Of a stretch of 64,000 bases of DNA, positions 1 to 64,000 are shown in pieces. A program made the translations under genes and the position numbers. The DNA is taken from assembly GCF_004364315.1 (NCBI RefSeq), contig NZ_SOBR01000006.1:1-64000 (forward strand), given 5' to 3'. The notes under the pieces were generated by a model, which was not told where the DNA came from, made no database searches, and saw nothing but the letters and a program-made list of their open reading frames with translations. Every line of letters starts with the position of its first letter. Positions within the stretch are counted from its first letter, which is position 1. Source of the DNA: Chromohalobacter marismortui (GTDB taxonomy: Bacteria > Pseudomonadota > Gammaproteobacteria > Pseudomonadales > Halomonadaceae).

Positions 1-48
1 GTACCACTTGCCACTTAAACTGGTCGCTGTACTGGTTCCTCATAGAAA

Positions 49-87
49 CACCCCGAAGGTTGGATTGGGTGTCCAACTTTCGGGGTG
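49..87 (-). terminator. Probable terminator of the AI-2E family gene
   Basis: A 16-bp inverted repeat with one G-T type mismatch surrounds a 7-nt loop (arms at 49-64 and 72-87). Read on the minus strand the second arm is followed by a short T-rich run (GTTTCT). It lies about 50 bp past the stop of the minus-strand gene at 136, so it most likely ends that transcript. The T-run is short, so efficiency is uncertain. No other feature is seen in bases 1-135. Confidence 0.55.
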
Positions 88-135
88 CAGTTCACAACGC
101 GGGGCGTTGTCCGTTATGCGGGATCTTCCCGCACG

Positions 136-1230
136 CTACTCGTCGTGGGTCGGCTTCGGCGGTATCTCCACATGTCGGCGCCGTGAGCGCTCGGCAGGAC
201 TCAACAATTTCGCCAGCCAGCGTGTCTCGGGGTGACTATCCAGGGCGATCTTGAGCGTCATGGTCAACGGCACCGACAGCAGCATGCCGATCGGCCCGAA
301 TATCCATCCCCATACCACCAGCGACAAGAACGCTACCAGCGTGGAAAGCCCCATGGTGCGCCCCATCACGCGCGGCTCGATGATATTGCCCATGAGGAAA
401 TTGATCGCCAGATAGGCCCCTGCCAGCAATGTCGCCTTGAAGGGTCCGCCCTCCGGCATCGCCAAGGTCAGAAGCACCGCGGGGACGGCAGCCAACGCCG
501 AGCCGATATTGGGAATGTAGTTGAGACAAAACGCCAAGGTTCCCCATAACAGCGCGAAGTCGACGCCAATGACCAGGCATGTGCCCCATACCAGCACCCC
601 AGTGATCAGGCTGATCACCGTCTTGATGGCCAGATAGCGCTTGAGATTGCGACTGAACTCAGTGAAGCGCTGGAGGCTCGGCGCCGGATTGAGCAAGGCG
701 CGCGACACCTTGTTGCGAAATTCCAGCGTCTCGAACAGCATGAAGATCACCAGCAACATGATGACGATACTCTGCGAGAGCAGATTCCCCACACTCCCCA
801 GGAAGACAGGCACCCAGTCGGTCGCCCGGGAAGCATCGAGTAGACGCGATACAGCCTTAGGGTCGATGGAGATTCCCTGCCCCGCCAGCCATTGCAACGC
901 TGTCAAGTAATACGCTTGCAACTGCTCTTGTAGCTTGGGCAAGGCGTCCATGAAGGTCGCGAAACTATTACCGAGCAGCGCGCCCAGCAGGGTCATCAGC
1001 ACACCGAGTATCAACAGCGTGACCAGCACGGATAGGCGCATGCCCAGGCCACGCTCATGCAGCCAATGCACCGGTGATGTACAGATGACGGCAATGAACA
1101 ACGACAGCAATATCGGGATCAGCAGGTCGGAGCCAGCCTGCATGCCGCCCACGATGATGACCAAAGACGCGAGCGTCAGCATCAGGTTGAGGGGGAGGTT
1201 CTGAGAACCGGGGTCGTGTCCGGGGGACAT
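136..1230 (-). CDS. AI-2E family (PerM-type) membrane transporter
   Basis: This is a 364-residue polytopic inner-membrane protein of the AI-2E/UPF0118 family, whose members export small molecules or ions; substrates are rarely known. The pattern fits the family: paired hydrophobic segments near the N-terminus, a long amphipathic middle segment, and a C-terminal group of helices containing 'NIIEPRVMG', a family hallmark. An ATG at 1230 is preferred over a start further upstream because the family-like hydrophobic sequence begins about 18 residues later. The tail is basic (RSRRRHVE). It stands alone between a terminator-like hairpin and the acyl-CoA dehydrogenase terminator. The substrate cannot be told from sequence; the name does not imply autoinducer-2 transport. 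Confidence 0.85.
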   Translation of the reverse strand: MSPGHDPGSQNLPLNLMLTLASLVIIVGGMQAGSDLLIPILLSLFIAVICTSPVHWLHERGLGMRLSVLVTLLILGVLMTLLGALLGNSFATFMDALPKLQEQLQAYYLTALQWLAGQGISIDPKAVSRLLDASRATDWVPVFLGSVGNLLSQSIVIMLLVIFMLFETLEFRNKVSRALLNPAPSLQRFTEFSRNLKRYLAIKTVISLITGVLVWGTCLVIGVDFALLWGTLAFCLNYIPNIGSALAAVPAVLLTLAMPEGGPFKATLLAGAYLAINFLMGNIIEPRVMGRTMGLSTLVAFLSLVVWGWIFGPIGMLLSVPLTMTLKIALDSHPETRWLAKLLSPAERSRRRHVEIPPKPTHDE

Positions 1231-1318
1231 GGGGCGTTCGCATCCTTGACGAAACCAAACGCCTATTTTGCCTGGCAGGGGAAGATGGCACAAACGTCGC
1301 GACACGCCTTGCCAGACG

Positions 1319-1344
1319 AAAAAGGCGGACCTGGATGGTCCGCC
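1319..1344 (-). terminator. Terminator of the acyl-CoA dehydrogenase gene
   Basis: The hairpin GGCGGACC-TGGA-TGGTCCGCC is followed on the minus strand by five T residues, a classic Rho-independent terminator about 30 bp past the acyl-CoA dehydrogenase stop codon. Confidence 0.85.
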
Positions 1345-1374
1345 AAGCCCTTCAAATTGACATCCCTGCCACGT

Positions 1375-3186
1375 TCAAAGATCGAAACCGCGTCCGAAGT
1401 CCTCAGCCTGCATCGCCATCAACGTCTCGCTGCCCGCACGTATCATCTCGGCATGCCCGCGAGTACGCGGCAACAGGCGTTGATAGTAGAAACGCGCGGT
1501 ATCGAGCTTGGCCCGATAGAACGCCGCGTCATCGGGATCGTCGGCCAGCGCCTGTTGCGCCGCCTGCGCCGCGCGCGCCCAAAAGTAGGCCAGCGTCACG
1601 TAGCCGGCATACATCAGGTAATCGACGCTCGCGGCACCGACCTCCTCGCGGTCCTGCATGGCCTTCATGCCGACCGCCATGGTGAGATCCCCCCACTCAG
1701 CGTTGAGCTTTGCCAAGGGCGTGACGAACTCCGACATGGCATCATCCGCTTCATGGGCCTTGCAGAATTTGTGAATCTGCTTGGTAAAGGGCTTGAGCGC
1801 TTCGCCTTGACTCATCAGCACCTTGCGGCCGAGAAGATCCAGGGCCTGAATGCCCGTGGTGCCTTCATACAACCGCGTGATGCGGGCATCGCGCACGTAC
1901 TGCTCCATGCCCCATTCACGAATGTAACCATGCCCCCCGAAGACCTGCATGCCCTCATTGGTGGCCTCGAAGCCCACCTCAGTAAGAAAGGCCTTGACGA
2001 TTGGCGTCAGCAAGCCTAACTCGGTTTCGGCCGTTTCCCGTTCAGTCTCGGAGGTCGTGCATTCGACGCTATCCGCGAGCTGCGCGGCATGCAGCACCAG
2101 CATGCGTCCACCTTCGACCAGGGCCTTCTGGGTCAGCAGCATGCGCCTTACATCGGGATGCGAGATGATCGGGTCGGCGGGCTTGTCGGTATTTTGTGCC
2201 CCGGACAGTGCCCGCATCTGCAGGCGCTCACGGGCATAAGCCAAGGCATTCTGGAAGCTTACCTCCATCAGCCCCAGCCCCTGAATGCCGACACCGATAC
2301 GCGCCACGTTCATCATGGTGAACATGCAGGCCAGTCCCTTGTGAGGTTCACCGACGAGAAAGCCCCGGGCGCCGTCGAAGTTCATCACGCAGGTAGCGTT
2401 GCCATGAATGCCCATCTTGTGCTCCAGGGCGCCACAGCTCACCGCGTTACGCTCGCCGAGGCCCCCCTCGGCGTCGGGCAGGTACTTGGGCACCACGAAC
2501 AAGGAAATTCCCTTGGTGCCTTCCGGGGCATCGGGCAATTTGGCCAGAACCAGATGCACGATGTTCTCGGCCAGATCATGTTCGCCCGCGGAGATGAAGA
2601 TCTTGGTACCGGTGACCCGATAACCTTCTTCCCCGTCGGGACGCGCCCGGGTCTTGATCAATCCGAGGTCAGTGCCGCATTGCGGCTCGGTCAGACACAT
2701 GGACCCCGTCCAGGTACCCTCATTGAGCTTGGTCAGATACTGGGCTTTCTGTGCGTCGCTACCATGGTGGCGAAGCGCATCGGCGGCCCCCTGCGAGAGC
2801 CCCGGATACATGCCCCACGCCAGGTTGGTGGCACACACCATCTCGGACAACACCATCCCCAATGATGTCGGCAAGCCTTGCCCATCATAGGCCGGGTCGC
2901 CGGACAGACTCGGCCAGCCGCCCTCGACGTACTGTGCATAAGCCTCTTTGAATCCCGGCGGCGTCAGCACCTCGCCACGTTCGAGACGACAGCCCTTCTC
3001 ATCACCGATCTGGTTGAGCGGCAGCAACACATCGCGCGTGAAACGCGCCCCTTCTTCCAGTATCGCGCTCACCACATCCGGTGTGACATCGTCGGCCTGC
3101 GGAAGGCTCGCATAGTGCCGGGGATAGTCGAGGACTTCGTCCATCGCGAAACGCAGATCGCGCAGCGGTGCCTGATAACTGGGCAT
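1375..3186 (-). CDS. Acyl-CoA dehydrogenase with C-terminal extension (DmdC/FadE-like)
   Basis: This 603-residue FAD-dependent acyl-CoA dehydrogenase is predicted to form the 2,3-double bond of an acyl-CoA thioester and pass electrons to ETF. The FAD/substrate-binding stretch 'MCLTEPQCGTDLG' lies near residue 160 and the catalytic glutamate region 'RLYEGTTGIQALDLLGRK' near residue 435. The extra 120 or so C-terminal residues match the acyl-CoA dehydrogenase C-terminal domain class that includes 3-methylmercaptopropionyl-CoA dehydrogenase (DmdC) and long-chain enzymes. An AGGAG ribosome site lies 7 bases before the ATG. It is monocistronic with its own terminator. Chain-length preference cannot be read from sequence; a DmdC role in DMSP metabolism is possible but unsupported by neighbours. 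Confidence 0.88.
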   Translation of the reverse strand: MPSYQAPLRDLRFAMDEVLDYPRHYASLPQADDVTPDVVSAILEEGARFTRDVLLPLNQIGDEKGCRLERGEVLTPPGFKEAYAQYVEGGWPSLSGDPAYDGQGLPTSLGMVLSEMVCATNLAWGMYPGLSQGAADALRHHGSDAQKAQYLTKLNEGTWTGSMCLTEPQCGTDLGLIKTRARPDGEEGYRVTGTKIFISAGEHDLAENIVHLVLAKLPDAPEGTKGISLFVVPKYLPDAEGGLGERNAVSCGALEHKMGIHGNATCVMNFDGARGFLVGEPHKGLACMFTMMNVARIGVGIQGLGLMEVSFQNALAYARERLQMRALSGAQNTDKPADPIISHPDVRRMLLTQKALVEGGRMLVLHAAQLADSVECTTSETERETAETELGLLTPIVKAFLTEVGFEATNEGMQVFGGHGYIREWGMEQYVRDARITRLYEGTTGIQALDLLGRKVLMSQGEALKPFTKQIHKFCKAHEADDAMSEFVTPLAKLNAEWGDLTMAVGMKAMQDREEVGAASVDYLMYAGYVTLAYFWARAAQAAQQALADDPDDAAFYRAKLDTARFYYQRLLPRTRGHAEMIRAGSETLMAMQAEDFGRGFDL

Positions 3187-3335
3187 CTTGAGGCTCCTGA
3201 GTGTTACGAGCGAGTGTCTCGGGGAGAGTCAAACATTTGTTTGAAATTAAGCCGCGCTCGGCACCAAGTCAAGCGTTCGTTTTAATCCATGGACATGAAC
3301 AGAATAGAAAATACCGACGCACGCGAGTGCGCCAC

Positions 3336-3947
3336 TCATGCAGCACCCAAGGGCGTCGTCGCCAACTGCCACGCCACCAGCAGCAAGACAGCGCAGATCG
3401 CACCCTCTATGGCTTGCCAATAACGCGGGTCGGCCAAGCGAGGGGCCAACCAAGCGGCACCGCCAACGAGCCCGAAAAACCACGCCAACGACGCCATCGA
3501 CGCGCCCACGACGAACGCCAGGGGCACCGCCTGCTGCGCGCCGATGGCCCCGAGCATGATCAGCGTGTCCAGATACACATGGGGATTGAGCAATGTCACC
3601 GCCAGGGTGGTCATCAAGACGCGCCAGAGGCGGGGCGATGCCTCACCACCGGCCTGCAACGCCACAGGATGGCGAACACGCTGCCAAGCCTGCCACGCTT
3701 GCCAACTCAAGAACGCCACCCCAGCCCAGCGCGCCACTTGCATGAGCCCCGTATGCGTGGCAAGCAAGGCCCCAAGCCCCAGCACGCCCACGCCGATCAA
3801 CACGAGATCACAAAGCGCACAGACAGCCGCCACCCACCACGGATATTCGTTCTTGAGCCCACGCTGCAGCACGAAGGCATTTTGCGCACCGATCGCGATG
3901 ATCAACCCCGCCCCCACCAGCAGGCCATTGAGCCAAGAGCCCCACAT
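3336..3947 (-). CDS. argO: LysE/ArgO family amino-acid exporter
   Basis: This 203-residue inner-membrane protein has about six hydrophobic segments and the LysE family signatures 'IGAQNAFVLQRG' near residue 20 and 'NPHVYLDT' near residue 120. The family exports basic amino acids (arginine, lysine). The gene is divergent from an argP-type LysR regulator across a 107-bp intergenic region, the arrangement known for ArgP control of argO. That supports a role in relieving lysine/arginine overload. Assignment to arginine rather than lysine export is by analogy only. Confidence 0.88.
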   Translation of the reverse strand: MWGSWLNGLLVGAGLIIAIGAQNAFVLQRGLKNEYPWWVAAVCALCDLVLIGVGVLGLGALLATHTGLMQVARWAGVAFLSWQAWQAWQRVRHPVALQAGGEASPRLWRVLMTTLAVTLLNPHVYLDTLIMLGAIGAQQAVPLAFVVGASMASLAWFFGLVGGAAWLAPRLADPRYWQAIEGAICAVLLLVAWQLATTPLGAA

Positions 3948-4054
3948 ATCCGCCTCTCCCTTTTCAGTCGGGATACGTTGATAAGTGACGCAGAATACGC
4001 TTGACTGCAGGAATAAGTTAAATTAATTCAAGGAATGGGTGATAACGTCTACTG

Positions 4055-4963
4055 ATGCTCGACTACAAACTTCTCGAAGCACTCGCCGTCGTGGTCGATC
4101 AGGGTGGGTTCGAACGCGGCGCACACCATCTGGGTCTCACCCAATCGGCCGTCTCGCAACGCATCAAGTTACTCGAAGCACGACTCGGCCAGCCGGTGCT
4201 GGTGCGCACCCCCAAGCTCGCCCCGACCCCGCTGGGACGTCGATTGCTCAATCACGTGCAGCAGGTGAGATTGCTCGAACACGACCTGCTCGATCAGATT
4301 CCCGCGCTTGGCGAACGCGAGCAACGACTGCGGCTGGCCATCAACGCCGACAGCCTCGCCACCTGGTGGTCGCCGACCACGGGCGACTTCTGTCGACGCC
4401 AGGGCGTTTTGCTGGACTTGATCGTCGAAGATCAGGATGTCGCGCTCAAGCGCATGCGCGATGGCGAGGTCGCCGGTTGCATCTGCGCCACCCCGCGCCC
4501 CGTCCAGGGCGCCCGCGCACACGCCTTGGGCAGCATGCGCTATCGTGCCATCGCCAGCCCTGACTATGTATCACGCCATTTCAACGAGGGGCTGACGCAC
4601 GACGCCTTGCGCAAGGCGCCCGCCATCGTGTTTGGGCCCGATGACCGACTCCAGCATCGTTACCTGGAGATGCGCGGCTACAAGGAATCGTTTCCGCACC
4701 ACCTATGTCCGTCCTCTGAAGGCTTCGTCCATCTGGCGCTGGCCGGCATGGGCTACGGCTTGATTCCCGAGCGGCAGGTGAAGCGTGAGCTAAACGAGGG
4801 GCGCCTGGTCGATCTCGATGCCGAAAGTTACATCGATGTACCACTTTACTGGCATCACTGGCGTCACGGCGGCGATACCCTGGACGCTTTGACCGGCCAT
4901 TTGCTCGACATGAGCAGCGCCTGGCTCATGCCGCCCTCGCCAGAGTCTCAGCCACTGCTCTAG
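4055..4963 (+). CDS. argP: LysR family regulator, ArgP/IciA type
   Basis: The 302-residue protein has an N-terminal LysR winged helix-turn-helix ('FERGAHHLGLTQSAVSQRIKLLE', about residues 20-42) and a periplasmic-binding-like effector domain. The start 'MLDYKLLEALAVVVDQGGFE' closely matches ArgP/IciA proteins, which sense lysine and arginine. The divergent exporter gene at 3336-3947 is its expected target; the shared 107-bp intergenic region would hold the operator. IciA-type binding to replication origins has been described for the family but nothing here supports it. Confidence 0.88.
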   Translation: MLDYKLLEALAVVVDQGGFERGAHHLGLTQSAVSQRIKLLEARLGQPVLVRTPKLAPTPLGRRLLNHVQQVRLLEHDLLDQIPALGEREQRLRLAINADSLATWWSPTTGDFCRRQGVLLDLIVEDQDVALKRMRDGEVAGCICATPRPVQGARAHALGSMRYRAIASPDYVSRHFNEGLTHDALRKAPAIVFGPDDRLQHRYLEMRGYKESFPHHLCPSSEGFVHLALAGMGYGLIPERQVKRELNEGRLVDLDAESYIDVPLYWHHWRHGGDTLDALTGHLLDMSSAWLMPPSPESQPLL

Positions 4964-4984
4964 ACGCGTCTCGAGACCCAAGCA

Positions 4985-5290
4985 TCAGCGCGACTGCAGG
5001 TGCTGTTCGACACTGGATACCTTGTCATCCATGTGTTGCTCGCGATCGATGCGTGTGCCCATCTTCAGCGTCGTGGTAATGCGCGGCGCGCCCATCTCGT
5101 GCACGCGCTGATGACACGCCTTGACCACCGCCATGACATCGTCCCACGGCCCCTCGATATTGGTGCCGTAAGCATGCATGCGATATTCGAGCCCCGCAGC
5201 GTCGATGACACGCTGACAGGCCGCAATGTATTCCCCTACCGAGACGCCCACGCCCAACGGCACGACGCATAGATCGACGATGACATGCAT
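4985..5290 (-). CDS. MTH1187/YkoF family thiamine-binding protein
   Basis: This 101-residue cytoplasmic protein belongs to the MTH1187 family (thiamine-binding domain, ferredoxin-like fold). The usual features are present: 'VDLCVVPLGVGVSVGEYI' at the start, 'HAYGTNIEGPWDDVMAVV' in the middle, and 'RITTTLKMGTRIDRE' near the end. Members bind thiamine-like ligands or act as small-molecule carriers; the cellular role is not settled. It sits downstream of the lolA terminator and is probably transcribed alone. I see no TPP riboswitch upstream. Confidence 0.8.
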   Translation of the reverse strand: MHVIVDLCVVPLGVGVSVGEYIAACQRVIDAAGLEYRMHAYGTNIEGPWDDVMAVVKACHQRVHEMGAPRITTTLKMGTRIDREQHMDDKVSSVEQHLQSR

Positions 5291-5353
5291 GGCACTTCAC
5301 TCCTGGATTTGACCGCCTGCCTGGCGCAATCGCCTTCGGCACACGCGCTGAAC

Positions 5354-5385
5354 AAAACGAAACGCCAGGCCACGCTGGCCTGGCG
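5354..5385 (-). terminator. Terminator of lolA
   Basis: A perfect 10-bp stem CGCCAGGCCA-CGC-TGGCCTGGCG (5363-5385) is followed on the minus strand by GTTTCGTTTT. It begins 19 bp after the lolA stop codon. Confidence 0.85.
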
Positions 5386-5404
5386 CATCAGTGAGCGACG
5401 TCGA

Positions 5405-6040
5405 TCAACCGCCTTCGCGGATGACGTCCGCTCCCTCGGGAATCTCGAAATCGAAACGCGATGCTGCAATATCGCCATTGAGTTCGATATTCTCGAAACC
5501 TATAGCAGTCCGTTGTCCGGTGCTATCCGCCATCTGCAAGCCCTGCAGACGCCCTTCCTCGAAAGTGAGCTCGAGACTCTCGAACAGCGTATCGGGGGAC
5601 GTCGGTATGAGTGTAAAGGTCTCGAGACCGGATGTTTGCCGGCGCGTGACCTCGTAGGTCTCGGTCAAGGCATCGGTACTTCCCGAGAGCAACAACGCTG
5701 GCGTATGCGTCACCCGCTTGTCGAGCGGACGAATACTGACCTGCTGTAGATCAGGATCATAAAGGTAAACCTTGTGACCATCTGACACCACGACCTGCTG
5801 GTACGGCGCACTGACCTTCCAGTAAAACTTGCCAGGCCGCGACAGCCACATATGACCTTCCACTTTCTGCAGACGCTGGCCGCTGTCGTCGAGAATCTGC
5901 TGTTCGAAATCCGCCGAATAGGATTTCACGGGCTCCAGCAAATTCGCCAGGCGAACCGCCGCATCCCCGGGGTTTGCCTGTGCCATCAGCGGCAACGCAA
6001 GCGCTACTCCCAGTACCAACGCCAGCTTCAATATCCTCAT
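5405..6040 (-). CDS. lolA: Outer-membrane lipoprotein carrier protein LolA
   Basis: This 211-residue periplasmic chaperone takes lipoproteins from LolCDE to LolB. A Sec signal peptide is visible (MRILKLALVLGVALALPLMAQA, cleavage near residue 22), then the LolA beta-barrel fold with 'YSADFEQQILDDSGQ' near residue 40 and 'GHMWLSRPGKFYWK' near residue 63, both family landmarks. It lies downstream of ftsK on the same strand, the order conserved in gammaproteobacteria. The 134-bp gap from ftsK leaves room for its own promoter. Length matches the family. Confidence 0.95.
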   Translation of the reverse strand: MRILKLALVLGVALALPLMAQANPGDAAVRLANLLEPVKSYSADFEQQILDDSGQRLQKVEGHMWLSRPGKFYWKVSAPYQQVVVSDGHKVYLYDPDLQQVSIRPLDKRVTHTPALLLSGSTDALTETYEVTRRQTSGLETFTLIPTSPDTLFESLELTFEEGRLQGLQMADSTGQRTAIGFENIELNGDIAASRFDFEIPEGADVIREGG

Positions 6041-6174
6041 TACGACTCCTTGTTTACTCGTCCTGCGTTACACGGTGAGACGCTGCCACAGGCAAAAAGT
6101 TGCGCCACACAAGCAACGGTCACTGTCTTGACGCTTGACCGGTCCTCGACTTGGCGGGACGCTTCACAACACGC

Positions 6175-9100
6175 TCAATGATCAGGAGCGGGCGGCGAGG
6201 CCAGCACTTCACGCGCACCATTGGTGCCCATCGACGACACCACACCGGCCGCCTCCATCGCCTCGACCAGGCGTGCGGCCCGGTTGTAGCCGATCTTGAA
6301 ACGACGCTGCACCGCCGAGATCGAGGCACGGCGTGACTCGGTCACGAATTGCACGGCCTCATCGTAGAGCGCGTCGCGCTCGGCGTTATCGCCTTCGCCG
6401 CCGTCAGCCTCGAGGCCCGTCAGGGCATCGGCCGAGACACCGCCCGACAGAATCTCATCGACATACTCCGGTTCGCCCCGCCGCTTCCAATCCTCGACGA
6501 TGCGATGCACTTCGTCATCGTCGACGAAGGCGCCATGCACACGCGTCGGCATGCCGGCCCCGGCTGGCAGATAAAGCATGTCGCCATGACCGAGCAGGTT
6601 CTCCGCCCCGCCCTGGTCGAGAATGGTGCGTGAATCGACCCGCGAGGACACCTGAAACGCCATGCGCGTGGGAATATTCGCCTTGATCAGCCCCGTCACC
6701 ACATCGACCGACGGCCGCTGCGTCGCGAGAATCAAGTGAATCCCTGCCGCACGCGCCTTCTGGGCCAGGCGGGCGATCAACTCTTCGACCTTCTTGCCGA
6801 CGATCATGAACATATCGGCGAACTCGTCGATCACGACCACGATGTACGGCAGCTTCTCGAGCACCGGGGGCGGCTGATGCATTTCCCAGGGTTGCGGCTC
6901 CCAAAGCGGATCGGCGACCTGGGCACCGTGCCGTTCGGCCTCGTCGAGCTTGGCGTTGAAGCCGGCCAGGTTGCGCACACCCATCGCCGCCATCAGCTTG
7001 TAGCGCCGCTCCATCTCGGCCACGCACCAGCGCAACGCGTTGGCGGCCTCCTTCATGTCGGTGACCACCGGCGCCAGCAGATGCGGAATGCCATCATAGA
7101 CCGACAGTTCCAGCATCTTCGGGTCGACCATGATCATGCGCACCTCGTCCGGCGTCGCCTTGAGGAGCATCGAGATGAGCATGGCATTGACGCCCACCGA
7201 CTTGCCCGACCCCGTGGTACCGGCCACCAGCAGGTGTGGCATCTTGTTGAGATTGGCGACCACCGGATTGCCGCCGATATCCTGGCCCAGCCCCATGGTG
7301 AGCGGCGACTCGGCTTGCTGATAGACATCCGAATCGAGTACTTCGCGTAACCGGATCATGGCGCGATTGGGATTGGGAATCTCGATCCCCACCGTGGGGC
7401 GCCCGGGTATGATCTCCACCACGCGCACGCTCTTGACCATCAGCGAGCGTGCCAGATCCTTCGACAGGTTGCTGATCTTGGAGACCTTGACCCCGGCGGC
7501 GGGCTTGATCTCGAAGCGGGTGATGACCGGCCCCGGCCAGGTATCGACGACCTCGGCCTTGACGCCGTATTCACGCAGCCGCGTCTCCAGCAGCTCGGCC
7601 ATGTCCGCCAGCTGCTCGTCGGTATAGTTGGGCTTTTGTTCGCCGGTGGGCGTCAACAACCGCAACGTCGGCAATGCCCCTTCGGGCTCGGTCGACGGCA
7701 CGGTTTCGGGACGCTGGTTTTGCAGGTGCTCCACCGTCCACAACGCCGGCGCCTCGTCATCGGTCACCGGCTCGCTCGGCGACGGCTCGGCAGCAGGCGT
7801 GTCGGGCGTTTCTCCGGGAGCATTTTCCACCTGACCTCGCGGCGCTGACGGTGGCGCATCCTCAGGAGATGCCGCCGGCGCATCCGGGATCTCGGGCTCG
7901 GGGGGCGCCGCGGCCGGCACCGCTGAGCGCGCTTGCGGCGCGTCGTCGTCCCAGCTGATACGCGGGCGTGGCGCCTCGGGGGGTGTCTCGGGAGCGGGAT
8001 CCGGCTGCGTAGCGTCCTCGGAAGCCGTCGTCGAAACGTCGTCCGTCTCGTGCGGCGGCGGGGGGGTGGGCGCCACGCCGACATCATCGTCGTCGCGACG
8101 GGCCTGGATCCCCCAATCGCCGAGCGGGACGTCGTCATCGTCGTCGGCCGTCAACGGCTCCGGAATGGGATCGGGAATACGTCGCCGCGCCACATCGGCA
8201 CGCATGTCCGACACAGGTGCCTGCGTAGCGCCTTCGGAACGTTCGGGATCTCGCCGCGCCGGCGATGTATCGGACGTTTCTTCCGCCTGAACAGGGGCGG
8301 ATGGAGCGGATGCTGCCCGGGGCGCGGTCCGTTGCTCCTCATCGGCGCGCTGATGCGACGTGTAGGCAGCCTCCGGGCGCTTGGCGGAAGGCGTGTACTC
8401 GGGAACCTCCCAGGGAATATCGGTCTTGCCGTCATTGCGCCACTTCGAGGTGTCGAGTGCCGGCTCGGCGGTATCCAACGAAGGCGCCACGCGTGGCTCA
8501 CTGGCGGCGGCATACGCCGGCTCGGCGGCACCCGACAGTTGAGGTGCCCGACGAGATGCGCGCCAGCGCTGCCACCATGAGGCGTGCTTTTCACCGTCCT
8601 CTGGCGGCGCATCGTTCTCCGCTTCCGGCGCCTCTTCGTCATCCACCATGTCGTCATCATCGTAGGCGTCACGCCGCTGCGCCTGGCGATGCCGAATACC
8701 ACGCAATTTGGCGCGGCTCCAGGACAGCAGGCGATACATGCCACGCCCCAGTTCATCCATGACCGCCAGCCAGGTCATGCCGGTAAACAAGGTAAAGCCG
8801 CACATGAAGGCGACCAATGACACCAACGTGGTGCCTTGCATATTGAGCAACGGCTTTAGCGCGCCGACCAATCCTTCCCCCAGGATGCCGCCCGCCGCAT
8901 AAGGCAACTCGCTGTCGGGTTGATAGAAATGCAGTGCACCCAGCGTGGTCGTACTCAAAAGCAGCAGCACCAGGCCACTGGTGCGCACTGAAAGCGCTGT
9001 CGGGTCCCAGGCGATGTTGACTTCCCGGGCGCGCAGCATTCGCCAGGCGGCAAAGCCGAACATACCCGGCCACCAAAGGGCGCTGGCACCGAACATTGAG

Positions 9101-9357
9101 TACAACACGTCCGAGAGCCATGCACCGACGGGCCCCATCCAGTTGTTGATCGATTGATCGGGGCCACTGTGCGACCAGCCCGGATCCCCGGGCGCATAGC
9201 TGAACAGCGACAGCAGCAGGAAGACGCAGATAGCAAGCAGCACGATGGCCGCTCCCTCACGCGTCACTCCCTGCAAATGCATCACGACCCGACGTGCTTG
9301 CTCCTTGGCCTGGGCCGTCGTTTGTCGGCGTTCGTTGCGTTTTTCGTTGACACTCAA
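6175..9357 (-). CDS. ftsK: DNA translocase FtsK
   Basis: This 1060-residue division protein pumps chromosomal DNA at the septum and activates XerCD recombination at dif. Domains in order: an N-terminal membrane domain with about four transmembrane helices (residues about 35-195); a long acidic and proline-rich linker (about 200-590); and the RecA-like motor with Walker A '[12 protein letters not shown]' near residue 710 and Walker B '[11 protein letters not shown]' near 842. The C-terminal 65 residues form the winged-helix gamma domain that reads KOPS sites ('[22 protein letters not shown]'). The first codon is TTG at 9357, after a GGGGA ribosome site 8 bases upstream; an ATG at 9282 is the alternative but would remove the basic N-terminal segment. 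Upstream, 9358-9606 is a divergent promoter region shared with aat. Confidence 0.95.
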
Positions 9358-9606
9358 GTGGCTATCCCCCTTGCGCCACGTATGGCGATACCCATGTTGC
9401 CGACACCGCCCAATGGACTATTGCGACGCTTTCTGCGTTCGCCATCATACCCACCCCATGCGCTGCGTCACAGGGGGAAAAGCCCTCGCTGCTTGTCGCC
9501 GAAAGGCGACGCCATGCGGCCGAGAGGCGAAGCGGGTGGTTATCCATCCCGCCACTGGCGTACGCTGAAAGCCTGTTTTCACGATCATCAGCAGAGACAC
9601 GTCCCT

Positions 9607-10332
9607 ATGCTGCCTTGGCTGCCTCCTCACCGGGTCGCTTTCCCCCCCGTCGAGCACGCCCTACGCGAGCCCGATGGGCTGCTTGCCGCGGGTGGCGAAC
9701 TTTCGCCTGACTGGCTGCGTTGTGCTTATCGACACGGCATATTCCCATGGTTCGCGCCCGGCGAACCCATTCTGTGGTGGAGTCCCGACCCGCGCCTCGT
9801 ACTGTTTCCCGACGAGATCCACGTGCGACGAAGCCTTGCCAAACGCCTGCGCAATGCCGGGTTCACGGTCACCTTCGATCACGCTTTCAGCGCCGTCATC
9901 GACGCCTGTGCCACGCTTCGCGAAAAGCATGAAGGAACCTGGATAACCCCGGAGATGCGTCAAGCCTACTGCCGCTTGCATACCGACGGCGACGCCCACT
10001 CGGTCGAAGTGTGGCGCGATGGCGACCTGGTCGGTGGGCTCTATGGCATCGGTCTGGGAGGCGTGTTCTTCGGCGAGTCGATGTTCAGCCGCATCGCCGA
10101 TGCATCGAAGGTCGCCTTGGTACACCTTGCCCGGCATTTGGCGACACACGGTGGGCGCTTGATCGACTGTCAGGTACATACGCCTCATCTGGCCAGTCTT
10201 GGCGCACGAAGCATCGCCCGCTCATCGTTCATCGACTATCTTGACCAGTATGCGGAGGCCCCCGTGTCACCGATGCTGTGGTCTTCCGCCAGGTCCGATC
10301 ATTTCTCAGTCGAAGAGCCAAAGCCAACGTGA
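9607..10332 (+). CDS. aat: Leucyl/phenylalanyl-tRNA-protein transferase Aat
   Basis: This 241-residue cytoplasmic enzyme attaches Leu or Phe from aminoacyl-tRNA to proteins with N-terminal Lys or Arg, making N-degrons for ClpS/ClpAP. Family motifs: 'EPDGLLAAGGELSPDWLRCAYRHGIFPWF' region near residues 20-50, 'WWSPDPRLVLFP' near 57, and 'GGLYGIGLGGVFFGESMFSR' near 140. An open frame extends well upstream, but the ATG at 9607 gives the family's usual length. Its stop overlaps the next gene by four bases (GTGA), so translation of bpt is likely coupled. infA, clpA and clpS lie just beyond. Confidence 0.95.
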   Translation: MLPWLPPHRVAFPPVEHALREPDGLLAAGGELSPDWLRCAYRHGIFPWFAPGEPILWWSPDPRLVLFPDEIHVRRSLAKRLRNAGFTVTFDHAFSAVIDACATLREKHEGTWITPEMRQAYCRLHTDGDAHSVEVWRDGDLVGGLYGIGLGGVFFGESMFSRIADASKVALVHLARHLATHGGRLIDCQVHTPHLASLGARSIARSSFIDYLDQYAEAPVSPMLWSSARSDHFSVEEPKPT

Positions 10333-11084
10333 GCAGCAACACGCCGTCCCAACTCACGCGCGATCTGCGTTTCTTCCTCACGGTTCCGCATGGATGCAGC
10401 TATCTACCGGAGCGCGAGGCGACCACGCTATTTCTGGATCCCCAGGAACAGCCTGGCCAAGGCGTCTACGACGCGCTGTCACTCCTCGGCTTTCGGCGCA
10501 GCGGCCGACACCTCTACCGCCCGCATTGCGAAGGGTGCCGAGCCTGCATTTCGGTCCGCATTCCGGTGCAGGAGTTCACGCCTACTCGCACGCAGCGCAA
10601 GCTGATGTCGCGCAATGCCGATCTTGAGATACGCATGCGACCGGCGGCCTTCCATGAAGAACACTATGCGCTTTACGCGCGCTACATTCGCACCCGCCAT
10701 GCCGATGGCGACATGTTCCCCCCCAGCCATGAGCAGTATCGCACCTTCCTGACCCTGGACCATCCCTACGCGCGCTTGATCGAGTTTCGTCTGGAAGGCC
10801 AACTGCTTGCCGTGGCAGCGACGGACATGCTGAGCCATGGCGTGTCAGCCATTTATACCTTCTTCGATCCGGGGGCGGAATTCGAGCGTCGCTCTCTCGG
10901 CACCTATGCGATTCTCCACCAGATCGAGTTGGCACGCCGCTTCGAACTGCCCCATGTCTACCTTGGCTACTGGATTCGTGAGTGCCGCAAGATGCGCTAC
11001 AAGCAGGACTTTCAGCCCCTCGAATACCTCGATGGCCGATACTGGCGGCGTCGAATCCCCATGGTCGATACCCCCCTGGCATAA
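10329..11084 (+). CDS. bpt: Aspartate/glutamate leucyltransferase (Bpt; ATE family)
   Basis: This 251-residue protein of the arginyl-tRNA-protein transferase family in bacteria transfers Leu to N-terminal Asp or Glu, adding a second class of N-degron. Seen: an N-terminal 'VPHGCSYLPEREATTLF' and the Cys-rich 'HCEGCRACISVRIPV' near residues 62-75, then the GNAT-like catalytic half ending 'YLGYWIRECRKMRYKQDFQPLEYL'. It starts at a GTG that overlaps the aat stop codon (GTGA). Bacterial forms of this size are Bpt rather than true arginyltransferase, though older annotation calls them Ate. Choice of Leu over Arg is by family inference. Confidence 0.92.
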   Translation: MSSNTPSQLTRDLRFFLTVPHGCSYLPEREATTLFLDPQEQPGQGVYDALSLLGFRRSGRHLYRPHCEGCRACISVRIPVQEFTPTRTQRKLMSRNADLEIRMRPAAFHEEHYALYARYIRTRHADGDMFPPSHEQYRTFLTLDHPYARLIEFRLEGQLLAVAATDMLSHGVSAIYTFFDPGAEFERRSLGTYAILHQIELARRFELPHVYLGYWIRECRKMRYKQDFQPLEYLDGRYWRRRIPMVDTPLA

Positions 11085-11247
11085 TGATCGCCCGATATCA
11101 TGCACATGATTTTTGCCTTAACACTCGGCATGCGGCAGAATATCGGGCTATCTTCAGAACCGATACCGACTTCGGTCGGTCACTGGCGTCGTCAATCGTG
11201 ACGCACTTTCGAAGACGCTTTCAACGCAATACGAGGAAACGCCTAAT

Positions 11248-11466
11248 ATGGCACGTGAAGACCATATTGAAATGGAAGGGGTCGTGGTCGACACCCTTCC
11301 CAACACCATGTTCCGAGTCGAGCTGGAAAACGGCCACGTCGTGACGGCACACATTTCCGGCAAGATGCGCAAAAACTATATCCGCATCCTGACCGGCGAC
11401 AAAGTCAAGGTCGAGCTGACCCCGTACGATCTGTCCAAGGGGCGTATCGTCTACCGCGCTCGCTGA
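11248..11466 (+). CDS. infA: Translation initiation factor IF-1
   Basis: The 72-residue protein is full length and near-identical in layout to other IF-1 proteins: '[13 protein letters not shown]', '[16 protein letters not shown]', '[20 protein letters not shown]' and '[11 protein letters not shown]'. It is a single S1/OB-fold domain that occupies the 30S A site during initiation. A GAGGAAA ribosome site precedes the ATG. The 163-bp gap after bpt probably carries its own promoter. A weak stem (AAGCAC...GTGCTT, 11472-11495) follows the stop but lacks a T-run. Confidence 0.98.
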
Positions 11467-11520
11467 ACATCAAGCACGGCACGCGCCATGTGCTTGCCAC
11501 TGCTTGCCATCACGGCCATG

Positions 11521-11549
11521 AAAAACGCCCCGTCATGATGACAGGGCGT
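11521..11549 (-). terminator. Terminator of clpA
   Basis: The stem ACGCCCTGTCAT-CAT-GACGGGGCGT on the minus strand is followed by TTTTTC. It lies about 40 bp past the clpA stop and also separates it from convergent infA. Confidence 0.82.
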
Positions 11550-11587
11550 GAAGCATGCGACGTTACGGGGGTGCGCTGAGCGGTCGC

Positions 11588-13849
11588 TCAGGCGACGGCC
11601 GCCTCCGTCTCCAGATGCAGTTCGCCTTCCTCGAGAGTGACGTGCACCACGCCTCCGTGTTCGGCAAGATCGCCGAACAGAATCATCTCAGCAAGCGGCT
11701 TCTTGAGCTTCTCCTGGATGACACGCCCCATCGGACGCGCGCCCATTTCCGGATCATACCCTTCCTCGGCAAGCCAGGCGCGGGCCGACTCGTCGACATC
11801 CAGTTGAACGCGCTTCTCGTCGAGTTGCGCCTGCAATTCGACCAGGAACTTGTCGACCACGTTGCGCACCACCGAAGGTGACAGGCCGTGGAACTGGATG
11901 ATGCCATCCAGACGGTTGCGGAACTCGGGCGAGAAGGTCTTGCGCAGCACTTCCAGGCCATCCGAGGAGTGGTCCTGTGTCTGGAAACCGATGGAACGAC
12001 GCGCGATCTGCTCGGCCCCGGCATTCGAGGTCATGATCACGATCACGTGACGGAAATCGGCTTCGCGGCCGTTATTGTCCGTCAGGCGCCCATGGTCCAT
12101 GACTTGCAGTAGCAGGTTGAACACCTCGGGATGCGCCTTCTCGATCTCGTCGAGCAACAGCACACAATGCGGCTGCTTGGTAATCGCCTCGGTCAGCAGG
12201 CCGCCCTGGTCGTATCCCACATAGCCGGGAGGCGCACCGATCAGCCTCGAAACGGTGTGACGTTCCATGTACTCGGACATGTCGAAGCGCACCAGTTCGA
12301 TGCCCATCAACTGCGACAGTTGGCGCGCCACCTCGGTCTTGCCGACCCCGGTGGGTCCCGAGAACAGGAAACTGCCCACCGGCTTGTCGGGCGACTTCAG
12401 ACCCGCGCGCGATAGCTTGATCGCCGCCGAGAGGCTGGTAATGGCTTCATCCTGGCCGAACACCAGCATCTTGAGATCACGCTCGAGATTCGACAGCAAC
12501 GCCCGGTCCGAACTGGAGACGCTCTTCGGCGGGATCCGCGCGATGGACGCCACCACCGCCTCCACCTGATCGACATCGATGGTCGCGACGCGCATTTCCG
12601 GCGGCAACAAGCGCTGATGCGCCCCGGCCTCGTCGATCACATCGATGGCCTTGTCCGGCAGGAAACGGTCGTTGATATAACGATCGGCCAGACGAACTGC
12701 GCTGTCCAGCGCGCCATCGGTGTACTTGAGCGCATGATGCTCCTCGAAACGCCCTCGCAGCCCCTTGAGGATGCGAATGGTGTCGTCCACCGTCGGTTCG
12801 GGCACATCCACTTTCTGGAAGCGCCGTGCCAGGGCACGATCCTTTTCGAAGATGCCACGATATTCCTGGAAGGTGGTCGACCCGATGCAGCGCAACTCGC
12901 CCGACGACAGCAACGGCTTGAGCAGGTTGGACGCATCCATGACGCCACCCGAGGCCGCGCCGGCACCGATCACGGTATGAATCTCGTCGATGAACAGGAT
13001 CGAATTGGGCTGTTTGCGCAACTCCGCCAGCAGTCCCTTGAGCCGCTTCTCGAAGTCACCCCGGTACTTGGTGCCGGCCAGCAGAGTGCCCATGTCCAAT
13101 GAGTAGACGACGCCATCGCTGATCACCTCGGGAACATCTTCCTCGACGATCCGCTTGGCCAGGCCCTCGGCGATGGCAGTCTTGCCGACGCCGGCCTCGC
13201 CTACCAGCAGAGGATTGTTCTTGCGCCGCCGTGCCAGGATCTGAATCACGCGCTCGAGCTCTTGATCGCGACCGATCAATGGATCGATCCTGCCCAGGCG
13301 CGCCTGCTCGTTGAGGTTGGTGGCATAGCCGGTCAGCGGATCGGTACTGCCCTCCGATACGCCCTCTTCGGCCTCTTCACTTTCATGCGAGGACGCCGAC
13401 TGGCCATGTCCGGCCACCTTGGAGATGCCATGCGCGATGTAATTCACCGCATCGACGCGCGCCACATTCTGTTGCTTGAGGAAGTAGACGGCCTGGCTTT
13501 CCTGCTCCGAGAAGATCGCGACCAGGACGTTGGCCCCCGTGACTTCCGATTTTCCCGAGGATTGCACGTGGAAGACGGCGCGCTGCAGGACACGCTGGAA
13601 GCCCAGCGTGGGCTGCGTTTCGCGATCTTCCTGATCATCAGGAATCAAAGGCGTGGTGGAGTTGATGAAATCCTGCAGATCGGCACGCAGCTTTTCGAGA
13701 TTGGCGCCGCAGGCTCGCAGCACATCGGCTGCGGAGGCATTGTCCAGCAACGCCAGCAGCAGGTGTTCCACGGTCATGAACTCATGACGCTTGGAGCGCG
13801 CCACGGTAAAGGCCGTGTTTAGGGTGAGTTCAAGTTCTTTGCTCAACAT
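11588..13849 (-). CDS. clpA: ATP-dependent Clp protease ATP-binding subunit ClpA
   Basis: This 753-residue AAA+ unfoldase feeds substrates to ClpP. Order: an N-terminal double Clp repeat domain (residues 1-140) that docks ClpS; a first ATPase module with Walker A 'GEAGVGKT' near residue 220; and a second module with 'GPTGVGKT' near residue 500. The 'IGF' loop near residue 620 corresponds to the ClpP-binding IGL/IGF loop. The ClpB-type coiled-coil middle domain is absent, which confirms ClpA. It lies directly downstream of clpS on the same strand (110-bp gap), the usual arrangement, and converges on infA. Confidence 0.97.
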
Positions 13850-13960
13850 GGCAATCCCCTCTTAGCCGCCTATGGCGTCTGTCGGCACTTTCACAATCGG
13901 GCACAAACAGAGGTTATGCAAGTGCTACCTTGGACCACGATTTAACGCAGCAGTGCCATC

Positions 13961-14296
13961 TCAGTCCGCCTCATCGATATCGCACAGTAACGGATGCTCG
14001 CATTCGCGTGCGTACTCATTGACTTGATGACATTTGGTTTCCGCGATATCACGGGTAAAGATGCCACAGGTCGCCTTACCATGCGTATGCACGACGAGCA
14101 TGATCTGTACGGCTTTTTCCCGCTCCAACGCAAAGAAGGTTTGCAGCACCTCGACGACGAACTCCATGGGCGTGAAGTCATCGTTGTGCAGCACCACCTT
14201 GTACATCGGCGGCTTGGCCAGCTCAGGGTCCGCCGATTGGACCGATACATCGCCCTCCGGGTCTTCGTGGGGATCCTCGCCGGGCGGTCGCGTCAT
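13961..14296 (-). CDS. clpS: ClpS adaptor protein
   Basis: ClpS binds N-end rule substrates (N-terminal Leu, Phe, Tyr, Trp) and hands them to ClpAP. The core shows the hallmarks '[21 protein letters not shown]' region from about residue 32, the histidine/asparagine pocket residues, and '[18 protein letters not shown]' around residue 72. I chose the ATG at 14296, giving 111 residues, close to the usual 106; an upstream ATG at 14356 would add 20 poorly conserved residues. Together with Aat, Bpt and ClpA it completes the N-degron pathway in this window. The cspD gene often found beside clpS is not seen. Confidence 0.93.
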
Positions 14297-14582
14297 GCCA
14301 AGGATGACCGTCGCGTCAGGCGCTCGAGGTACGAATGGAATTACTGATTCAAACATAGATGGAAATTTCCGTAAGTGCGCGCCGGATGGTCAGTACGATG
14401 CGCCCGCAGGGCAACACCGCCTTCTATCTCCGGTGACTTCAATGTGCGGTCGGCGAGGCCTGTATGCAAGGTAAGCGCCATGAAAAAGCCCATGCCTGGC
14501 ACCGTTAAGTATGGCATCGTGGCCCGAGTGCAGAGTAGGCTTTGAGCCTAGCCGCCGCTTGTCGAAAGGTCCGAAACCGCTC

Positions 14583-15176
14583 ATGAGCTCGCTTTATCTG
14601 TTGCACAAACCCTACCAAATGCTCTCGCAGTTCACCGATACGCAAGGTCGGGCAACCCTCGCCAGCGTCATCGATGTGCCTGGCATTTACCCTGCCGGAC
14701 GGCTCGATTACGACTCGGAGGGCCTGCTCCTGCTGACCGACGACGGCGCCCTGGCGCACCGCATCAGCCATCCGCGCCACAAGCAGCCCAAGACCTACTG
14801 GGTACAGGTCGAAGGTACTCCCAAGGATGCGGCCTTGCATGCGCTACGCAGCGGCGTCAGGTTGAAAGACGGTCCGACGCGGCCCGCCCAGGTGCGACGC
14901 CTCGAGGCACCCGGCATCGCACCACGTCAACCGCCGGTACGCTACCGCGAGGCCATTCCCACCGCCTGGCTGGAGATCGTCCTCGACGAAGGCCGCAACC
15001 GGCAGGTACGCCGCATGACGGCACATGTCGGCCACCCAACGCTGCGTCTGATTCGCGTCGCCATCGGTTCCTGGCGCCTCGGCGATATGGCGCCCGGGAC
15101 ATGGCGCAGGGAAACCCTGCATGCGCCGCGTCGCAAGGCGCCCATGACGACCAGACGCCATCGGAGCCGTCGATGA
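14583..15176 (+). CDS. rluE: 23S rRNA pseudouridine synthase RluE
   Basis: This 197-residue RsuA-family pseudouridine synthase lacks an S4 domain, as in RluE (which modifies U2457 of 23S rRNA in E. coli). The catalytic motif 'AGRLDYDSEGLLLLTDDG' near residue 40 contains the nucleophilic aspartate; 'EGRNRQVRRMTAHVGHPTLRL' near residue 140 is the second family motif. The C-terminus is basic. The stop overlaps the next start (ATGA). The order rluE-nudJ-mnmA-hflD-purB equals that of E. coli, which supports the name over other RsuA paralogues. Confidence 0.92.
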   Translation: MSSLYLLHKPYQMLSQFTDTQGRATLASVIDVPGIYPAGRLDYDSEGLLLLTDDGALAHRISHPRHKQPKTYWVQVEGTPKDAALHALRSGVRLKDGPTRPAQVRRLEAPGIAPRQPPVRYREAIPTAWLEIVLDEGRNRQVRRMTAHVGHPTLRLIRVAIGSWRLGDMAPGTWRRETLHAPRRKAPMTTRRHRSRR

Positions 15177-15622
15177 GTCGCTGGACACCCCATGTCACCG
15201 TCGCGAGCGTCGTCGAGCGCGCCGGCCGTTACCTGCTCGTCGAGGAGGACAAGGGCGGCCCGTTCAGCCTCTTCAATCAGCCCGCCGGCCATCTCGAGCC
15301 CGGTGAACGCCTGACCCAGGCGGCCGAACGCGAAACTCGCGAGGAGGCCGCCTGGCACATCACGCTGACCGACTACCTGGGGCTGTACGTCTATACGGCA
15401 CCCGACGATGTGACCTTTCACAGCCATGCCTTCGTGGGCATCCCCCTGGCACACCTGGGGAACGCTCTGGACAGCGGCATCGTCGCCGCCCACTGGCTGA
15501 CACTCGACGAAATCGAGGCCTTGGAGCGATCACACCGCCTGCGCAGTCCGCTGGTGCTCAAACGCATTCGCGATGCCATGGCCGGGCGGCTGTTTCCACT
15601 CGACGTGATTCACGAACGCTGA
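15173..15622 (+). CDS. nudJ: Nudix hydrolase NudJ
   Basis: This 149-residue Nudix phosphohydrolase carries an exact Nudix box, G39-x5-E45-x7-R53-E-x-x-E57-E58. In E. coli NudJ (YmfB) releases phosphate from thiamine pyrophosphates and nucleoside tri/diphosphates. The start codon overlaps the rluE stop (ATGA), so translation is probably coupled, and mnmA follows after 87 bp. The neighbourhood is the basis for choosing NudJ among Nudix proteins. Confidence 0.88.
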   Translation: MSRWTPHVTVASVVERAGRYLLVEEDKGGPFSLFNQPAGHLEPGERLTQAAERETREEAAWHITLTDYLGLYVYTAPDDVTFHSHAFVGIPLAHLGNALDSGIVAAHWLTLDEIEALERSHRLRSPLVLKRIRDAMAGRLFPLDVIHER

Positions 15623-15709
15623 CGCCCCCGAACTCGAAGCACGGAGCCGGTTTCAGGTATAATGCCGCTCCTAACATTCAATCCATCCTCAACCCATTCG
15701 AGAGTGACC

Positions 15710-16864
15710 ATGTCTCACGCTACGGAATCCTCCGCTGCGGGGGCCGCGACCGCGTGCAAAGTCATCGTCGGCATGTCGGGCGGTGTCGATTCGTCCGTAA
15801 CCGCCCTCGCCTTGCTGGAGCAAGGCTACGAGGTCGAAGGCCTGTTCATGAAGAACTGGGACGAGGACGATGGCACCGAGTACTGCACCGCCAAGGACGA
15901 TCTTGCCGATGCCCAGGCCGTGTGCGACAAGCTCGGTATTCGGCTGCACACCGCGAACTTCGCCGCCGAGTACTGGGACAACGTCTTCGAACATTTTCTC
16001 GCCGAGTACCAGGCCGGCCGCACGCCCAACCCGGACATCCTTTGCAATCGCGAGATCAAGTTCAAGGTCTTCCTCGAATACGCCGAAATGCTCGGCGCCG
16101 AGAAGATCGCCACCGGACATTATGTGCGCAACGGCGAGCGTAACGGGCGCGTGCGCCTGCTCAAGGGCCTGGATGCCAACAAGGACCAGAGTTACTTCCT
16201 GCATGCCGTGCCTGAAGCCGCCATCGCACGCACGCTGTTCCCGGTCGGCGAGATGGAGAAAAGCGAGGTCCGCGCCATTGCCGAGCGCCATGGTCTGGCT
16301 ACCGCGCGCAAGAAGGATTCCACCGGCATCTGCTTCATAGGCGAGCGGCGCTTCGGCGATTTCCTGAAGCAGTACCTGCCCGCACAGCCAGGCACGATCG
16401 AGACGCCCGAGGGCGAGGTCATCGGCGAGCACATGGGGCTGATGTATTACACCCTCGGCCAGCGCCAAGGCCTGGGCATCGGCGGGCTGCCCAATCACCC
16501 CGACGCGCCCTGGTACGTGGCCGCCAAGGACCTCGCGCGTAACGTTCTGGTCGCCGTGCAGGGCAAGCATCATCCGTTGTTGTATACCGACAGCCTGCGC
16601 ACCGAGCCCGTGGAATGGGTCGCCGGCCAACCGCCGGCACCGGAGGCACGTCTTCAGGCCAAGACCCGCTATCGTCAGCAGGACGTCGCCTGCCAGATTC
16701 GCGTGCTCGAGGACGGCGGTGTCGACGCCTTTTTCGACGACCCCCAGCGCGCGGTGACGCCAGGCCAATCACTGGTGCTTTACGACGGGGATACCTGCCT
16801 GGGCGGTGGCGTCATTCGCCAGACATGGAACCGACACGCGCGCCAAGGAGACAACGCCGCATGA
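15710..16864 (+). CDS. mnmA: tRNA-uridine 2-sulfurtransferase MnmA
   Basis: MnmA makes 2-thiouridine at position 34 of Lys, Glu and Gln tRNAs, with sulfur relayed by the Tus proteins. The 384-residue protein shows the PP-loop '[20 protein letters not shown]' near residue 20, the first catalytic cysteine in '[13 protein letters not shown]' and the second in '[13 protein letters not shown]'. The ATG at 15710 follows a GAGAGTG ribosome site; an ATG at 15662 in the same frame would add 16 residues with no family counterpart. Its stop overlaps hflD (ATGA). Confidence 0.95.
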
Positions 16865-17505
16865 CGCCCACCCCGATCCAAAGCGCACCACAACGTGCCG
16901 TCGCCCGCCAGACGTTGGCGCTGGCAGGCGTTTTCCAGGCCGCCGCGGTGGTCGATGAACTGGCGCGTACCGGGCAGTGCGACGAACGTGCCTGGAACAC
17001 GCTGATTCGCGCTACCCTGGACACCAATCCGGAAAGCTTTGCGGCTATCTATGGCGGTCATCACAACAACTTGCGCCTGGGCATCGACACCCTCAGCGCC
17101 GTGATGAACCGCCAGCGCAATGACCCCGCCGTGATGCGCTACGGGTTCTCTTTAGTGCTATTGATGCAAAAGCTGCGCAAGGACGATGCCATGCTGGCCT
17201 CGCTGGGAGAACGCCTGCAGCGCGTTCAAGGCCAGGCCGAGCACTTCGGCGAGACGCACGAAAACGTGATCGCCAGCCTCGGGCAGCTTTATCAGGACAC
17301 GCTGTCCACATTTCGTTACCGCATCGTCGTACAAGGCGATCCCAGCCTGCTGCAAAGCCGGATGATGCCCGAGCGCGTGCGTACCGCCTTGTTGACGGGC
17401 GTACGCTTCGCCCTGCTCTGGCACCAGCAGGGAGGCCGCCGCTGGAAGTTGCTGTTTCAGCGTCAAGCCATCAAGAAATCTCTGAATGCCCTCGACGACC
17501 GCTGA
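16861..17505 (+). CDS. hflD: HflD-like lysogenization/high-frequency regulator
   Basis: This 214-residue, mostly helical, membrane-associated protein of the HflD (YcfC) family has '[22 protein letters not shown]' near residue 18 and '[14 protein letters not shown]' near 62 as family features. In E. coli HflD binds phage lambda CII and affects lysogeny; its normal cellular role is unclear. It overlaps mnmA by four bases and precedes purB by 45 bp, as in many gammaproteobacteria. Confidence 0.92.
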
Positions 17506-18969
<1,464 letters not shown>

Positions 18970-19098
18970 AAGGCAGCATGAGCTCGCCACCCACGGTGCC
19001 AAGCCGTTTCTTCCGGCTTCCAGGCGCGCAGCGCCGCTCTTCAAGCTTCACACATGATCGCGGTTGCCCACTCATCCTTTTCGAGTCCCGAGAGTCTT

Positions 19099-20292
19099 AT
19101 GTCGAGCGACACTCCCCTATCGATACTCGGCGGCTTGACCGCCGAGACTTTCCTGCGTGACTACTGGCAGAAAAAACCGCTGCTGGTTCGTGGCGCCTTC
19201 CCCGACATCGCGTCGCCGCTTGCCCCCGAGGAACTCGCCGGCCTGGCCTGCGAAGACGGCATCGAGGCCCGGCTCGTCGAAGCCCAGGGTCCCGACAAGC
19301 CCTGGCAGGTCAGCCACGGGCCTTTCGATGACGCCACCTTCGCGCGCCTCCCCGACCGGGAGTGGACGCTGTTGGTCCAGGCCGTCGATCACTACGTGCC
19401 CGAGGTCGCCGCCCTGCTCGACGCCTTCGATTTCCTGCCGCGCTGGCGCCTCGACGACGTCATGGTCAGTTACGCGCCGCCCGAGGGCAGTGTCGGCCCC
19501 CATGTCGACAGCTACGACGTCTTCCTGCTCCAGGGCAGCGGCCAGCGGCGCTGGCAACTCGGCGGCGAGCAGCCCGACGACGCACCCATCGTCTCGGGCG
19601 TCGACCTGCGCATGCTCGAACGCTTCGAGGTCACCCCTGGCGAGGACTGGGTACTCGAGCCCGGCGACATGCTGTATCTACCACCGCGTATCGCCCATCA
19701 CGGGATCAGCCAGAGCGCCGACTGCATGACCTATTCGATCGGCTTCCGCGCGCCCTCAACCGACGAAATCATCACCTCGTTCGCCGACTATCTCGGTGAA
19801 ATGCAGTCCGAGACCGCGCGCTACACCGACCCGGATCTGCGCCCCATCGAACACGCCGGCCGCGTCGATGACGACGCCATCGCGCGTCTGCGCACCTTGG
19901 TGCTGTCGGTAATCGACGATCCGGCGCAGATGACGCAATGGTTCGGACGCGTCATGACCCAACCCAAGTATGCCGATCAGCTTGCGCCCCTCGAGACCCC
20001 CACCGGCAGCGATGCCATCACCGAAGGATTGGCGCAGGGAGACTACTTGGCGCGCGCCCTGGGCTCGCGCTTCGCGTTTCACGAGGAGAACGGCCGCGCC
20101 ACGCTGTTCACGGATGGTGACGGCCATGACTGCCCACCTGGTCTCGCGCGTCTGCTGGCCGATACCACGCCACTGCATGCCACCACGCTGGCATCTCACC
20201 TCGACGATCAGGCACTGACGCTCCTCGCCGAGCTGGTCAACCGTGGCAGCCTCCACTGGCAAGACGAGACACCGCAAGATGACGATGCGTGA
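19099..20292 (+). CDS. roxA: Ribosomal protein uL16 3-hydroxylase (RoxA/YcfD-type cupin)
   Basis: This 397-residue Fe(II)/2-oxoglutarate oxygenase of the JmjC-like cupin family is related to YcfD, which hydroxylates an arginine of ribosomal protein uL16. N-terminal 'FLRDYWQKKPLLVRGAF' is typical. The iron triad is visible in 'GPHVDSYDVFLLQG' (His and Asp) and 'IAHHGISQSADC' (second His). C-terminal helical and winged-helix dimerisation regions follow. The start at 19099 gives family length. Its stop overlaps the following acetyltransferase gene. Confidence 0.9.
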   Translation: MSSDTPLSILGGLTAETFLRDYWQKKPLLVRGAFPDIASPLAPEELAGLACEDGIEARLVEAQGPDKPWQVSHGPFDDATFARLPDREWTLLVQAVDHYVPEVAALLDAFDFLPRWRLDDVMVSYAPPEGSVGPHVDSYDVFLLQGSGQRRWQLGGEQPDDAPIVSGVDLRMLERFEVTPGEDWVLEPGDMLYLPPRIAHHGISQSADCMTYSIGFRAPSTDEIITSFADYLGEMQSETARYTDPDLRPIEHAGRVDDDAIARLRTLVLSVIDDPAQMTQWFGRVMTQPKYADQLAPLETPTGSDAITEGLAQGDYLARALGSRFAFHEENGRATLFTDGDGHDCPPGLARLLADTTPLHATTLASHLDDQALTLLAELVNRGSLHWQDETPQDDDA

Positions 20293-20710
20293 ATGGCATG
20301 TCGCCAGTGGCAATTGGGAAACGCTGGGAACGGCTTGCAGTGCGATACGCAAGGTCGTGTTCATCGAGGAGCAACACGTTCCCCAGGCGGAAGAATGGGA
20401 TGGCCGTGACCCGCAATGCCGACATTTTCTGCTCCATGTGGGAGATCGCGCCATGGGCACGGCGCGCCTGCTGCCGGACGGCCATATCGGGCGCGTCGCG
20501 ATTCTCGCGGAAGCCCGCGGCCAAGGGCTGGGGCTACGTCTGATGGAAGCCGTGATGGAAGAGGCGCGTCAGCAAGGTCACGACGCCGTGCATCTCGATG
20601 CCCAGACCTACGCGATTCCCTTCTACGAACGTCTCGGCTTTGTCGCCCACGGCGAGACCTTCCTCGACGCCAACATTCCCCACCGCCACATGAGCCTGAC
20701 TTTTCAATAG
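20279..20710 (+). CDS. GNAT family N-acetyltransferase
   Basis: This 143-residue GNAT protein has the acetyl-CoA binding motif 'IGRVAILAEARGQGLGLRLM' near residues 71-90 and the C-terminal 'PFYERLGFVAHGETFLDANIPHRHM'. It belongs to the ElaA/YjcF-like small acetyltransferases; substrate unknown. Starts at 20279 and 20285 are both possible. It overlaps the 3' end of roxA, so the two are probably one transcript. Confidence 0.85.
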   Translation: MTMREWHVASGNWETLGTACSAIRKVVFIEEQHVPQAEEWDGRDPQCRHFLLHVGDRAMGTARLLPDGHIGRVAILAEARGQGLGLRLMEAVMEEARQQGHDAVHLDAQTYAIPFYERLGFVAHGETFLDANIPHRHMSLTFQ

Positions 20711-20747
20711 CTTGTCGTCGCTCGCACTGTCCTTCCCGAAACAGGGC

Positions 20748-20779
20748 TACAAGACGCCGCTGCATGGCGGCATCTTGTA
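20748..20779 (+). terminator. Stem-loop after the GNAT gene
   Basis: TACAAGACGCCGC and GGCGGCATCTTGTA pair around a short loop with one mismatch. It could end the roxA-GNAT transcript, but no T-run follows. Its 3' arm overlaps the palindrome at 20775-20791. Confidence 0.45.
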
Positions 20780-20791
20780 GTCAAACTACAA
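20775..20791. promoter_or_regulatory. Perfect 17-bp palindrome upstream of aceA (HexR/RccR-type operator)
   Basis: TTGTAGT-CAA-ACTACAA is a perfect inverted repeat with a 3-bp spacer, about 205 bp before the aceA start. Its shape resembles the operators of RpiR-family sugar-phosphate regulators (HexR TGTAAT/ATTACA and RccR TGTAGT/ACTACA). RccR is known to control aceA in pseudomonads. No such regulator gene is in this window, so the assignment rests on the site alone. Confidence 0.6.
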
Positions 20792-20996
20792 CGAAATCTG
20801 CGCCTAACTACGCATTGTTGCCACGTCTCGTGTGCGTCATATTTTTCGCAAAGCCGACGTTAAAACGGTTGTTCTACCGCAGCGCAATATTCTCGCCATC
20901 ATGGGCGCCGCAGCGGAAAAGAACTACGTTCGGCTGAACGTGAAATGCCCTATCGGGTACGCCTTCAACGCTCACGATGACCAAGAGGCAAGCGAC

Positions 20997-22307
20997 ATGT
21001 CCCAGACACGCGAACAGCAAATCGCCGCATTGGAAAAGGATTGGAACGAGAATCCACGCTGGAAGGACGTCATGCGTCCGTACAGCGCCGAGGAAGTCGT
21101 AAGGCTTCGTGGTAGCGTCAATGAAGCGCATACGCTCGCCACGATAGGCGCCGAAAAGCTCTGGCGCCTCGTCAACGGCGAGGCTCGCAAAGGCTACGTC
21201 AATTGCCTCGGCGCGCTGACCGGCGGCCAGGCCATGCAACAGGTCAAGGCGGGTATCGAGGCGATCTATCTCTCGGGCTGGCAGGTCGCCGCCGACAACA
21301 ACAGCTACCTATCGATGTACCCCGACCAGTCGCTCTACCCAGTGGACTCGGTGCCCAAGGTCGTCGAGCGCATCAACAACAGCTTCCGCCGTGCGGATCA
21401 GATCCAGTGGCAGAAAGGCGCCAACCCCGGCGATACCGACTTCGTCGATTACTTCGCGCCCATCGTCGCCGACGCCGAGGCGGGATTCGGCGGCGTGCTC
21501 AACGCCTATGAACTGATGACGGCCATGATCCGTGCCGGTGCCAGTGGCGTGCATTTCGAGGATCAGCTCGCCGCGGTCAAGAAGTGCGGCCACATGGGCG
21601 GCAAGGTGCTGGTGCCCACGCAGGAGGCCGTGCAGAAGCTGGTCGCCGCCCGCCTGGCCGCCGACGTCGCGGGCACGCCGACGCTGGTCATCGCGCGCAC
21701 CGACGCCAATGCCGCCAACCTGATCACCGCCGACGTGGATGATTACGACAAGCCCTTCATCACCGGGGAACGCACCGCCGAAGGCTTCTATCGGGTCAAT
21801 GCCGGCCTCGATCAGGCCATCTCGCGAGGCCTGGCCTACGCGCCCTTCGCCGACATCATCTGGTGCGAAACCGCCAAGCCGGATCTCGACGAAGCCAGGC
21901 GCTTCGCCGAGGCGATCCATCGCGAATATCCGGGGCAACTGCTGGCCTATAACTGCTCGCCGTCCTTCAACTGGAAGAAGAACCTCGACGACGCCGAGAT
22001 CGCCGGCTTCCAGAAAGCCCTGGCCGAGATGGGCTACACCTACCAGTTCATCACCTTAGCCGGCATTCACAACATGTGGTACAACATGTTCGATCTCGCC
22101 CACGCCTACGCCCAAGGCGAAGGCATGAAGCACTACGTCGAGAAGGTCCAGCAGCCGGAATTCGAAGCGGCCGAGCGTGGCTACACCTTCGTCGCCCACC
22201 AGCAGGAAGTCGGCACCGGCTACTTCGACGACATGACCAACATCATCCAGGGCGGCGTATCGTCGGTGACCGCGCTCAAGGGCTCCACCGAGGAAGCGCA
22301 GTTCTGA
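20997..22307 (+). CDS. aceA: Isocitrate lyase AceA
   Basis: This 436-residue enzyme cleaves isocitrate to glyoxylate and succinate, the first step of the glyoxylate shunt, needed for growth on acetate and fatty acids. The catalytic loop '[12 protein letters not shown]' near residue 195 contains the active-site cysteine; '[15 protein letters not shown]' near 318 is also family-specific. I chose the ATG at 20997, which follows an AAGAGG ribosome site and gives the E. coli enzyme's length. The 286-bp upstream gap carries the operator-like palindrome. No malate synthase or kinase/phosphatase gene lies nearby. Confidence 0.97.
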
Positions 22308-22326
22308 CACGCCGCACACGCCCCAA

Positions 22327-22360
22327 ACGAGAAGGGCGCCCCATCGGGCGCCCTTCTCGT
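22327..22360. terminator. Bidirectional terminator between aceA and asd
   Basis: A strong stem ACGAGAAGGGCGCC with its exact complement (22347-22360) around a short loop sits between two convergent genes, 20 bp from each stop. T-runs are short in both directions. Confidence 0.75.
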
Positions 22361-22379
22361 TACCTGACCGGCGACCCGA

Positions 22380-23495
22380 TCAACGCTGCTCGCGGAGGAT
22401 ACCGAGCATCCGCTTGAGCGGTTCCGCCGCCCCCCACAGCAACTGATCGCCCACCGAGAAGGCGGAGAGATATTCGCCGCCCATGGCCAGCTTGCGCAGG
22501 CGCCCGACCGGCACGTCCAGCGTACCGGTCGCCGCGGCCGGCGTCAGGCCGCTCAAGGTGGCATCCTTGTCGTTGGGAATCACCTTCGCCCACTGATTGT
22601 GCTTGGCCAGGCGGTCTTCGATCTCGTCGAGCGGCACATCCTGCTTGAGCTTGATGGTGAACGCCTGGCTATGCGAACGCATCGCGCCGATGCGTACGCA
22701 CAAGCCGTCGATGGGGATCGGCGAATCGCCGGTGGCAAGAATCTTGTTGCTCTCGACTCCGCCTTTCCACTCTTCCTTGCTCTGACCGTTGTCCATCGCC
22801 TTGTCGATCCACGGCAACAAACTGCCGGCCAGCGGCTCGCCGAACTGCTCGGTGGGAAAATCAGCGCCGCGCATGGCCTGCGTCACCTGACGGTCGATAT
22901 CCAGGATCGCGCTGCTCGGATCCGCCAGCGCCGACGACGCCGCACCATGCAAGGCACCCATCTGGGAAAGCAACTCGCGCATGTGCTTGGCCCCAGAGCC
23001 CGACGCCGCCTGGTAGGTCATGGACGTCATCCACTCCACCATATTGGCCTCGAACAAGCCGCCCAGCCCCAGCAGCATCAGGCTGACGGTGCAGTTGCCG
23101 CCCACGAACGTCTTGCCGCCGTTGGCGAGACTACGCTCGATGACGTGGCGGTTGACCGGGTCGAGCACGATGGTCGCCTCGTCCGCCATGCGCAACGTGC
23201 TGGCGGCGTCGATCCAGTAGCCTTGCCAGCCGGCCTCGCGCAGCGGGCGGTAGACGCTTTCCGTATAGTCGCCCCCCTGAGCGGTGACCACCACATCGAG
23301 ACTCTTGAGGGCCTCCAGATCGCGAGCATCCTTGAGGGGCGGCACTTCGACCCCGATGTCGGGACCGGGCTGGCCGACCTGAGAGGTGGTGAAGAACACC
23401 GGTTCGAGGCCCGCGAAATCACCATCCTCGCGCATGCGTTGCATGAGGACAGACCCCACCATTCCCCGCCAACCGACAAAACCGACTCTAAGCAT
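22380..23495 (-). CDS. asd: Aspartate-semialdehyde dehydrogenase Asd
   Basis: This 371-residue NADPH-dependent enzyme makes aspartate semialdehyde for Lys, Met, Thr and diaminopimelate synthesis. '[18 protein letters not shown]' at the N-terminus is the nucleotide-binding motif, and the catalytic cysteine is in '[14 protein letters not shown]' near residue 135. It is the long gammaproteobacterial (GWRGMVGS) type. AGGAGG lies ahead of the ATG. It follows leuB by 56 bp, as in pseudomonads, and is the last gene of leuCDB-asd. Confidence 0.96.
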
Positions 23496-23551
23496 GTGTC
23501 GTCCTCCTGAAATCTACGAATGGGCGTATGGCCATGATACGTGAGCCGCGC

Positions 23552-24631
<1,080 letters not shown>

Positions 24632-24808
24632 GGCGTACTCTCTCGCAACTCGACACATCATCATGAATGACGTGATGATTGGTTCGTGGGTGGCCGACGC
24701 CGCAACGTCGACCACGGGAAGATGGGCGTTCCCTGCCATCCCGACTCATTGAGCCGGGTCTCCCTGTCGATTGTGTCCAGCGTTGTTGTTATTCAAAGGC
24801 CGCCAGCG

Positions 24809-25456
24809 TCATCCAGCCTGACGGAACAACCACGGCCGCGCCTGACGATGACGTTTTTCGAAGTCATCAATAGCGTCGGCGTCTTTCAACGTCAGGCCGA
24901 TATCATCCAGCCCTTCGAGCAGGCATTGCTTGCGGAACGCGTCGACCTCGAAGGTAAGTGTCTCACCGCTGGGGGTGATGACTTGCTGGCTTTCGAGATC
25001 GACATCCAGACGATAGCCTTCTTCGGCCTCGGCTTCCTGAAATAGCCGATCCACCGTGGCCTCGTCGAACGTGATCAGCAACAGGCCGTTCTTGAAGGCA
25101 TTGTTGAAGAAGATATCGGCGAAGCTCGGCGCGATGATCACGCGAAACCCGAAGTCTTCCAGTGCCCAGGGGGCATGCTCGCGTGAGCTACCGCAGCCGA
25201 AGTTGCGGCGTGCCAGCAATACGCTGGCACCCTGATAACGCGGCTGATTGAGCACGAAATCCGGATTGAGCGGACGCGTGGCGACGTCCTGTCCCGGGTA
25301 ACCTTCATCCAGATAGCGCAGCTCGTCGAACAGGTTGGGACCGAAGCCGGTACGCTTGATCGACTTCAAGAACTGTTTGGGGATGATCAGGTCGGTATCC
25401 ACGTTGGCGCGATCCATGGGCGCCACGAGGCCCTGATGGCGATCGAACTTGCGCAT
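24809..25456 (-). CDS. leuD: 3-isopropylmalate dehydratase small subunit LeuD
   Basis: This 215-residue swivel-domain subunit pairs with LeuC to isomerise 2- to 3-isopropylmalate. Landmarks: '[21 protein letters not shown]' near residue 20 and '[14 protein letters not shown]' near 85. Two starts are possible: GTG at 25462 overlapping the leuC stop, or ATG at 25456. The AGGAGG motif sits 7 bases from the ATG but only one from the GTG, so the ATG is preferred. Confidence 0.95.
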
Positions 25457-25458
25457 GC

Positions 25459-26922
25459 TCACGCCTCCTGTACTTGGCTGTCATCGTTGGCGGCGCCCTC
25501 GGCCCCGAAATCGCGCACATCGACGAAGTGCCCGGCGATGGCGGCGGCGGCCGCCATGGCGGGGCTCACCAGATGCGTGCGGCCGCCGTAGCCCTGGCGA
25601 CCCTCGAAGTTACGATTGGACGTCGAAGCGCAATGCTCGCCGGTCCCCAGCTTGTCGGCATTCATCGCCAAGCACATGGAACACCCCGGCTCGCGCCATT
25701 CGAAGCCCGCCTCGAGGAAGATCTTGTCCAGCCCCTCCTCCTCGGCCTGGCGCTTGACCAGTCCGGAACCGGGCACGACCATCGCCAGCTTGATGGAATC
25801 CGCGACCTTACGGCCCTCAGCGACCTTGGCCGCCTCACGCAAGTCTTCGATGCGCGAGTTGGTGCACGAGCCAATGAAGACCTTGTCGAGCTGGATATCG
25901 GTGATCTGCTGCCCCGCATGCAGCCCCATGTACTCGAGGGCACGCGAGACGCCGCGCTGCACGGTCTCGTCGCCGGCGGCGGCGGGATCCGGTACCTGTG
26001 CGCCGACACCGGCGACCATTTCCGGGCTCGTGCCCCAGGTGACCTGCGGCTCGATCGCGGCGGCGTCGAGTTCGACGATCTTGTCGAACGGGGCATCGTC
26101 GTCGGAGACCAGCTCACGCCAGTCGGCGACCGCCGCATCCCAATATTCTTCGCTGGGCGCGAAGGGGCGACGACGCAGATACTCGACCGTGGTCTCGTCC
26201 ACCGCGACCAGTCCCACGCGCGCGCCGGCCTCGATGGCCATGTTGCAGATGGTCATGCGGCCTTCCATGGACAAATCGCGAATCGCGCTACCGGCAAACT
26301 CGATGGCATAGCCTGTGCCACCGGCGGTGCCGATCTTGCCGATCACCGCCAGCACGATGTCCTTCGCCGTCACGCCGAGACCCAGTTCGCCCTCGACGCG
26401 TACCTGCATGTTCTTCATCTTGCGCTGAATCAGGCACTGGGTCGCCAGCACGTGCTCGACCTCGGAGGTGCCGATGCCGTGCGCCAGGGCCCCGAAGGCA
26501 CCGTGCGTAGCGGTGTGCGAATCGCCGCAGACCACCGTCATGCCCGGCTGCGTAGCACCTTGCTCCGGTCCTACCACGTGCACGATGCCCTGACGCGCGT
26601 CGTTGATGCGAAATTCCTCGATGCCGAAGCTGGTGCAGTTGTCGTCCAGCGTCTCGACCTGGATGCGCGAGACCGGATCGACGATGCCCGCATTGCCCTC
26701 GGAACGCTCCTTGAGCGTGGTCGGCACGTTATGGTCCGGCGTGGCGAGGTTGGTATCCAGTCGCCACGGCTTGCGCCCGGCGAGGCGCAGGCCTTCGAAG
26801 GCCTGCGGCGAGGTCACTTCGTGCAACAGGTGACGATCGATATAGATCAACGCCGTGCCGTCGTCGCGTTCCTTTACCAGATGCCGCGACCAAAGCTTGT
26901 CGTAAAGAGTCTGGCCTGCCAT
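25459..26922 (-). CDS. leuC: 3-isopropylmalate dehydratase large subunit LeuC
   Basis: This 487-residue aconitase-family subunit ligates a [4Fe-4S] cluster through cysteines in '[15 protein letters not shown]' (near residue 345) and 'CSMCLAMN' (near 410). N-terminal '[12 protein letters not shown]' and '[16 protein letters not shown]' are typical. The ATG at 26922 is chosen over upstream codons because the family sequence begins there. It is the first gene of leuCDB-asd and divergent from a LysR gene across 208 bp. Confidence 0.96.
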
Positions 26923-27090
26923 GGGATCTCCTCCACTCATGCCTCCCCGACCGGGAAGATTGGGCGATGACGCTCTGTGTCGTCTTGCCACATGTCGCTA
27001 GCTACGCGCCGCGATAACCGGCGCAACCTTGATGTCCACAAGCCTAAGAGGGCTTATGGATAAAAGCAATTCATGTTATTTATGCTTTGG

Positions 27091-27105
27091 ATTCCAAAAT
27101 AGAAT
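27091..27105. promoter_or_regulatory. LysR-type box in the leuC/lysR intergenic region
   Basis: ATTC-CAAAATA-GAAT is a dyad with the T-N11-A form typical of LysR operators, 26 bp before the LysR gene start. The divergent arrangement makes leuC and the regulator itself natural targets. The match is short, so this is a candidate only. Confidence 0.4.
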
Positions 27106-27130
27106 ACATGCCCGATAACAGAGCGCGCTC

Positions 27131-28024
27131 ATGGATACGCAAAGCCTGCAAGCCTTCCTCGCGGTCGCCGATCACGGTTCGTTCTCGCTCGCCGCGGAAC
27201 AGCTCCACCTGACCCAGCCTGCCGTCAGCAAGCGCATCGCGGGCCTCGAGGGACAGGTCGGCGCACAGCTCTTCGACCGTCTCAACCGCCGCGTGACGCT
27301 CACCGAAGCCGGTCGCACCCTGCTACCGCGTGCCCGCCAGATCCTGGTGATGTTCGACGACAGCCGTCGTGCGCTGTCCAACCTCAGCGGCGACATCAGT
27401 GGCAGCCTGACCATGGCCACCAGCCATCATGTCGGCCTGCACCGTCTGCCGCCGTTGCTCAAGGCCTATACCCAGGCCTATCCGGACGTACGCATGGACA
27501 TGCGCTTTCTGGACTCGGAACAAGCCTATCAAGGTGTGCTGGACGGCGACCTGGAGCTCGCCGTGGTCACCCTGGCGCCGGTCCCCGACCCGGCGCTGAC
27601 GGTGGTGCCGGTGTGGATCGACCAGTTGCGCTTCGTCTGCGGACGCGAGCACGCCCTCGCCGGGCGCGACACGGTCGCGCTGTCGGCACTCTCCGATCAC
27701 GACGCCGTGCTGCCGGGACATCTGACCTTCACCCGGGGCATCGTGGTGGACACCTTCGCCCGCGACGGCCTGCAGGTGAACGTCTCGCTGTCCACCAATT
27801 ACCTCGAAACCCTCAAGATGATGGTCGCCATCGGCCTGGGCTGGAGCGTACTGCCCGACACCATGATCGACGACGAGATCGAAGTCATGCCCATCGATCA
27901 CCGCCCCATCCAGCGTCCACTGGGCTATCTGTTCCACAAGAGCCGTACGCTTTCCAATGCCGCACGAGCCATGCTCGAGATGCTGGATGCCGCCCGGGAC
28001 ACGACGGCCCGGCAATGGATGTGA
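27131..28024 (+). CDS. LysR family regulator divergent from leuCDB
   Basis: This 297-residue LysR-type regulator has the helix-turn-helix 'SFSLAAEQLHLTQPAVSKRIAGLE' at residues 17-40 and an effector domain beginning 'GSLTMATSHHVGLHRLPPLL'. The divergent position suggests control of leuCDB-asd, a common pattern in Halomonas and Pseudomonas relatives. The ligand is unknown. A run of six Ts lies about 55 bp after the stop, but I cannot draw a convincing stem before it. Confidence 0.88.
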   Translation: MDTQSLQAFLAVADHGSFSLAAEQLHLTQPAVSKRIAGLEGQVGAQLFDRLNRRVTLTEAGRTLLPRARQILVMFDDSRRALSNLSGDISGSLTMATSHHVGLHRLPPLLKAYTQAYPDVRMDMRFLDSEQAYQGVLDGDLELAVVTLAPVPDPALTVVPVWIDQLRFVCGREHALAGRDTVALSALSDHDAVLPGHLTFTRGIVVDTFARDGLQVNVSLSTNYLETLKMMVAIGLGWSVLPDTMIDDEIEVMPIDHRPIQRPLGYLFHKSRTLSNAARAMLEMLDAARDTTARQWM

Positions 28025-28235
28025 CGCCTCATGTCGTGAAACATCAAGACAACCCATGAGATAGCTAGGGGGCTCGCCTTTTTTCGTCACGCCGATTTGA
28101 TCGATAGCGACGCAAAAACGCCGTTTATTATCAACCTGATCGTGACGTCGTGTCAGAAAACATCATGTGGGCTGTTCGGCGCCGCCTTAGCCTTGTGCCA
28201 GACCAACGACACAAACCGCTTGCATGAGGCAGGAC

Positions 28236-29402
28236 ATGACCGACGCGACTCCCCACGCGTGGGCGGAACAGCCCACCGAAACGGCACTGACCCTTCCATC
28301 CCGTTATTTCTACGACCCGAAACTCTTCGACGCCGAACGTGACCGCATCTTCATGGGCGCCTGGCATTTCGCCTGTCACGTCAACGAGCTGGCCGAGCCC
28401 GGCGCCTTCGTGGTGCGCGATATCTTCGATCAGAGCGTCATCGTGATGCGGGACCGTCAGGGCGAGCTGCACGCCTTTCACAATGTCTGCCAGCACCGTG
28501 GCAACCGCCTGCTCGACAAGACGCGCGGCGTGCAGAAGAGCGTCATCCGGTGTGCCTATCATTCCTGGTGCTACGGGCTGGACGGCAGCCTGCGCGCCGC
28601 GCCGCGCAGCGATCGGATCGCGGCCTTCAATGTCGACGATTACCACATCCCGCCGGTACGCCTGGAAGTCTTCGCCGGGGGCGTCTACTTCAATCTCGAT
28701 CCCGACGCGACCGACATGCAGACGCTCTTCCCCGGTGCCGAGGCCGCCATCCGCGAGGCGATTCCAGGCCTGGACGCCATGCAGCTGATCCAAGAAGACG
28801 ACGTCATCGTCCCGGCCAACTGGAAAGTGATCATGGACAATTCCATCGAAGGCTATCACTTCCAGCTTTCAGGCCCCCACCACGTCGACCTGGCCGCCTT
28901 GATCGATTTCGATGGCTACCGCCTGACCCATCACGACAACTGGTGGACCTATGGCGCGCCGCCCAATGCCGATGCCAAGCAGGCATACGGCGTGCCGCTG
29001 GACCGCCCGCCCGGCAACGGCGATGGCTTTTTCAACATTGGTATCTGGCCGCATAACACCTTCTATCAGTTCCCGTTCTCGCAGTGCATGGGCACGTTCA
29101 TGATCATCCCGCTGGATGCCGAGCGCTCGATCCTGCGCTTCGGGTATTACACCCCTCACGACACGCTGCCGGAAGTGACCAGGGCCAGCATGCGCTGGAT
29201 GAACGAAGAGCTCGGCCCCGAAGACATCGAGCTCAACATCAGCGTGCAGAAAGGTCTGCACTCGCTGGGCTACGATCAGGGCCGCTACATGATCGATGCC
29301 GCACGCAGCAATGAAAGCGAGCACCTGGTGCTGCACTTCCACCGGCTGGTGTTCCAGGCCTTGCATGGCGACGCCACCACGCCCCAGGAGGTGCCGTCAT
29401 GA
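28236..29402 (+). CDS. Rieske oxygenase alpha subunit (CntA/GbcA/choline monooxygenase-like)
   Basis: This 388-residue ring-hydroxylating-type oxygenase has Rieske ligands C85, H87, C106 and H109. Its C-terminus ('SVQKGLHSLGYDQGRYM...SEHLVLHFHRL') resembles carnitine monooxygenase CntA and glycine betaine demethylase GbcA, so the substrate is probably a quaternary amine. Mononuclear iron ligands are likely D201/E205, H208 and H215 or H216; the second histidine is 6-7 residues after the first instead of the usual four. The ATG at 28236 has a GAGGCAGGA ribosome site, favouring it over 28224. Its stop overlaps the next gene (ATGA). The reductase encoded at 32900 is the probable electron donor. 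Substrate is not established. Confidence 0.85.
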   Translation: MTDATPHAWAEQPTETALTLPSRYFYDPKLFDAERDRIFMGAWHFACHVNELAEPGAFVVRDIFDQSVIVMRDRQGELHAFHNVCQHRGNRLLDKTRGVQKSVIRCAYHSWCYGLDGSLRAAPRSDRIAAFNVDDYHIPPVRLEVFAGGVYFNLDPDATDMQTLFPGAEAAIREAIPGLDAMQLIQEDDVIVPANWKVIMDNSIEGYHFQLSGPHHVDLAALIDFDGYRLTHHDNWWTYGAPPNADAKQAYGVPLDRPPGNGDGFFNIGIWPHNTFYQFPFSQCMGTFMIIPLDAERSILRFGYYTPHDTLPEVTRASMRWMNEELGPEDIELNISVQKGLHSLGYDQGRYMIDAARSNESEHLVLHFHRLVFQALHGDATTPQEVPS

Positions 29403-30166
29403 CATTCACCGGACAACGCGTACTGGTGACCGGCGGTGCCCGCGGTATCGGCGCCGCCACGGCACGGCGCTTTCTGGAACAGGGGGCACGCGTCGCCATC
29501 GGCGCGCGCCGAGAGGCCTCCGTAGACGCGTTTCGCGATTCGCTGGCGAATACCGACCTTACCACGGCCACGGTGGAAGCCGCCGTCGGCGAGATCGGCC
29601 CCCAGGACGAATCCCGGGCAGTCGTGGAAACCGCCGTCGCGCGTCTCGGTGGACTCGACATCCTGGTCAATTGCGCCGGCGTCTTCGAGGAAGTGCCCTT
29701 CGAGAAAGTCTCGCAGGAACACTGGGACAGCACCTTCCGCGTCAACGTGGGCGGCACCTTCTTCTGCCTCCAGGCGGCGCTACCGCACCTGGAGGCCAGT
29801 GGCGGCAACGTCGTCAATCTGGGCTCGGATGCCGGCTTGATCGGCTTTCCGCCGAGCAGCGTCTACTCCGGCGCCAAGGCCGCCGTGGTCAACCTGACCC
29901 GCGCCTTGGCCCTCGAGCTGGCCGGCCGCATACGGATCAACTGCGTGTGCCCGGGCAATGTCGAGACCGACATGATCCAGCACGCCGCCGAGACCAGCGA
30001 CGATCCACACGCCTACCTGGACGCGGCCCATCGACGTTCGCCCCTGAAGCGCATGGGGCAACCGCAAGAGATCGCCGATGCCGTGCTCTATCTCGCCTCT
30101 TCCCAGGCCGGCTTCACGCACGGCGCCATCCTGTCCGTCGACGGTGGCGGCGTGTGCGGCTTTTGA
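29399..30166 (+). CDS. SDR family oxidoreductase
   Basis: This 255-residue classical short-chain dehydrogenase has the NAD(P) motif 'TGGARGIGAA' at residues 11-20, 'NCAGVFEEVPFEKV' near 92, and catalytic 'YSGAKAA' (Tyr and Lys) near 157. The C-terminal 'GAILSVDGGGVCGF' is typical. Translation is coupled to the Rieske gene by a four-base overlap, so it should act on the oxygenase product or a nearby alcohol/ketone. Substrate unknown. Confidence 0.9.
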   Translation: MTFTGQRVLVTGGARGIGAATARRFLEQGARVAIGARREASVDAFRDSLANTDLTTATVEAAVGEIGPQDESRAVVETAVARLGGLDILVNCAGVFEEVPFEKVSQEHWDSTFRVNVGGTFFCLQAALPHLEASGGNVVNLGSDAGLIGFPPSSVYSGAKAAVVNLTRALALELAGRIRINCVCPGNVETDMIQHAAETSDDPHAYLDAAHRRSPLKRMGQPQEIADAVLYLASSQAGFTHGAILSVDGGGVCGF

Positions 30167-30187
30167 GCTCGCGCACCGCATCTGACG

Positions 30188-30219
30188 GCAACACAACGAC
30201 AACACAACGACAACACACC
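30188..30219 (+). repeat. Short direct repeat (GACAACACAAC, about three copies)
   Basis: Three near-identical 10-11-bp units (GCAACACAAC, GACAACACAAC, GACAACACACC) fill most of the 67-bp gap before the binding-protein gene, just before its GAGGAG ribosome site. Such an unstructured C/A-rich leader may favour translation, but could be a neutral duplication. Confidence 0.7.
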
Positions 30220-30233
30220 ACGAGGAGACTGCC

Positions 30234-31193
30234 ATGACCGCTATCCCCCGACACCGCACCCCGCTGGGCCGCTTGACGTCCACGCTGCTCGGCGTCGCCA
30301 TGAGCGCGCTACTGCTCGCGCCTTTCGGGATCGCCCAGGCCGAAGACGACATGGTCCGCTTCGGCACGCCGCAATGGCCCGGCGCCACCGTCAAGTCGGA
30401 AGTGGCGCGGCAACTGCTGGATACGCTCGGCTATCACACCACCCTGCGGGAAGCCAGCTCGTCGATCATCCTGGAAGCCATGGCGAGCGGCGATCTCGAC
30501 GTCAACATGGCGCTCTGGCGACCGTCGCAAAGCGGCATGCTCGATCCTCGCCTGGAGGCCGGCGAACTGGTCGAAGTCGTCAAGAACATCGACGGTGCGC
30601 GCTTCCAGCTCGCAGTGCCCGAATACGTGTGGGACGCCGGTGTGCACTCGATGGCCGACCTCGCCGAGCACGCGGAACGTTTTGACCGCACCTTCTATGG
30701 TATCGAGCCAGGCAACGTCGGCAACGAACTGATGCACAAGGCCATCGTCAACGGCACTTATGGCCTGGATGACTGGCAGGTCGCGGCCTCCAGCGTGACC
30801 GGCATGATGTCTCAGGTCGCAAGCGACATTCGTAACGGCCAATGGATCGCGTTCCTGGGCTGGGAACCGCATTGGATGAATGTCGACTTCGACATTCGCT
30901 ACCTGGAAGACCCCGAGAACCTCTGGGGCGACGCCAGCTCGGTGTCCACGGTGGTCGCCAGCGACTTCGCCGAGCGTCACCCCAACGTCATCGCCTTTCT
31001 CGACAACATGCGCGTGCCCATCGAGGTCCAAAACCAATGGGTCTACGCCTATAGCCGTGAGGACCAGCCGCTGAAATCGGTCGCCGCCGACTGGATCCAG
31101 TCGCATCCCGAACGGGTCAACACCTGGCTCGAAGGCGTAACCACGGCGGATGGCGAGACCCGCGCGCAAGACGCCTATCAGGCCTCGCGTTGA
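30234..31193 (+). CDS. ProX-like glycine betaine/choline-type substrate-binding protein
   Basis: This 319-residue secreted binding protein of the OpuAC/ProX family has a long basic N-terminal signal segment (cleavage near residue 34, 'GIAQAEDD'). Family features include 'NMALWRPSQSGML' near residue 88 and 'QWIAFLGWEPHWMNVDFDIRYLEDP' near 203; the tryptophans there normally form the box that cradles a trimethylammonium group. That supports quaternary-amine uptake. No ABC permease or ATPase gene is adjacent, so it must use components encoded elsewhere or serve as a periplasmic sensor. Confidence 0.87.
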   Translation: MTAIPRHRTPLGRLTSTLLGVAMSALLLAPFGIAQAEDDMVRFGTPQWPGATVKSEVARQLLDTLGYHTTLREASSSIILEAMASGDLDVNMALWRPSQSGMLDPRLEAGELVEVVKNIDGARFQLAVPEYVWDAGVHSMADLAEHAERFDRTFYGIEPGNVGNELMHKAIVNGTYGLDDWQVAASSVTGMMSQVASDIRNGQWIAFLGWEPHWMNVDFDIRYLEDPENLWGDASSVSTVVASDFAERHPNVIAFLDNMRVPIEVQNQWVYAYSREDQPLKSVAADWIQSHPERVNTWLEGVTTADGETRAQDAYQASR

Positions 31194-31222
31194 CCTTCCG
31201 CCCTCCGCCTCAGGATGCCTGC

Positions 31223-32887
31223 ATGACGACTCAACGAGATTACGACTACATCATCGTCGGGGCGGGATCGGCCGGCTGCGTGCTGGCCGACCGACTCACC
31301 GCCGATGGCGAATCCCGGGTGTTGCTGCTCGAAGCCGGCCCCCGCGATCGCTCATGGACCATCGACATGCCGGCCGCCATGGGGGCGGCCATCGATGGAC
31401 CACGCTTCAACTGGCACTATTGGTCGGGGCCCGAGCCCTACCTCGACGGACGGCGCATCGCCACGCCACGTGGGCGCACGCTGGGCGGCTCGTCGTCGAT
31501 CAACGGCATGGTGTACATCCGCGGTCACGCCCGCGATTACGATGCCTGGGAAGACGCCGGCTGTCCCGGCTGGGGTTACCGGCACGTCTTGCCCTACTTT
31601 CGCCGCGCCGAGACCCACGAACTGGGCGCCGATGCCTACCACGGCGAGACGGGGCCGTTGCATGTCAGTGCCGGACGCCCCGAGGATCCCCTGGCGAAAG
31701 CCTTCCTGGCCGCCGGCGAAGAAGCCGGCTACGCCACCAGCGACGACCTCAACGGCTATCGTCAGGAAGGCTTCGGCCGCGTCGATCGCACGACGCGCGC
31801 GGGCAGGCGCTGGAGCACCGCGCGTGGCTACCTGGCGCGCGCCGAGACGCGCGCCAACCTGACGGTCATGACCCATGCGCTGGCGCAGCGCGTGCTGATC
31901 GGCGAGACCGGTGCCGAAGGCATCGAATATCGCCACGCCGACACGCTGCACCGGGCACGCGCCACCCGCGAGGTCATCCTGGCAGGCGGCGCCATCAACA
32001 GCCCCCAGTTGCTGATGCTCTCCGGCATCGGCCCCGACGACGAACTGACCCGCTGGGGCATCCCTCGCGTGCATACGCTCGAGGGCGTGGGCCGCCGCCT
32101 CAGCGACCACCCGGACACCGTCGTGGCATATCGCTGTCGCCGGCCGGTCTCGCATGCCCCCTGGACCCACGCTCCCCGCAAGTGGTGGCTGGGCATGCGC
32201 TGGTTCCTCGACCGGCGCGGCCTCGCGGCGAGCAACCAGTTCGATGCCGGCGCCTTCATCCGCTCGCGGGCAGGGGTCGAGCATCCCGACATCCAGTTGA
32301 CGTTCATGTCTCTGGCCATCGCGCCCGGCACCACCGAAAGCCTGCGCGAGCATGCATTCCAGGTGCACATCGACTTGATGCGCCCCACGAGCATGGGCCG
32401 CCTGCGCCTCAGGAGCGCGGACCCCGCACAGGCGCCGGAGATCGTCTTCAACTACCTGGCCACCGAGCGCGACCGCGCCGACATGCGCGCGGCCGTGCGT
32501 CGCGTCAGGGAACTGATCGAGCAGCCGGCATTCGCGGATTTGCGGGGCGAGGAAATCTCCCCCGGTGCCGACTGCCAGAGCGATGAGGCGCTGGATGCCT
32601 GGGCGCGCGCCACCACCGAAACCGGCTATCACGCCGCCGGCACCTGCAAGATGGGGCCGGCCGACGATCCGGAGGCCGTGGTCGACCCCGAGCTTAGCGT
32701 GCATGGCATCAATGGTCTGCGCGTGGTCGATGCCTCGATCATGCCTCGCGTGGTCAGCGGCAACACCAATGCGCCGACCGTCATGATCGCCGAAAAGGCC
32801 AGCGACATGATCCTCGGCCACGCGCCGCCGGCGCCCTCGGATGCGCCCTTCTGGCTGCATGACGACTGGCAACACCAGCAACGTTGA
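31223..32887 (+). CDS. GMC family FAD oxidoreductase (choline dehydrogenase-like)
   Basis: This 554-residue GMC oxidoreductase has the FAD motif 'YIIVGAGSAGCVLADRLT' at residues 9-26, GMC signature 1 'GRTLGGSSSINGMVYIRGH' near 88, signature 2 'GAINSPQLLMLSGIGP' near 258, and the active-site His region 'YHAAGTCKMG' near 471. It resembles choline dehydrogenase BetA and would oxidise a primary alcohol to an aldehyde, with the aldehyde dehydrogenase two genes on completing oxidation. AGGATG precedes the ATG. Confidence 0.9.
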   Translation: MTTQRDYDYIIVGAGSAGCVLADRLTADGESRVLLLEAGPRDRSWTIDMPAAMGAAIDGPRFNWHYWSGPEPYLDGRRIATPRGRTLGGSSSINGMVYIRGHARDYDAWEDAGCPGWGYRHVLPYFRRAETHELGADAYHGETGPLHVSAGRPEDPLAKAFLAAGEEAGYATSDDLNGYRQEGFGRVDRTTRAGRRWSTARGYLARAETRANLTVMTHALAQRVLIGETGAEGIEYRHADTLHRARATREVILAGGAINSPQLLMLSGIGPDDELTRWGIPRVHTLEGVGRRLSDHPDTVVAYRCRRPVSHAPWTHAPRKWWLGMRWFLDRRGLAASNQFDAGAFIRSRAGVEHPDIQLTFMSLAIAPGTTESLREHAFQVHIDLMRPTSMGRLRLRSADPAQAPEIVFNYLATERDRADMRAAVRRVRELIEQPAFADLRGEEISPGADCQSDEALDAWARATTETGYHAAGTCKMGPADDPEAVVDPELSVHGINGLRVVDASIMPRVVSGNTNAPTVMIAEKASDMILGHAPPAPSDAPFWLHDDWQHQQR

Positions 32888-32899
32888 GGAGGACATGCC

Positions 32900-33853
32900 A
32901 TGACCGCGACGCCATTCAAGGTCGTGATCGACAGCCACCAGCGGCTATCGAGCGCTATCTACCAGATCGCGTTGGTCGCCGCCGATGGTGCCGCCCTGCC
33001 GCCGGCCCCGGCGGGCGCTCATCTCGAGGTGCGCCTGCCCAATGGCCTGATACGTCACTATTCGCTGCTGGACGACGCGCGTCACGGCCGCTATCGCATC
33101 GGCGTGCTGCATGACCCGGCATCCCGCGGGGGCTCCGCCTTTCTGGCCGAGCAGGCAAGCGTCGGTACGCGGCTGCGCGTCTCTGCGCCCCGGGACCGCT
33201 TTCCCCTCGCCGACGACCGGCGGCACTACCGGCTGATCGGGGGCGGGATCGGCATCACGCCGCTCGTCGCCATGGCGCGCCAACTCGTCGAGCGGGGCGA
33301 TGCGGTCGAGGTGCATTATCTGGTACGTCACCGGGACGAGGCGGCGTTCCTCGACGAACTTCGCGCGTTCCTGCCCGCATCGCAGTTGCACCTGCATGCC
33401 TCCGCCACGCAGGGAAGGCTCGCCCCGCGTGCGCTGCTGGGCGACTACACGCCGGAGACCGGCGTCTATGCCTGTGGCCCCGAAGGCCTGCTGGACGCCT
33501 TGACCGACGCGGCACAGGCGTGGCCCCCGGGCGCACTGCAAATGGAACGCTTCCGCGGCGCATCGCAAGCGCCGGCAGCGCGTACCACGCCTTGTCGGAT
33601 CGAGCTCGCGCGCAGCGACAAGCAGTTCACGCTCGCCGAGGACGAAACCCTGCTCGACGGTCTGGCGCGCGCCGGTGCGGCGCCGGACAGCCTGTGCTGC
33701 GAAGGCGCCTGCGGCACCTGCGGCATCCCCGTGCTCGAAGGCGAGGTCGAGCATCGCGACGTTCTTCAGTCCGATGCCGAAAAAGCCACCAACGACATCA
33801 TTTACGTCTGCGTTTCGCGCCCCAAGGGGGAGCGCCTGGTGCTCGACCTGTAA
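32900..33853 (+). CDS. Flavin/2Fe-2S oxidoreductase (GbcB/CntB/VanB-like reductase)
   Basis: This 317-residue phthalate-dioxygenase-reductase type protein has an FMN-binding barrel ('RHYSLLDD' near residue 52), an NAD domain ('LIGGGIGITPLVAMARQL' near 112, 'YACGPEGLLDAL' near 192), and a C-terminal plant-type ferredoxin with 'CCEGACGTCGIPVLEG' and a fourth Cys in 'IYVCVSRP'. It would pass electrons from NADH to the Rieske oxygenase of the same operon. AGGAGG precedes the ATG. Confidence 0.92.
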   Translation: MTATPFKVVIDSHQRLSSAIYQIALVAADGAALPPAPAGAHLEVRLPNGLIRHYSLLDDARHGRYRIGVLHDPASRGGSAFLAEQASVGTRLRVSAPRDRFPLADDRRHYRLIGGGIGITPLVAMARQLVERGDAVEVHYLVRHRDEAAFLDELRAFLPASQLHLHASATQGRLAPRALLGDYTPETGVYACGPEGLLDALTDAAQAWPPGALQMERFRGASQAPAARTTPCRIELARSDKQFTLAEDETLLDGLARAGAAPDSLCCEGACGTCGIPVLEGEVEHRDVLQSDAEKATNDIIYVCVSRPKGERLVLDL

Positions 33854-33904
33854 GGTCGGCGCGAGCGCTTTCCACGCCCATTCGACAACCGCCAAGGTAT
33901 GGTC

Positions 33905-35419
33905 ATGTCTTCCACCTCTATGTCTTCCCCTCCCACGCCTCCCACTCACGCCGACTGGCAACACCGTGCCGCCACCCTCTCGCTGGAGGGCGCCGCCTAC
34001 ATCGACGGTCACCGCTATGTGACGCGCCAGGGTGAATCCCTCGCGTCGATCAACCCCATGACGGGCACGTCGCTGACGGCGATCGCGGCCTGCGGCCCGG
34101 CGGATATCGACGTCGCGGTCGACGCGGCACGCCGCGCGTTCGAGCTCGGTGCCTGGTCACGTGCCGAGCCGACGACACGCCGCCGGGGCCTGCAGGCGCT
34201 CGCCGCGCAGGTGCGCGACCACGCCGAGGAACTGGCCCTGCTCGACAGCCTGGAGGTCGGCAAGTGCATCCACGAAGCCCTGGACGACGTCGAGGAGGCG
34301 GCCCTGCTCTTCGACTGGTTCGGCGAGCTCCAGGACAAATGCTACGACCAGCTCGCGCCCAGTCCTAATAACGTACAAGCCACGGTGGCCCACGAGCCCC
34401 TCGGCGTCGTCGCCACCGTGGTCCCGTGGAACTTTCCCCTGCATAACGCGGCGGTGAAACTGGCGCCCGCGCTGGCCGCCGGCAACAGCGTGGTGCTCAA
34501 GCCCGCCGAGGAGTCGTCGCTCTCCGCGCTGCGCCTGGCGGAACTCGCGACCCAGGCCGGCCTTCCGCCCGGGGTGCTCAATGTCGTACCGGGATACGGA
34601 CATGTCGCCGGCGAAGCGTTGGGTCGGCATGCGGGTGTCGACGCGCTCGGCTTCACCGGCTCCACCGAAATCGGCAAACGCTTTCTGGTCTACTCGGGCG
34701 AATCCAACATGAAACCCGTATGGCTGGAATGCGGCGGCAAGAGTCCGCATCTGGTGTTCGACGATTGCCCCGATCTGGAGGCCGCCGTGGACAACGCCGT
34801 GGCCGGTATCTTCACCAACGCCGGCCAGGTCTGCTCGGCGCATTCGCGCCTGTTGCTGCAAGAGGGCATCGCCGAGCGCTTTCTCGAGGCCCTGCAGGCA
34901 CGTATCGCGACGCTCGTGCCGGGAGACCCGCTCGATCCGGCGACGACGCTCGGCCCGCTCGTCAGCCAGGCACAGTTCGACAAGGTCCGCGACTACCTGG
35001 CGGTCGGCAAGCATGAGGCCACCCTGTTGTGCGGCGGCGAGACGCTGCAGGCGGCGGGCGGTGCCTTGTTCGTCGCCCCCACGGTATTCATCGATGTCGA
35101 ACCGCATCACCGGCTCTTCCAGGAGGAGATTTTCGGTCCCGTGCTCAGCGTGACGCGCTTCAGCGACGAGCGCCAGGGCGTGACATTGGCCAATGCCAGC
35201 CAGTATGGTTTGGCAGCGTCCCTGTGGACCGCCGACCTGGGACGCGCCCATCGCCTGTGCGATGCCCTGCAGGCCGGCACCGTGACGGTCAATGGCGTCG
35301 ATGCCGTCAGCCCGCAGACGCCTTTCGGCGGCATGAAGCAATCCGGCATCGGCCGTGACTACGCGCTGGCCGGCATGCACAAATACATGGCGCTCAAGAC
35401 GCGCTGGATCCACTATTGA
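33905..35419 (+). CDS. Aldehyde dehydrogenase (BetB-like)
   Basis: This 504-residue NAD(P)-dependent aldehyde dehydrogenase has 'VVPWNFPLHNAAVKLAPAL' near residue 175, the general-base Glu in 'LECGGKSPHLVFD' near 278, and the catalytic Cys in 'FTNAGQVCSAHSRLL' near 312. It is similar in layout to betaine-aldehyde and gamma-aminobutyraldehyde dehydrogenases. The start at 33905 sits 7 bases from AAGG; an ATG two codons upstream is too close. It probably oxidises the aldehyde made by the GMC enzyme or released by the oxygenase. Confidence 0.9.
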   Translation: MSSTSMSSPPTPPTHADWQHRAATLSLEGAAYIDGHRYVTRQGESLASINPMTGTSLTAIAACGPADIDVAVDAARRAFELGAWSRAEPTTRRRGLQALAAQVRDHAEELALLDSLEVGKCIHEALDDVEEAALLFDWFGELQDKCYDQLAPSPNNVQATVAHEPLGVVATVVPWNFPLHNAAVKLAPALAAGNSVVLKPAEESSLSALRLAELATQAGLPPGVLNVVPGYGHVAGEALGRHAGVDALGFTGSTEIGKRFLVYSGESNMKPVWLECGGKSPHLVFDDCPDLEAAVDNAVAGIFTNAGQVCSAHSRLLLQEGIAERFLEALQARIATLVPGDPLDPATTLGPLVSQAQFDKVRDYLAVGKHEATLLCGGETLQAAGGALFVAPTVFIDVEPHHRLFQEEIFGPVLSVTRFSDERQGVTLANASQYGLAASLWTADLGRAHRLCDALQAGTVTVNGVDAVSPQTPFGGMKQSGIGRDYALAGMHKYMALKTRWIHY

Positions 35420-35454
35420 TGGCCTCGGTTTCGCCATCGCCACAGGAGCGAGAC

Positions 35455-36189
35455 ATGACGACCGCTACCGAGCTTCCCGGTACCCTCCGCGAACAGCTGG
35501 CCTGCGCGTTCCGCTGGCTGGCTCGCCTCGACATGCACGAAGGCGTCGCCAATCACTGCAGCCTGGCCACCCAGGCGGACGGCAGGCGCTTTCTGGTCAA
35601 CCCCGAAGGGCGTCATTTCGCGGAAATGCGTGCCAGCGACCTCGTCGAGGTGGATGCCAGCGCCGCACAACGTCCCGAATCCATCGACCCCACCGCCTGG
35701 GCCATTCACGGCGCCATGCACCGCCAGGGCCGCGGCGTGGGGTGCGTGATGCATGCCCACTCGCTCTACGCCACCGCCCTGGCCTGCCTGGAGACACCGG
35801 AGCTGCCCCCGGTGGAACAGAACGCCATGCGCTTCTTCGAGCGGGTGCACATCGATACCGGATTCGATGGCATGGGACTCGACGAAGAAGCGGAACGCCT
35901 CGGCAAGCTGGCCGGCACGGCACCGATCCTGCTGCTCGGCAATCATGGCGTGGTCGCCACCGGCCACGACGTCGCCGAAGCCTTCGACCACCTCTATTAC
36001 TTCGAGCGTGCCTGCCGCTCCTATCTGGTGGCCCGTGCCAGCGGCCTTCCCGTGCGTCCTGTCGCGCCCGAAGTCGCACGCAAGACCGCCCAGCAATGGG
36101 AAGACTATCTGGCACAAGGCTCGGCGCACATGCACCTTGCCGCCTTGATGCGCCTGCTCGACCGCGACGCCCCCGATTACCGTGATTGA
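35455..36189 (+). CDS. Class II aldolase/adducin family protein
   Basis: This 244-residue protein of the fuculose-phosphate aldolase/adducin fold has the metal-binding pair 'MHAHSLYATAL' near residue 100 and a third His in 'LLLGNHGVVATGHD' near 165. The family includes aldolases, epimerases, dehydratases and decarboxylases, so the reaction is open. An aldolase-type enzyme is not part of known choline, glycine betaine or carnitine routes. An AGGAGCG ribosome site supports the ATG at 35455. The final codons overlap the regulator gene. Confidence 0.85.
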   Translation: MTTATELPGTLREQLACAFRWLARLDMHEGVANHCSLATQADGRRFLVNPEGRHFAEMRASDLVEVDASAAQRPESIDPTAWAIHGAMHRQGRGVGCVMHAHSLYATALACLETPELPPVEQNAMRFFERVHIDTGFDGMGLDEEAERLGKLAGTAPILLLGNHGVVATGHDVAEAFDHLYYFERACRSYLVARASGLPVRPVAPEVARKTAQQWEDYLAQGSAHMHLAALMRLLDRDAPDYRD

Positions 36190-37195
36190 CACGCGACGCC
36201 CGACGCCCGGGCCGGAGCGCATCGCGATCCTGCTGATGCCGCAGTTTTCCTTTGCCGGTCTGGGGGCGATGCTGGACCCGCTGTTCATCGTCAACTGGCT
36301 GACCCAGGAATCGCGCTTCAAGTGGCAGTTGCTGGGCAGCGATGCCACGGTCGCCGCCTCCAACGGCGTCCCCCTGAACGTGGATACCGAGTGGCCGGCA
36401 CCAGCCGATCTGGACAGCGTGTTCGTCCTCGCCAGTTTCGAGACCAAGACGTATACCGGCGACAAGCGCATCGCCATGTGGCTGCGCCAGTGTGCGGCGG
36501 CCGGGGTGGCATTGGGCGGCATCGAGATGGGCAGCGAAGTACTGGCCGCAGCGGGCGTGCTCGACGAGCATCAGGTGGCCGTGCACTGGGATAATCTGGA
36601 AGGCTTTCGCGAGCTTTATCCACGCATCCAGGCCACCAGCGACCTCTATCGCATCGCCGGCCAGCGGCTGAGCTGCGCCGGTGGCACCGCCGTGCTCGAC
36701 ATGATGTTCGCCTGGCTCACGCCACGTGTGGAGCCGCCCTACATGGAGGAATTGCGCAATCACTTGCTGGAACGCCGCCAGCGTCGCGACGACAGCGAAC
36801 AGTTGTCGGCGGCCCCCGAGCACCATGTCGAGACGTCGGCGCAGTTGCGCAAGGTGATTCGCACCATGCGCCGCACCCTGGAAACCCCGCTCTCGGCACC
36901 GGCGCTGGCCGCCCTCGTGGGGCTCTCGCCGCGCCAGCTCGAGCGGCGCTTCAAGGCCGAGCTCGGCGTCACGCCGATTCGTTATTACCTGTGGCTGCGT
37001 ATCAATCGCGCGCATCGACTACTGCAGCAGACCGACCTGAGCGTGGCAGAGGTCGCCAATTGCGCCGGCTTCGGCTCTCTGGAGCATTTCTCCCGTGCCT
37101 ACCGGCGCTTCTTCGGCTGCGCGCCCAGCGACGACCGCCTGCAGTCGCGAGACGCCCCGGTGGTCCCGGTGCGACTCTTTCCGATCAAGCGCTGA
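36182..37195 (+). CDS. GATase1-AraC family regulator (GbdR/CdhR-like)
   Basis: The 337-residue regulator joins an N-terminal DJ-1/PfpI (class I glutamine amidotransferase-like) sensor domain (residues about 12-190) to a C-terminal AraC DNA-binding domain with two helix-turn-helix motifs ('LSAPALAALVGLSPRQLERRF' and 'SVAEVANCAGFGSLEHFSRAYRRFF'). This architecture is shared by GbdR, CdhR and SouR, which sense glycine betaine/dimethylglycine, carnitine and sarcosine. It starts with GTG, overlapping the aldolase gene, and is last in the operon it probably activates. This is the strongest clue that the cluster handles a betaine. Confidence 0.9.
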   Translation: MIDTRRPTPGPERIAILLMPQFSFAGLGAMLDPLFIVNWLTQESRFKWQLLGSDATVAASNGVPLNVDTEWPAPADLDSVFVLASFETKTYTGDKRIAMWLRQCAAAGVALGGIEMGSEVLAAAGVLDEHQVAVHWDNLEGFRELYPRIQATSDLYRIAGQRLSCAGGTAVLDMMFAWLTPRVEPPYMEELRNHLLERRQRRDDSEQLSAAPEHHVETSAQLRKVIRTMRRTLETPLSAPALAALVGLSPRQLERRFKAELGVTPIRYYLWLRINRAHRLLQQTDLSVAEVANCAGFGSLEHFSRAYRRFFGCAPSDDRLQSRDAPVVPVRLFPIKR

Positions 37196-37207
37196 GGGCA
37201 CTCACCA

Positions 37208-39064
37208 TCATGACGTCGAGGCGTCGTCATCCGCAGGATGGAGACCCAACACTTCGGGAATGGTTTGCCGTACATAGCGGCCCGGCGCGGGTTCGATGGG
37301 GACCAACTCGCCATCGCCGGGGTGGCGCGCCGCCACGCTCTTGTCGGGATCGGCGTAGCGGTTGTCGGTCATCCAGGCCTGCCAGTGCGGCCACCAGGAG
37401 CCCTCGTTAAAGGTCGCTTCCTCGAGCCAGGCATCGGGGTCGTCGGGGATCTCGTCATGCGTCCAATAACCGTACTTGCGTTTCGCCGGTGGATTGACGA
37501 TCCCCGCGATGTGCCCGGCCCCCCCCAACACGAAGGTGCTAGGTCCCTTGGGCAGGCGAGCCCCCAGGTAGCTGCTTCGCCATTTGGCGATGTGATCGTC
37601 GCGCGCAGAGACGAAGTAGCTCGGTGTCGACACCTTGCGCAGGTCGATCTTGACGCCATCCAGCTCTATGCCGCCGGATTGAGCGAGACGATTCTCGCGA
37701 TACATGTGACGCAGGTACCAACCGTGCGTGCCTGCCGGCAGGTTGGTGCCATCGCTGTTCCAATACAGCAGGTCGAAGGCTGCCGGCGCCTCACCCTTGA
37801 GATAATTGCTGATGTAGAACGACCAGAAAAGGTCGTTCTCACGTAGCAAGTTGAACGAGAAGGCCATGGCACGGCCATCGAGATAGCCGTCACGCGCGAG
37901 TTGGCGCTCGATGCCGGCCAGCACCGGCTCACTGAGAAAGACACCGATTTCGCCGGGATCGCTGAAATCCTGCAGCGTCGCCATGTAGGTGACCGAGCGG
38001 ACCTTGCGTCCGCGCCGGCTGCTGGTCAGATAGGCGACCGTGGTCGCCGCCAGCGTGCCACCGATGCAATAGCTCAACAGGTTGACGGACTTCTCGCCGC
38101 AGGCTTGCTCGATGGCTGCCATCGCGGCGATCGGCCCCGACTGCATGTAATCGGCCCAGGTCACATGGCGCTGCTCGGGCCCGGGGTTGCGCCAGGAAAT
38201 CATGAATACCGTATGGCCCTGCGCCACCAGCCACTTCACCAGCGAGTTATCCGGACGCAAGTCAAGCACGTAATACTTGTTGATCCAGGGGGGGACGATC
38301 AACAGTGGCGTCTTGAAGACCTCGTCGGTACTCGGATGATACTGGATCAGCTGCATCAACTCGTTTTCGAAGATCACCTCGCCCGGCGTAATGGCCAGGT
38401 TTTCTCCTAGCCGGAAGGCACTTCGATCACTCATCGCCACATTGAGGCCTTCGGCGGAATTGGCCAGATCCTCACGCAGTCGCTTGATCCCCTCGACGAG
38501 ATTCTGTCCACGCGTTTCGAGGGTCTTGCGTACCACTTCAGGGTTGGTGGAGACGAAGTTGCTCGGCGCCAGCGCATTGACGTATTGCCGCGCGTAGAAT
38601 TCAAGCTGATGGCGCGTCTCGGGCGTCAAACCGCCCAGATGCGTCAACAACTCGTTGACGGCACGCACGAACAGCAAATACTGCTGCAAGATATAATGAT
38701 AAAAGGGATGGGAATGCCAGGCATCGTCCCGAAAGCGTCGATCCTCGGGACTCGGCTCGATCACTGCTGGAGGGCGCTCACCCATGAGTTCCCGCAGGGT
38801 ATTTTGCCACACGCGTAACTGATCCTGGGCCAGACGCATCTGCACGGTATACACCGCCGGCGCATTGACGACCATGGCCTCGGCACCAATACGCAGGCTC
38901 TCTTGCATGTCGGCATACACCGACGCGCCAGCGTCGCTGGGCCATAGACGATTGAAGGCCTCTTGCATGAGGGCTTGGTATTGCTCACCGAACGCACTCA
39001 CCTGGCGCTGCCAGGCGTGCGGGTCACCGAAGACATCCTCGCCCTCTTCAGGCCCTTGCCACAT
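37208..39064 (-). CDS. phaC: Class I poly(3-hydroxyalkanoate) polymerase PhaC
   Basis: This 618-residue enzyme polymerises hydroxyacyl-CoA into PHA granules. The alpha/beta-hydrolase core shows the lipase-like box 'SYCIGGTLA' (Cys near residue 332), Asp in 'VSARDDHIAKW' and His in 'GGAGHIAGIVNPP'. The first box residue is Ser rather than the usual Gly (G-x-C-x-G-G). Size fits class I, which works without PhaE or PhaR. A GGGGGAG ribosome site precedes the ATG. A phasin gene lies 95 bp upstream on the same strand; the two are probably co-transcribed. It converges with the AraC-type regulator, with only 12 bp between stops. Confidence 0.95.
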   Translation of the reverse strand: MWQGPEEGEDVFGDPHAWQRQVSAFGEQYQALMQEAFNRLWPSDAGASVYADMQESLRIGAEAMVVNAPAVYTVQMRLAQDQLRVWQNTLRELMGERPPAVIEPSPEDRRFRDDAWHSHPFYHYILQQYLLFVRAVNELLTHLGGLTPETRHQLEFYARQYVNALAPSNFVSTNPEVVRKTLETRGQNLVEGIKRLREDLANSAEGLNVAMSDRSAFRLGENLAITPGEVIFENELMQLIQYHPSTDEVFKTPLLIVPPWINKYYVLDLRPDNSLVKWLVAQGHTVFMISWRNPGPEQRHVTWADYMQSGPIAAMAAIEQACGEKSVNLLSYCIGGTLAATTVAYLTSSRRGRKVRSVTYMATLQDFSDPGEIGVFLSEPVLAGIERQLARDGYLDGRAMAFSFNLLRENDLFWSFYISNYLKGEAPAAFDLLYWNSDGTNLPAGTHGWYLRHMYRENRLAQSGGIELDGVKIDLRKVSTPSYFVSARDDHIAKWRSSYLGARLPKGPSTFVLGGAGHIAGIVNPPAKRKYGYWTHDEIPDDPDAWLEEATFNEGSWWPHWQAWMTDNRYADPDKSVAARHPGDGELVPIEPAPGRYVRQTIPEVLGLHPADDDASTS

Positions 39065-39159
39065 ACGTCATCTCCCCCGCATAGCACAACGGTTCACGCC
39101 CCTGTGCGCCGTCGGCAGCCGCTATGCTTCGCGACTGCCGGGAGCACGGCACGAGATGT

Positions 39160-39597
39160 TTACTGTTTGCTGCTACCGCGTGAAGAAGACGATTGGCTAT
39201 TGCTGCTCGCCGCCTTGGCGGGTTCGGATGCCGCCTTCATGTTTTCTGATGCCTGATCGGCGGCCTGTTGCCCTGTTTCCGACACCATCTCTTCCAGGTC
39301 GGCCTTGAACTTCAGGCTGATGTCGGCCATCGCACGGGCGTCTTCGAGCATTTGCTTGGACAGCGAATTCAGCATGTCGGCCTGTTGCGCGGTGAAATCG
39401 CGTGCGTCATCGGCGTCCTTGACCTCGGAGGCCGCCCGCATACGCTCCACGCCCAACTGGCTATAGCGCTTCATGGCATCGAGCTGGTATTCGGTCATTC
39501 GCTCCATGTTGTCCAGCATCAGACCGTTGAACTTGCGCATGGGCTCGAAAAAGCCACGCGTCTGTTCTGAAAAGGCACCAAACATTTTGTCCTGCAT
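39160..39597 (-). CDS. phaP: Phasin family protein
   Basis: This 145-residue, mostly helical amphipathic protein is predicted to coat PHA granules. The N-terminal 'FSEQTRGFFEPMRKFNGLMLDNMERM' region and the heptad-like middle are typical of the phasin_2/TIGR01841 type; the C-terminal 35 residues are low-complexity Ala/Lys/Ser with a run of serines ('SSNSQSSSSRGSSK'), suggesting a flexible tail. It lies immediately upstream of phaC. Confidence 0.88.
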   Translation of the reverse strand: MQDKMFGAFSEQTRGFFEPMRKFNGLMLDNMERMTEYQLDAMKRYSQLGVERMRAASEVKDADDARDFTAQQADMLNSLSKQMLEDARAMADISLKFKADLEEMVSETGQQAADQASENMKAASEPAKAASSNSQSSSSRGSSKQ

Positions 39598-39703
39598 GAC
39601 GGATTCCTCCTGGAGGATCTAAGGCAAGGCCAGTGCACTTATGCTGCACTGCACAAAGGATAGCCTCCCCCCTCTTGGCTTGCAATTGCCATATGTCAAG
39701 ACC

Positions 39704-39994
39704 CTAGGACTTTTTTCGTTTCGAATTGTGTGACTCTGCGCCACCCTGTGCATCGGCCTGGCGCAGCATATCCATCAACATCTGCTGATAATGGCCGAAG
39801 CTGGCGACACCCTGTGCCATGCCCTGCTGCTGGAAGGGCTGCATGAGGCTCCAGGGGTCATAGCCCTCCACCCCGGCTTCCATCTGCTGGCGGATGTGGG
39901 CCATGAGCTCCTGCTGAAAGGTTTCGACATCCGGCAGCCCCATCGCCTGTCGGAATTCAGCAGGGGTAAGATCGAATTCGACATGTACTTTCAT
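39704..39994 (-). CDS. DUF6489-like small protein near the PHA genes
   Basis: This 96-residue protein starts 'MKVHVEFDLTPAEFRQAMGLPD' and includes 'PWSLMQPFQQQGMAQ', with a basic tail (SKRKKS). I believe it matches DUF6489, a family of unknown function that I recall being found near PHA genes. The ATG at 39994 follows a GGGAGCG ribosome site; a longer frame upstream crosses the aroC terminator and is rejected. It is separated from the phasin gene by 106 bp on the same strand. A role as a granule-associated or regulatory protein is inference from position. Confidence 0.7.
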   Translation of the reverse strand: MKVHVEFDLTPAEFRQAMGLPDVETFQQELMAHIRQQMEAGVEGYDPWSLMQPFQQQGMAQGVASFGHYQQMLMDMLRQADAQGGAESHNSKRKKS

Positions 39995-40061
39995 GAGACG
40001 CTCCCATTGCTGGCTCCTTTCAGTGTAGCGAGCCTGGCGCAAAACGAGCGTCATCGCTACG

Positions 40062-40088
40062 AAAAAGCCCGCCTGGGCAAGGCGGGCT
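40062..40088 (-). terminator. Terminator of aroC
   Basis: GCCCGCC-TTGCCCA-GGCGGGC on the minus strand is followed by TTTTTC, 45 bp past the aroC stop. It marks the end of prmB-aroC and implies that the DUF6489-like gene has its own promoter. Confidence 0.85.
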
Positions 40089-40132
40089 ACGTGATGCATG
40101 ACGCTCATCAGGCAAGGGGAACAAGACGGCAT

Positions 40133-41218
40133 TCACCTCAAACGTGGCGTGTCCACCTCGACGCCCGCGTTTTGGGCGCGCTGACGCAAGAAATGATCCA
40201 TCAAGGTGAGCGCCATCATCGCCTCGGCGATCGGCGTGGCCCGGATCCCCACGCAGGGATCGTGGCGTCCCCTGGTGACCACCTCGACGGCCTCTCCATG
40301 CACATCGATCGAGCGTCCGGGCTGGGTAATGCTCGAGGTCGGTTTGAGCGCCAGGTGCGCCACCAGCGTCTGACCGGAGCTGATGCCACCCAACACCCCC
40401 CCGGCGTGGTTGGAGAGAAAACCGTGCGGCGTCATCTCATCGCGGTGCTCGCTGCCGCGACTCGCCACCGCCGCAAAGCCGTCACCGATCTCCACGCCCT
40501 TGACCGCATTGATGCTCATCAGCCCATGGGCCAGTTCGGCATCCAGGCGATCGAAGACCGGCTCACCAAGCCCCACCGGTACGCCCTCGGCGACGACGGT
40601 GATGCGCGCGCCGACGCTGTCCTGATCGCGGCGCAACTGATCCATGAAGGCCTCGAGCTCGGGGACCTTGTCCGGATCGGGGCAGAAGAACGGATTGCTG
40701 TCGACCGCTTCCCACTGTTTGAAGTCGATGCCGATGGGACCCAGTTGGCTCATGTAACCGCGCACGCGAATGCCCTGCGATGCCAGAAACTTGCGGGCGA
40801 TCGCGCCGGCGGCGACGCGCATCGCCGTCTCACGTGCGCTCGAGCGCCCGCCACCGCGATAATCGCGGATGCCGTACTTGTGATGATAGGTGTAGTCGGC
40901 GTGCGCCGGCCGAAACTGATCCTTGATCTTCGAATAGTCCTTGGAGCGTTGATCGGTATTTTCGATCAACAGGCCGATCGGCGTGCCGGTGGTCACACCC
41001 TCGAACACTCCGGAAAGAATACGCACCTGGTCGGGTTCGCGGCGCTGGGTGGTATGCCGCGAGGTACCCGGGCGGCGCCGATCCAGATCATGCTGCAGGT
41101 CCGAGGCGTCGAGCTCGAGCCCCGGCGGGCATCCGTCGACGATGGCCCCCAGCGCTTCGCCGTGGCTCTCGCCGAAGGTCGTGACGGTAAACAATTTGCC
41201 AAAGGTATTGCCGGACAT
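40133..41218 (-). CDS. aroC: Chorismate synthase AroC
   Basis: This 361-residue FMN-dependent lyase converts EPSP to chorismate, the last common step of aromatic synthesis. Signatures seen: '[18 protein letters not shown]' at the N-terminus, '[18 protein letters not shown]' region near residue 45, '[22 protein letters not shown]' near 125, and '[10 protein letters not shown]' near 285. The ATG at 41218 gives family length. It follows prmB closely, and smr is divergent, matching the E. coli smrB-prmB-aroC neighbourhood. Confidence 0.97.
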
Positions 41219-41235
41219 TCCGCGCTCCTCAACGA

Positions 41236-42189
41236 TCAGGCAAACGATGCCGCATAGTGGTCGAGCTCGGCGGCGGTCAGCGCGAACACGCCTTCCCCCC
41301 CCCGTTCGAACTCGAGCCACAAGAACGGGACTTCGGGAAACGCCGCGTCGAGATGTCGCGCGGAATTGCCCACTTCGACGATCAATACGCCCTCGTCGGT
41401 CAAATGCTCACGCGCTTCGCGCAACATGCGGCGCACGATATCCAGACCATCGTCGCCCGCCGCTAGAGCCAGGCTCGGCTCGTGGCGGAACTCGGCCGGC
41501 ATGCCCGCCAGGTCACGCGCATCCACATAAGGCGGGTTGGAGACGATGATGTCATAGCGCTGACCGGCAACGCCGGCGAACAGATCCGACGTCACCGCGC
41601 GCACGCGCTTGCCAACATCGTGATGCACGATGTTGGCCTTGGCCACCGCCAGCGCGTCGGGGCTGATATCCACCAGGTCGACCTCGGCCGTGGGCAGATA
41701 CAGCGCCGTGGCGATGCCGATGCATCCCGACCCGGCACATAGATCCAGCACCCGCGCCGGCGGCCATTCAGGGAACCAGGCTGCGAAACCGTCCTCGACC
41801 AACTCCGCTATCGGCGAGCGCGGGATCAGGACTCGTTCATCGACCTCGAAAGGATGACCGGCGAAGAAGGCCTCACCCAGCAGATACGGCAGTGGTGTGC
41901 GCTGCTCGATGCGTTGGCGTACCAGGCTCACGACACGACGACGCTCGATCGGCAACAGGCGGGCATCGAGCACGGCGGGATCGACATCCCAGGGCAGATG
42001 CAACGCGCCCAGCACCAGCGCCACGGCCTCGTCCCATGCGCTGGCCGTACCATGTCCGAAATGCAAGCGGTGGGCATTGAATTCACTGGTCGCCCAGCGC
42101 AAGCAATCGCGCAGCGACACCAGCCCGTCGGCCAGGGACGCGTCGTCGAGAGTCAGCGTGGAATCGTCGGTCGGTCGGGAAGCGGGCAC
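41236..42189 (-). CDS. prmB: Ribosomal protein uL3 glutamine methyltransferase PrmB
   Basis: This 317-residue SAM-dependent N5-glutamine methyltransferase modifies ribosomal protein L3. The SAM motif '[17 protein letters not shown]' lies near residue 145 and the catalytic '[18 protein letters not shown]' near 215. The N-terminal helical domain is present ('[23 protein letters not shown]'), which separates PrmB from PrmC. The start is GTG at 42189 with AGGA six bases upstream. aroC follows 17 bp later. Confidence 0.94.
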
Positions 42190-42316
42190 GATGCGTCCTG
42201 TTTAGCGGCTCCATGGAATCGGCGATTGTACCCGGAGCGCGCGCCGGTTCACAGCCGTAGGCAAGTCGCTATACTGGTGCCCTTTCAACCGACCGTGCCG
42301 CCTGGGGAGTTTCGTC

Positions 42317-42907
42317 ATGAGCCGACGCCGTGGCCAGCCCGACGACGCAGAGATCAACGTGTTTCGTCAAGCGCTGGAAGACGCCGGTGTGCATCGCCTG
42401 CATACCAATCGCGCCGATACCGGGCGTTCGCGCCGCCGCGACGACGAGGGCATGGCGGAGCGCCGTGCCGCCGCCACCAGCGCCAACACTCAGGCCCCCA
42501 CCAGTCGCACCAGTGATGGGCGCGTCGAGCCGGTGCGTCCCAGCGAGGCACTGGAATTCGCCGTCCCCGATCTCCCCTACCGCACACGGACGCAACTCAA
42601 GCGCGGCAATATCGAGTGGGAAGCCGGCCTGGACCTGCACGGCTACACCGTCAGCGAGGCTCGTGAGCAACTCGAAACCTTCCTTCACGACGCCCACGGG
42701 CAACGCTGGCGCTGTGTGCTGGTGGTGCATGGCAAGGCACGCACATCGCTGCTCGGCGAGGGCGACGATTACCCGGTCATCAAGAGCCACGTCAATGCAT
42801 GGCTACGCGAATGGCCTGCCGTGCTGGCCTTCTGCTCGGCACGCGATGCGGACGGCGGCACCGGCGCGGTGTATATCCTGCTCCGCCGGCGCGGCGATGA
42901 CATATGA
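42317..42907 (+). CDS. smrB: Smr domain protein (SmrB/YfcN-like)
   Basis: This 196-residue protein has an N-terminal basic, disordered half and a C-terminal Smr domain ('GLDLHGYTVSEAREQLETFL' near residue 110, 'VVHGKARTS' near 137). SmrB proteins cleave mRNA at collided ribosomes; the Smr 'LDLHG' and 'HGKG'-like motifs are retained, here as HGKA. It is divergent from prmB across 127 bp, as in E. coli. The collision-nuclease role is by family. Confidence 0.85.
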   Translation: MSRRRGQPDDAEINVFRQALEDAGVHRLHTNRADTGRSRRRDDEGMAERRAAATSANTQAPTSRTSDGRVEPVRPSEALEFAVPDLPYRTRTQLKRGNIEWEAGLDLHGYTVSEAREQLETFLHDAHGQRWRCVLVVHGKARTSLLGEGDDYPVIKSHVNAWLREWPAVLAFCSARDADGGTGAVYILLRRRGDDI

Positions 42908-42935
42908 CCGCCCGCGGACAACGAAGGCGTGAGCC

Positions 42936-43973
42936 TCAGCGCGGCTTGCGTCGAGGTGTCGTCAAGAGATGGTGCTTGGCATCGCTCACGTCCGCCTCGG
43001 TCATGGTCATGTCACGCTTGCCTTCGTAACGATCGATGGCCTGTGCCGCCAGATAGTGACCTAGCTGAATCAGCGCTTCGGCGCGATGGAATTCATAGGC
43101 ACCGCACACGCTTTTGGGCACCTCGATCAGGATATCGGGAGGATAGCCGGCCACCTTGTATTTGGCTAACGCCGCCTGGGTGATATCGAAGGATGCCAGC
43201 ATCATGTCGAGCTTGCCCCAGGCGCGCTCGGTCGCCGCTTGCTCGGAAAGTTCATGCTCTTCGCCATCTTCCTGGCCGTTGCCGAACATGTGCTGCACGC
43301 GCTCGCGCACGCCGCCCAGCCAGCCACTGAACCCTTGTCCGCGCGACTCCCGCTCGCGTTCCCGCGCCACTTCCTGGGCCGCTTCCTCGGGAGGCAACAT
43401 TTCCTCGAGCGTCACCTGCCGGGAGGTCTGCGCGGTGGAGTTGACCGCCACGACCAGGTCGGCGTGAACCGCCACGGTGGGAATGATCGGCAACGGGTTG
43501 AGCAAACCGCCATCGACGAGAACCTGCCCATCCACATGCACCGGCGTGATGATACCAGGAACCGCGATGGAAGCACGGATCGCACGCAAGAGTGGGCCGC
43601 TCTGAAACCAGATTTCCTTCTGCCGATTGAGGTCGGTGGCCACGGTCGTCAGCGGGATGCTCAAGTCTTCGATACGGATATCCCCGATCAGGCTCTCGAG
43701 CTTGTTCATCACCTTGCTGGCGCGCATCGCGCCCATCGGGCTCCAGGTCACGTCGACCAGCTTGAGCACATCGAAGTAATCCAGCTGGCACACCCAGTCA
43801 CGGTACCCATCGAGCTGGCCGGCGGCATAAATCCCCCCCACCAGGGCGCCCATCGAACACCCCGAGATGGCGGCGATCTCGTATCCGCGGGCCACTAGCT
43901 CGTCGATCACACCGATATGCGTATAGCCCCGCGCACCACCACTGCCCAGTACCAATGCAACTCGTTTACCCAT
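42936..43973 (-). CDS. Patatin-like phospholipase (RssA type)
   Basis: This 345-residue patatin-family lipase has the oxyanion loop 'GSGGARGYTHIGVIDEL' at residues 11-27, nucleophile Ser in 'GCSMGALVGG' near 43, and catalytic Asp in 'DGGLLNPLP' near 160. A charged insert (about residues 200-260) is longer than in RssA. The ATG at 43973 has GAAGGAG eight bases upstream. It overlaps nothing but sits 14 bp from the alpha/beta hydrolase stop, so the two are likely one operon. Confidence 0.87.
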   Translation of the reverse strand: MGKRVALVLGSGGARGYTHIGVIDELVARGYEIAAISGCSMGALVGGIYAAGQLDGYRDWVCQLDYFDVLKLVDVTWSPMGAMRASKVMNKLESLIGDIRIEDLSIPLTTVATDLNRQKEIWFQSGPLLRAIRASIAVPGIITPVHVDGQVLVDGGLLNPLPIIPTVAVHADLVVAVNSTAQTSRQVTLEEMLPPEEAAQEVARERERESRGQGFSGWLGGVRERVQHMFGNGQEDGEEHELSEQAATERAWGKLDMMLASFDITQAALAKYKVAGYPPDILIEVPKSVCGAYEFHRAEALIQLGHYLAAQAIDRYEGKRDMTMTEADVSDAKHHLLTTPRRKPR

Positions 43974-43987
43974 ATCAGCGTTCTCCT

Positions 43988-44869
43988 TCACACATGACGC
44001 CTCGTCGTCTTCTGCGCGTCGCTGACGATGGCCTCGGCCACAGCACCGACGGCGTGCGCCTCGAGGTGAAGATGATGCCCACCGGGCAGCACCACCCGCG
44101 TGAGCCGAGCAATGGCGTCACGAGCTTGCTGGGCATAGGCACGTTCGGCCAGGATGCCCTGCTCGCCTTCGATCAACAGCACCGGGGCTTCGATGTTGCT
44201 CAGCAGCGACAGCATCTGCTCGGTGGTGAAGCGCACCAGCGAGGGACGTAGCAAGCGACCGTCGGAGCGCAAACGCACGTGGCCATCGTCCTCCTCATCC
44301 AGGTTGCGGCGTACCAAGGGCGCGGCCGTCTCGGCATCGATGGGCGTTACGCCACCCGCCACGCGTGCCGCAATGGCGGTGGCCTCGTCGGGATAGCGCG
44401 GCACCTTGGAACGCGCGCGTCGGCGCTGGATCAAGCCCATGCGAAGTTGCTTGGTCGTGTCGTCGACCTCGGTGGTCAAGGTACCCAAGCCATCGATCAG
44501 CACCAACCACGTGACACGTTCCGGCATTGCGGCCGCTACCAGACACGAAACGGCCGCTCCCATCGAATGGGCCAGTAACGGCGCGCTATCGAGCCCTAGT
44601 GCATCGAGCGCGTCCAACACGTCCAGCGTATATTCCCAGATCGGATAGTCGCCGCCGTCGGCGCGCGGCTGCGATCGCCCATGGCCAGGGAAGTCGATGG
44701 CGACGATGCGAATCCCCAGACGCTCGACCAGCAACGGTGCCAGGCGCGAAAAGCTCTCGGCATTATCCAACCAGCCATGCAGCGCCAACCACACTGGCGC
44801 ATCGGGGTCGCCCCAGGCCAGGGCTGCGAGGCGCCCATGGGCCAGACTCAGTGATTCGGGTTCGTGCAT
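43988..44869 (-). CDS. Alpha/beta hydrolase
   Basis: This 293-residue alpha/beta-hydrolase fold protein has 'WLALHGWLDNAESF' (oxyanion HG) near residue 28, nucleophile Ser in 'LLAHSMGAAVSCLV' near 100, and a C-terminal His in 'LPGGHHLHLE' near 270. It resembles MhpC/BioH-like esterases and mammalian MEST/serine hydrolase-like proteins; substrate unknown. The ATG at 44869 has GGGAG upstream. It is the first gene of a two-gene unit with the patatin protein. Confidence 0.82.
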   Translation of the reverse strand: MHEPESLSLAHGRLAALAWGDPDAPVWLALHGWLDNAESFSRLAPLLVERLGIRIVAIDFPGHGRSQPRADGGDYPIWEYTLDVLDALDALGLDSAPLLAHSMGAAVSCLVAAAMPERVTWLVLIDGLGTLTTEVDDTTKQLRMGLIQRRRARSKVPRYPDEATAIAARVAGGVTPIDAETAAPLVRRNLDEEDDGHVRLRSDGRLLRPSLVRFTTEQMLSLLSNIEAPVLLIEGEQGILAERAYAQQARDAIARLTRVVLPGGHHLHLEAHAVGAVAEAIVSDAQKTTRRHV

Positions 44870-45026
44870 GAAGACTCCCACGGTTGATCGGTCGACGGCC
44901 CATACGCCACACCGCCGTCTTCATCGGTCAGGGCACCTTTGAAGCGCGGCACTGGGCCTAGCAGGCTAACGGGTTTACCATAAACCTTTTCGTTTCCCAA
45001 GCCGACCAAGGAACAAGGAATCCTGC

Positions 45027-45137
45027 GTGCCAAGATCTCGACCGCCCCGCCCCACTCGCCTGCGCAATACGCTATTCTGGCTCGTCGTCACCGCCGCCAT
45101 CATCGTGGGCTTCGTCCTCGCCAGACAAGGAAGCTGA
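45027..45137 (+). CDS. Small single-pass membrane protein (36 residues)
   Basis: A GTG-started frame after an AAGGA ribosome site (7-base spacing) encodes 36 residues: a strongly basic N-terminus (seven Arg in the first 13), one hydrophobic helix 'LFWLVVTAAIIVGFVLA' and a short polar tail, RQGS. The positive-inside rule predicts a cytoplasmic N-terminus. It ends 6 bp before the AEC transporter start, so the two are co-transcribed and perhaps translationally linked. I do not recognise the family. The codon pattern and clean topology argue for a real gene. Confidence 0.6.
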   Translation: MPRSRPPRPTRLRNTLFWLVVTAAIIVGFVLARQGS

Positions 45138-45143
45138 TCGCCC

Positions 45144-46091
45144 ATGGACCTGCTGGCCGTTTTCTCGCATACGCTGCAAGTCACGCTGCCCGTTTTCGCC
45201 ATGGTGTTTCTGGGGATCGTCTTCAAACGCATCGGCTGGATCGATGCGCATTTCATCTCCATGGCGTCGGCATTGGTGTTTCGCGCCACCATGCCGACAT
45301 TGATTTTCCTGAGTATCGTCCGCGCCGATCTGGACGTCGCCCTGCAACCAGGGCTGATCGTCTATTTCCTGGTTTTTTCGGTACTTAGCTTCTTTCTCGC
45401 CTGGGGCTGGGCCATCTGGCGTTGTCCCCATGCCGAACGCGGCGTCTTCACGCAAGGAGCTTTCCGCGGTAATTGCGGGATCGTCGGCTTGGCCCTGGCC
45501 GCCAACCAATACGGCGATTACGGACTCTCGCTGGGCAGCATCCTGGTCGGCGGCATCATCATCGTCTACAACGTGCTCGCCGCGATCATCCTGGCCTATT
45601 ACAGCGAAAACACGCGCTCGGGCATCGGCGCAATTCTCAAACATATCGCCAAGAATCCACTCATCCTGAGCGTCTTGCTGGCGATTCCCTTTGCGTATTT
45701 CGATATCGACCTGCCTGAATGGCTGCTCACCTCGGGCGACTATTTCGGCGCCATGTCTCTACCGCTGGCCCTGGTCTGCATCGGCGGGACGCTGTCGTTC
45801 ACGTCCGTTAAACGGAGTAGCAGCCTGGCCCTGGATGCCAGCCTATGGAAGGTCGTATGGCTCCCCCTTATCGGCGTGCTGGGTGCCTTCGCGCTGGGCT
45901 ATCGCGGACGTGAGCTGGGCATTCTCTTTCTTTTCTTCGGCAGTCCCGGTGCCGCAGCGAGTTTCGTCATGGCCAAGGCCGCACATGCCAATGCCAAGCT
46001 CGCCGCCAATATCATCGTCATCACCACCGTCGCCTCTCTGTTCACTCTTAGCGCCGGGGTATTCATACTGAAATTGGTAGGCTGGATCTAA
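45144..46091 (+). CDS. AEC family transporter
   Basis: This 315-residue auxin efflux carrier (AEC) family permease has about ten hydrophobic segments in two halves; 'FRGNCGIVGLALAANQYG' near residue 105 and 'PLALVCIGGTLSF' near 205 are typical. Bacterial members move carboxylates such as malate or malonate, but the substrate here is unknown. A small membrane protein gene lies immediately upstream. Confidence 0.87.
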   Translation: MDLLAVFSHTLQVTLPVFAMVFLGIVFKRIGWIDAHFISMASALVFRATMPTLIFLSIVRADLDVALQPGLIVYFLVFSVLSFFLAWGWAIWRCPHAERGVFTQGAFRGNCGIVGLALAANQYGDYGLSLGSILVGGIIIVYNVLAAIILAYYSENTRSGIGAILKHIAKNPLILSVLLAIPFAYFDIDLPEWLLTSGDYFGAMSLPLALVCIGGTLSFTSVKRSSSLALDASLWKVVWLPLIGVLGAFALGYRGRELGILFLFFGSPGAAASFVMAKAAHANAKLAANIIVITTVASLFTLSAGVFILKLVGWI

Positions 46092-46200
46092 AACCGGCCA
46101 TTCACTAGGCACCTCGCTCACGGTATTTGTCATGGGTTTGCGGCCCTTGTCGCAAACGGCGATTGAGTGAATATGGCAATGACAAGGAGTCAACCGCGTC

Positions 46201-46728
46201 ATGCTCGACACCTACAGCGCCCTGGCCGGCCAGTTTTTCGGCGTGGTCTCGTTGATACTTTGCCTTCTGGCCTTCTCCAGCAAGCGGGACGAGCGGTTGA
46301 TGATGCTGTTGCTCTCCGCCAACGTGGCCTTCGCGCTACAGTTCGCGCTCTTCGCGAGCTGGACCGCGGCGGCGTTGACGGTGCTGGTAATCGTACGCAT
46401 CGCGCTCGCCCGTCGTTATCCGGGCAGCAAGGGCGTCATGGCGGGGGTGCTGGTCGCCAGCGGCGTGGCGGCACTGTTGACCTGGCAAGGGTGGGCGGAC
46501 GTGCCTGCCATCGTGGCGATGACGGTGGGAACGGTGGGCATGTTCCTGTTTCAGGGTATTGCCATGCGCATCTGCCTGGGACTAGCAGCATTGTCATGGT
46601 TCCTTAGCCATGCCCTGGTGGGGTCGGTGGGCGGCATGCTGGCCGAGGCGCTGGTATTCGTTACCAACGCCATCACCATCTATCGGCTGGCCCGTGCCAG
46701 GCGTCGCTATCCACAAGCGTTCGACTAA
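46201..46728 (+). CDS. YgjV-like inner-membrane protein
   Basis: The 175-residue protein has five or six hydrophobic segments and resembles the YgjV family of uncharacterised inner-membrane proteins ('VVSLILCLLAFSSKRDERLMMLL' near residue 15, C-terminal 'FVTNAITIYRLARARRRYP'). AAGGAG lies upstream of the ATG with an unusually long spacing (11-12 bases). Function unknown. Confidence 0.75.
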   Translation: MLDTYSALAGQFFGVVSLILCLLAFSSKRDERLMMLLLSANVAFALQFALFASWTAAALTVLVIVRIALARRYPGSKGVMAGVLVASGVAALLTWQGWADVPAIVAMTVGTVGMFLFQGIAMRICLGLAALSWFLSHALVGSVGGMLAEALVFVTNAITIYRLARARRRYPQAFD

Positions 46729-46746
46729 CATTGGCAACCGCTGCGT

Positions 46747-48336
<1,590 letters not shown>

Positions 48337-48489
48337 AGTCGGGGTTCTCGCGGGAAACGGCGTGAATGAAGCGACGGCGGACCCGGCGTTACGAGCCCCA
48401 CCCTATGTCGAGGCGGCATTGTACGCGCTGGCAACGATCGGCGTCAGTGCCCTCCCCTAATTACGAACGCTGGTTCGTGATACGCCAGC

Positions 48490-48514
48490 AAAAAGACCAC
48501 TCCGAAGAGTGGCC
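48490..48514 (-). terminator. Terminator of the glucarate cluster
   Basis: GGCCACTCT-TCGG-AGTGGTC with TTTTTG after it on the minus strand is a stable UUCG-loop terminator, about 36 bp past the aldehyde dehydrogenase stop. Confidence 0.88.
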
Positions 48515-48550
48515 TTGAGTACCTGAACGGTGTCCTATCGACGCTGAGAA

Positions 48551-50128
48551 TCAGCGCTCGCGTTTACCGTCGACCAGACGATCCAGCTTGAACGGGTTGC
48601 TCTCCTTGAGTGCTTCCGGCAGCAGAGCGTCGGGCAGGTTCTGGTAGCAGACCGGACGCAAGAAGCGATAGATCGCCGCCGTCCCCACGGACGTCGTGCG
48701 CGAGTCCGACGTTGCCGGGAACGGCCCGCCGTGAACCATCGCGTCACATACCTCGACACCAGTCGGCCAGCCGTTGGCCAGAATGCGTCCCGCCTTGCGT
48801 TCAAGCGTCGGCAACAACTGGCGCGCCACATCGAGATCGGCGTCATCCATTTGCAGCGTCACTGTCAGTTGGCCTTCAAGATGCTCGGCGACCTTCGCAA
48901 GTTCGGCCACATCGGCACATTCGACGACCAACGAGGTGGCGCCAAACACTTCGCCCTGCAACGCCTCGTCACTCAAGAAGTCCTGCGCCGAGGTCACGAA
49001 CAAGCCGGTTTGGCACTGGTTCGGGCCTTCACCCTTCTCGCCGCGCGCCACTTCTTTAGCCTTACCATTGCTCACCAGCGCACCGACACCGCTCTCGTAG
49101 GCTTCATGAATGCCCGGCGTCAGCATGGTTTGCGGCGCGCTGCCCTTGACCGCGTCACCAGCAGCCGAGAGGAACGCATCGAGTTCCGGTCCCTTGATCG
49201 CGATGACCAATCCCGGGTTAGTGCAGAACTGGCCCGCGCCCATGTTGAGCGATCCCACGAAGGCCTTGCCCATCTCCTCGCCGCGCGCCTTGAGCGCCGC
49301 CGGCAGAGGGAAGACCGGATTGATCGAACTCATCTCGGCATAGAACGGGATCGGCTCAGCGCGCGACTGAGCGGCTTTCCACAAAGCCAGACCGCCGCTG
49401 CGCGAGCCGGTGAAGCCAGCCGCCTTGATGCGAGAATCCGTGACCAGGGCGGTGCCCACCTCGCGGCCAGAGCCGAATATCAGCGAGAAGACGCCTTCCG
49501 GTAGACTGCACTTCTTGACGGCGGACTGAATCGCGCGCCCCACCAGCTCGCTGGTGCCCGGGTGTGCGGCATGTGCCTTGACGATGACCGGACAGCCTGC
49601 CGCCAGAGCGGAGGCGGTGTCGCCACCGGCGACGGAAAACGCGAGTGGGAAATTACTGGCCCCGAACACGACCACCGGCCCCAGACCGATGTGACGCTGG
49701 CGCAGGTCGACACGCGGCATCGGGGTCCGTTCAGGTAATGCCGGGTCGACACGGACGTCGAGCCATTCACCGTCACGCACGACGCGAGCGAACATGCGTA
49801 GCTGACCGCAGGTACGGCCGCGTTCGCCCTGAATGCGTGCCTGGGGCAGACCTGACTCGGCCACGGCGCGCTCGATAAGCTCGTCACCGATCGCTTCTAT
49901 TTCATCGGCGACGGTTTCGAGAAACTTGGCACGCGCCTCGAGCGAGGTCTCGCGGTAAGCCTCGAAGGCGCTCCAGGCAAGTGCGCAGGCACGCTCGACG
50001 TCCACTTGCGTACCGCCCGGATAAGCCGGTTCCAGTGTCTCGCCCGTAGCCGGGTTGACGGCATCAATCGCAGTCCCGGTGCCATGCACGGCCTGCTGGC
50101 CGATCAATAAACTACCTTCCAGTGTCAT
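48551..50128 (-). CDS. Alpha-ketoglutaric semialdehyde dehydrogenase (2,5-dioxopentanoate dehydrogenase)
   Basis: This 525-residue aldehyde dehydrogenase oxidises 2,5-dioxopentanoate to 2-oxoglutarate, the last step of glucarate catabolism. Features: '[22 protein letters not shown]' near residue 150, Glu in '[14 protein letters not shown]' near 260, catalytic Cys in '[12 protein letters not shown]' near 300. It is the long KGSADH type found with DapA-like KdgD enzymes. AAGGAG precedes the ATG. It closes the minus-strand cluster and is followed by a strong terminator. The 45-bp gap from gntR suggests co-transcription. Confidence 0.92.
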
Positions 50129-50173
50129 GATCTACTCCTTGTGCGGATTGAATACGTATATAAGCAATCCCCA

Positions 50174-50896
50174 TCACTCCCGATAGGAGGCATAGGTATT
50201 GCTCGCACGGCTCAGATGGTGGCTCATCGCATCGCGTGCCGCATTCGCGTCGCCAGCGATAATCGCCTCGAGAATATCGGCATGCTCATCAGCGACACGC
50301 TCCAGATAACGATGCGTCGCCGCTGTATCGAGTTCGACGGAAAGCAGCTTGGCACGGGGGATTGCCCCCAGGTTCAACTGCTCGTATACCGTTGTGAAGG
50401 CCGGATTATGCGTGGCTTGCGCCACCGCGAAGTGAAAAGAGAAATCTTCTTCCCGTGCCTGGGACTGATGCTGGAACGCCTCGATGAATCGCGCATGTGC
50501 CTGACGAAGCCGCTCGATATCCGCATCGTCCCGCCGTGATGCCGCCAGCGCGGCGGCTTCAGGCTCCAGCGTCAAGCGCAATTCGAGAATTCCCAGGATA
50601 TCTTCGACCGTGGTCAGGCTGATTCGCTTGGCAGGATACGCTTCCTCCGGTGCGCAGCGGAGCACCCGAGTGCCGATACCGCGCCGCGTCTCGACCAGCC
50701 CCAGCGACTTGAGATGCGTAATGGCCTCACGAACGACGGTACGGCTGACGCCGAACATCTCGCACAAGCCATTCTCGGGCGGCAGCTTGTCACCAACGGC
50801 AATCTCGCCCGCTGCAATAATCGCCTCGAGCTGCTGAGAGACCTGACGGGACAAGCTCCCTTGCTGGGAGACACGCTTAACGCCAAGTGAGTTCAT
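50174..50896 (-). CDS. GntR family regulator, FadR subfamily
   Basis: This 240-residue protein has a winged helix-turn-helix ('LPPENGLCEMFGVSRTVVREAITHLKSLG' within residues 38-68) and an all-helical FCD ligand domain with metal-binding residues (Asp in 'EEDFSFHFAVAQATHN', His in 'DEHADILEAI' and near the C-terminus). FadR-type GntR proteins commonly sense sugar acids. Its position inside the cluster makes it the probable local repressor, with glucarate, galactarate or a dehydrated product as effector. Confidence 0.9.
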   Translation of the reverse strand: MNSLGVKRVSQQGSLSRQVSQQLEAIIAAGEIAVGDKLPPENGLCEMFGVSRTVVREAITHLKSLGLVETRRGIGTRVLRCAPEEAYPAKRISLTTVEDILGILELRLTLEPEAAALAASRRDDADIERLRQAHARFIEAFQHQSQAREEDFSFHFAVAQATHNPAFTTVYEQLNLGAIPRAKLLSVELDTAATHRYLERVADEHADILEAIIAGDANAARDAMSHHLSRASNTYASYRE

Positions 50897-50940
50897 AGGT
50901 CATGGTCATGTGTCGCTTGCATGGGTATTCACTCATTGTT

Positions 50941-50964
50941 CATTCAACCATTCAACCATTCAAC
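50941..50964 (+). repeat. Three perfect CATTCAAC octamers
   Basis: Three exact 8-bp copies run end to end between gntR and gudD, the third covering the gudD stop codon. The gap has no visible hairpin. Replication slippage is the likely origin; a translational role between gudD and gntR is possible. Confidence 0.85.
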
Positions 50965-52285
50965 GCACCAATGCGGGTCGCTTGGGGTCGAATTCCCAGC
51001 CTGAGATCAAGTATTGCATTGCCATGGCATCATTACGGCTGGTGACATCCAAGTGCTTGTACCTTTCGTGCGCTTCCATCAACTTGCCTTCGTCCAACTC
51101 GACGCCGAGCCCCGGCGCGGACGGTACCTTCAGCTTGCCATCGCGAATCAGGAATGGCTCTTTGGTGATACGTTGACCGTCCTGCCAGATCCAGTGCGTA
51201 TCGATGGCAGTAATCTCTCCTGGGCAGGCCGCCGCTACATGCGTCATCATCGCCAACGAGATATCGAAGTGATTGTTGCTGTGCGACCCCCAGGTCATGC
51301 CCCACTCATTGCAAAGCTCGCCGACCATCACCGCGCCCTGCATGGTCCAGAAGTGACAATCGGCGAGGGGAATGTCAACTGAATTCAGCTGCACGGCATA
51401 CTGTAACTGTTTGAAGTCGGTGGCGATCATGTTGGTCGCGGTGGGCAAGCCGGTGCGCTTCTTGAACTCCGCCATGGTCTCGCGGCCGGAAAACCCACCC
51501 TCCTGACCGCAAGGGTCCTCGGCATAGCTGAGCAGATCCTTGATCGGATCCAGCACCCGCACCGCTTCATCGAGCGACCAGGCACCATTGGGGTCCAGGG
51601 TCAGCCGCGCCTCGGGAAACGCCTCATGGAGCGCGCGAACGCAGTCGGCTTCTTCCTCCCCGCGCAGCACGCCACCCTTGAGCTTGAAGTCTTTGAAGCC
51701 GTAGCGGTCATAGGCGGCCTTGGCCAGATTGGCCACGGCCTCGGGCGTCAATGCCTCCTGGCGCCGTACTTCATCCCAGGCATCCTGCGGATTCTCGGTC
51801 TTAGGATAAGGCAGGTCGGTCTTGTCCGGATCACCGAGCAGAAACAGATACCCCAATGCCTCAACTTCGTCGCGCTGGCGACCGTACTGGCCCAGCAGAT
51901 CCGACACCGGCATACCCAACGCCTGACCGAAGAGGTCTAACAACGCCGACTCGATAGCAGTGATGACATGCACCGCCACCCGCAGATCGAAGGTCTGACG
52001 CCCCCTCTCCTCGCGTCCGTTCTTGGCCAACAACAAACGCACGCGATTGAGCGTCTGCTTGACATCGTTGACGCGTGAGCCCTCCACCAGTTCCCGGCAC
52101 TGCTCCAGCCCCTTGAGAATGCCATCGCTCGAAGGAATCTCGCCCACGCCCTGGTTACCCGCCTCGTCTTCGAGAATGACAATACAACGAATGAACCAAG
52201 GCGCATGACCGCCACTCAGGTTGAGAAGAAAGCCATCGTGGCCGGCCACCGGCACAATACGCATGCGTTTGATTGTAGGATGCAT
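50960..52285 (-). CDS. gudD: Glucarate dehydratase (first copy)
   Basis: This 441-residue enolase-superfamily enzyme dehydrates D-glucarate (and L-idarate) to 5-dehydro-4-deoxy-D-glucarate. Catalytic KxK in '[11 protein letters not shown]' near residue 205, metal ligands in 'LTLDPNGAW' and '[14 protein letters not shown]', and the His of the His-Asp dyad in '[14 protein letters not shown]' near 336 are all present. The ATG at 52285 has AGGAA seven bases upstream; the TTG two codons before is rejected. GC content is high (39 of 60 bases in 51481-51540), like the genome at large. Confidence 0.93.
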
Positions 52286-52345
52286 GTCCAATTCCTGTCT
52301 GAAAATTGATAAATATTGATAGAGCCTTCCCGACGAGTGGAAGAT

Positions 52346-52498
52346 CTATTGAAAAATCACCCAGACAATGATCAGCGCCATTATCAGCCCAACGATCTCG
52401 GGCCAGTAACCAAACTTGAATTCATTGACCTCTTCCGGAGAATCGCTGACCGTCAACTCGTCGTCCTGGCGAGTCAGGTTTTCGTCATTGGATTGCAT
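52346..52498 (-). CDS. Small single-pass membrane protein in the TRAP/glucarate operon (50 residues)
   Basis: This 50-codon frame starts with ATG after an AAGGA ribosome site (7-base spacing), 19 bp past the dctM stop, and ends 60 bp before gudD. The first 28 residues are acidic and polar (MQSNDENLTRQDDELTV...); the last 20, 'YWPEIVGLIMALIIVWVIFQ', form one transmembrane helix ending at the C-terminus. That layout is of a tail-anchored protein. Its place right behind the TRAP permease suggests an accessory subunit or stabiliser. I do not recognise a family; function is inference. Confidence 0.68.
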   Translation of the reverse strand: MQSNDENLTRQDDELTVSDSPEEVNEFKFGYWPEIVGLIMALIIVWVIFQ

Positions 52499-52517
52499 AT
52501 ACTTTCCTTCCCTTCAA

Positions 52518-53834
52518 TCAGTTAAACATCAGGTTAGGTAGCCATAACGCCAGCTGCGGGAAGAAAAGCACCAGCACCATGCCAATCACCTGCAGTGCGA
52601 TGAACGGCAACACAGCCACAAAAATATGTTGCAACTCGATACCTTTGGGCGCCACGCTCTTCAGGAAAAAACAGGCCGGGCCAAATGGCGGTGACAGATA
52701 ATAGATCTGGATATTCATCGCGAACAGCACACCGAACCAGACCGGATCGAAGCCCAGACCAACAACCACCGGCGCAAAGATCGGCACGGTAATGAAGATG
52801 ATTGCAATCCACTCCAAGAATGTGCCCAGCACCATGACAATTGCCATCATGATCGCGATAATAGCCAGCGGATGCATATCGAGGCCTTTCAGGAAATCTG
52901 TCAGGAAGCTAACCCCACCGATCAGATTATAAATACCAACCAGACTCACTGCCCCTAGCACCAACCAAATAATAGAACCTACAGTCAGTGCAGTCTGGCG
53001 CATGGCATCTCGAATCATGCGATAAGAGAACTGCTTGAGAATAGCCGATACGATCATGGCGCCCACAGCTCCCATGGCAGCTGCTTCGGTAACGGTCGTG
53101 ATGCCTGTATAGATCATCCCTAGCACCATACCGATCAATAGAAACGGTAGGATAGCCCCTTTCAGATACTTGAGACGCTTATAGAGAGGCAACGCTGTTT
53201 CAGGAATATCGTTAATCGGCGCCAATGACGGGTTAAGCTTGCAGCGTATAATTATATAGACAATAAATATGCTGGCCAAGAGAACACCTGGAATGGCGCC
53301 TGCGGCAAACAGTTTGGTGATTGATACCTGAGCTGCAAGGCCATAGACAATCATTACTACCGAGGGAGGAATGAGTGTCGCTAGGGCACCGGCAGCACAG
53401 ATGATACCAATCGATAAATTACGATCATAACCGAGACGTAACATCTGCGGCAGGGCAATCAGGCCGAGCATCACAATCTCACCGCCCATGATCCCACTCA
53501 TCGCTGCGAGAATAACGGCTACCACGCAAGTTTGGACAGCTACCGAGCCACGAGCACGTCCACCAAGAATGGACATACTATCAAAGAGCGCGTGGGCTAT
53601 GCCCGATCGTTCTAGCACGTTAGCCATGAACACGAAGAAAGGTACCGCGACTAGCTCGTATTTTTCCAGAACATGATAAACGTTAGAGGCTACCAGGAAT
53701 AAGCCATTGGTACCGTAGTAGATCAGTGCTGTAACGACTGACACTAAAAGTGTAGTAACACCAAGCGGAATACCAAAAGCCATTAACGCAAGCAATGCTA
53801 GAACAATTAATAATGTAACGACTTCGATACCCAT
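52518..53834 (-). CDS. dctM: TRAP transporter large permease DctM
   Basis: This 438-residue, roughly 12-helix DctM-family protein is the sodium-coupled translocating subunit of a TRAP transporter. Typical stretches: 'FGIPLGVTTLLVS' near residue 20, 'SGIMGGEIVMLGLIALPQML' near 115, and 'GTFLEWIAIIFITVPIFAPVV' near 340. It overlaps dctQ by one base (TAATG). Sequence is AT-richer than the surrounding genome: 24 G+C in 60 bases at 53221-53280. Confidence 0.95.
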   Translation of the reverse strand: MGIEVVTLLIVLALLALMAFGIPLGVTTLLVSVVTALIYYGTNGLFLVASNVYHVLEKYELVAVPFFVFMANVLERSGIAHALFDSMSILGGRARGSVAVQTCVVAVILAAMSGIMGGEIVMLGLIALPQMLRLGYDRNLSIGIICAAGALATLIPPSVVMIVYGLAAQVSITKLFAAGAIPGVLLASIFIVYIIIRCKLNPSLAPINDIPETALPLYKRLKYLKGAILPFLLIGMVLGMIYTGITTVTEAAAMGAVGAMIVSAILKQFSYRMIRDAMRQTALTVGSIIWLVLGAVSLVGIYNLIGGVSFLTDFLKGLDMHPLAIIAIMMAIVMVLGTFLEWIAIIFITVPIFAPVVVGLGFDPVWFGVLFAMNIQIYYLSPPFGPACFFLKSVAPKGIELQHIFVAVLPFIALQVIGMVLVLFFPQLALWLPNLMFN

Positions 53835-54385
53835 TAGTCGGCATCCTTTTCATCATGGATGGCGGACGTCACCAGGTGGTTACGTTCCTCCGCACGGTCT
53901 TCAAACCAATGCACGACATTGGCTAACAATTGCAAGACATAAATAAATGCTCCCACTACTAGTGTCGGCTTAAGATAAGCTGGTAGCGGTGAATTGAAAG
54001 CACTGCCGCTTCTTTCGATGCCTTGTATTGCATGAACTGCAGGCCCCCAACCAGCCCACACCAACATCGACAGAGCGAAGATGGCGGCTACCAGTGATAC
54101 CAACTCCATTTTTTTCCATACAGATGCAGGTACCAACAGCTCAACCATGGTAATCGCTATGTGACGCTTGCGCTGGGTAACATAGCCACTTGTCAGCACC
54201 CAGCCAGTGGCACATAGCGCCATGACAGTCTCGAATGTCCATAGCGTTGGTGAGTCAAACACATAACGCATAACAACTTCGAGAGCGGACAGCACAATAC
54301 ACGCAAAAAACAAAACGGCACATGCATAACCGATAAAAACACTGACCCGGTCCATACCGGCCGCCAAGCGACTTAAAAAGGACAT
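53834..54385 (-). CDS. dctQ: TRAP transporter small permease DctQ
   Basis: This 183-residue protein has four hydrophobic segments in the DctQ pattern, with 'VVMRYVFDSPTLWTFETVMALCATGWVLTSGY' containing the family's 'R-Y-V-F' and aromatic-rich region. It pairs with DctM and the periplasmic DctP protein. I place the start at ATG 54385 (GGGGA eight bases upstream). The following gene dctM overlaps its stop. Confidence 0.93.
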   Translation of the reverse strand: MSFLSRLAAGMDRVSVFIGYACAVLFFACIVLSALEVVMRYVFDSPTLWTFETVMALCATGWVLTSGYVTQRKRHIAITMVELLVPASVWKKMELVSLVAAIFALSMLVWAGWGPAVHAIQGIERSGSAFNSPLPAYLKPTLVVGAFIYVLQLLANVVHWFEDRAEERNHLVTSAIHDEKDAD

Positions 54386-54454
54386 ATAGAAATTCCCCGA
54401 ATAAGAAGGGCCGTGACAGTCCATACCGTCACGACCACAAGCTAATATAAGACT

Positions 54455-55528
54455 TTAGCCCTGACCGGAAGATTCATCGCCAGTAGGCTTAGCAGCTTTA
54501 TCCTTTAGGAGGCCTTTTGACTTCATATACTCCAGGTGAGCGTCCAACGCTTGTTGAGCCAATTTACTTTTCTCACCAAAATTCTCCCATGCACCACGAG
54601 CGATCTCACGAAGCTGATCACGCTCGGCCTGCGGCCAATCAATCACCGTGATATCACCTTCGGCCTTGTCGCGTGCCACAAGCTTCTCATCTTGTTGGTG
54701 GACGGCATCAGCCAAGTCATTGAATGATTTGTAGAACCATTGATGCAGTGCCTGCTGATCCTCTTGACTCAATGACTCCCATGTATTGCGATTCACCGTA
54801 AACTGCTGAGATGACATGGAATGTATACCCGGATAAATCGGATATTTTGCAATGTCGTTGAGGCCGGAAGCGTCATTATTTACGTAAGCTGAGGCATCAG
54901 CGGCATCTACCACCCCCTGTTGCAGTGCAGTATAAACTTCAGAAAAAGGAATATTGACTGGTGTGGCCCCGGCACGCCTAAAGACAGCTGCCGCGAGTCC
55001 CTCAGGTGAGCGAATTTTCACACCCTGAAGATCTTCAACACTACGAATGGGGACCGCTGAGACCAGCGCCTCACGCTTATAAGGACCGCAACCAACAACC
55101 TTTACGCCATCGACTTGGGCATTAATAGCTTTTTGCAGTATCTTCTCGCCACCACCATTTTTGCAAAATCCAAGGAACTGTGAAGGTTTATCATAGCCGG
55201 CCACCAGATCTCCCATCAGAGCAAAAACAGGATCTTTACCCGTAAAATAAGCAGGTGCTGTTAAGTCACCATCGAGAAGCCCCATGGAAACGGCACTCAT
55301 GGTTTCCTTATAGGGAACCACGCTACCAATGGGCATGAGATTTATACTAACATCTCCTCCGGTCATTTTTTTTAGCTTTGGCACCCAATTATCTTGCAAA
55401 TATTGATAAGCATAATCACCAGAGTTGAAAGATGTCTGCACCTTCAATTCAGTCGCCTGCGCATAAGAGGCCGAGAACATTGCGGCAGAAGCCAAGGAAA
55501 TGGAATAAACGAGCGTGCGAATTTTCAT
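54455..55528 (-). CDS. dctP: TRAP transporter substrate-binding protein DctP
   Basis: This 357-residue periplasmic protein has a signal peptide (MKIRTLVYSISLASAAMFSASYAQA, cleavage near residue 25). The DctP fold shows the substrate-carboxylate arginine region 'GVKIRSPEGLAAAVFRRAG' near residue 165 and 'NIPFSEVYTALQQGVVDAADAS' near 188. By position it should bind glucarate or galactarate, both dicarboxylic sugar acids. AAGGTGG precedes the ATG at 55528. The C-terminal tail is Lys/Gly/Ser-rich. Confidence 0.93.
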   Translation of the reverse strand: MKIRTLVYSISLASAAMFSASYAQATELKVQTSFNSGDYAYQYLQDNWVPKLKKMTGGDVSINLMPIGSVVPYKETMSAVSMGLLDGDLTAPAYFTGKDPVFALMGDLVAGYDKPSQFLGFCKNGGGEKILQKAINAQVDGVKVVGCGPYKREALVSAVPIRSVEDLQGVKIRSPEGLAAAVFRRAGATPVNIPFSEVYTALQQGVVDAADASAYVNNDASGLNDIAKYPIYPGIHSMSSQQFTVNRNTWESLSQEDQQALHQWFYKSFNDLADAVHQQDEKLVARDKAEGDITVIDWPQAERDQLREIARGAWENFGEKSKLAQQALDAHLEYMKSKGLLKDKAAKPTGDESSGQG

Positions 55529-55678
55529 ATTAACCACCTTTACTATTGTCATATTTAATATGGCTTTTACTGCATGAAGCAGCAACCTCAGATGCAAAGA
55601 GATCCGACACTTTCCGAACCGCACTTCTACACCTCTTTCTCATCATCGCGCGGCTAGATGCCACACATATGAAGTCTT
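55529..55678 (-). promoter_or_regulatory. Leader region between the second gudD and dctP
   Basis: This 150-bp AT-rich stretch between two same-strand genes is the largest gap in the cluster. No hairpin with a T-run is seen, so it may hold a second promoter for dctPQM. TTGTCATA near 55545 (plus strand) shares TGTCATA with the sequence upstream of kdgD at 58008. No gene is seen. Confidence 0.35.
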
Positions 55679-57019
55679 TTAACGAGTAAGCGCTGGACGC
55701 TTTGGATCAAACCTCCAGTCGCGAATCAAATGTTGCATTGCCATAGCGTCATTGCGTCCTCCGACCGGTAGCTTGCGATAGATTGCATGGGCCTGTTCAA
55801 CCTGTTTCATATCGATTTCAATTCCAAGCCCTGGAGCATCAGTAACGGCGACCTTGCCATCAATGATCTGTGGAGGATTACGAGTCAAACGTGAATCTCC
55901 CTCCTGCCACATCCAGTGGGTATCCAGCGCCGTAGTACGACCTACTGCTGCGGCGCCGACCTGAGCAAACATTGCCAGCGAGACATCAAAGTGATTATTG
56001 GAGTGTGACCCCCAAGTCATACCGTGATCCTGGCAAAGTTGCGAAACCCGTACCGCGCCAGAGAGGGTCCAGAAATGAGGGTCAGCCAAAGGAATATCTA
56101 CCGAGCGCAGCATCAGCGCGTGGGCCATCTCACGCCAATTAGTGGCCACCATGTTGGTGGCTACTGGTAAGCCGGTAGCATGCCGAAACTCAGCGAGAAT
56201 CTCTCTACCTGAAAACCCATGCTCCGCACCGCATGGATCCTCTGCATAGGCAATGACGCCATGCAGGTTGTTGCACAGTTGGATCGCTTCATTAAGCGAC
56301 CAAGCACCATTAGGATCAATGGTCGTACGTGCATCAGGGAAGGTCTTATGAAGCACAGTGACTGCTTCAGTTTCTTGCTCGCCCGCTAGAACTCCCCCTT
56401 TAAGCTTGAAATCTTTGAATCCATAACGATCCTGAGCGGCTTGTGCTTGCTCGACGATACGCTGTGGGGTCATTGCTGCTTCATCTCGCAGACGATACCA
56501 ATCATGGCCTAGACCTTCAGTCCCACGGCGATAATCCAGAGGTGTATCATGACCATTACCGACGAAGAACAAATAGCCCAATACATCGACACTGTCGCGT
56601 AGCTTGCCATTACCCAGCAGCTCTGCCACTGGTACACCTAGAAACTTACCCATGAGGTCGAGTAGCGCTGCCTCGAGCGCGGCAACGGCATTGATACGTA
56701 ACTCAAAAGTCCAGGAGCCTTTGCCAAAATCCTCAAAGTCAGCGTTGCGACCAGCACACTGTAAAGATGAAACCATTGAACGTAGCTTGCCAATAGACTG
56801 GTTAATGACTAGCTCACGTGCTTGCTCAATAGAGTGCTGAATCGTCTCGCCACCCGGCGCCTCCCCCACTCCAATATGGCCGGCGCTATCTTCGAGAATA
56901 AGTAGATTACGCGTGAAGTAAGGAGAATGTGCCCCACCAATGTTGAGCAACATACTGTCACGACCGGCGACCGGAATAACTCGCATTCCAGTTATTTTAG
57001 GTGTTTCATAAGACAACAT
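55679..57019 (-). CDS. Glucarate dehydratase paralogue (second copy)
   Basis: This 446-residue enolase-superfamily enzyme is clearly homologous to the gene at 50960-52285. Catalytic residues are kept: KxK in '[14 protein letters not shown]', 'TTIDPNGAW', 'YAEDPCGAEHGFSG' and His in '[14 protein letters not shown]'. Unlike E. coli GudX, nothing essential looks lost. GGAG precedes the ATG at 57019. Base composition is intermediate (31 of 60 G+C at 56341-56400). It may act on another stereoisomer or be a transferred second glucarate dehydratase. Confidence 0.9.
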   Translation of the reverse strand: MLSYETPKITGMRVIPVAGRDSMLLNIGGAHSPYFTRNLLILEDSAGHIGVGEAPGGETIQHSIEQARELVINQSIGKLRSMVSSLQCAGRNADFEDFGKGSWTFELRINAVAALEAALLDLMGKFLGVPVAELLGNGKLRDSVDVLGYLFFVGNGHDTPLDYRRGTEGLGHDWYRLRDEAAMTPQRIVEQAQAAQDRYGFKDFKLKGGVLAGEQETEAVTVLHKTFPDARTTIDPNGAWSLNEAIQLCNNLHGVIAYAEDPCGAEHGFSGREILAEFRHATGLPVATNMVATNWREMAHALMLRSVDIPLADPHFWTLSGAVRVSQLCQDHGMTWGSHSNNHFDVSLAMFAQVGAAAVGRTTALDTHWMWQEGDSRLTRNPPQIIDGKVAVTDAPGLGIEIDMKQVEQAHAIYRKLPVGGRNDAMAMQHLIRDWRFDPKRPALTR

Positions 57020-57038
57020 CAGCAGTCTCCATAAGCTT

Positions 57039-57962
57039 TTAGAGGGACCTGGACTGATCGACAAGCGTCTTCAAAATGACCAGCTCGTCATCATCGGGCA
57101 TCACCAGCGGTTTACGTACATCCCCCGCCGGCATGCCAATGATGTCAGCCCCTGCCTTGATGAGACTGACGGCATAGCCCTTTTTCCGATCACGTAGATC
57201 GACGAAGGGAATGAAAAACTCGTTGGTGATTTTCTTTACCGTGGCGCTGTCTCCCGAGCGCAGTGCGCGATAGAACGTGAGTGCCATATCCGGCACGAAG
57301 TTGAAGACGGCGGATGAGTAAGTATTGACGCCGATAGAAAGGTACGCTTCGGCAAAAATCTCGGCCGTCGGTACACCACCGACGTAAACAAGACGATCGC
57401 CGACGGTCTTGACGATCTTGTTGAGCAATTGCATATCGCCCTTGCCGTCCTTGAGCCCGATCAGGTTAGGGCATTTATCGGCAAGCTGTTGGACCGCCGG
57501 CGCTTCCAGCACACCATTGCCACGGTTATAGTAAATGACATTGACCGAGGTGCTGTCACAGATCTGGCGCGCATACTCGACCAACCCTTCTTGCGGGCAC
57601 TCAGTCAGATAGGGCGGCATCAGCAGAATGCCATCCGCGCCGGCTTCTTCCGCAACACGCGCGAATTCCTTGCCACTTTCGACGCTCAACCCGGCGCTGG
57701 CAATGATGGGAACTTGGCCGCCGATGGTTTCGACAGCGGTACGCACGATATCGCCAAATTCAGTGAGCGATAGGTTGAAAAACTCTCCCGTGCCGCCAGC
57801 AACGAAGACCGCGGAAACATCATGACTCACGAACCACTCAAGCCGCTTGCGATAGCTTGCCGCATCGAACCGCCCCGCGGCATCGAAGTCGGTCACTGGA
57901 AAGGAAAGTAAGCCATCGCCAATCGCCGCGACCGTTTGTTCTTTGGAAAAATGCACCGTCAT
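57039..57962 (-). CDS. kdgD: 5-dehydro-4-deoxyglucarate dehydratase KdgD
   Basis: This 307-residue DapA-superfamily enzyme dehydrates and decarboxylates 5-dehydro-4-deoxyglucarate to 2,5-dioxopentanoate. The Schiff-base lysine is in 'NLIGLKDGKGDMQLL' near residue 197; the YxY-type tyrosine is in 'VNVIYYNRGNGVLEAP' near 148; 'VFVAGGTGEFFNLSLTEF' near 55 is typical. It is the first gene of the cluster and 19 bp before gudD copy two, so the transcript likely begins upstream of it. Confidence 0.92.
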   Translation of the reverse strand: MTVHFSKEQTVAAIGDGLLSFPVTDFDAAGRFDAASYRKRLEWFVSHDVSAVFVAGGTGEFFNLSLTEFGDIVRTAVETIGGQVPIIASAGLSVESGKEFARVAEEAGADGILLMPPYLTECPQEGLVEYARQICDSTSVNVIYYNRGNGVLEAPAVQQLADKCPNLIGLKDGKGDMQLLNKIVKTVGDRLVYVGGVPTAEIFAEAYLSIGVNTYSSAVFNFVPDMALTFYRALRSGDSATVKKITNEFFIPFVDLRDRKKGYAVSLIKAGADIIGMPAGDVRKPLVMPDDDELVILKTLVDQSRSL

Positions 57963-58006
57963 GTCCCTCGCAACTGTCTTGTTGAACGTGATGACTTGGT
58001 TACTTC

Positions 58007-58026
58007 ATGTCATACATCATACAACT
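58007..58026. promoter_or_regulatory. Direct repeat upstream of kdgD (candidate GntR-type site)
   Basis: On the minus strand GTTGTATGATGTATGACAT contains two TGTATGA copies in direct orientation, about 45 bp before the kdgD start. The cluster's FadR-type GntR protein would be expected to bind near here. The motif is not a clean palindrome, so this is tentative. Confidence 0.3.
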
Positions 58027-58142
58027 GAGACGATAGGCACAGCCGCGATGTCACACAACACCGACATTGGTCGATTAAACCAAGGTCTTAAACTAGAAAT
58101 AACATTGCCACCATGCATTACCATGATGGCTTATAGGACGGA

Positions 58143-58451
58143 TTATGCTTGGGTGCCCTCGACAATCTCGAATTGCTCGAGACCACCCCCCTCGGAAAAG
58201 GCCTCCGCGGGCATGGGGTTAGCATGGGCTTGCTTGAAGTCATCACTGCCCACCCAGGCGCGAAAGGCATCCTGGTCTTCCCATTCCGTCTCGACGAGAT
58301 AAGGCGTTTGGTTGCCCTGAGGCCGCAATACCCGCATGGCCTTGAAGCCAGGCTGTTTGTCGACCTCGCTGGCGCGTTGCTGGAACCGGCGCTCGAACTC
58401 GGCTTCATACCCCGCATTGACGAAAACGCGGTTGATGACGATAAAACTCAT
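58143..58451 (-). CDS. ABM-domain protein (heme oxygenase/monooxygenase-like)
   Basis: This 102-residue dimeric ferredoxin-fold (antibiotic biosynthesis monooxygenase) protein has 'FIVINRVFVNAGYEAEFERRF' at the start and 'VETEWEDQDAFRAWVGSDDF' in the middle. Similar to HmoA/HmoB-type heme monooxygenases, but a heme-ligand histidine cannot be assigned from sequence alone. It lies 12 bp after sixA and probably belongs to gpsA-sixA. Function uncertain. Confidence 0.78.
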   Translation of the reverse strand: MSFIVINRVFVNAGYEAEFERRFQQRASEVDKQPGFKAMRVLRPQGNQTPYLVETEWEDQDAFRAWVGSDDFKQAHANPMPAEAFSEGGGLEQFEIVEGTQA

Positions 58452-58463
58452 TCGTTCTTCTCC

Positions 58464-58955
58464 TTAGCCAAGCAGTTCACAGGGCGACTGCCACTGGCGT
58501 AACGTGGCACAGCCCGCCGCCCAGACATCGGCCTCCAGCGCCGCCACGGTCGCCGTCGGCATCGGTTGAGAAGCCCGTACATCGCCCTCGACCAGACGCC
58601 CGACCAGGGCACCGACCAACGGCATGTGGCTAACTAGCAGGCACGGCGTATGCGCGACTTCCTGCTGGAGCCAGTCGAGAAGCGGCTCCAACGGATCGTC
58701 CGGGGTGATGATCGGGAGCGTTTCGACCGGGCGCTCCAAGGGCGTCGCCATCCACTGCGCGGTCTGCTGGGCACGTCGATAAGGGCTGGCGACGATCCGC
58801 AGTGTCGTTCGTACGTCCCCGGGCAGCATGTCACTCAGCCATGCCGCCATTGCACGCGCTTCCTGCTCGCCATGCTCGGTGAGCGAACGCTCACTATCCG
58901 GCCGGCCTGGCGCGGCTTCGCCATGGCGCATGATATAAAGTCTCGACACGCTCAC
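58464..58955 (-). CDS. sixA: Phosphohistidine phosphatase SixA
   Basis: This 163-residue histidine phosphatase (phosphoglycerate-mutase superfamily) has the catalytic '[23 protein letters not shown]' at residues 7-29. SixA removes phosphate from histidine phosphotransfer proteins such as the nitrogen PTS. The start is GTG, overlapping the gpsA stop (GTGA), so translation is coupled. The gpsA-sixA pairing is common in gammaproteobacteria. Confidence 0.9.
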
Positions 58956-60022
58956 GTCTCCTCTGCACCGGGTTCCATCCGACGCGCCTCGAATACATCC
59001 TGACGCGGCAAGATGAACTCTACGTCGCTGCTTTGTTCCTGCTGCATGAGCATCTGTGCCATCTGGCGCGCCGGCACGCCATTGAACAGCACCTGATAAA
59101 GCCCTTCAGCCAAGGGCATGTAGATGTCTTCACGGCGCGCCTTTTCGCGTACCAGACTGACCGTGTTGACGCCTTCCGCCACCTGGCCCAATGACTCGAT
59201 GGCTTCTTCGAGCGTCTTGTCCTCGCCCAGGGCAAAGCCGACGCGGTAATTGCGCGAGAGCTTCGACGAGCAGGTCACGATGAGGTCTCCTACGCCCGCC
59301 AACCCGATGAACGTCAACGGATTGGCGCCCAAGGCCACCGCAAATCGGCTCATCTCGGCCAGCGCTCGTGTCATCAGCATGCTACGTGTGTTCTCGCCCA
59401 TGCCCAGCGCTGCCGCCATACCTGCGGCAATGGCATAGATATTTTTCAGCGCACCGCCCAGTTCGACGCCATAGCGATCGTTGCTGGCATAAACACGAAA
59501 ATAGTCGCAACCGAGTGCCGATTGTACTCGTGCCCGCGTATAGGGATCGTCGCTGGCGATGACCGTTGCCGTGAGCTGTTTCTGGGCGATTTCCGACGCC
59601 AGGTTAGGCCCCGACAGCACACCGATATGCGGAAAACCGGTCTCTTCCTCGAGAATCTGGCTCATCAGCTTGAAGCCTTCTTCACGGATGCCCTTGGTGG
59701 TACTGACCAGGATTTGCGACGGATCGAGCCACGCCATAGCCTGACGCACGACGTCTGAAAAAGCGCTCGAGGGAATGGCGATGAAAACCACCTCCGCCGC
59801 TCGTAGCACCGCATGCATATCGTCGGACGCAACCACCGAGGGATTGATGGCGTAATCCGGCAAGTAGCGTGGATTGCGATGCTCATGGTTGATCTGCTCG
59901 ATCAATGCCGGATCACGCAACCACTGGCGCACACGGGCTCCGTTGTCGGCAGCAATGCTGGCGATGGCCGTGCCGAAACTGCCGCCGCCTAGCACGGCGA
60001 CTTGAAGTCGTTCGTCGGTCAT
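58952..60022 (-). CDS. gpsA: Glycerol-3-phosphate dehydrogenase [NAD(P)+] GpsA
   Basis: This 356-residue enzyme reduces dihydroxyacetone phosphate to sn-glycerol-3-phosphate for phospholipid synthesis. N-terminal '[21 protein letters not shown]' is the nucleotide-binding motif, and the active-site Lys/Asp region '[30 protein letters not shown]' lies near residue 190. The ATG at 60022 has GGAGG-like sequence near and gives family length. It leads the gpsA-sixA unit. Confidence 0.96.
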
Positions 60023-60103
60023 GGAGGTTTCCTGGTGGCCTGCGAAATGACGCCATTGTAACGGACCTGACGCGTCACGCACGCCCGATCATCGCCTGAC
60101 GGC

Positions 60104-60135
60104 AAAAGACGACACCGCCCGTGGGCGGTGTCGTC
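60104..60135 (-). terminator. Terminator of pntAB
   Basis: A perfect 13-bp stem GACGACACCGCCC-AC-GGGCGGTGTCGTC followed on the minus strand by TTTTG lies 38 bp past the pntB stop. Confidence 0.88.
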
Positions 60136-60172
60136 GTGCTACTCGCTACACTGCCGCCAGGCAGCAGGTCGA

Positions 60173-61615
60173 TCAGTCGATCATCGGTAACAGGGCATCG
60201 ATACTCGACTTGGCGTCGCCGTAAAGCATGCGCGTATTCTCCTTGAAGAACAGCGGATTCTCGATCCCCGAGTAGCCCGTGCCCTGGCCACGCTTGCAGA
60301 CGAAGACGTGCTTGGCTTCCCAGACCTTGAGCACCGGCATGCCGGCGATGGGGCTGTTGGGATCTTCCTCGGCGGCCGGATTGACGATGTCATTGGAGCC
60401 GATCACGATCACCGCATCGGTTTCCGCGAAATCGTCGTTGATCTCGTCCATCTCCAGCACGATGTCGTAAGGCACCTTGGCCTCGGCCAGCAGCACATTC
60501 ATATGTCCCGGCAGACGCCCCGCCACGGGGTGAATCCCGAAACGCACGGTCTTGCCGGCGGCGCGCAACTTGCGTGTCAATTCGCTGACCGCGTTCTGGG
60601 CCTGCGCCACCGCCATGCCGTAGCCGGGCACGATGATCACGCTATCGGCCTCGTTGAGCGTACTGGCCACACCGCCGGTATCGATGGCGACCTGTTCGCC
60701 CTCGATCTCCGCAGCCGGCCCTTTGCTGCCACCGAAGCCGCCCAGAATCACGTTGACGAAGTTGCGATTCATCGCCTTGCACATGATGTAGGAGAGGATG
60801 GCACCGGACGAGCCCACCAGGGCTCCGGTGACGATCAGCAGGTCATTGGACAGCGTGAAGCCGATGGCCGCCGCTGCCCAACCGGAGTAGCTGTTGAGCA
60901 TCGAGACCACCACCGGCATGTCGGCGCCACCGATGCCCATGATCAGGTGGTAGCCGACGAAGAACGCCAGCAGCGCCAATAGCAGCAGAGCCCAGAAGCC
61001 CGCACCGTTGAGATAGGCGATCGCCAGCAACAGCGACACGATGGCCGCCGCGGCATTCAACAGATGCCCGCCAGGCAACTGCCGCGGCTTGCCATCCACC
61101 TTGCCCGCCAGCTTACCGAAGGCGACCACCGAACCGGTAAACGTCACCGCACCGATGAAGACCCCCAGTACCACTTCGACCTGCAGGAAGGTCAGCTCAG
61201 CCGGCGTCTTCTCGGCCACCAGCGCGGCGAAAGCCGAAAATCGCTCGCCAGCGTCTCCAGCGAGTTGCGCGGCCATCACCCGGCGACGCTCCAGGTCAGC
61301 ATTGAAGCCGATGAACACCGCCGCCAGACCGACGAAACTATGCAGCGCCGCGACCAATTGGGGCATCTCGGTCATGTCGACCTTCTTGGCCAGGTAGACG
61401 CCGATGCCGGCACCGATCACCATCATCGGGATCATCCACCCATAGCCGCCGACATTGGGGCCGAGCATGGTAAAGATTACTGCCAGTGCCATGCCGACGA
61501 TGCCATACCAGACGGCACGCTTGGCTTTTTCCTGATTACTCAATCCCCCCAGTGAGAGGATGAACAACACACTTGCCGCCACCGCTGCGGCGGACACCAA
61601 TCCTTGACTCAACAT
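60173..61615 (-). CDS. pntB: NAD(P) transhydrogenase subunit beta PntB
   Basis: This 480-residue membrane subunit has about nine transmembrane helices in the first 280 residues (proton path) and then the NADP-binding domain III ('[25 protein letters not shown]' near residue 310, '[26 protein letters not shown]' near 400). With PntA it uses proton-motive force to reduce NADP+ with NADH. It follows pntA by 18 bp. Confidence 0.96.
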
Positions 61616-61633
61616 CGTCTTTTCTCCGCCGCG

Positions 61634-63205
61634 TTAGGATTTCTGGAACATGGCAAGCATTCGGCGCGTCACCAAGAAGCCACCCACGATATTGATGGTC
61701 GCGATCAGTACCGAAATACCGGCCAACAAGCCCACCAGCCAACTTCCCGAGCCGACCTGCAACACCGCACCGAGCACGATGATGCCCGAGATGGCATTGG
61801 TGACCGCCATCAGCGGCGTATGCAACGAGTGACTGACGTTCCAGATCACCTGGAAACCGACGAAGCAGGCCAGCACGAAGACAATGAAATGCTGCATGAA
61901 CGAGGTCGGCGCGACCAGTCCCAGCAAGCCCATCACCGCCCCGCCGACGGCGAGCATGCCCACCTGACGCTTGGTCTGGGCGAGGAAGGCGGCATGCTCG
62001 GCCGCCTTCTTCTCTTCCGCAGTCGGCTCCTTGGGTTTCTCCTTGGGCGCCGACTGCCCGATGGCCTTGACCTTGGGCGGCGGCGGCGGAAAGGTGATCT
62101 CGCCATGATGGGTCACGATGACCCCGCGAATCACATCGTCTTCCATGTCATGCACGATCACGCCATCCTTCTCCGGCGTCAGGTCGGTGAGCATGTGACG
62201 GATGTTGGTGGCATAGAGCAACGAGGCCTGCGTCGCCATGCGCGAGGGGAAATCGGTATAGCCGACCACGACCACGCCGTTATCGGTGACGATACGCTCG
62301 TCGGGTACGGTGAGATCGCAGTTGCCGCCTTTCTCGGCCGCCAGGTCGACAATCACCGAGCCCGGTTTCATGGCCTGGACCATGTCCTCGAGCCACAGCT
62401 TGGGTGCCGGCTTGCCCGGAATCAGTGCCGTGGTGATGACGATATCCACCTCGGGCGCCTGCTCGCGGAACAGTGCCAGCTGCTTCTCGCGGAACTCGGG
62501 ACTGGAAGGCGCCGCATAGCCACCGGTGCCCGAGCCATCCTGGCTGTCCTCGAAATCGAGAAACAGGAACTCGGCGCCCATCGACTCGATCTGCTCGGCG
62601 ACCTCCGGGCGTACGTCGAACGCGCGCACCACCGCGCCCAGGCTGGTCGCAGTGCCGATGGCGGCCAGGCCGGCGACGCCCGCCCCCACCACCAGCACCT
62701 TGGCCGGCGGCACCTTGCCCGCGGCCGTGACCTGGCCGGCGAAGAAGCGCCCGAACTGGTTGCCTGCCTCGATCACCGCGCGATAGCCGGCAATGTTGGC
62801 CGTGCTCGACAGCGCATCCATCTTCTGGGCCCGCGAGATGCGCGGCACCATGTCCATGGCGATGACCGTGGCACCGGTGGCACGGCAACGCTCGAGCAGC
62901 GCCTCGTTCTGCGCCGGCCAGAAAAAGGCGATCAGCGTCAGCCCTTCACGCAAATAGCCGACTTCTGCCTCGCTGGGCTCGCGCACCTTGATGACGACCT
63001 CGGCGGTCGTCCATAACGCGTCGGCCCCGTCGACGACCTCGACACCCGCGTCGCGGTACGCATCATCGTCGAAACCGGCCGCCTGCCCGGCGCCCGATTC
63101 GATGATGCATTCATGGCCGAGCTTGTGGATGTGCTGAGCACTTTCCGGCGTCAGCGCCACCCGCGCCTCGCCCTGGGCACGCTCCTTGGGAGCCCCTATT
63201 TTCAT
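61634..63205 (-). CDS. pntA: NAD(P) transhydrogenase subunit alpha PntA (full length)
   Basis: This 523-residue subunit contains the NAD-binding domain I ('[20 protein letters not shown]' at the start, '[22 protein letters not shown]' near residue 168) and, after a proline-rich linker ('FPPPPPKV') and a charged Lys/Glu segment, about four transmembrane helices. It is therefore the undivided E. coli-type alpha subunit, not the split PntAA/PntAB form. AGGAGG lies six bases before the ATG at 63205. Its promoter should lie in the AT-rich stretch upstream. Confidence 0.96.
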
Positions 63206-63789
63206 GCCGCACCTCCTCTTTCGTGTCGGATGGCACCTAGCCAAGCATCGCTTGTCGCATATTTCTTGATGTTCATCCTTGACTCCTGGCTCGTCGCATA
63301 GAGTTCTTCATCATGAAATCTCGTGTCATACCCAACTCGGGAACATGGTCATCGTAACGACCTTGCCACGCACCGTAATACTGATGCAGCACGTATCAAT
63401 GAGTCTTGCTTATTTAATGAAAAACATTTTGAAAATCAACATTAAAATCAAAAATATCCATCATAATCATTGAGTTATAGCATCCATAACACAGCTCTTA
63501 TGCTTCAAGCTGAACGATAACCCGTTGTTTTTATTTTATTTTATGGCAAAAAACATGACCTACTGATTTCCTTATGCAAACCATAAACGATAGGTTATTC
63601 ACGATTTCACTTAGTTAATGCCAGCGCATATTGAAGGCCTGAAAACCAGCCTTGGGGCCGCGATATTCAATAATCTCGACACCAGACTTCCACGTCCAGA
63701 ACCTCAAGTGTCTGGCATGCGGGAAGCGCCAGCCCCCAGGCAACGATCGAGCAACGCCCCAAGACACCGTCATGCGACGCCGCGGAATA
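63206..63789. other. AT-rich non-coding stretch upstream of pntAB
   Basis: This 584-bp stretch is the longest gene-free part of the window and, between about 63380 and 63620, notably AT-rich against a high-GC background. No frame with a credible ribosome site, codon pattern or recognisable protein is seen. It must hold the pntAB promoter and possibly an end-of-transcript signal for selO, but I found no T-run hairpin. A non-coding RNA cannot be excluded from sequence alone. Confidence 0.6.
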
Positions 63790-64000
63790 TCATGACGAGC
63801 AGGAAAGGCAAATCACCGAGGCTTCCGGCGCCGGGGCAGCCGCCCAACGCGCCATGCCTGGCTGCGGGGAGAACGGGTCGGCGAGCAAGGCCCGAAATTC
63901 GGCCAGTGGCGCCATATCGCCTGCTTCCGCCGCCTCGATGACCTGCTGAATGAGGTGCGTGCGCGGGACATAAAGCGGATTAACCGCCTGCATGGCCTCA
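63790..64000 (-). CDS. selO: Protein adenylyltransferase SelO (YdiU), C-terminal end only
   Basis: The last 70 or so residues of a minus-strand gene that continues beyond the right edge. 'VNPLYVPRTHLIQQVIEAAE' and the C-terminal 'SVICLSCSS' match the SelO/YdiU family, whose final residues are characteristically Cys-Ser-Ser (selenocysteine in some eukaryotes). SelO transfers AMP to proteins in redox stress. The catalytic kinase-like domain is outside the window. The gene is partial only because of the window boundary. Confidence 0.88.
   Translation of the reverse strand, partial: EAMQAVNPLYVPRTHLIQQVIEAAEAGDMAPLAEFRALLADPFSPQPGMARWAAAPAPEASVICLSCSS

Follow-up and report, generated by a model that had tools for sequence, protein, structure and literature searches.

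A conserved Rieske oxygenase gene cluster of Chromohalobacter marismortui, probably a module for the breakdown of a choline-like quaternary-ammonium alcohol

As osmolytes and as products of membrane breakdown, quaternary amines are of major importance. Their cleavage can yield trimethylamine, from which TMAO and methylamines relevant to climate are formed. To our knowledge the known bacterial routes are those for choline, glycine betaine, carnitine, stachydrine and a small number of other compounds. The locus studied here is a run of eight genes at 28236-37195 of the window (the whole stretch of DNA analysed, 64,000 nucleotides of the Chromohalobacter marismortui contig NZ_SOBR01000006.1), and it raises the question of which compound these genes degrade. 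An earlier sequence-only reading had proposed a quaternary-amine module distinct from CntAB, GbcAB and BetAB. This distinctness is now probable, given an oxygenase nearest to CntA, a ChoX-type binding protein, a BetA-like dehydrogenase and a GbdR-like regulator that stay under their cut-offs, and the separate betA, choX, gbcA and gbdR genes that the same genome carries, each over its cut-off. The reading we favour, and consider probable, is an uncharacterised module that breaks down a choline-like quaternary-ammonium alcohol, one other than choline, carnitine or glycine betaine, through the steps proposed below.

All eight open reading frames are intact and on the + strand, and their order agrees with the earlier description: a Rieske oxygenase (RO), a short-chain dehydrogenase/reductase (SDR), a binding protein (SBP), a GMC dehydrogenase, a reductase (RED), an aldehyde dehydrogenase (ALDH), a class II aldolase-like protein (ALD2) and an AraC-type regulator. 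The two start/stop overlaps noticed then are real as well, one of 4 bp between RO and SDR and one of 8 bp between ALD2 and the regulator gene. The families, assigned by Pfam and NCBIfam profiles, are those originally named, with Pfam giving no GATase1 match in the regulator; the coordinates given here include stop codons. Promoter-like and terminator-like matches were at shuffle level, with 2 and 5 of them respectively, compared with 1.1 and 4.6 for shuffled sequence. A LysR gene at 27131-28024 probably does not belong to the system, since it adjoins leuCDB and is retained in three genomes that have lost the cluster.

The grouping of these genes is not due to chance, because 73 of the 82 loci that we selected by RO also contain GMC, the regulator and ALD2. 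A comparison of oxygenase neighbourhoods had been suggested as a check on the sequence-only reading, and this conserved linkage with its four-gene core is what it returned. The co-occurrence spans gamma-, beta- and alphaproteobacteria, with the mid-points of the four genes lying within 2.6-8.3 kb, and taken singly GMC is found in 79 of the loci, the regulator in 76 and ALD2 in 74. Less constant are SBP (45), ALDH (40, counted at a score of at least 300 bits) and RED (24; the RED loci listed contain no Pseudomonas). The SDR (29399-30166; PF13561 (adh_short_C2)/PF00106), counted at the same threshold, is present in 14 loci and absent in Aidingimonas, while two Burkholderia clusters (L071 and L074) carry a different SDR. 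It is accessory, and the idea that an SDR is a hallmark of the pathway was not borne out.

Among 201 sampled genomes of the host's family RO was found in 16. RO, SBP, GMC, RED, ALDH, ALD2 and the regulator keep the same order in all 15 RO-bearing genomes other than this one, and the SDR is kept in 14 of these. A close ALD2 orthologue is present in 16 of 16 RO-bearing genomes and occurs without RO in only 3 of the 201; in those three, within the stretch examined, it lies beside the same LysR gene and the other cluster genes are missing or broken. The module is thus conserved but patchy in its distribution, and it is sometimes plasmid-borne. Incomplete forms include RO loci without GMC, regulator or ALD2 (L108), with GMC as the sole core partner (L115) or without ALD2 (L109 and L111), two identical ROs with no partner in 5.5 kb upstream (L105) or 8.6 kb downstream (L106), and a genome (G208) in which ALD2 is about 44 kb from RO on the same contig. 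An already characterised homologous cluster would have spoken against the proposal as first made; among the matches listed, none was found in the open-licence literature. The core recurs across many soil and salt-water bacteria. That halophiles, pseudomonads and Burkholderiaceae share a cluster with an oxygenase clade of its own suggests that saline and soil habitats hold a natural quaternary alcohol that has been overlooked.

The RO (28236-29402; PF00355 and Ring_hydroxyl_A PF00848) is a CntA-like Rieske non-haem iron oxygenase. Its nearest solved chain is CntA at about 218 bits, compared with about 92 bits for Stc2 and 135 bits for the GbcA model NF058607, whose cut-off of 670 is not reached, and its clade stands separate beside carnitine monooxygenase CntA with support of 95/96. 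Its closest fold is also that of CntA (TMq 0.82-0.87). The Rieske and iron ligands and the bridging Glu205 (C85, H87, C106, H109, E205, H208, H216 and D330) are shared with CntA and present in 83 of 83 RO rows, and both enzymes have a C-terminal 2Fe-2S reductase gene and an ALDH gene close by. However, RO differs from CntA by Ser203 for Tyr, N270Y, Y295F, Y315M and F319L and by a His-x7-His in place of His-x4-His; five of the seven CntA pocket residues are replaced, with the substitutes kept in 81-83 of the 83 rows. Judged by sequence, RO is similar to the enzyme that splits carnitine but differs from it in the substrate pocket. In CntA, Tyr295 is in polar contact with the substrate; RO has Phe there.

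The kinship with CntA/YeaW, the closest relatives of RO, is also the starting point for a variant of carnitine or gamma-butyrobetaine breakdown, in which RO would perform a CntA-like C-N cleavage and ALD2 would replace the later carnitine enzymes. An ALD2 relative on a Shinella plasmid does have a BKACE gene and a carnitine-dehydrogenase-like gene (468 of 592 bits) as neighbours, and another relative adjoins a gamma-butyrobetaine/TmpA-type dioxygenase. We find this variant very unlikely in view of the changed pocket and of a GMC alcohol dehydrogenase that has no obvious job on carnitine. The BCCT transporter and tartrate dehydrogenase that neighbour cntA/yeaW in the two loci viewed are also not among the eight genes, the neighbours of RO being GMC, ALD2 and the GbdR-like regulator.

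Residue 203 bears on the type of reaction. According to PMC7948474, this position is Tyr or Phe in group Va and Asn in group Vb, the latter including the demethylating enzymes GbcA and Stc2. In the RO clade it is Ser in 81 of 83 rows, with one Asn and one Ala, so that the aromatic of group Va is absent and the Asn of group Vb, with which the genome's own GbcA aligns, is not the residue of the clade. With Ser203, RO lacks the pi-cation residue by which the quaternary-amine group Va is defined. The Cys206-x-x-Cys209 pair described for some group V enzymes (PMC10952381) is also lost, with Gly206 in 83 of 83 rows and Ser instead of the second Cys in 82. Sequential N-demethylation, in which RO would strip a methyl group from a quaternary alcohol or acid, the rest being left to housekeeping demethylases, has its precedent in group Vb and in the similarity of the RO fold to stachydrine demethylase (TMq about 0.77). 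We regard it as unlikely, since RO scores nearer to CntA than to Stc2 or the GbcA model and carries Ser rather than Asn at 203, and among the annotated or scanned neighbours we noticed neither a demethylase nor a formaldehyde gene.

The other genes bring choline itself into consideration. The SBP (30234-31193; OpuAC PF04069) is a predicted ChoX/ProX-type periplasmic quaternary-amine binding protein; the sequence-only reading had called it ProX-like, and the quaternary-amine OpuAC family stands, with ChoX as the type. It reaches 270 bits with the choline-binding model TIGR03414, below the cut-off of 379.05, which is exceeded by the SBPs of the two other clusters scanned, L019 on a Pseudomonas plasmid (471.7) and L071 of Burkholderia (457.4). 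The three Trp of the ChoX alignment are retained, but the Asp position of ChoX is Gly, where the genome's own ChoX has Asp. The GMC dehydrogenase (31223-32887; GMC_oxred N and C, NF002550 over cut-off) is choline-dehydrogenase-like, of subfamily PRK02106, and scores 669.9 bits with BetA TIGR01810 (674.2 for the L019 GMC), below the equivalog cut-off of 732.1. All 80 GMC rows have Asp298, and the genome's own BetA has Glu at the same place, which we take to be that of choline oxidase Glu312, presumably the carboxylate that binds the trimethylammonium group and positions the substrate. The best NCBIfam matches of the ALDH (33899-35419; Aldedh PF00171) are PuuC and BADH, both below cut-off (457.5 of 668.6 bits for the BADH equivalog TIGR01804). 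For the L019 ALDH the best match is BADH (596.9 of 668.6 bits, again below), and the halomonad and Pseudomonas ALDHs differ in best-matching family. RED (32900-33853; PF00111 and NAD_binding_1 PF00175), an oxygenase reductase with C-terminal 2Fe-2S (Fer2), matches the GbcB model weakly, at 46 of 500 bits. The GATase1-AraC regulator (36182-37195; HTH_18) scores 234 bits over residues 11-323 with the GbdR model NF052371, short of the equivalog cut-off of 480.

The cluster thus has the GMC, ALDH and choline-type SBP of BetA/BetB and ChoX/Cbc systems and the oxygenase and regulator types of GbcAB/GbdR, but with scores below the cut-offs. A second choline or glycine betaine route, in which GMC and ALDH would form glycine betaine and RO would release trimethylamine and glyoxylate or demethylate it, could draw on the BetA- and BADH-like enzymes, the GbdR-like regulator and the two SBPs over the choline-binding cut-off. 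We judge it quite unlikely, because the genome already has its own genes for these functions, the Asp in GMC and the Gly in SBP depart from BetA and ChoX, and such a route has no need for ALD2.

The low scores of the window proteins, together with the loss of the Va aromatic and the Cys pair in RO, could also mean that the cluster acts on something other than a quaternary amine (e.g. a tertiary amine alcohol, a sulfonium or an aromatic compound) and that the choline-like families reflect ancestry only. From Ser203 and the change of CntA Tyr295 to Phe it follows that the compound may be no quaternary amine or, alternatively, may have no carboxylate when it is bound, in which case RO would act ahead of GMC and ALDH. 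The former is improbable given the three Trp of the SBP, the two SBPs that do pass, the types of GMC and regulator, and the betaine-type transporter (OpuAC-type binding protein, ATPase and permease) found upstream of regulator and RO in a Rhodospirillaceae cluster (L104). Also, Tyr277, present in 83 of 83 RO rows at the position of CntA Asn270, could take over cation binding.

ALD2 (35455-36189; Aldolase_II PF00596, 146.9 bits with a cut-off of 22.2) belongs to the PRK07490 family (NF005689, 362.9 bits with a cut-off of 260). The metal-binding His triad (H100, H102 and H164) is present in 75 of 75 ALD2 rows, and so is Ala81 at the place of FucA Glu73 in the x-W-x-x-H motif, a match made by eye to what we assume to be the FucA letters. 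The predicted model (pLDDT 91.7) is ranked by Foldseek E-value to 3ocr, TqaM, 4xxf, NovR and pyruvic oxime dioxygenase (POD), with E. coli FucA later. Its TMq is 0.80-0.85 for NovR/TqaM and 0.77-0.79 for POD, compared with 0.65-0.71 for the listed FucA and bacterial aldolase entries, yet 4xxf, named a fuculose aldolase, has 0.82 and the top match 3ocr is of no known function. NovR, TqaM and POD share the class II aldolase fold and the His triad with ALD2 at 19-30% identity, and in POD, according to PMC11841055, Glu164 and Tyr233' stand in for FucA Glu73 and Tyr113'. Because Glu73 is missing and the modelled fold is near NovR, TqaM and POD, ALD2 seems likelier to be a decarboxylase or an Fe(II) oxygenase than an aldolase. 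Of the carbon-carbon cleavage or decarboxylation originally suggested for it, retro-aldol cleavage has become less likely and decarboxylation stands. If ALD2 is an iron oxygenase, many genes annotated as class II aldolase by their fold alone may be misnamed. ALD2-family proteins occur without RO, GMC or dioxygenase in 12 of the 14 alphaproteobacterial neighbourhoods examined; ALD2 is therefore not peculiar to quaternary amines.

For the choline-like quaternary alcohol that we favour, we infer every reaction, the reaction order, the transporter partner and the substrate as follows. With no permease or ATPase gene among the eight, the SBP would pass the compound on to an ABC core encoded at another locus, and the GbdR-like protein would sense a pathway compound. 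GMC would oxidise the primary alcohol to the aldehyde and ALDH the aldehyde to the acid. RO and RED would hydroxylate a carbon on the quaternary nitrogen, giving trimethylamine and a short semialdehyde as in CntA, or demethylation. ALD2 would decarboxylate a short oxo- or hydroxy-acid, possibly with O2, and in some hosts the SDR would oxidise or reduce an intermediate. Because the GMC carboxylate is shortened by one methylene, the substrate might be a three-carbon choline homologue (3-hydroxypropyl- or 2,3-dihydroxypropyl-trimethylammonium), which is our leading guess, though we consider it doubtful.

A more specific version of this scheme is possible, though on balance not likely. It would be a new pathway in which two non-haem iron oxygenases follow each other. 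The first, of a third quaternary-ammonium Rieske clade with Ser203, a widened His-x7-His site and a rebuilt pocket, would act on a three-carbon homologue of choline or on the corresponding acid, and the second would be ALD2 as an Fe(II) oxidative decarboxylase rather than an aldolase; some Rhodobacterales would arrive at this chemistry with a 2-oxoglutarate dioxygenase taking the part of the Rieske enzyme. As an analogue that speaks for the choline-like reading, plasmid clusters of Rhodobacterales contain a PRK07490-family ALD2, a BetA-like GMC, an ALDH and a short-chain hydroxyacid reductase. They differ from the eight-gene cluster in having a gamma-butyrobetaine/TmpA-type 2-oxoglutarate dioxygenase instead of RO, a HIBADH-type reductase instead of the SDR and LysR (or LacI) instead of AraC, and they add a mandelate-racemase-family dehydratase and have a GMC without the Asp.

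The eight genes lie where the sequence-only reading had placed them, in a single forward-strand run at 28236-37195 with overlaps of 4 bp and 8 bp, and the families it assigned to them are borne out by Pfam and NCBIfam. The genome containing the window is 3.55 Mb in size, and the Rieske oxygenase of the cluster shares 96% identity with its Chromohalobacter canadensis counterpart, which makes the host very probably a Chromohalobacter. A promoter and terminator scan gave no more matches than were found in shuffles. The genes directly downstream, on the reverse strand, encode a polyhydroxyalkanoate synthase of PhaC type (37208-39064; Pfam PhaC_N) and a phasin (39160-39597; Pfam Phasin_2).

The eight-gene set is not a chance assembly. 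The oxygenase is present in 16 of 201 same-family genomes at E <= 1e-60, the window's own included, and in all 15 other halomonad neighbourhoods that bear it the oxygenase, binding protein, GMC dehydrogenase, 2Fe-2S reductase, aldehyde dehydrogenase, class II aldolase-like protein (ALD2) and GATase1-AraC regulator occur in the same order, with the short-chain dehydrogenase (SDR) kept in 14. A wider set of 82 loci was chosen by the oxygenase: a genome contig scan gave 246 related stretches, the best 80 were taken, and two plasmid loci were added. These 80 include many of the 15 halomonad genomes, and the counts use fixed bit thresholds, with matches below threshold scored as missing. In this set the GMC dehydrogenase was found at 79 of the 82 loci, the AraC regulator at 76 and ALD2 at 74, and all three together with the oxygenase at 73, where the mid-points of the four genes are 2.6-8.3 kb apart. 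The binding protein (45/82), aldehyde dehydrogenase (40/82), reductase (24/82) and SDR (14/82) are less constant. Halomonadaceae, Pseudomonas, Burkholderiaceae and alphaproteobacteria vary in gene order and strand, so the genes have stayed linked despite being rearranged.

Nine of the 82 loci do not show all four genes. One locus (L103) was scored as having no AraC regulator, though two AraC pieces were found there, and at two others (L072 and L078) the contig ends near the oxygenase. L109 and L111 lack ALD2, L115 has the GMC dehydrogenase only and L108 has no partner; the oxygenases of these four have 51-58% identity. L105 and L106 carry identical oxygenases and each meets a contig end on one side, so that one shows the upstream and the other the downstream side, and no partner gene is seen on either, which means that the oxygenase can occur without the cluster. 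L105, L106 and L108 are contigs of Thiotrichaceae and other gammaproteobacterial MAGs, with no GMC dehydrogenase, AraC regulator or ALD2 in the available sequence; the neighbours of the L108 oxygenase are a second, divergent Rieske oxygenase and a transporter that by eye is of polyamine type.

The cluster is an accessory trait of patchy distribution. The oxygenase is rare across the phylum: of 398 genomes sampled, 4 have it at E <= 1e-90, one of them the window genome. In two of the other three, ALD2 is no more than about 4 kb from the oxygenase, and in the third (G208) it is about 44 kb away. Oxygenases of 60-80% identity are present on three plasmid records. The copy on Pseudomonas aeruginosa plasmid pF045_1 (L019, 2622-22359) has no SDR and no adjacent reductase among the listed genes, and has a recombinase gene on either side and a Tn3/mercury-resistance segment upstream. 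In a record titled Mycobacterium sp. KBS0706 (L114, 10001-11140), the oxygenase and its Inquilinus limosus counterpart group together, separated by very short branches, which likely reflects either a mislabelled record or a recent transfer.

Of the 201 genomes, 19 have a close ALD2 orthologue (72-100% identity), namely all 16 with the oxygenase and three more, two of the same genus (G025 and G041) and one other halomonad (G040). The stretches in these three (L151, L152 and L153) are deletion relics of the cluster. Within the stretches covered, G025, which has no oxygenase at E <= 1e-60, retains ALD2 alone, its reading frame still open; in G041 the sole remnant is an ALD2 with a stop codon, which was excluded from one further analysis; and G040 retains an aldehyde dehydrogenase fragment, ALD2 and a broken regulator. 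In all three ALD2 still adjoins the same LysR gene that precedes the cluster in the window (27131-28024). We rejected this LysR as the cluster regulator because leuCDB is its neighbour, the conserved genes of the Pseudomonas and Burkholderia clusters do not include it, and it stays by ALD2 after the cluster is lost. The relics point to it as a probable bystander that belongs with the leu genes.

CntA is both the nearest solved chain and the nearest fold for the oxygenase, which has 33.7% identity to A. baumannii cntA and 35.2% to Klebsiella YeaW. In a 43-row tree of 38 of the 83 oxygenases, selected by us, and five others, with long outgroup branches and a root placed for drawing only, the 38 cluster oxygenases form one clade (95/96) separate from cntA, yeaW and a Ruegeria relative. 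The Rieske ligands, the iron ligands and Glu205 are invariant and shared with CntA, whereas five of the seven CntA pocket residues named in section 6 of PMC7948474 differ. Tyr225 and Phe258 are kept, and Tyr203, Asn270, Tyr295, Tyr315 and Phe319 are replaced by Ser, Tyr, Phe, Met and Leu respectively, at every one of these positions in 81-83 of 83 rows. That paper divides the quaternary-amine enzymes into group Va, whose residue 203 is Tyr or Phe (carnitine, choline, benzalkonium), and group Vb, where it is Asn (glycine betaine, stachydrine); here Ser occupies the position in 81 of 83 rows. The Cys206/Cys209 pair described in PMC10952381 is missing, and the two iron histidines are spaced by seven residues in the alignment, not four. 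From the conserved electron path and the rebuilt pocket we infer the same chemistry class as CntA and a different substrate. Another CntA-like oxygenase, 33% identical to that of the window, lies on a Ruegeria plasmid (L139, 5932-13050) with choline-sulfatase, SDR, BKACE and aldehyde dehydrogenase genes, and may belong to another, unassigned cluster of quaternary-amine type.

The GMC dehydrogenase scores high enough to be placed in the broad subfamily of choline dehydrogenases (763.6 bits, cut-off 605) and misses the BetA cut-off (669.9 of 732.1). All 80 rows of its family have an Asp in a DHPD motif where the genome's own BetA has a Glu (DHLE), a position that we take to be Glu312 of choline oxidase, a residue whose part in substrate binding is, by its title, the subject of a paper cited by PMC12839357. 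A carboxylate one methylene shorter would suit a substrate one methylene longer. The aldehyde dehydrogenase best matches PuuC (554.9 of 850), and that of the Pseudomonas plasmid cluster BADH (596.9 of 668.6). On the choline-binding model the window binding protein scores 270 of 379 bits, that of the P. aeruginosa plasmid 471.7 and that of one Burkholderia cluster 457.4. In an alignment of 46 rows, three Trp that match ChoX are conserved in 45 or 46; at the position of the ChoX Asp, 30 rows also have Asp and 15, of the window and halomonad type, have Gly. None of the eight genes encodes a permease or ATPase, and in this the binding protein is like the orphan binding proteins of Pseudomonas, which share one ABC core; at one locus (L104) the genes upstream of the cluster do include an ATPase and a permease, along with an OpuAC protein. 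The genome has its own betA, choX, gbcA and gbdR elsewhere, all above cut-off.

ALD2 belongs to NCBIfam PRK07490, named 'hypothetical protein' (362.9 of 260). Its metal-binding residues His100, His102 and His164 never vary, and the position of FucA Glu73, matched by eye, is Ala in all 75 rows of an alignment that excluded the truncated L063 sequence. The AlphaFold model (pLDDT 91.7), used like our other structure predictions for fold matching only, matched in order 3ocr (no known function), TqaM, 4xxf, which carries a fuculose-aldolase name, NovR and pyruvic oxime dioxygenase (POD), with E. coli FucA lower. POD, as described in PMC11841055 and PMC5216522, is an Fe(II) dioxygenase of class II aldolase fold whose sequence does not conserve FucA Glu73 and Tyr113, and in which Glu164 and Tyr233' fill their places structurally; the work on POD raises the possibility that class II aldolases of unassigned function could be oxygenases. 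Given the absent Glu73, the POD precedent and a fold ranking that leans the same way, although the aldolase-named 4xxf is within it, the predicted function of ALD2 is more likely that of a decarboxylase or Fe(II) oxygenase than that of an aldolase.

The idea that ALD2 marks quaternary-amine clusters exclusively was rejected on its other neighbourhoods. Of 14 further neighbourhoods of close relatives, L168 has the gamma-butyrobetaine/TmpA-type dioxygenase and L165 a GMC gene, the Rieske oxygenase is seen in none, and 12 have none of the three; the neighbours that could be named are adenine deaminase, AMP nucleosidase, a DNA-binding protein, a fatty-acid-hydroxylase-family protein and an oxidoreductase. 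Two plasmid relatives (L161 and L162) are in unrelated contexts, in a third (L163) the one gene of note is a short TauD/TfdA gene on the far side of an IS66 element, and two halomonad relatives of about 45% identity (L154 and L155) have no cluster partner.

Taken as a whole, the cluster is probably a catabolic module for a choline-like quaternary-ammonium alcohol; a three-carbon chain is our leading guess for the substrate, though one of low probability. A choline homologue would be taken up and oxidised by the GMC dehydrogenase and then the aldehyde dehydrogenase, the Rieske oxygenase would hydroxylate next to the nitrogen with loss of trimethylamine, and ALD2 would decarboxylate the product, with the SDR as an optional redox step. 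Trimethylamine loss is favoured over demethylation because the oxygenase is closest to CntA and a casual look noticed no demethylase or formaldehyde gene nearby. Given the change of Tyr295 to Phe, the oxygenase may instead act on the alcohol first. Homarine catabolism and other published pathways were rejected as descriptions of the cluster, as no paper among the matches listed from one open-licence library (for example 20 of 172 and 20 of 555), judged mostly by title and the start of the abstract, was recognised as describing it. Quaternary-amine catabolism with a Rieske oxygenase is a known kind of system, and what sets this cluster apart is an oxygenase clade of its own and an aldolase-fold enzyme of no assigned function.

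Plasmids of Paracoccus seriniphilus (L158, 5021-12263) and Rhodobacteraceae SC52 (L159, 5967-13284) carry an ALD2 of PRK07490 type with a HIBADH/tartronate-semialdehyde-type reductase, a gamma-butyrobetaine/TmpA-type 2-oxoglutarate dioxygenase, an aldehyde dehydrogenase, a BetA-like GMC dehydrogenase and a mandelate-racemase-family dehydratase, apparently a parallel quaternary-amine pathway. Next door in Paracoccus are a betaine-type (OpuAC) binding protein and a TMAO-demethylase-like gene (1435-3360; 1035 of 1100 bits), the latter hinting that trimethylamine or TMAO may be an intermediate there. These clusters have a dioxygenase where the window cluster has the Rieske oxygenase, and ALD2, the GMC dehydrogenase and the aldehyde dehydrogenase are common to both, which by analogy suggests the same logic with another oxygenase. 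However, the Rhodobacterales GMC enzymes are without the Asp, and the 12 partnerless ALD2 neighbourhoods also argue against a shared logic. On a Shinella plasmid (L160, 2768-8935) ALD2 adjoins carnitine-3-dehydrogenase-like, GcvT-like and BKACE genes.

Elsewhere in the window, a reverse-strand region at 52521-57962 encodes a TRAP transporter (DctP, DctQ and DctM), an enolase-superfamily protein and a DHDPS-family protein. The third-position GC of the transporter and enolase genes is 0.44-0.54, against 0.65-0.84 in flanking genes, and the region is thus probably an acid-sugar catabolism locus acquired horizontally.
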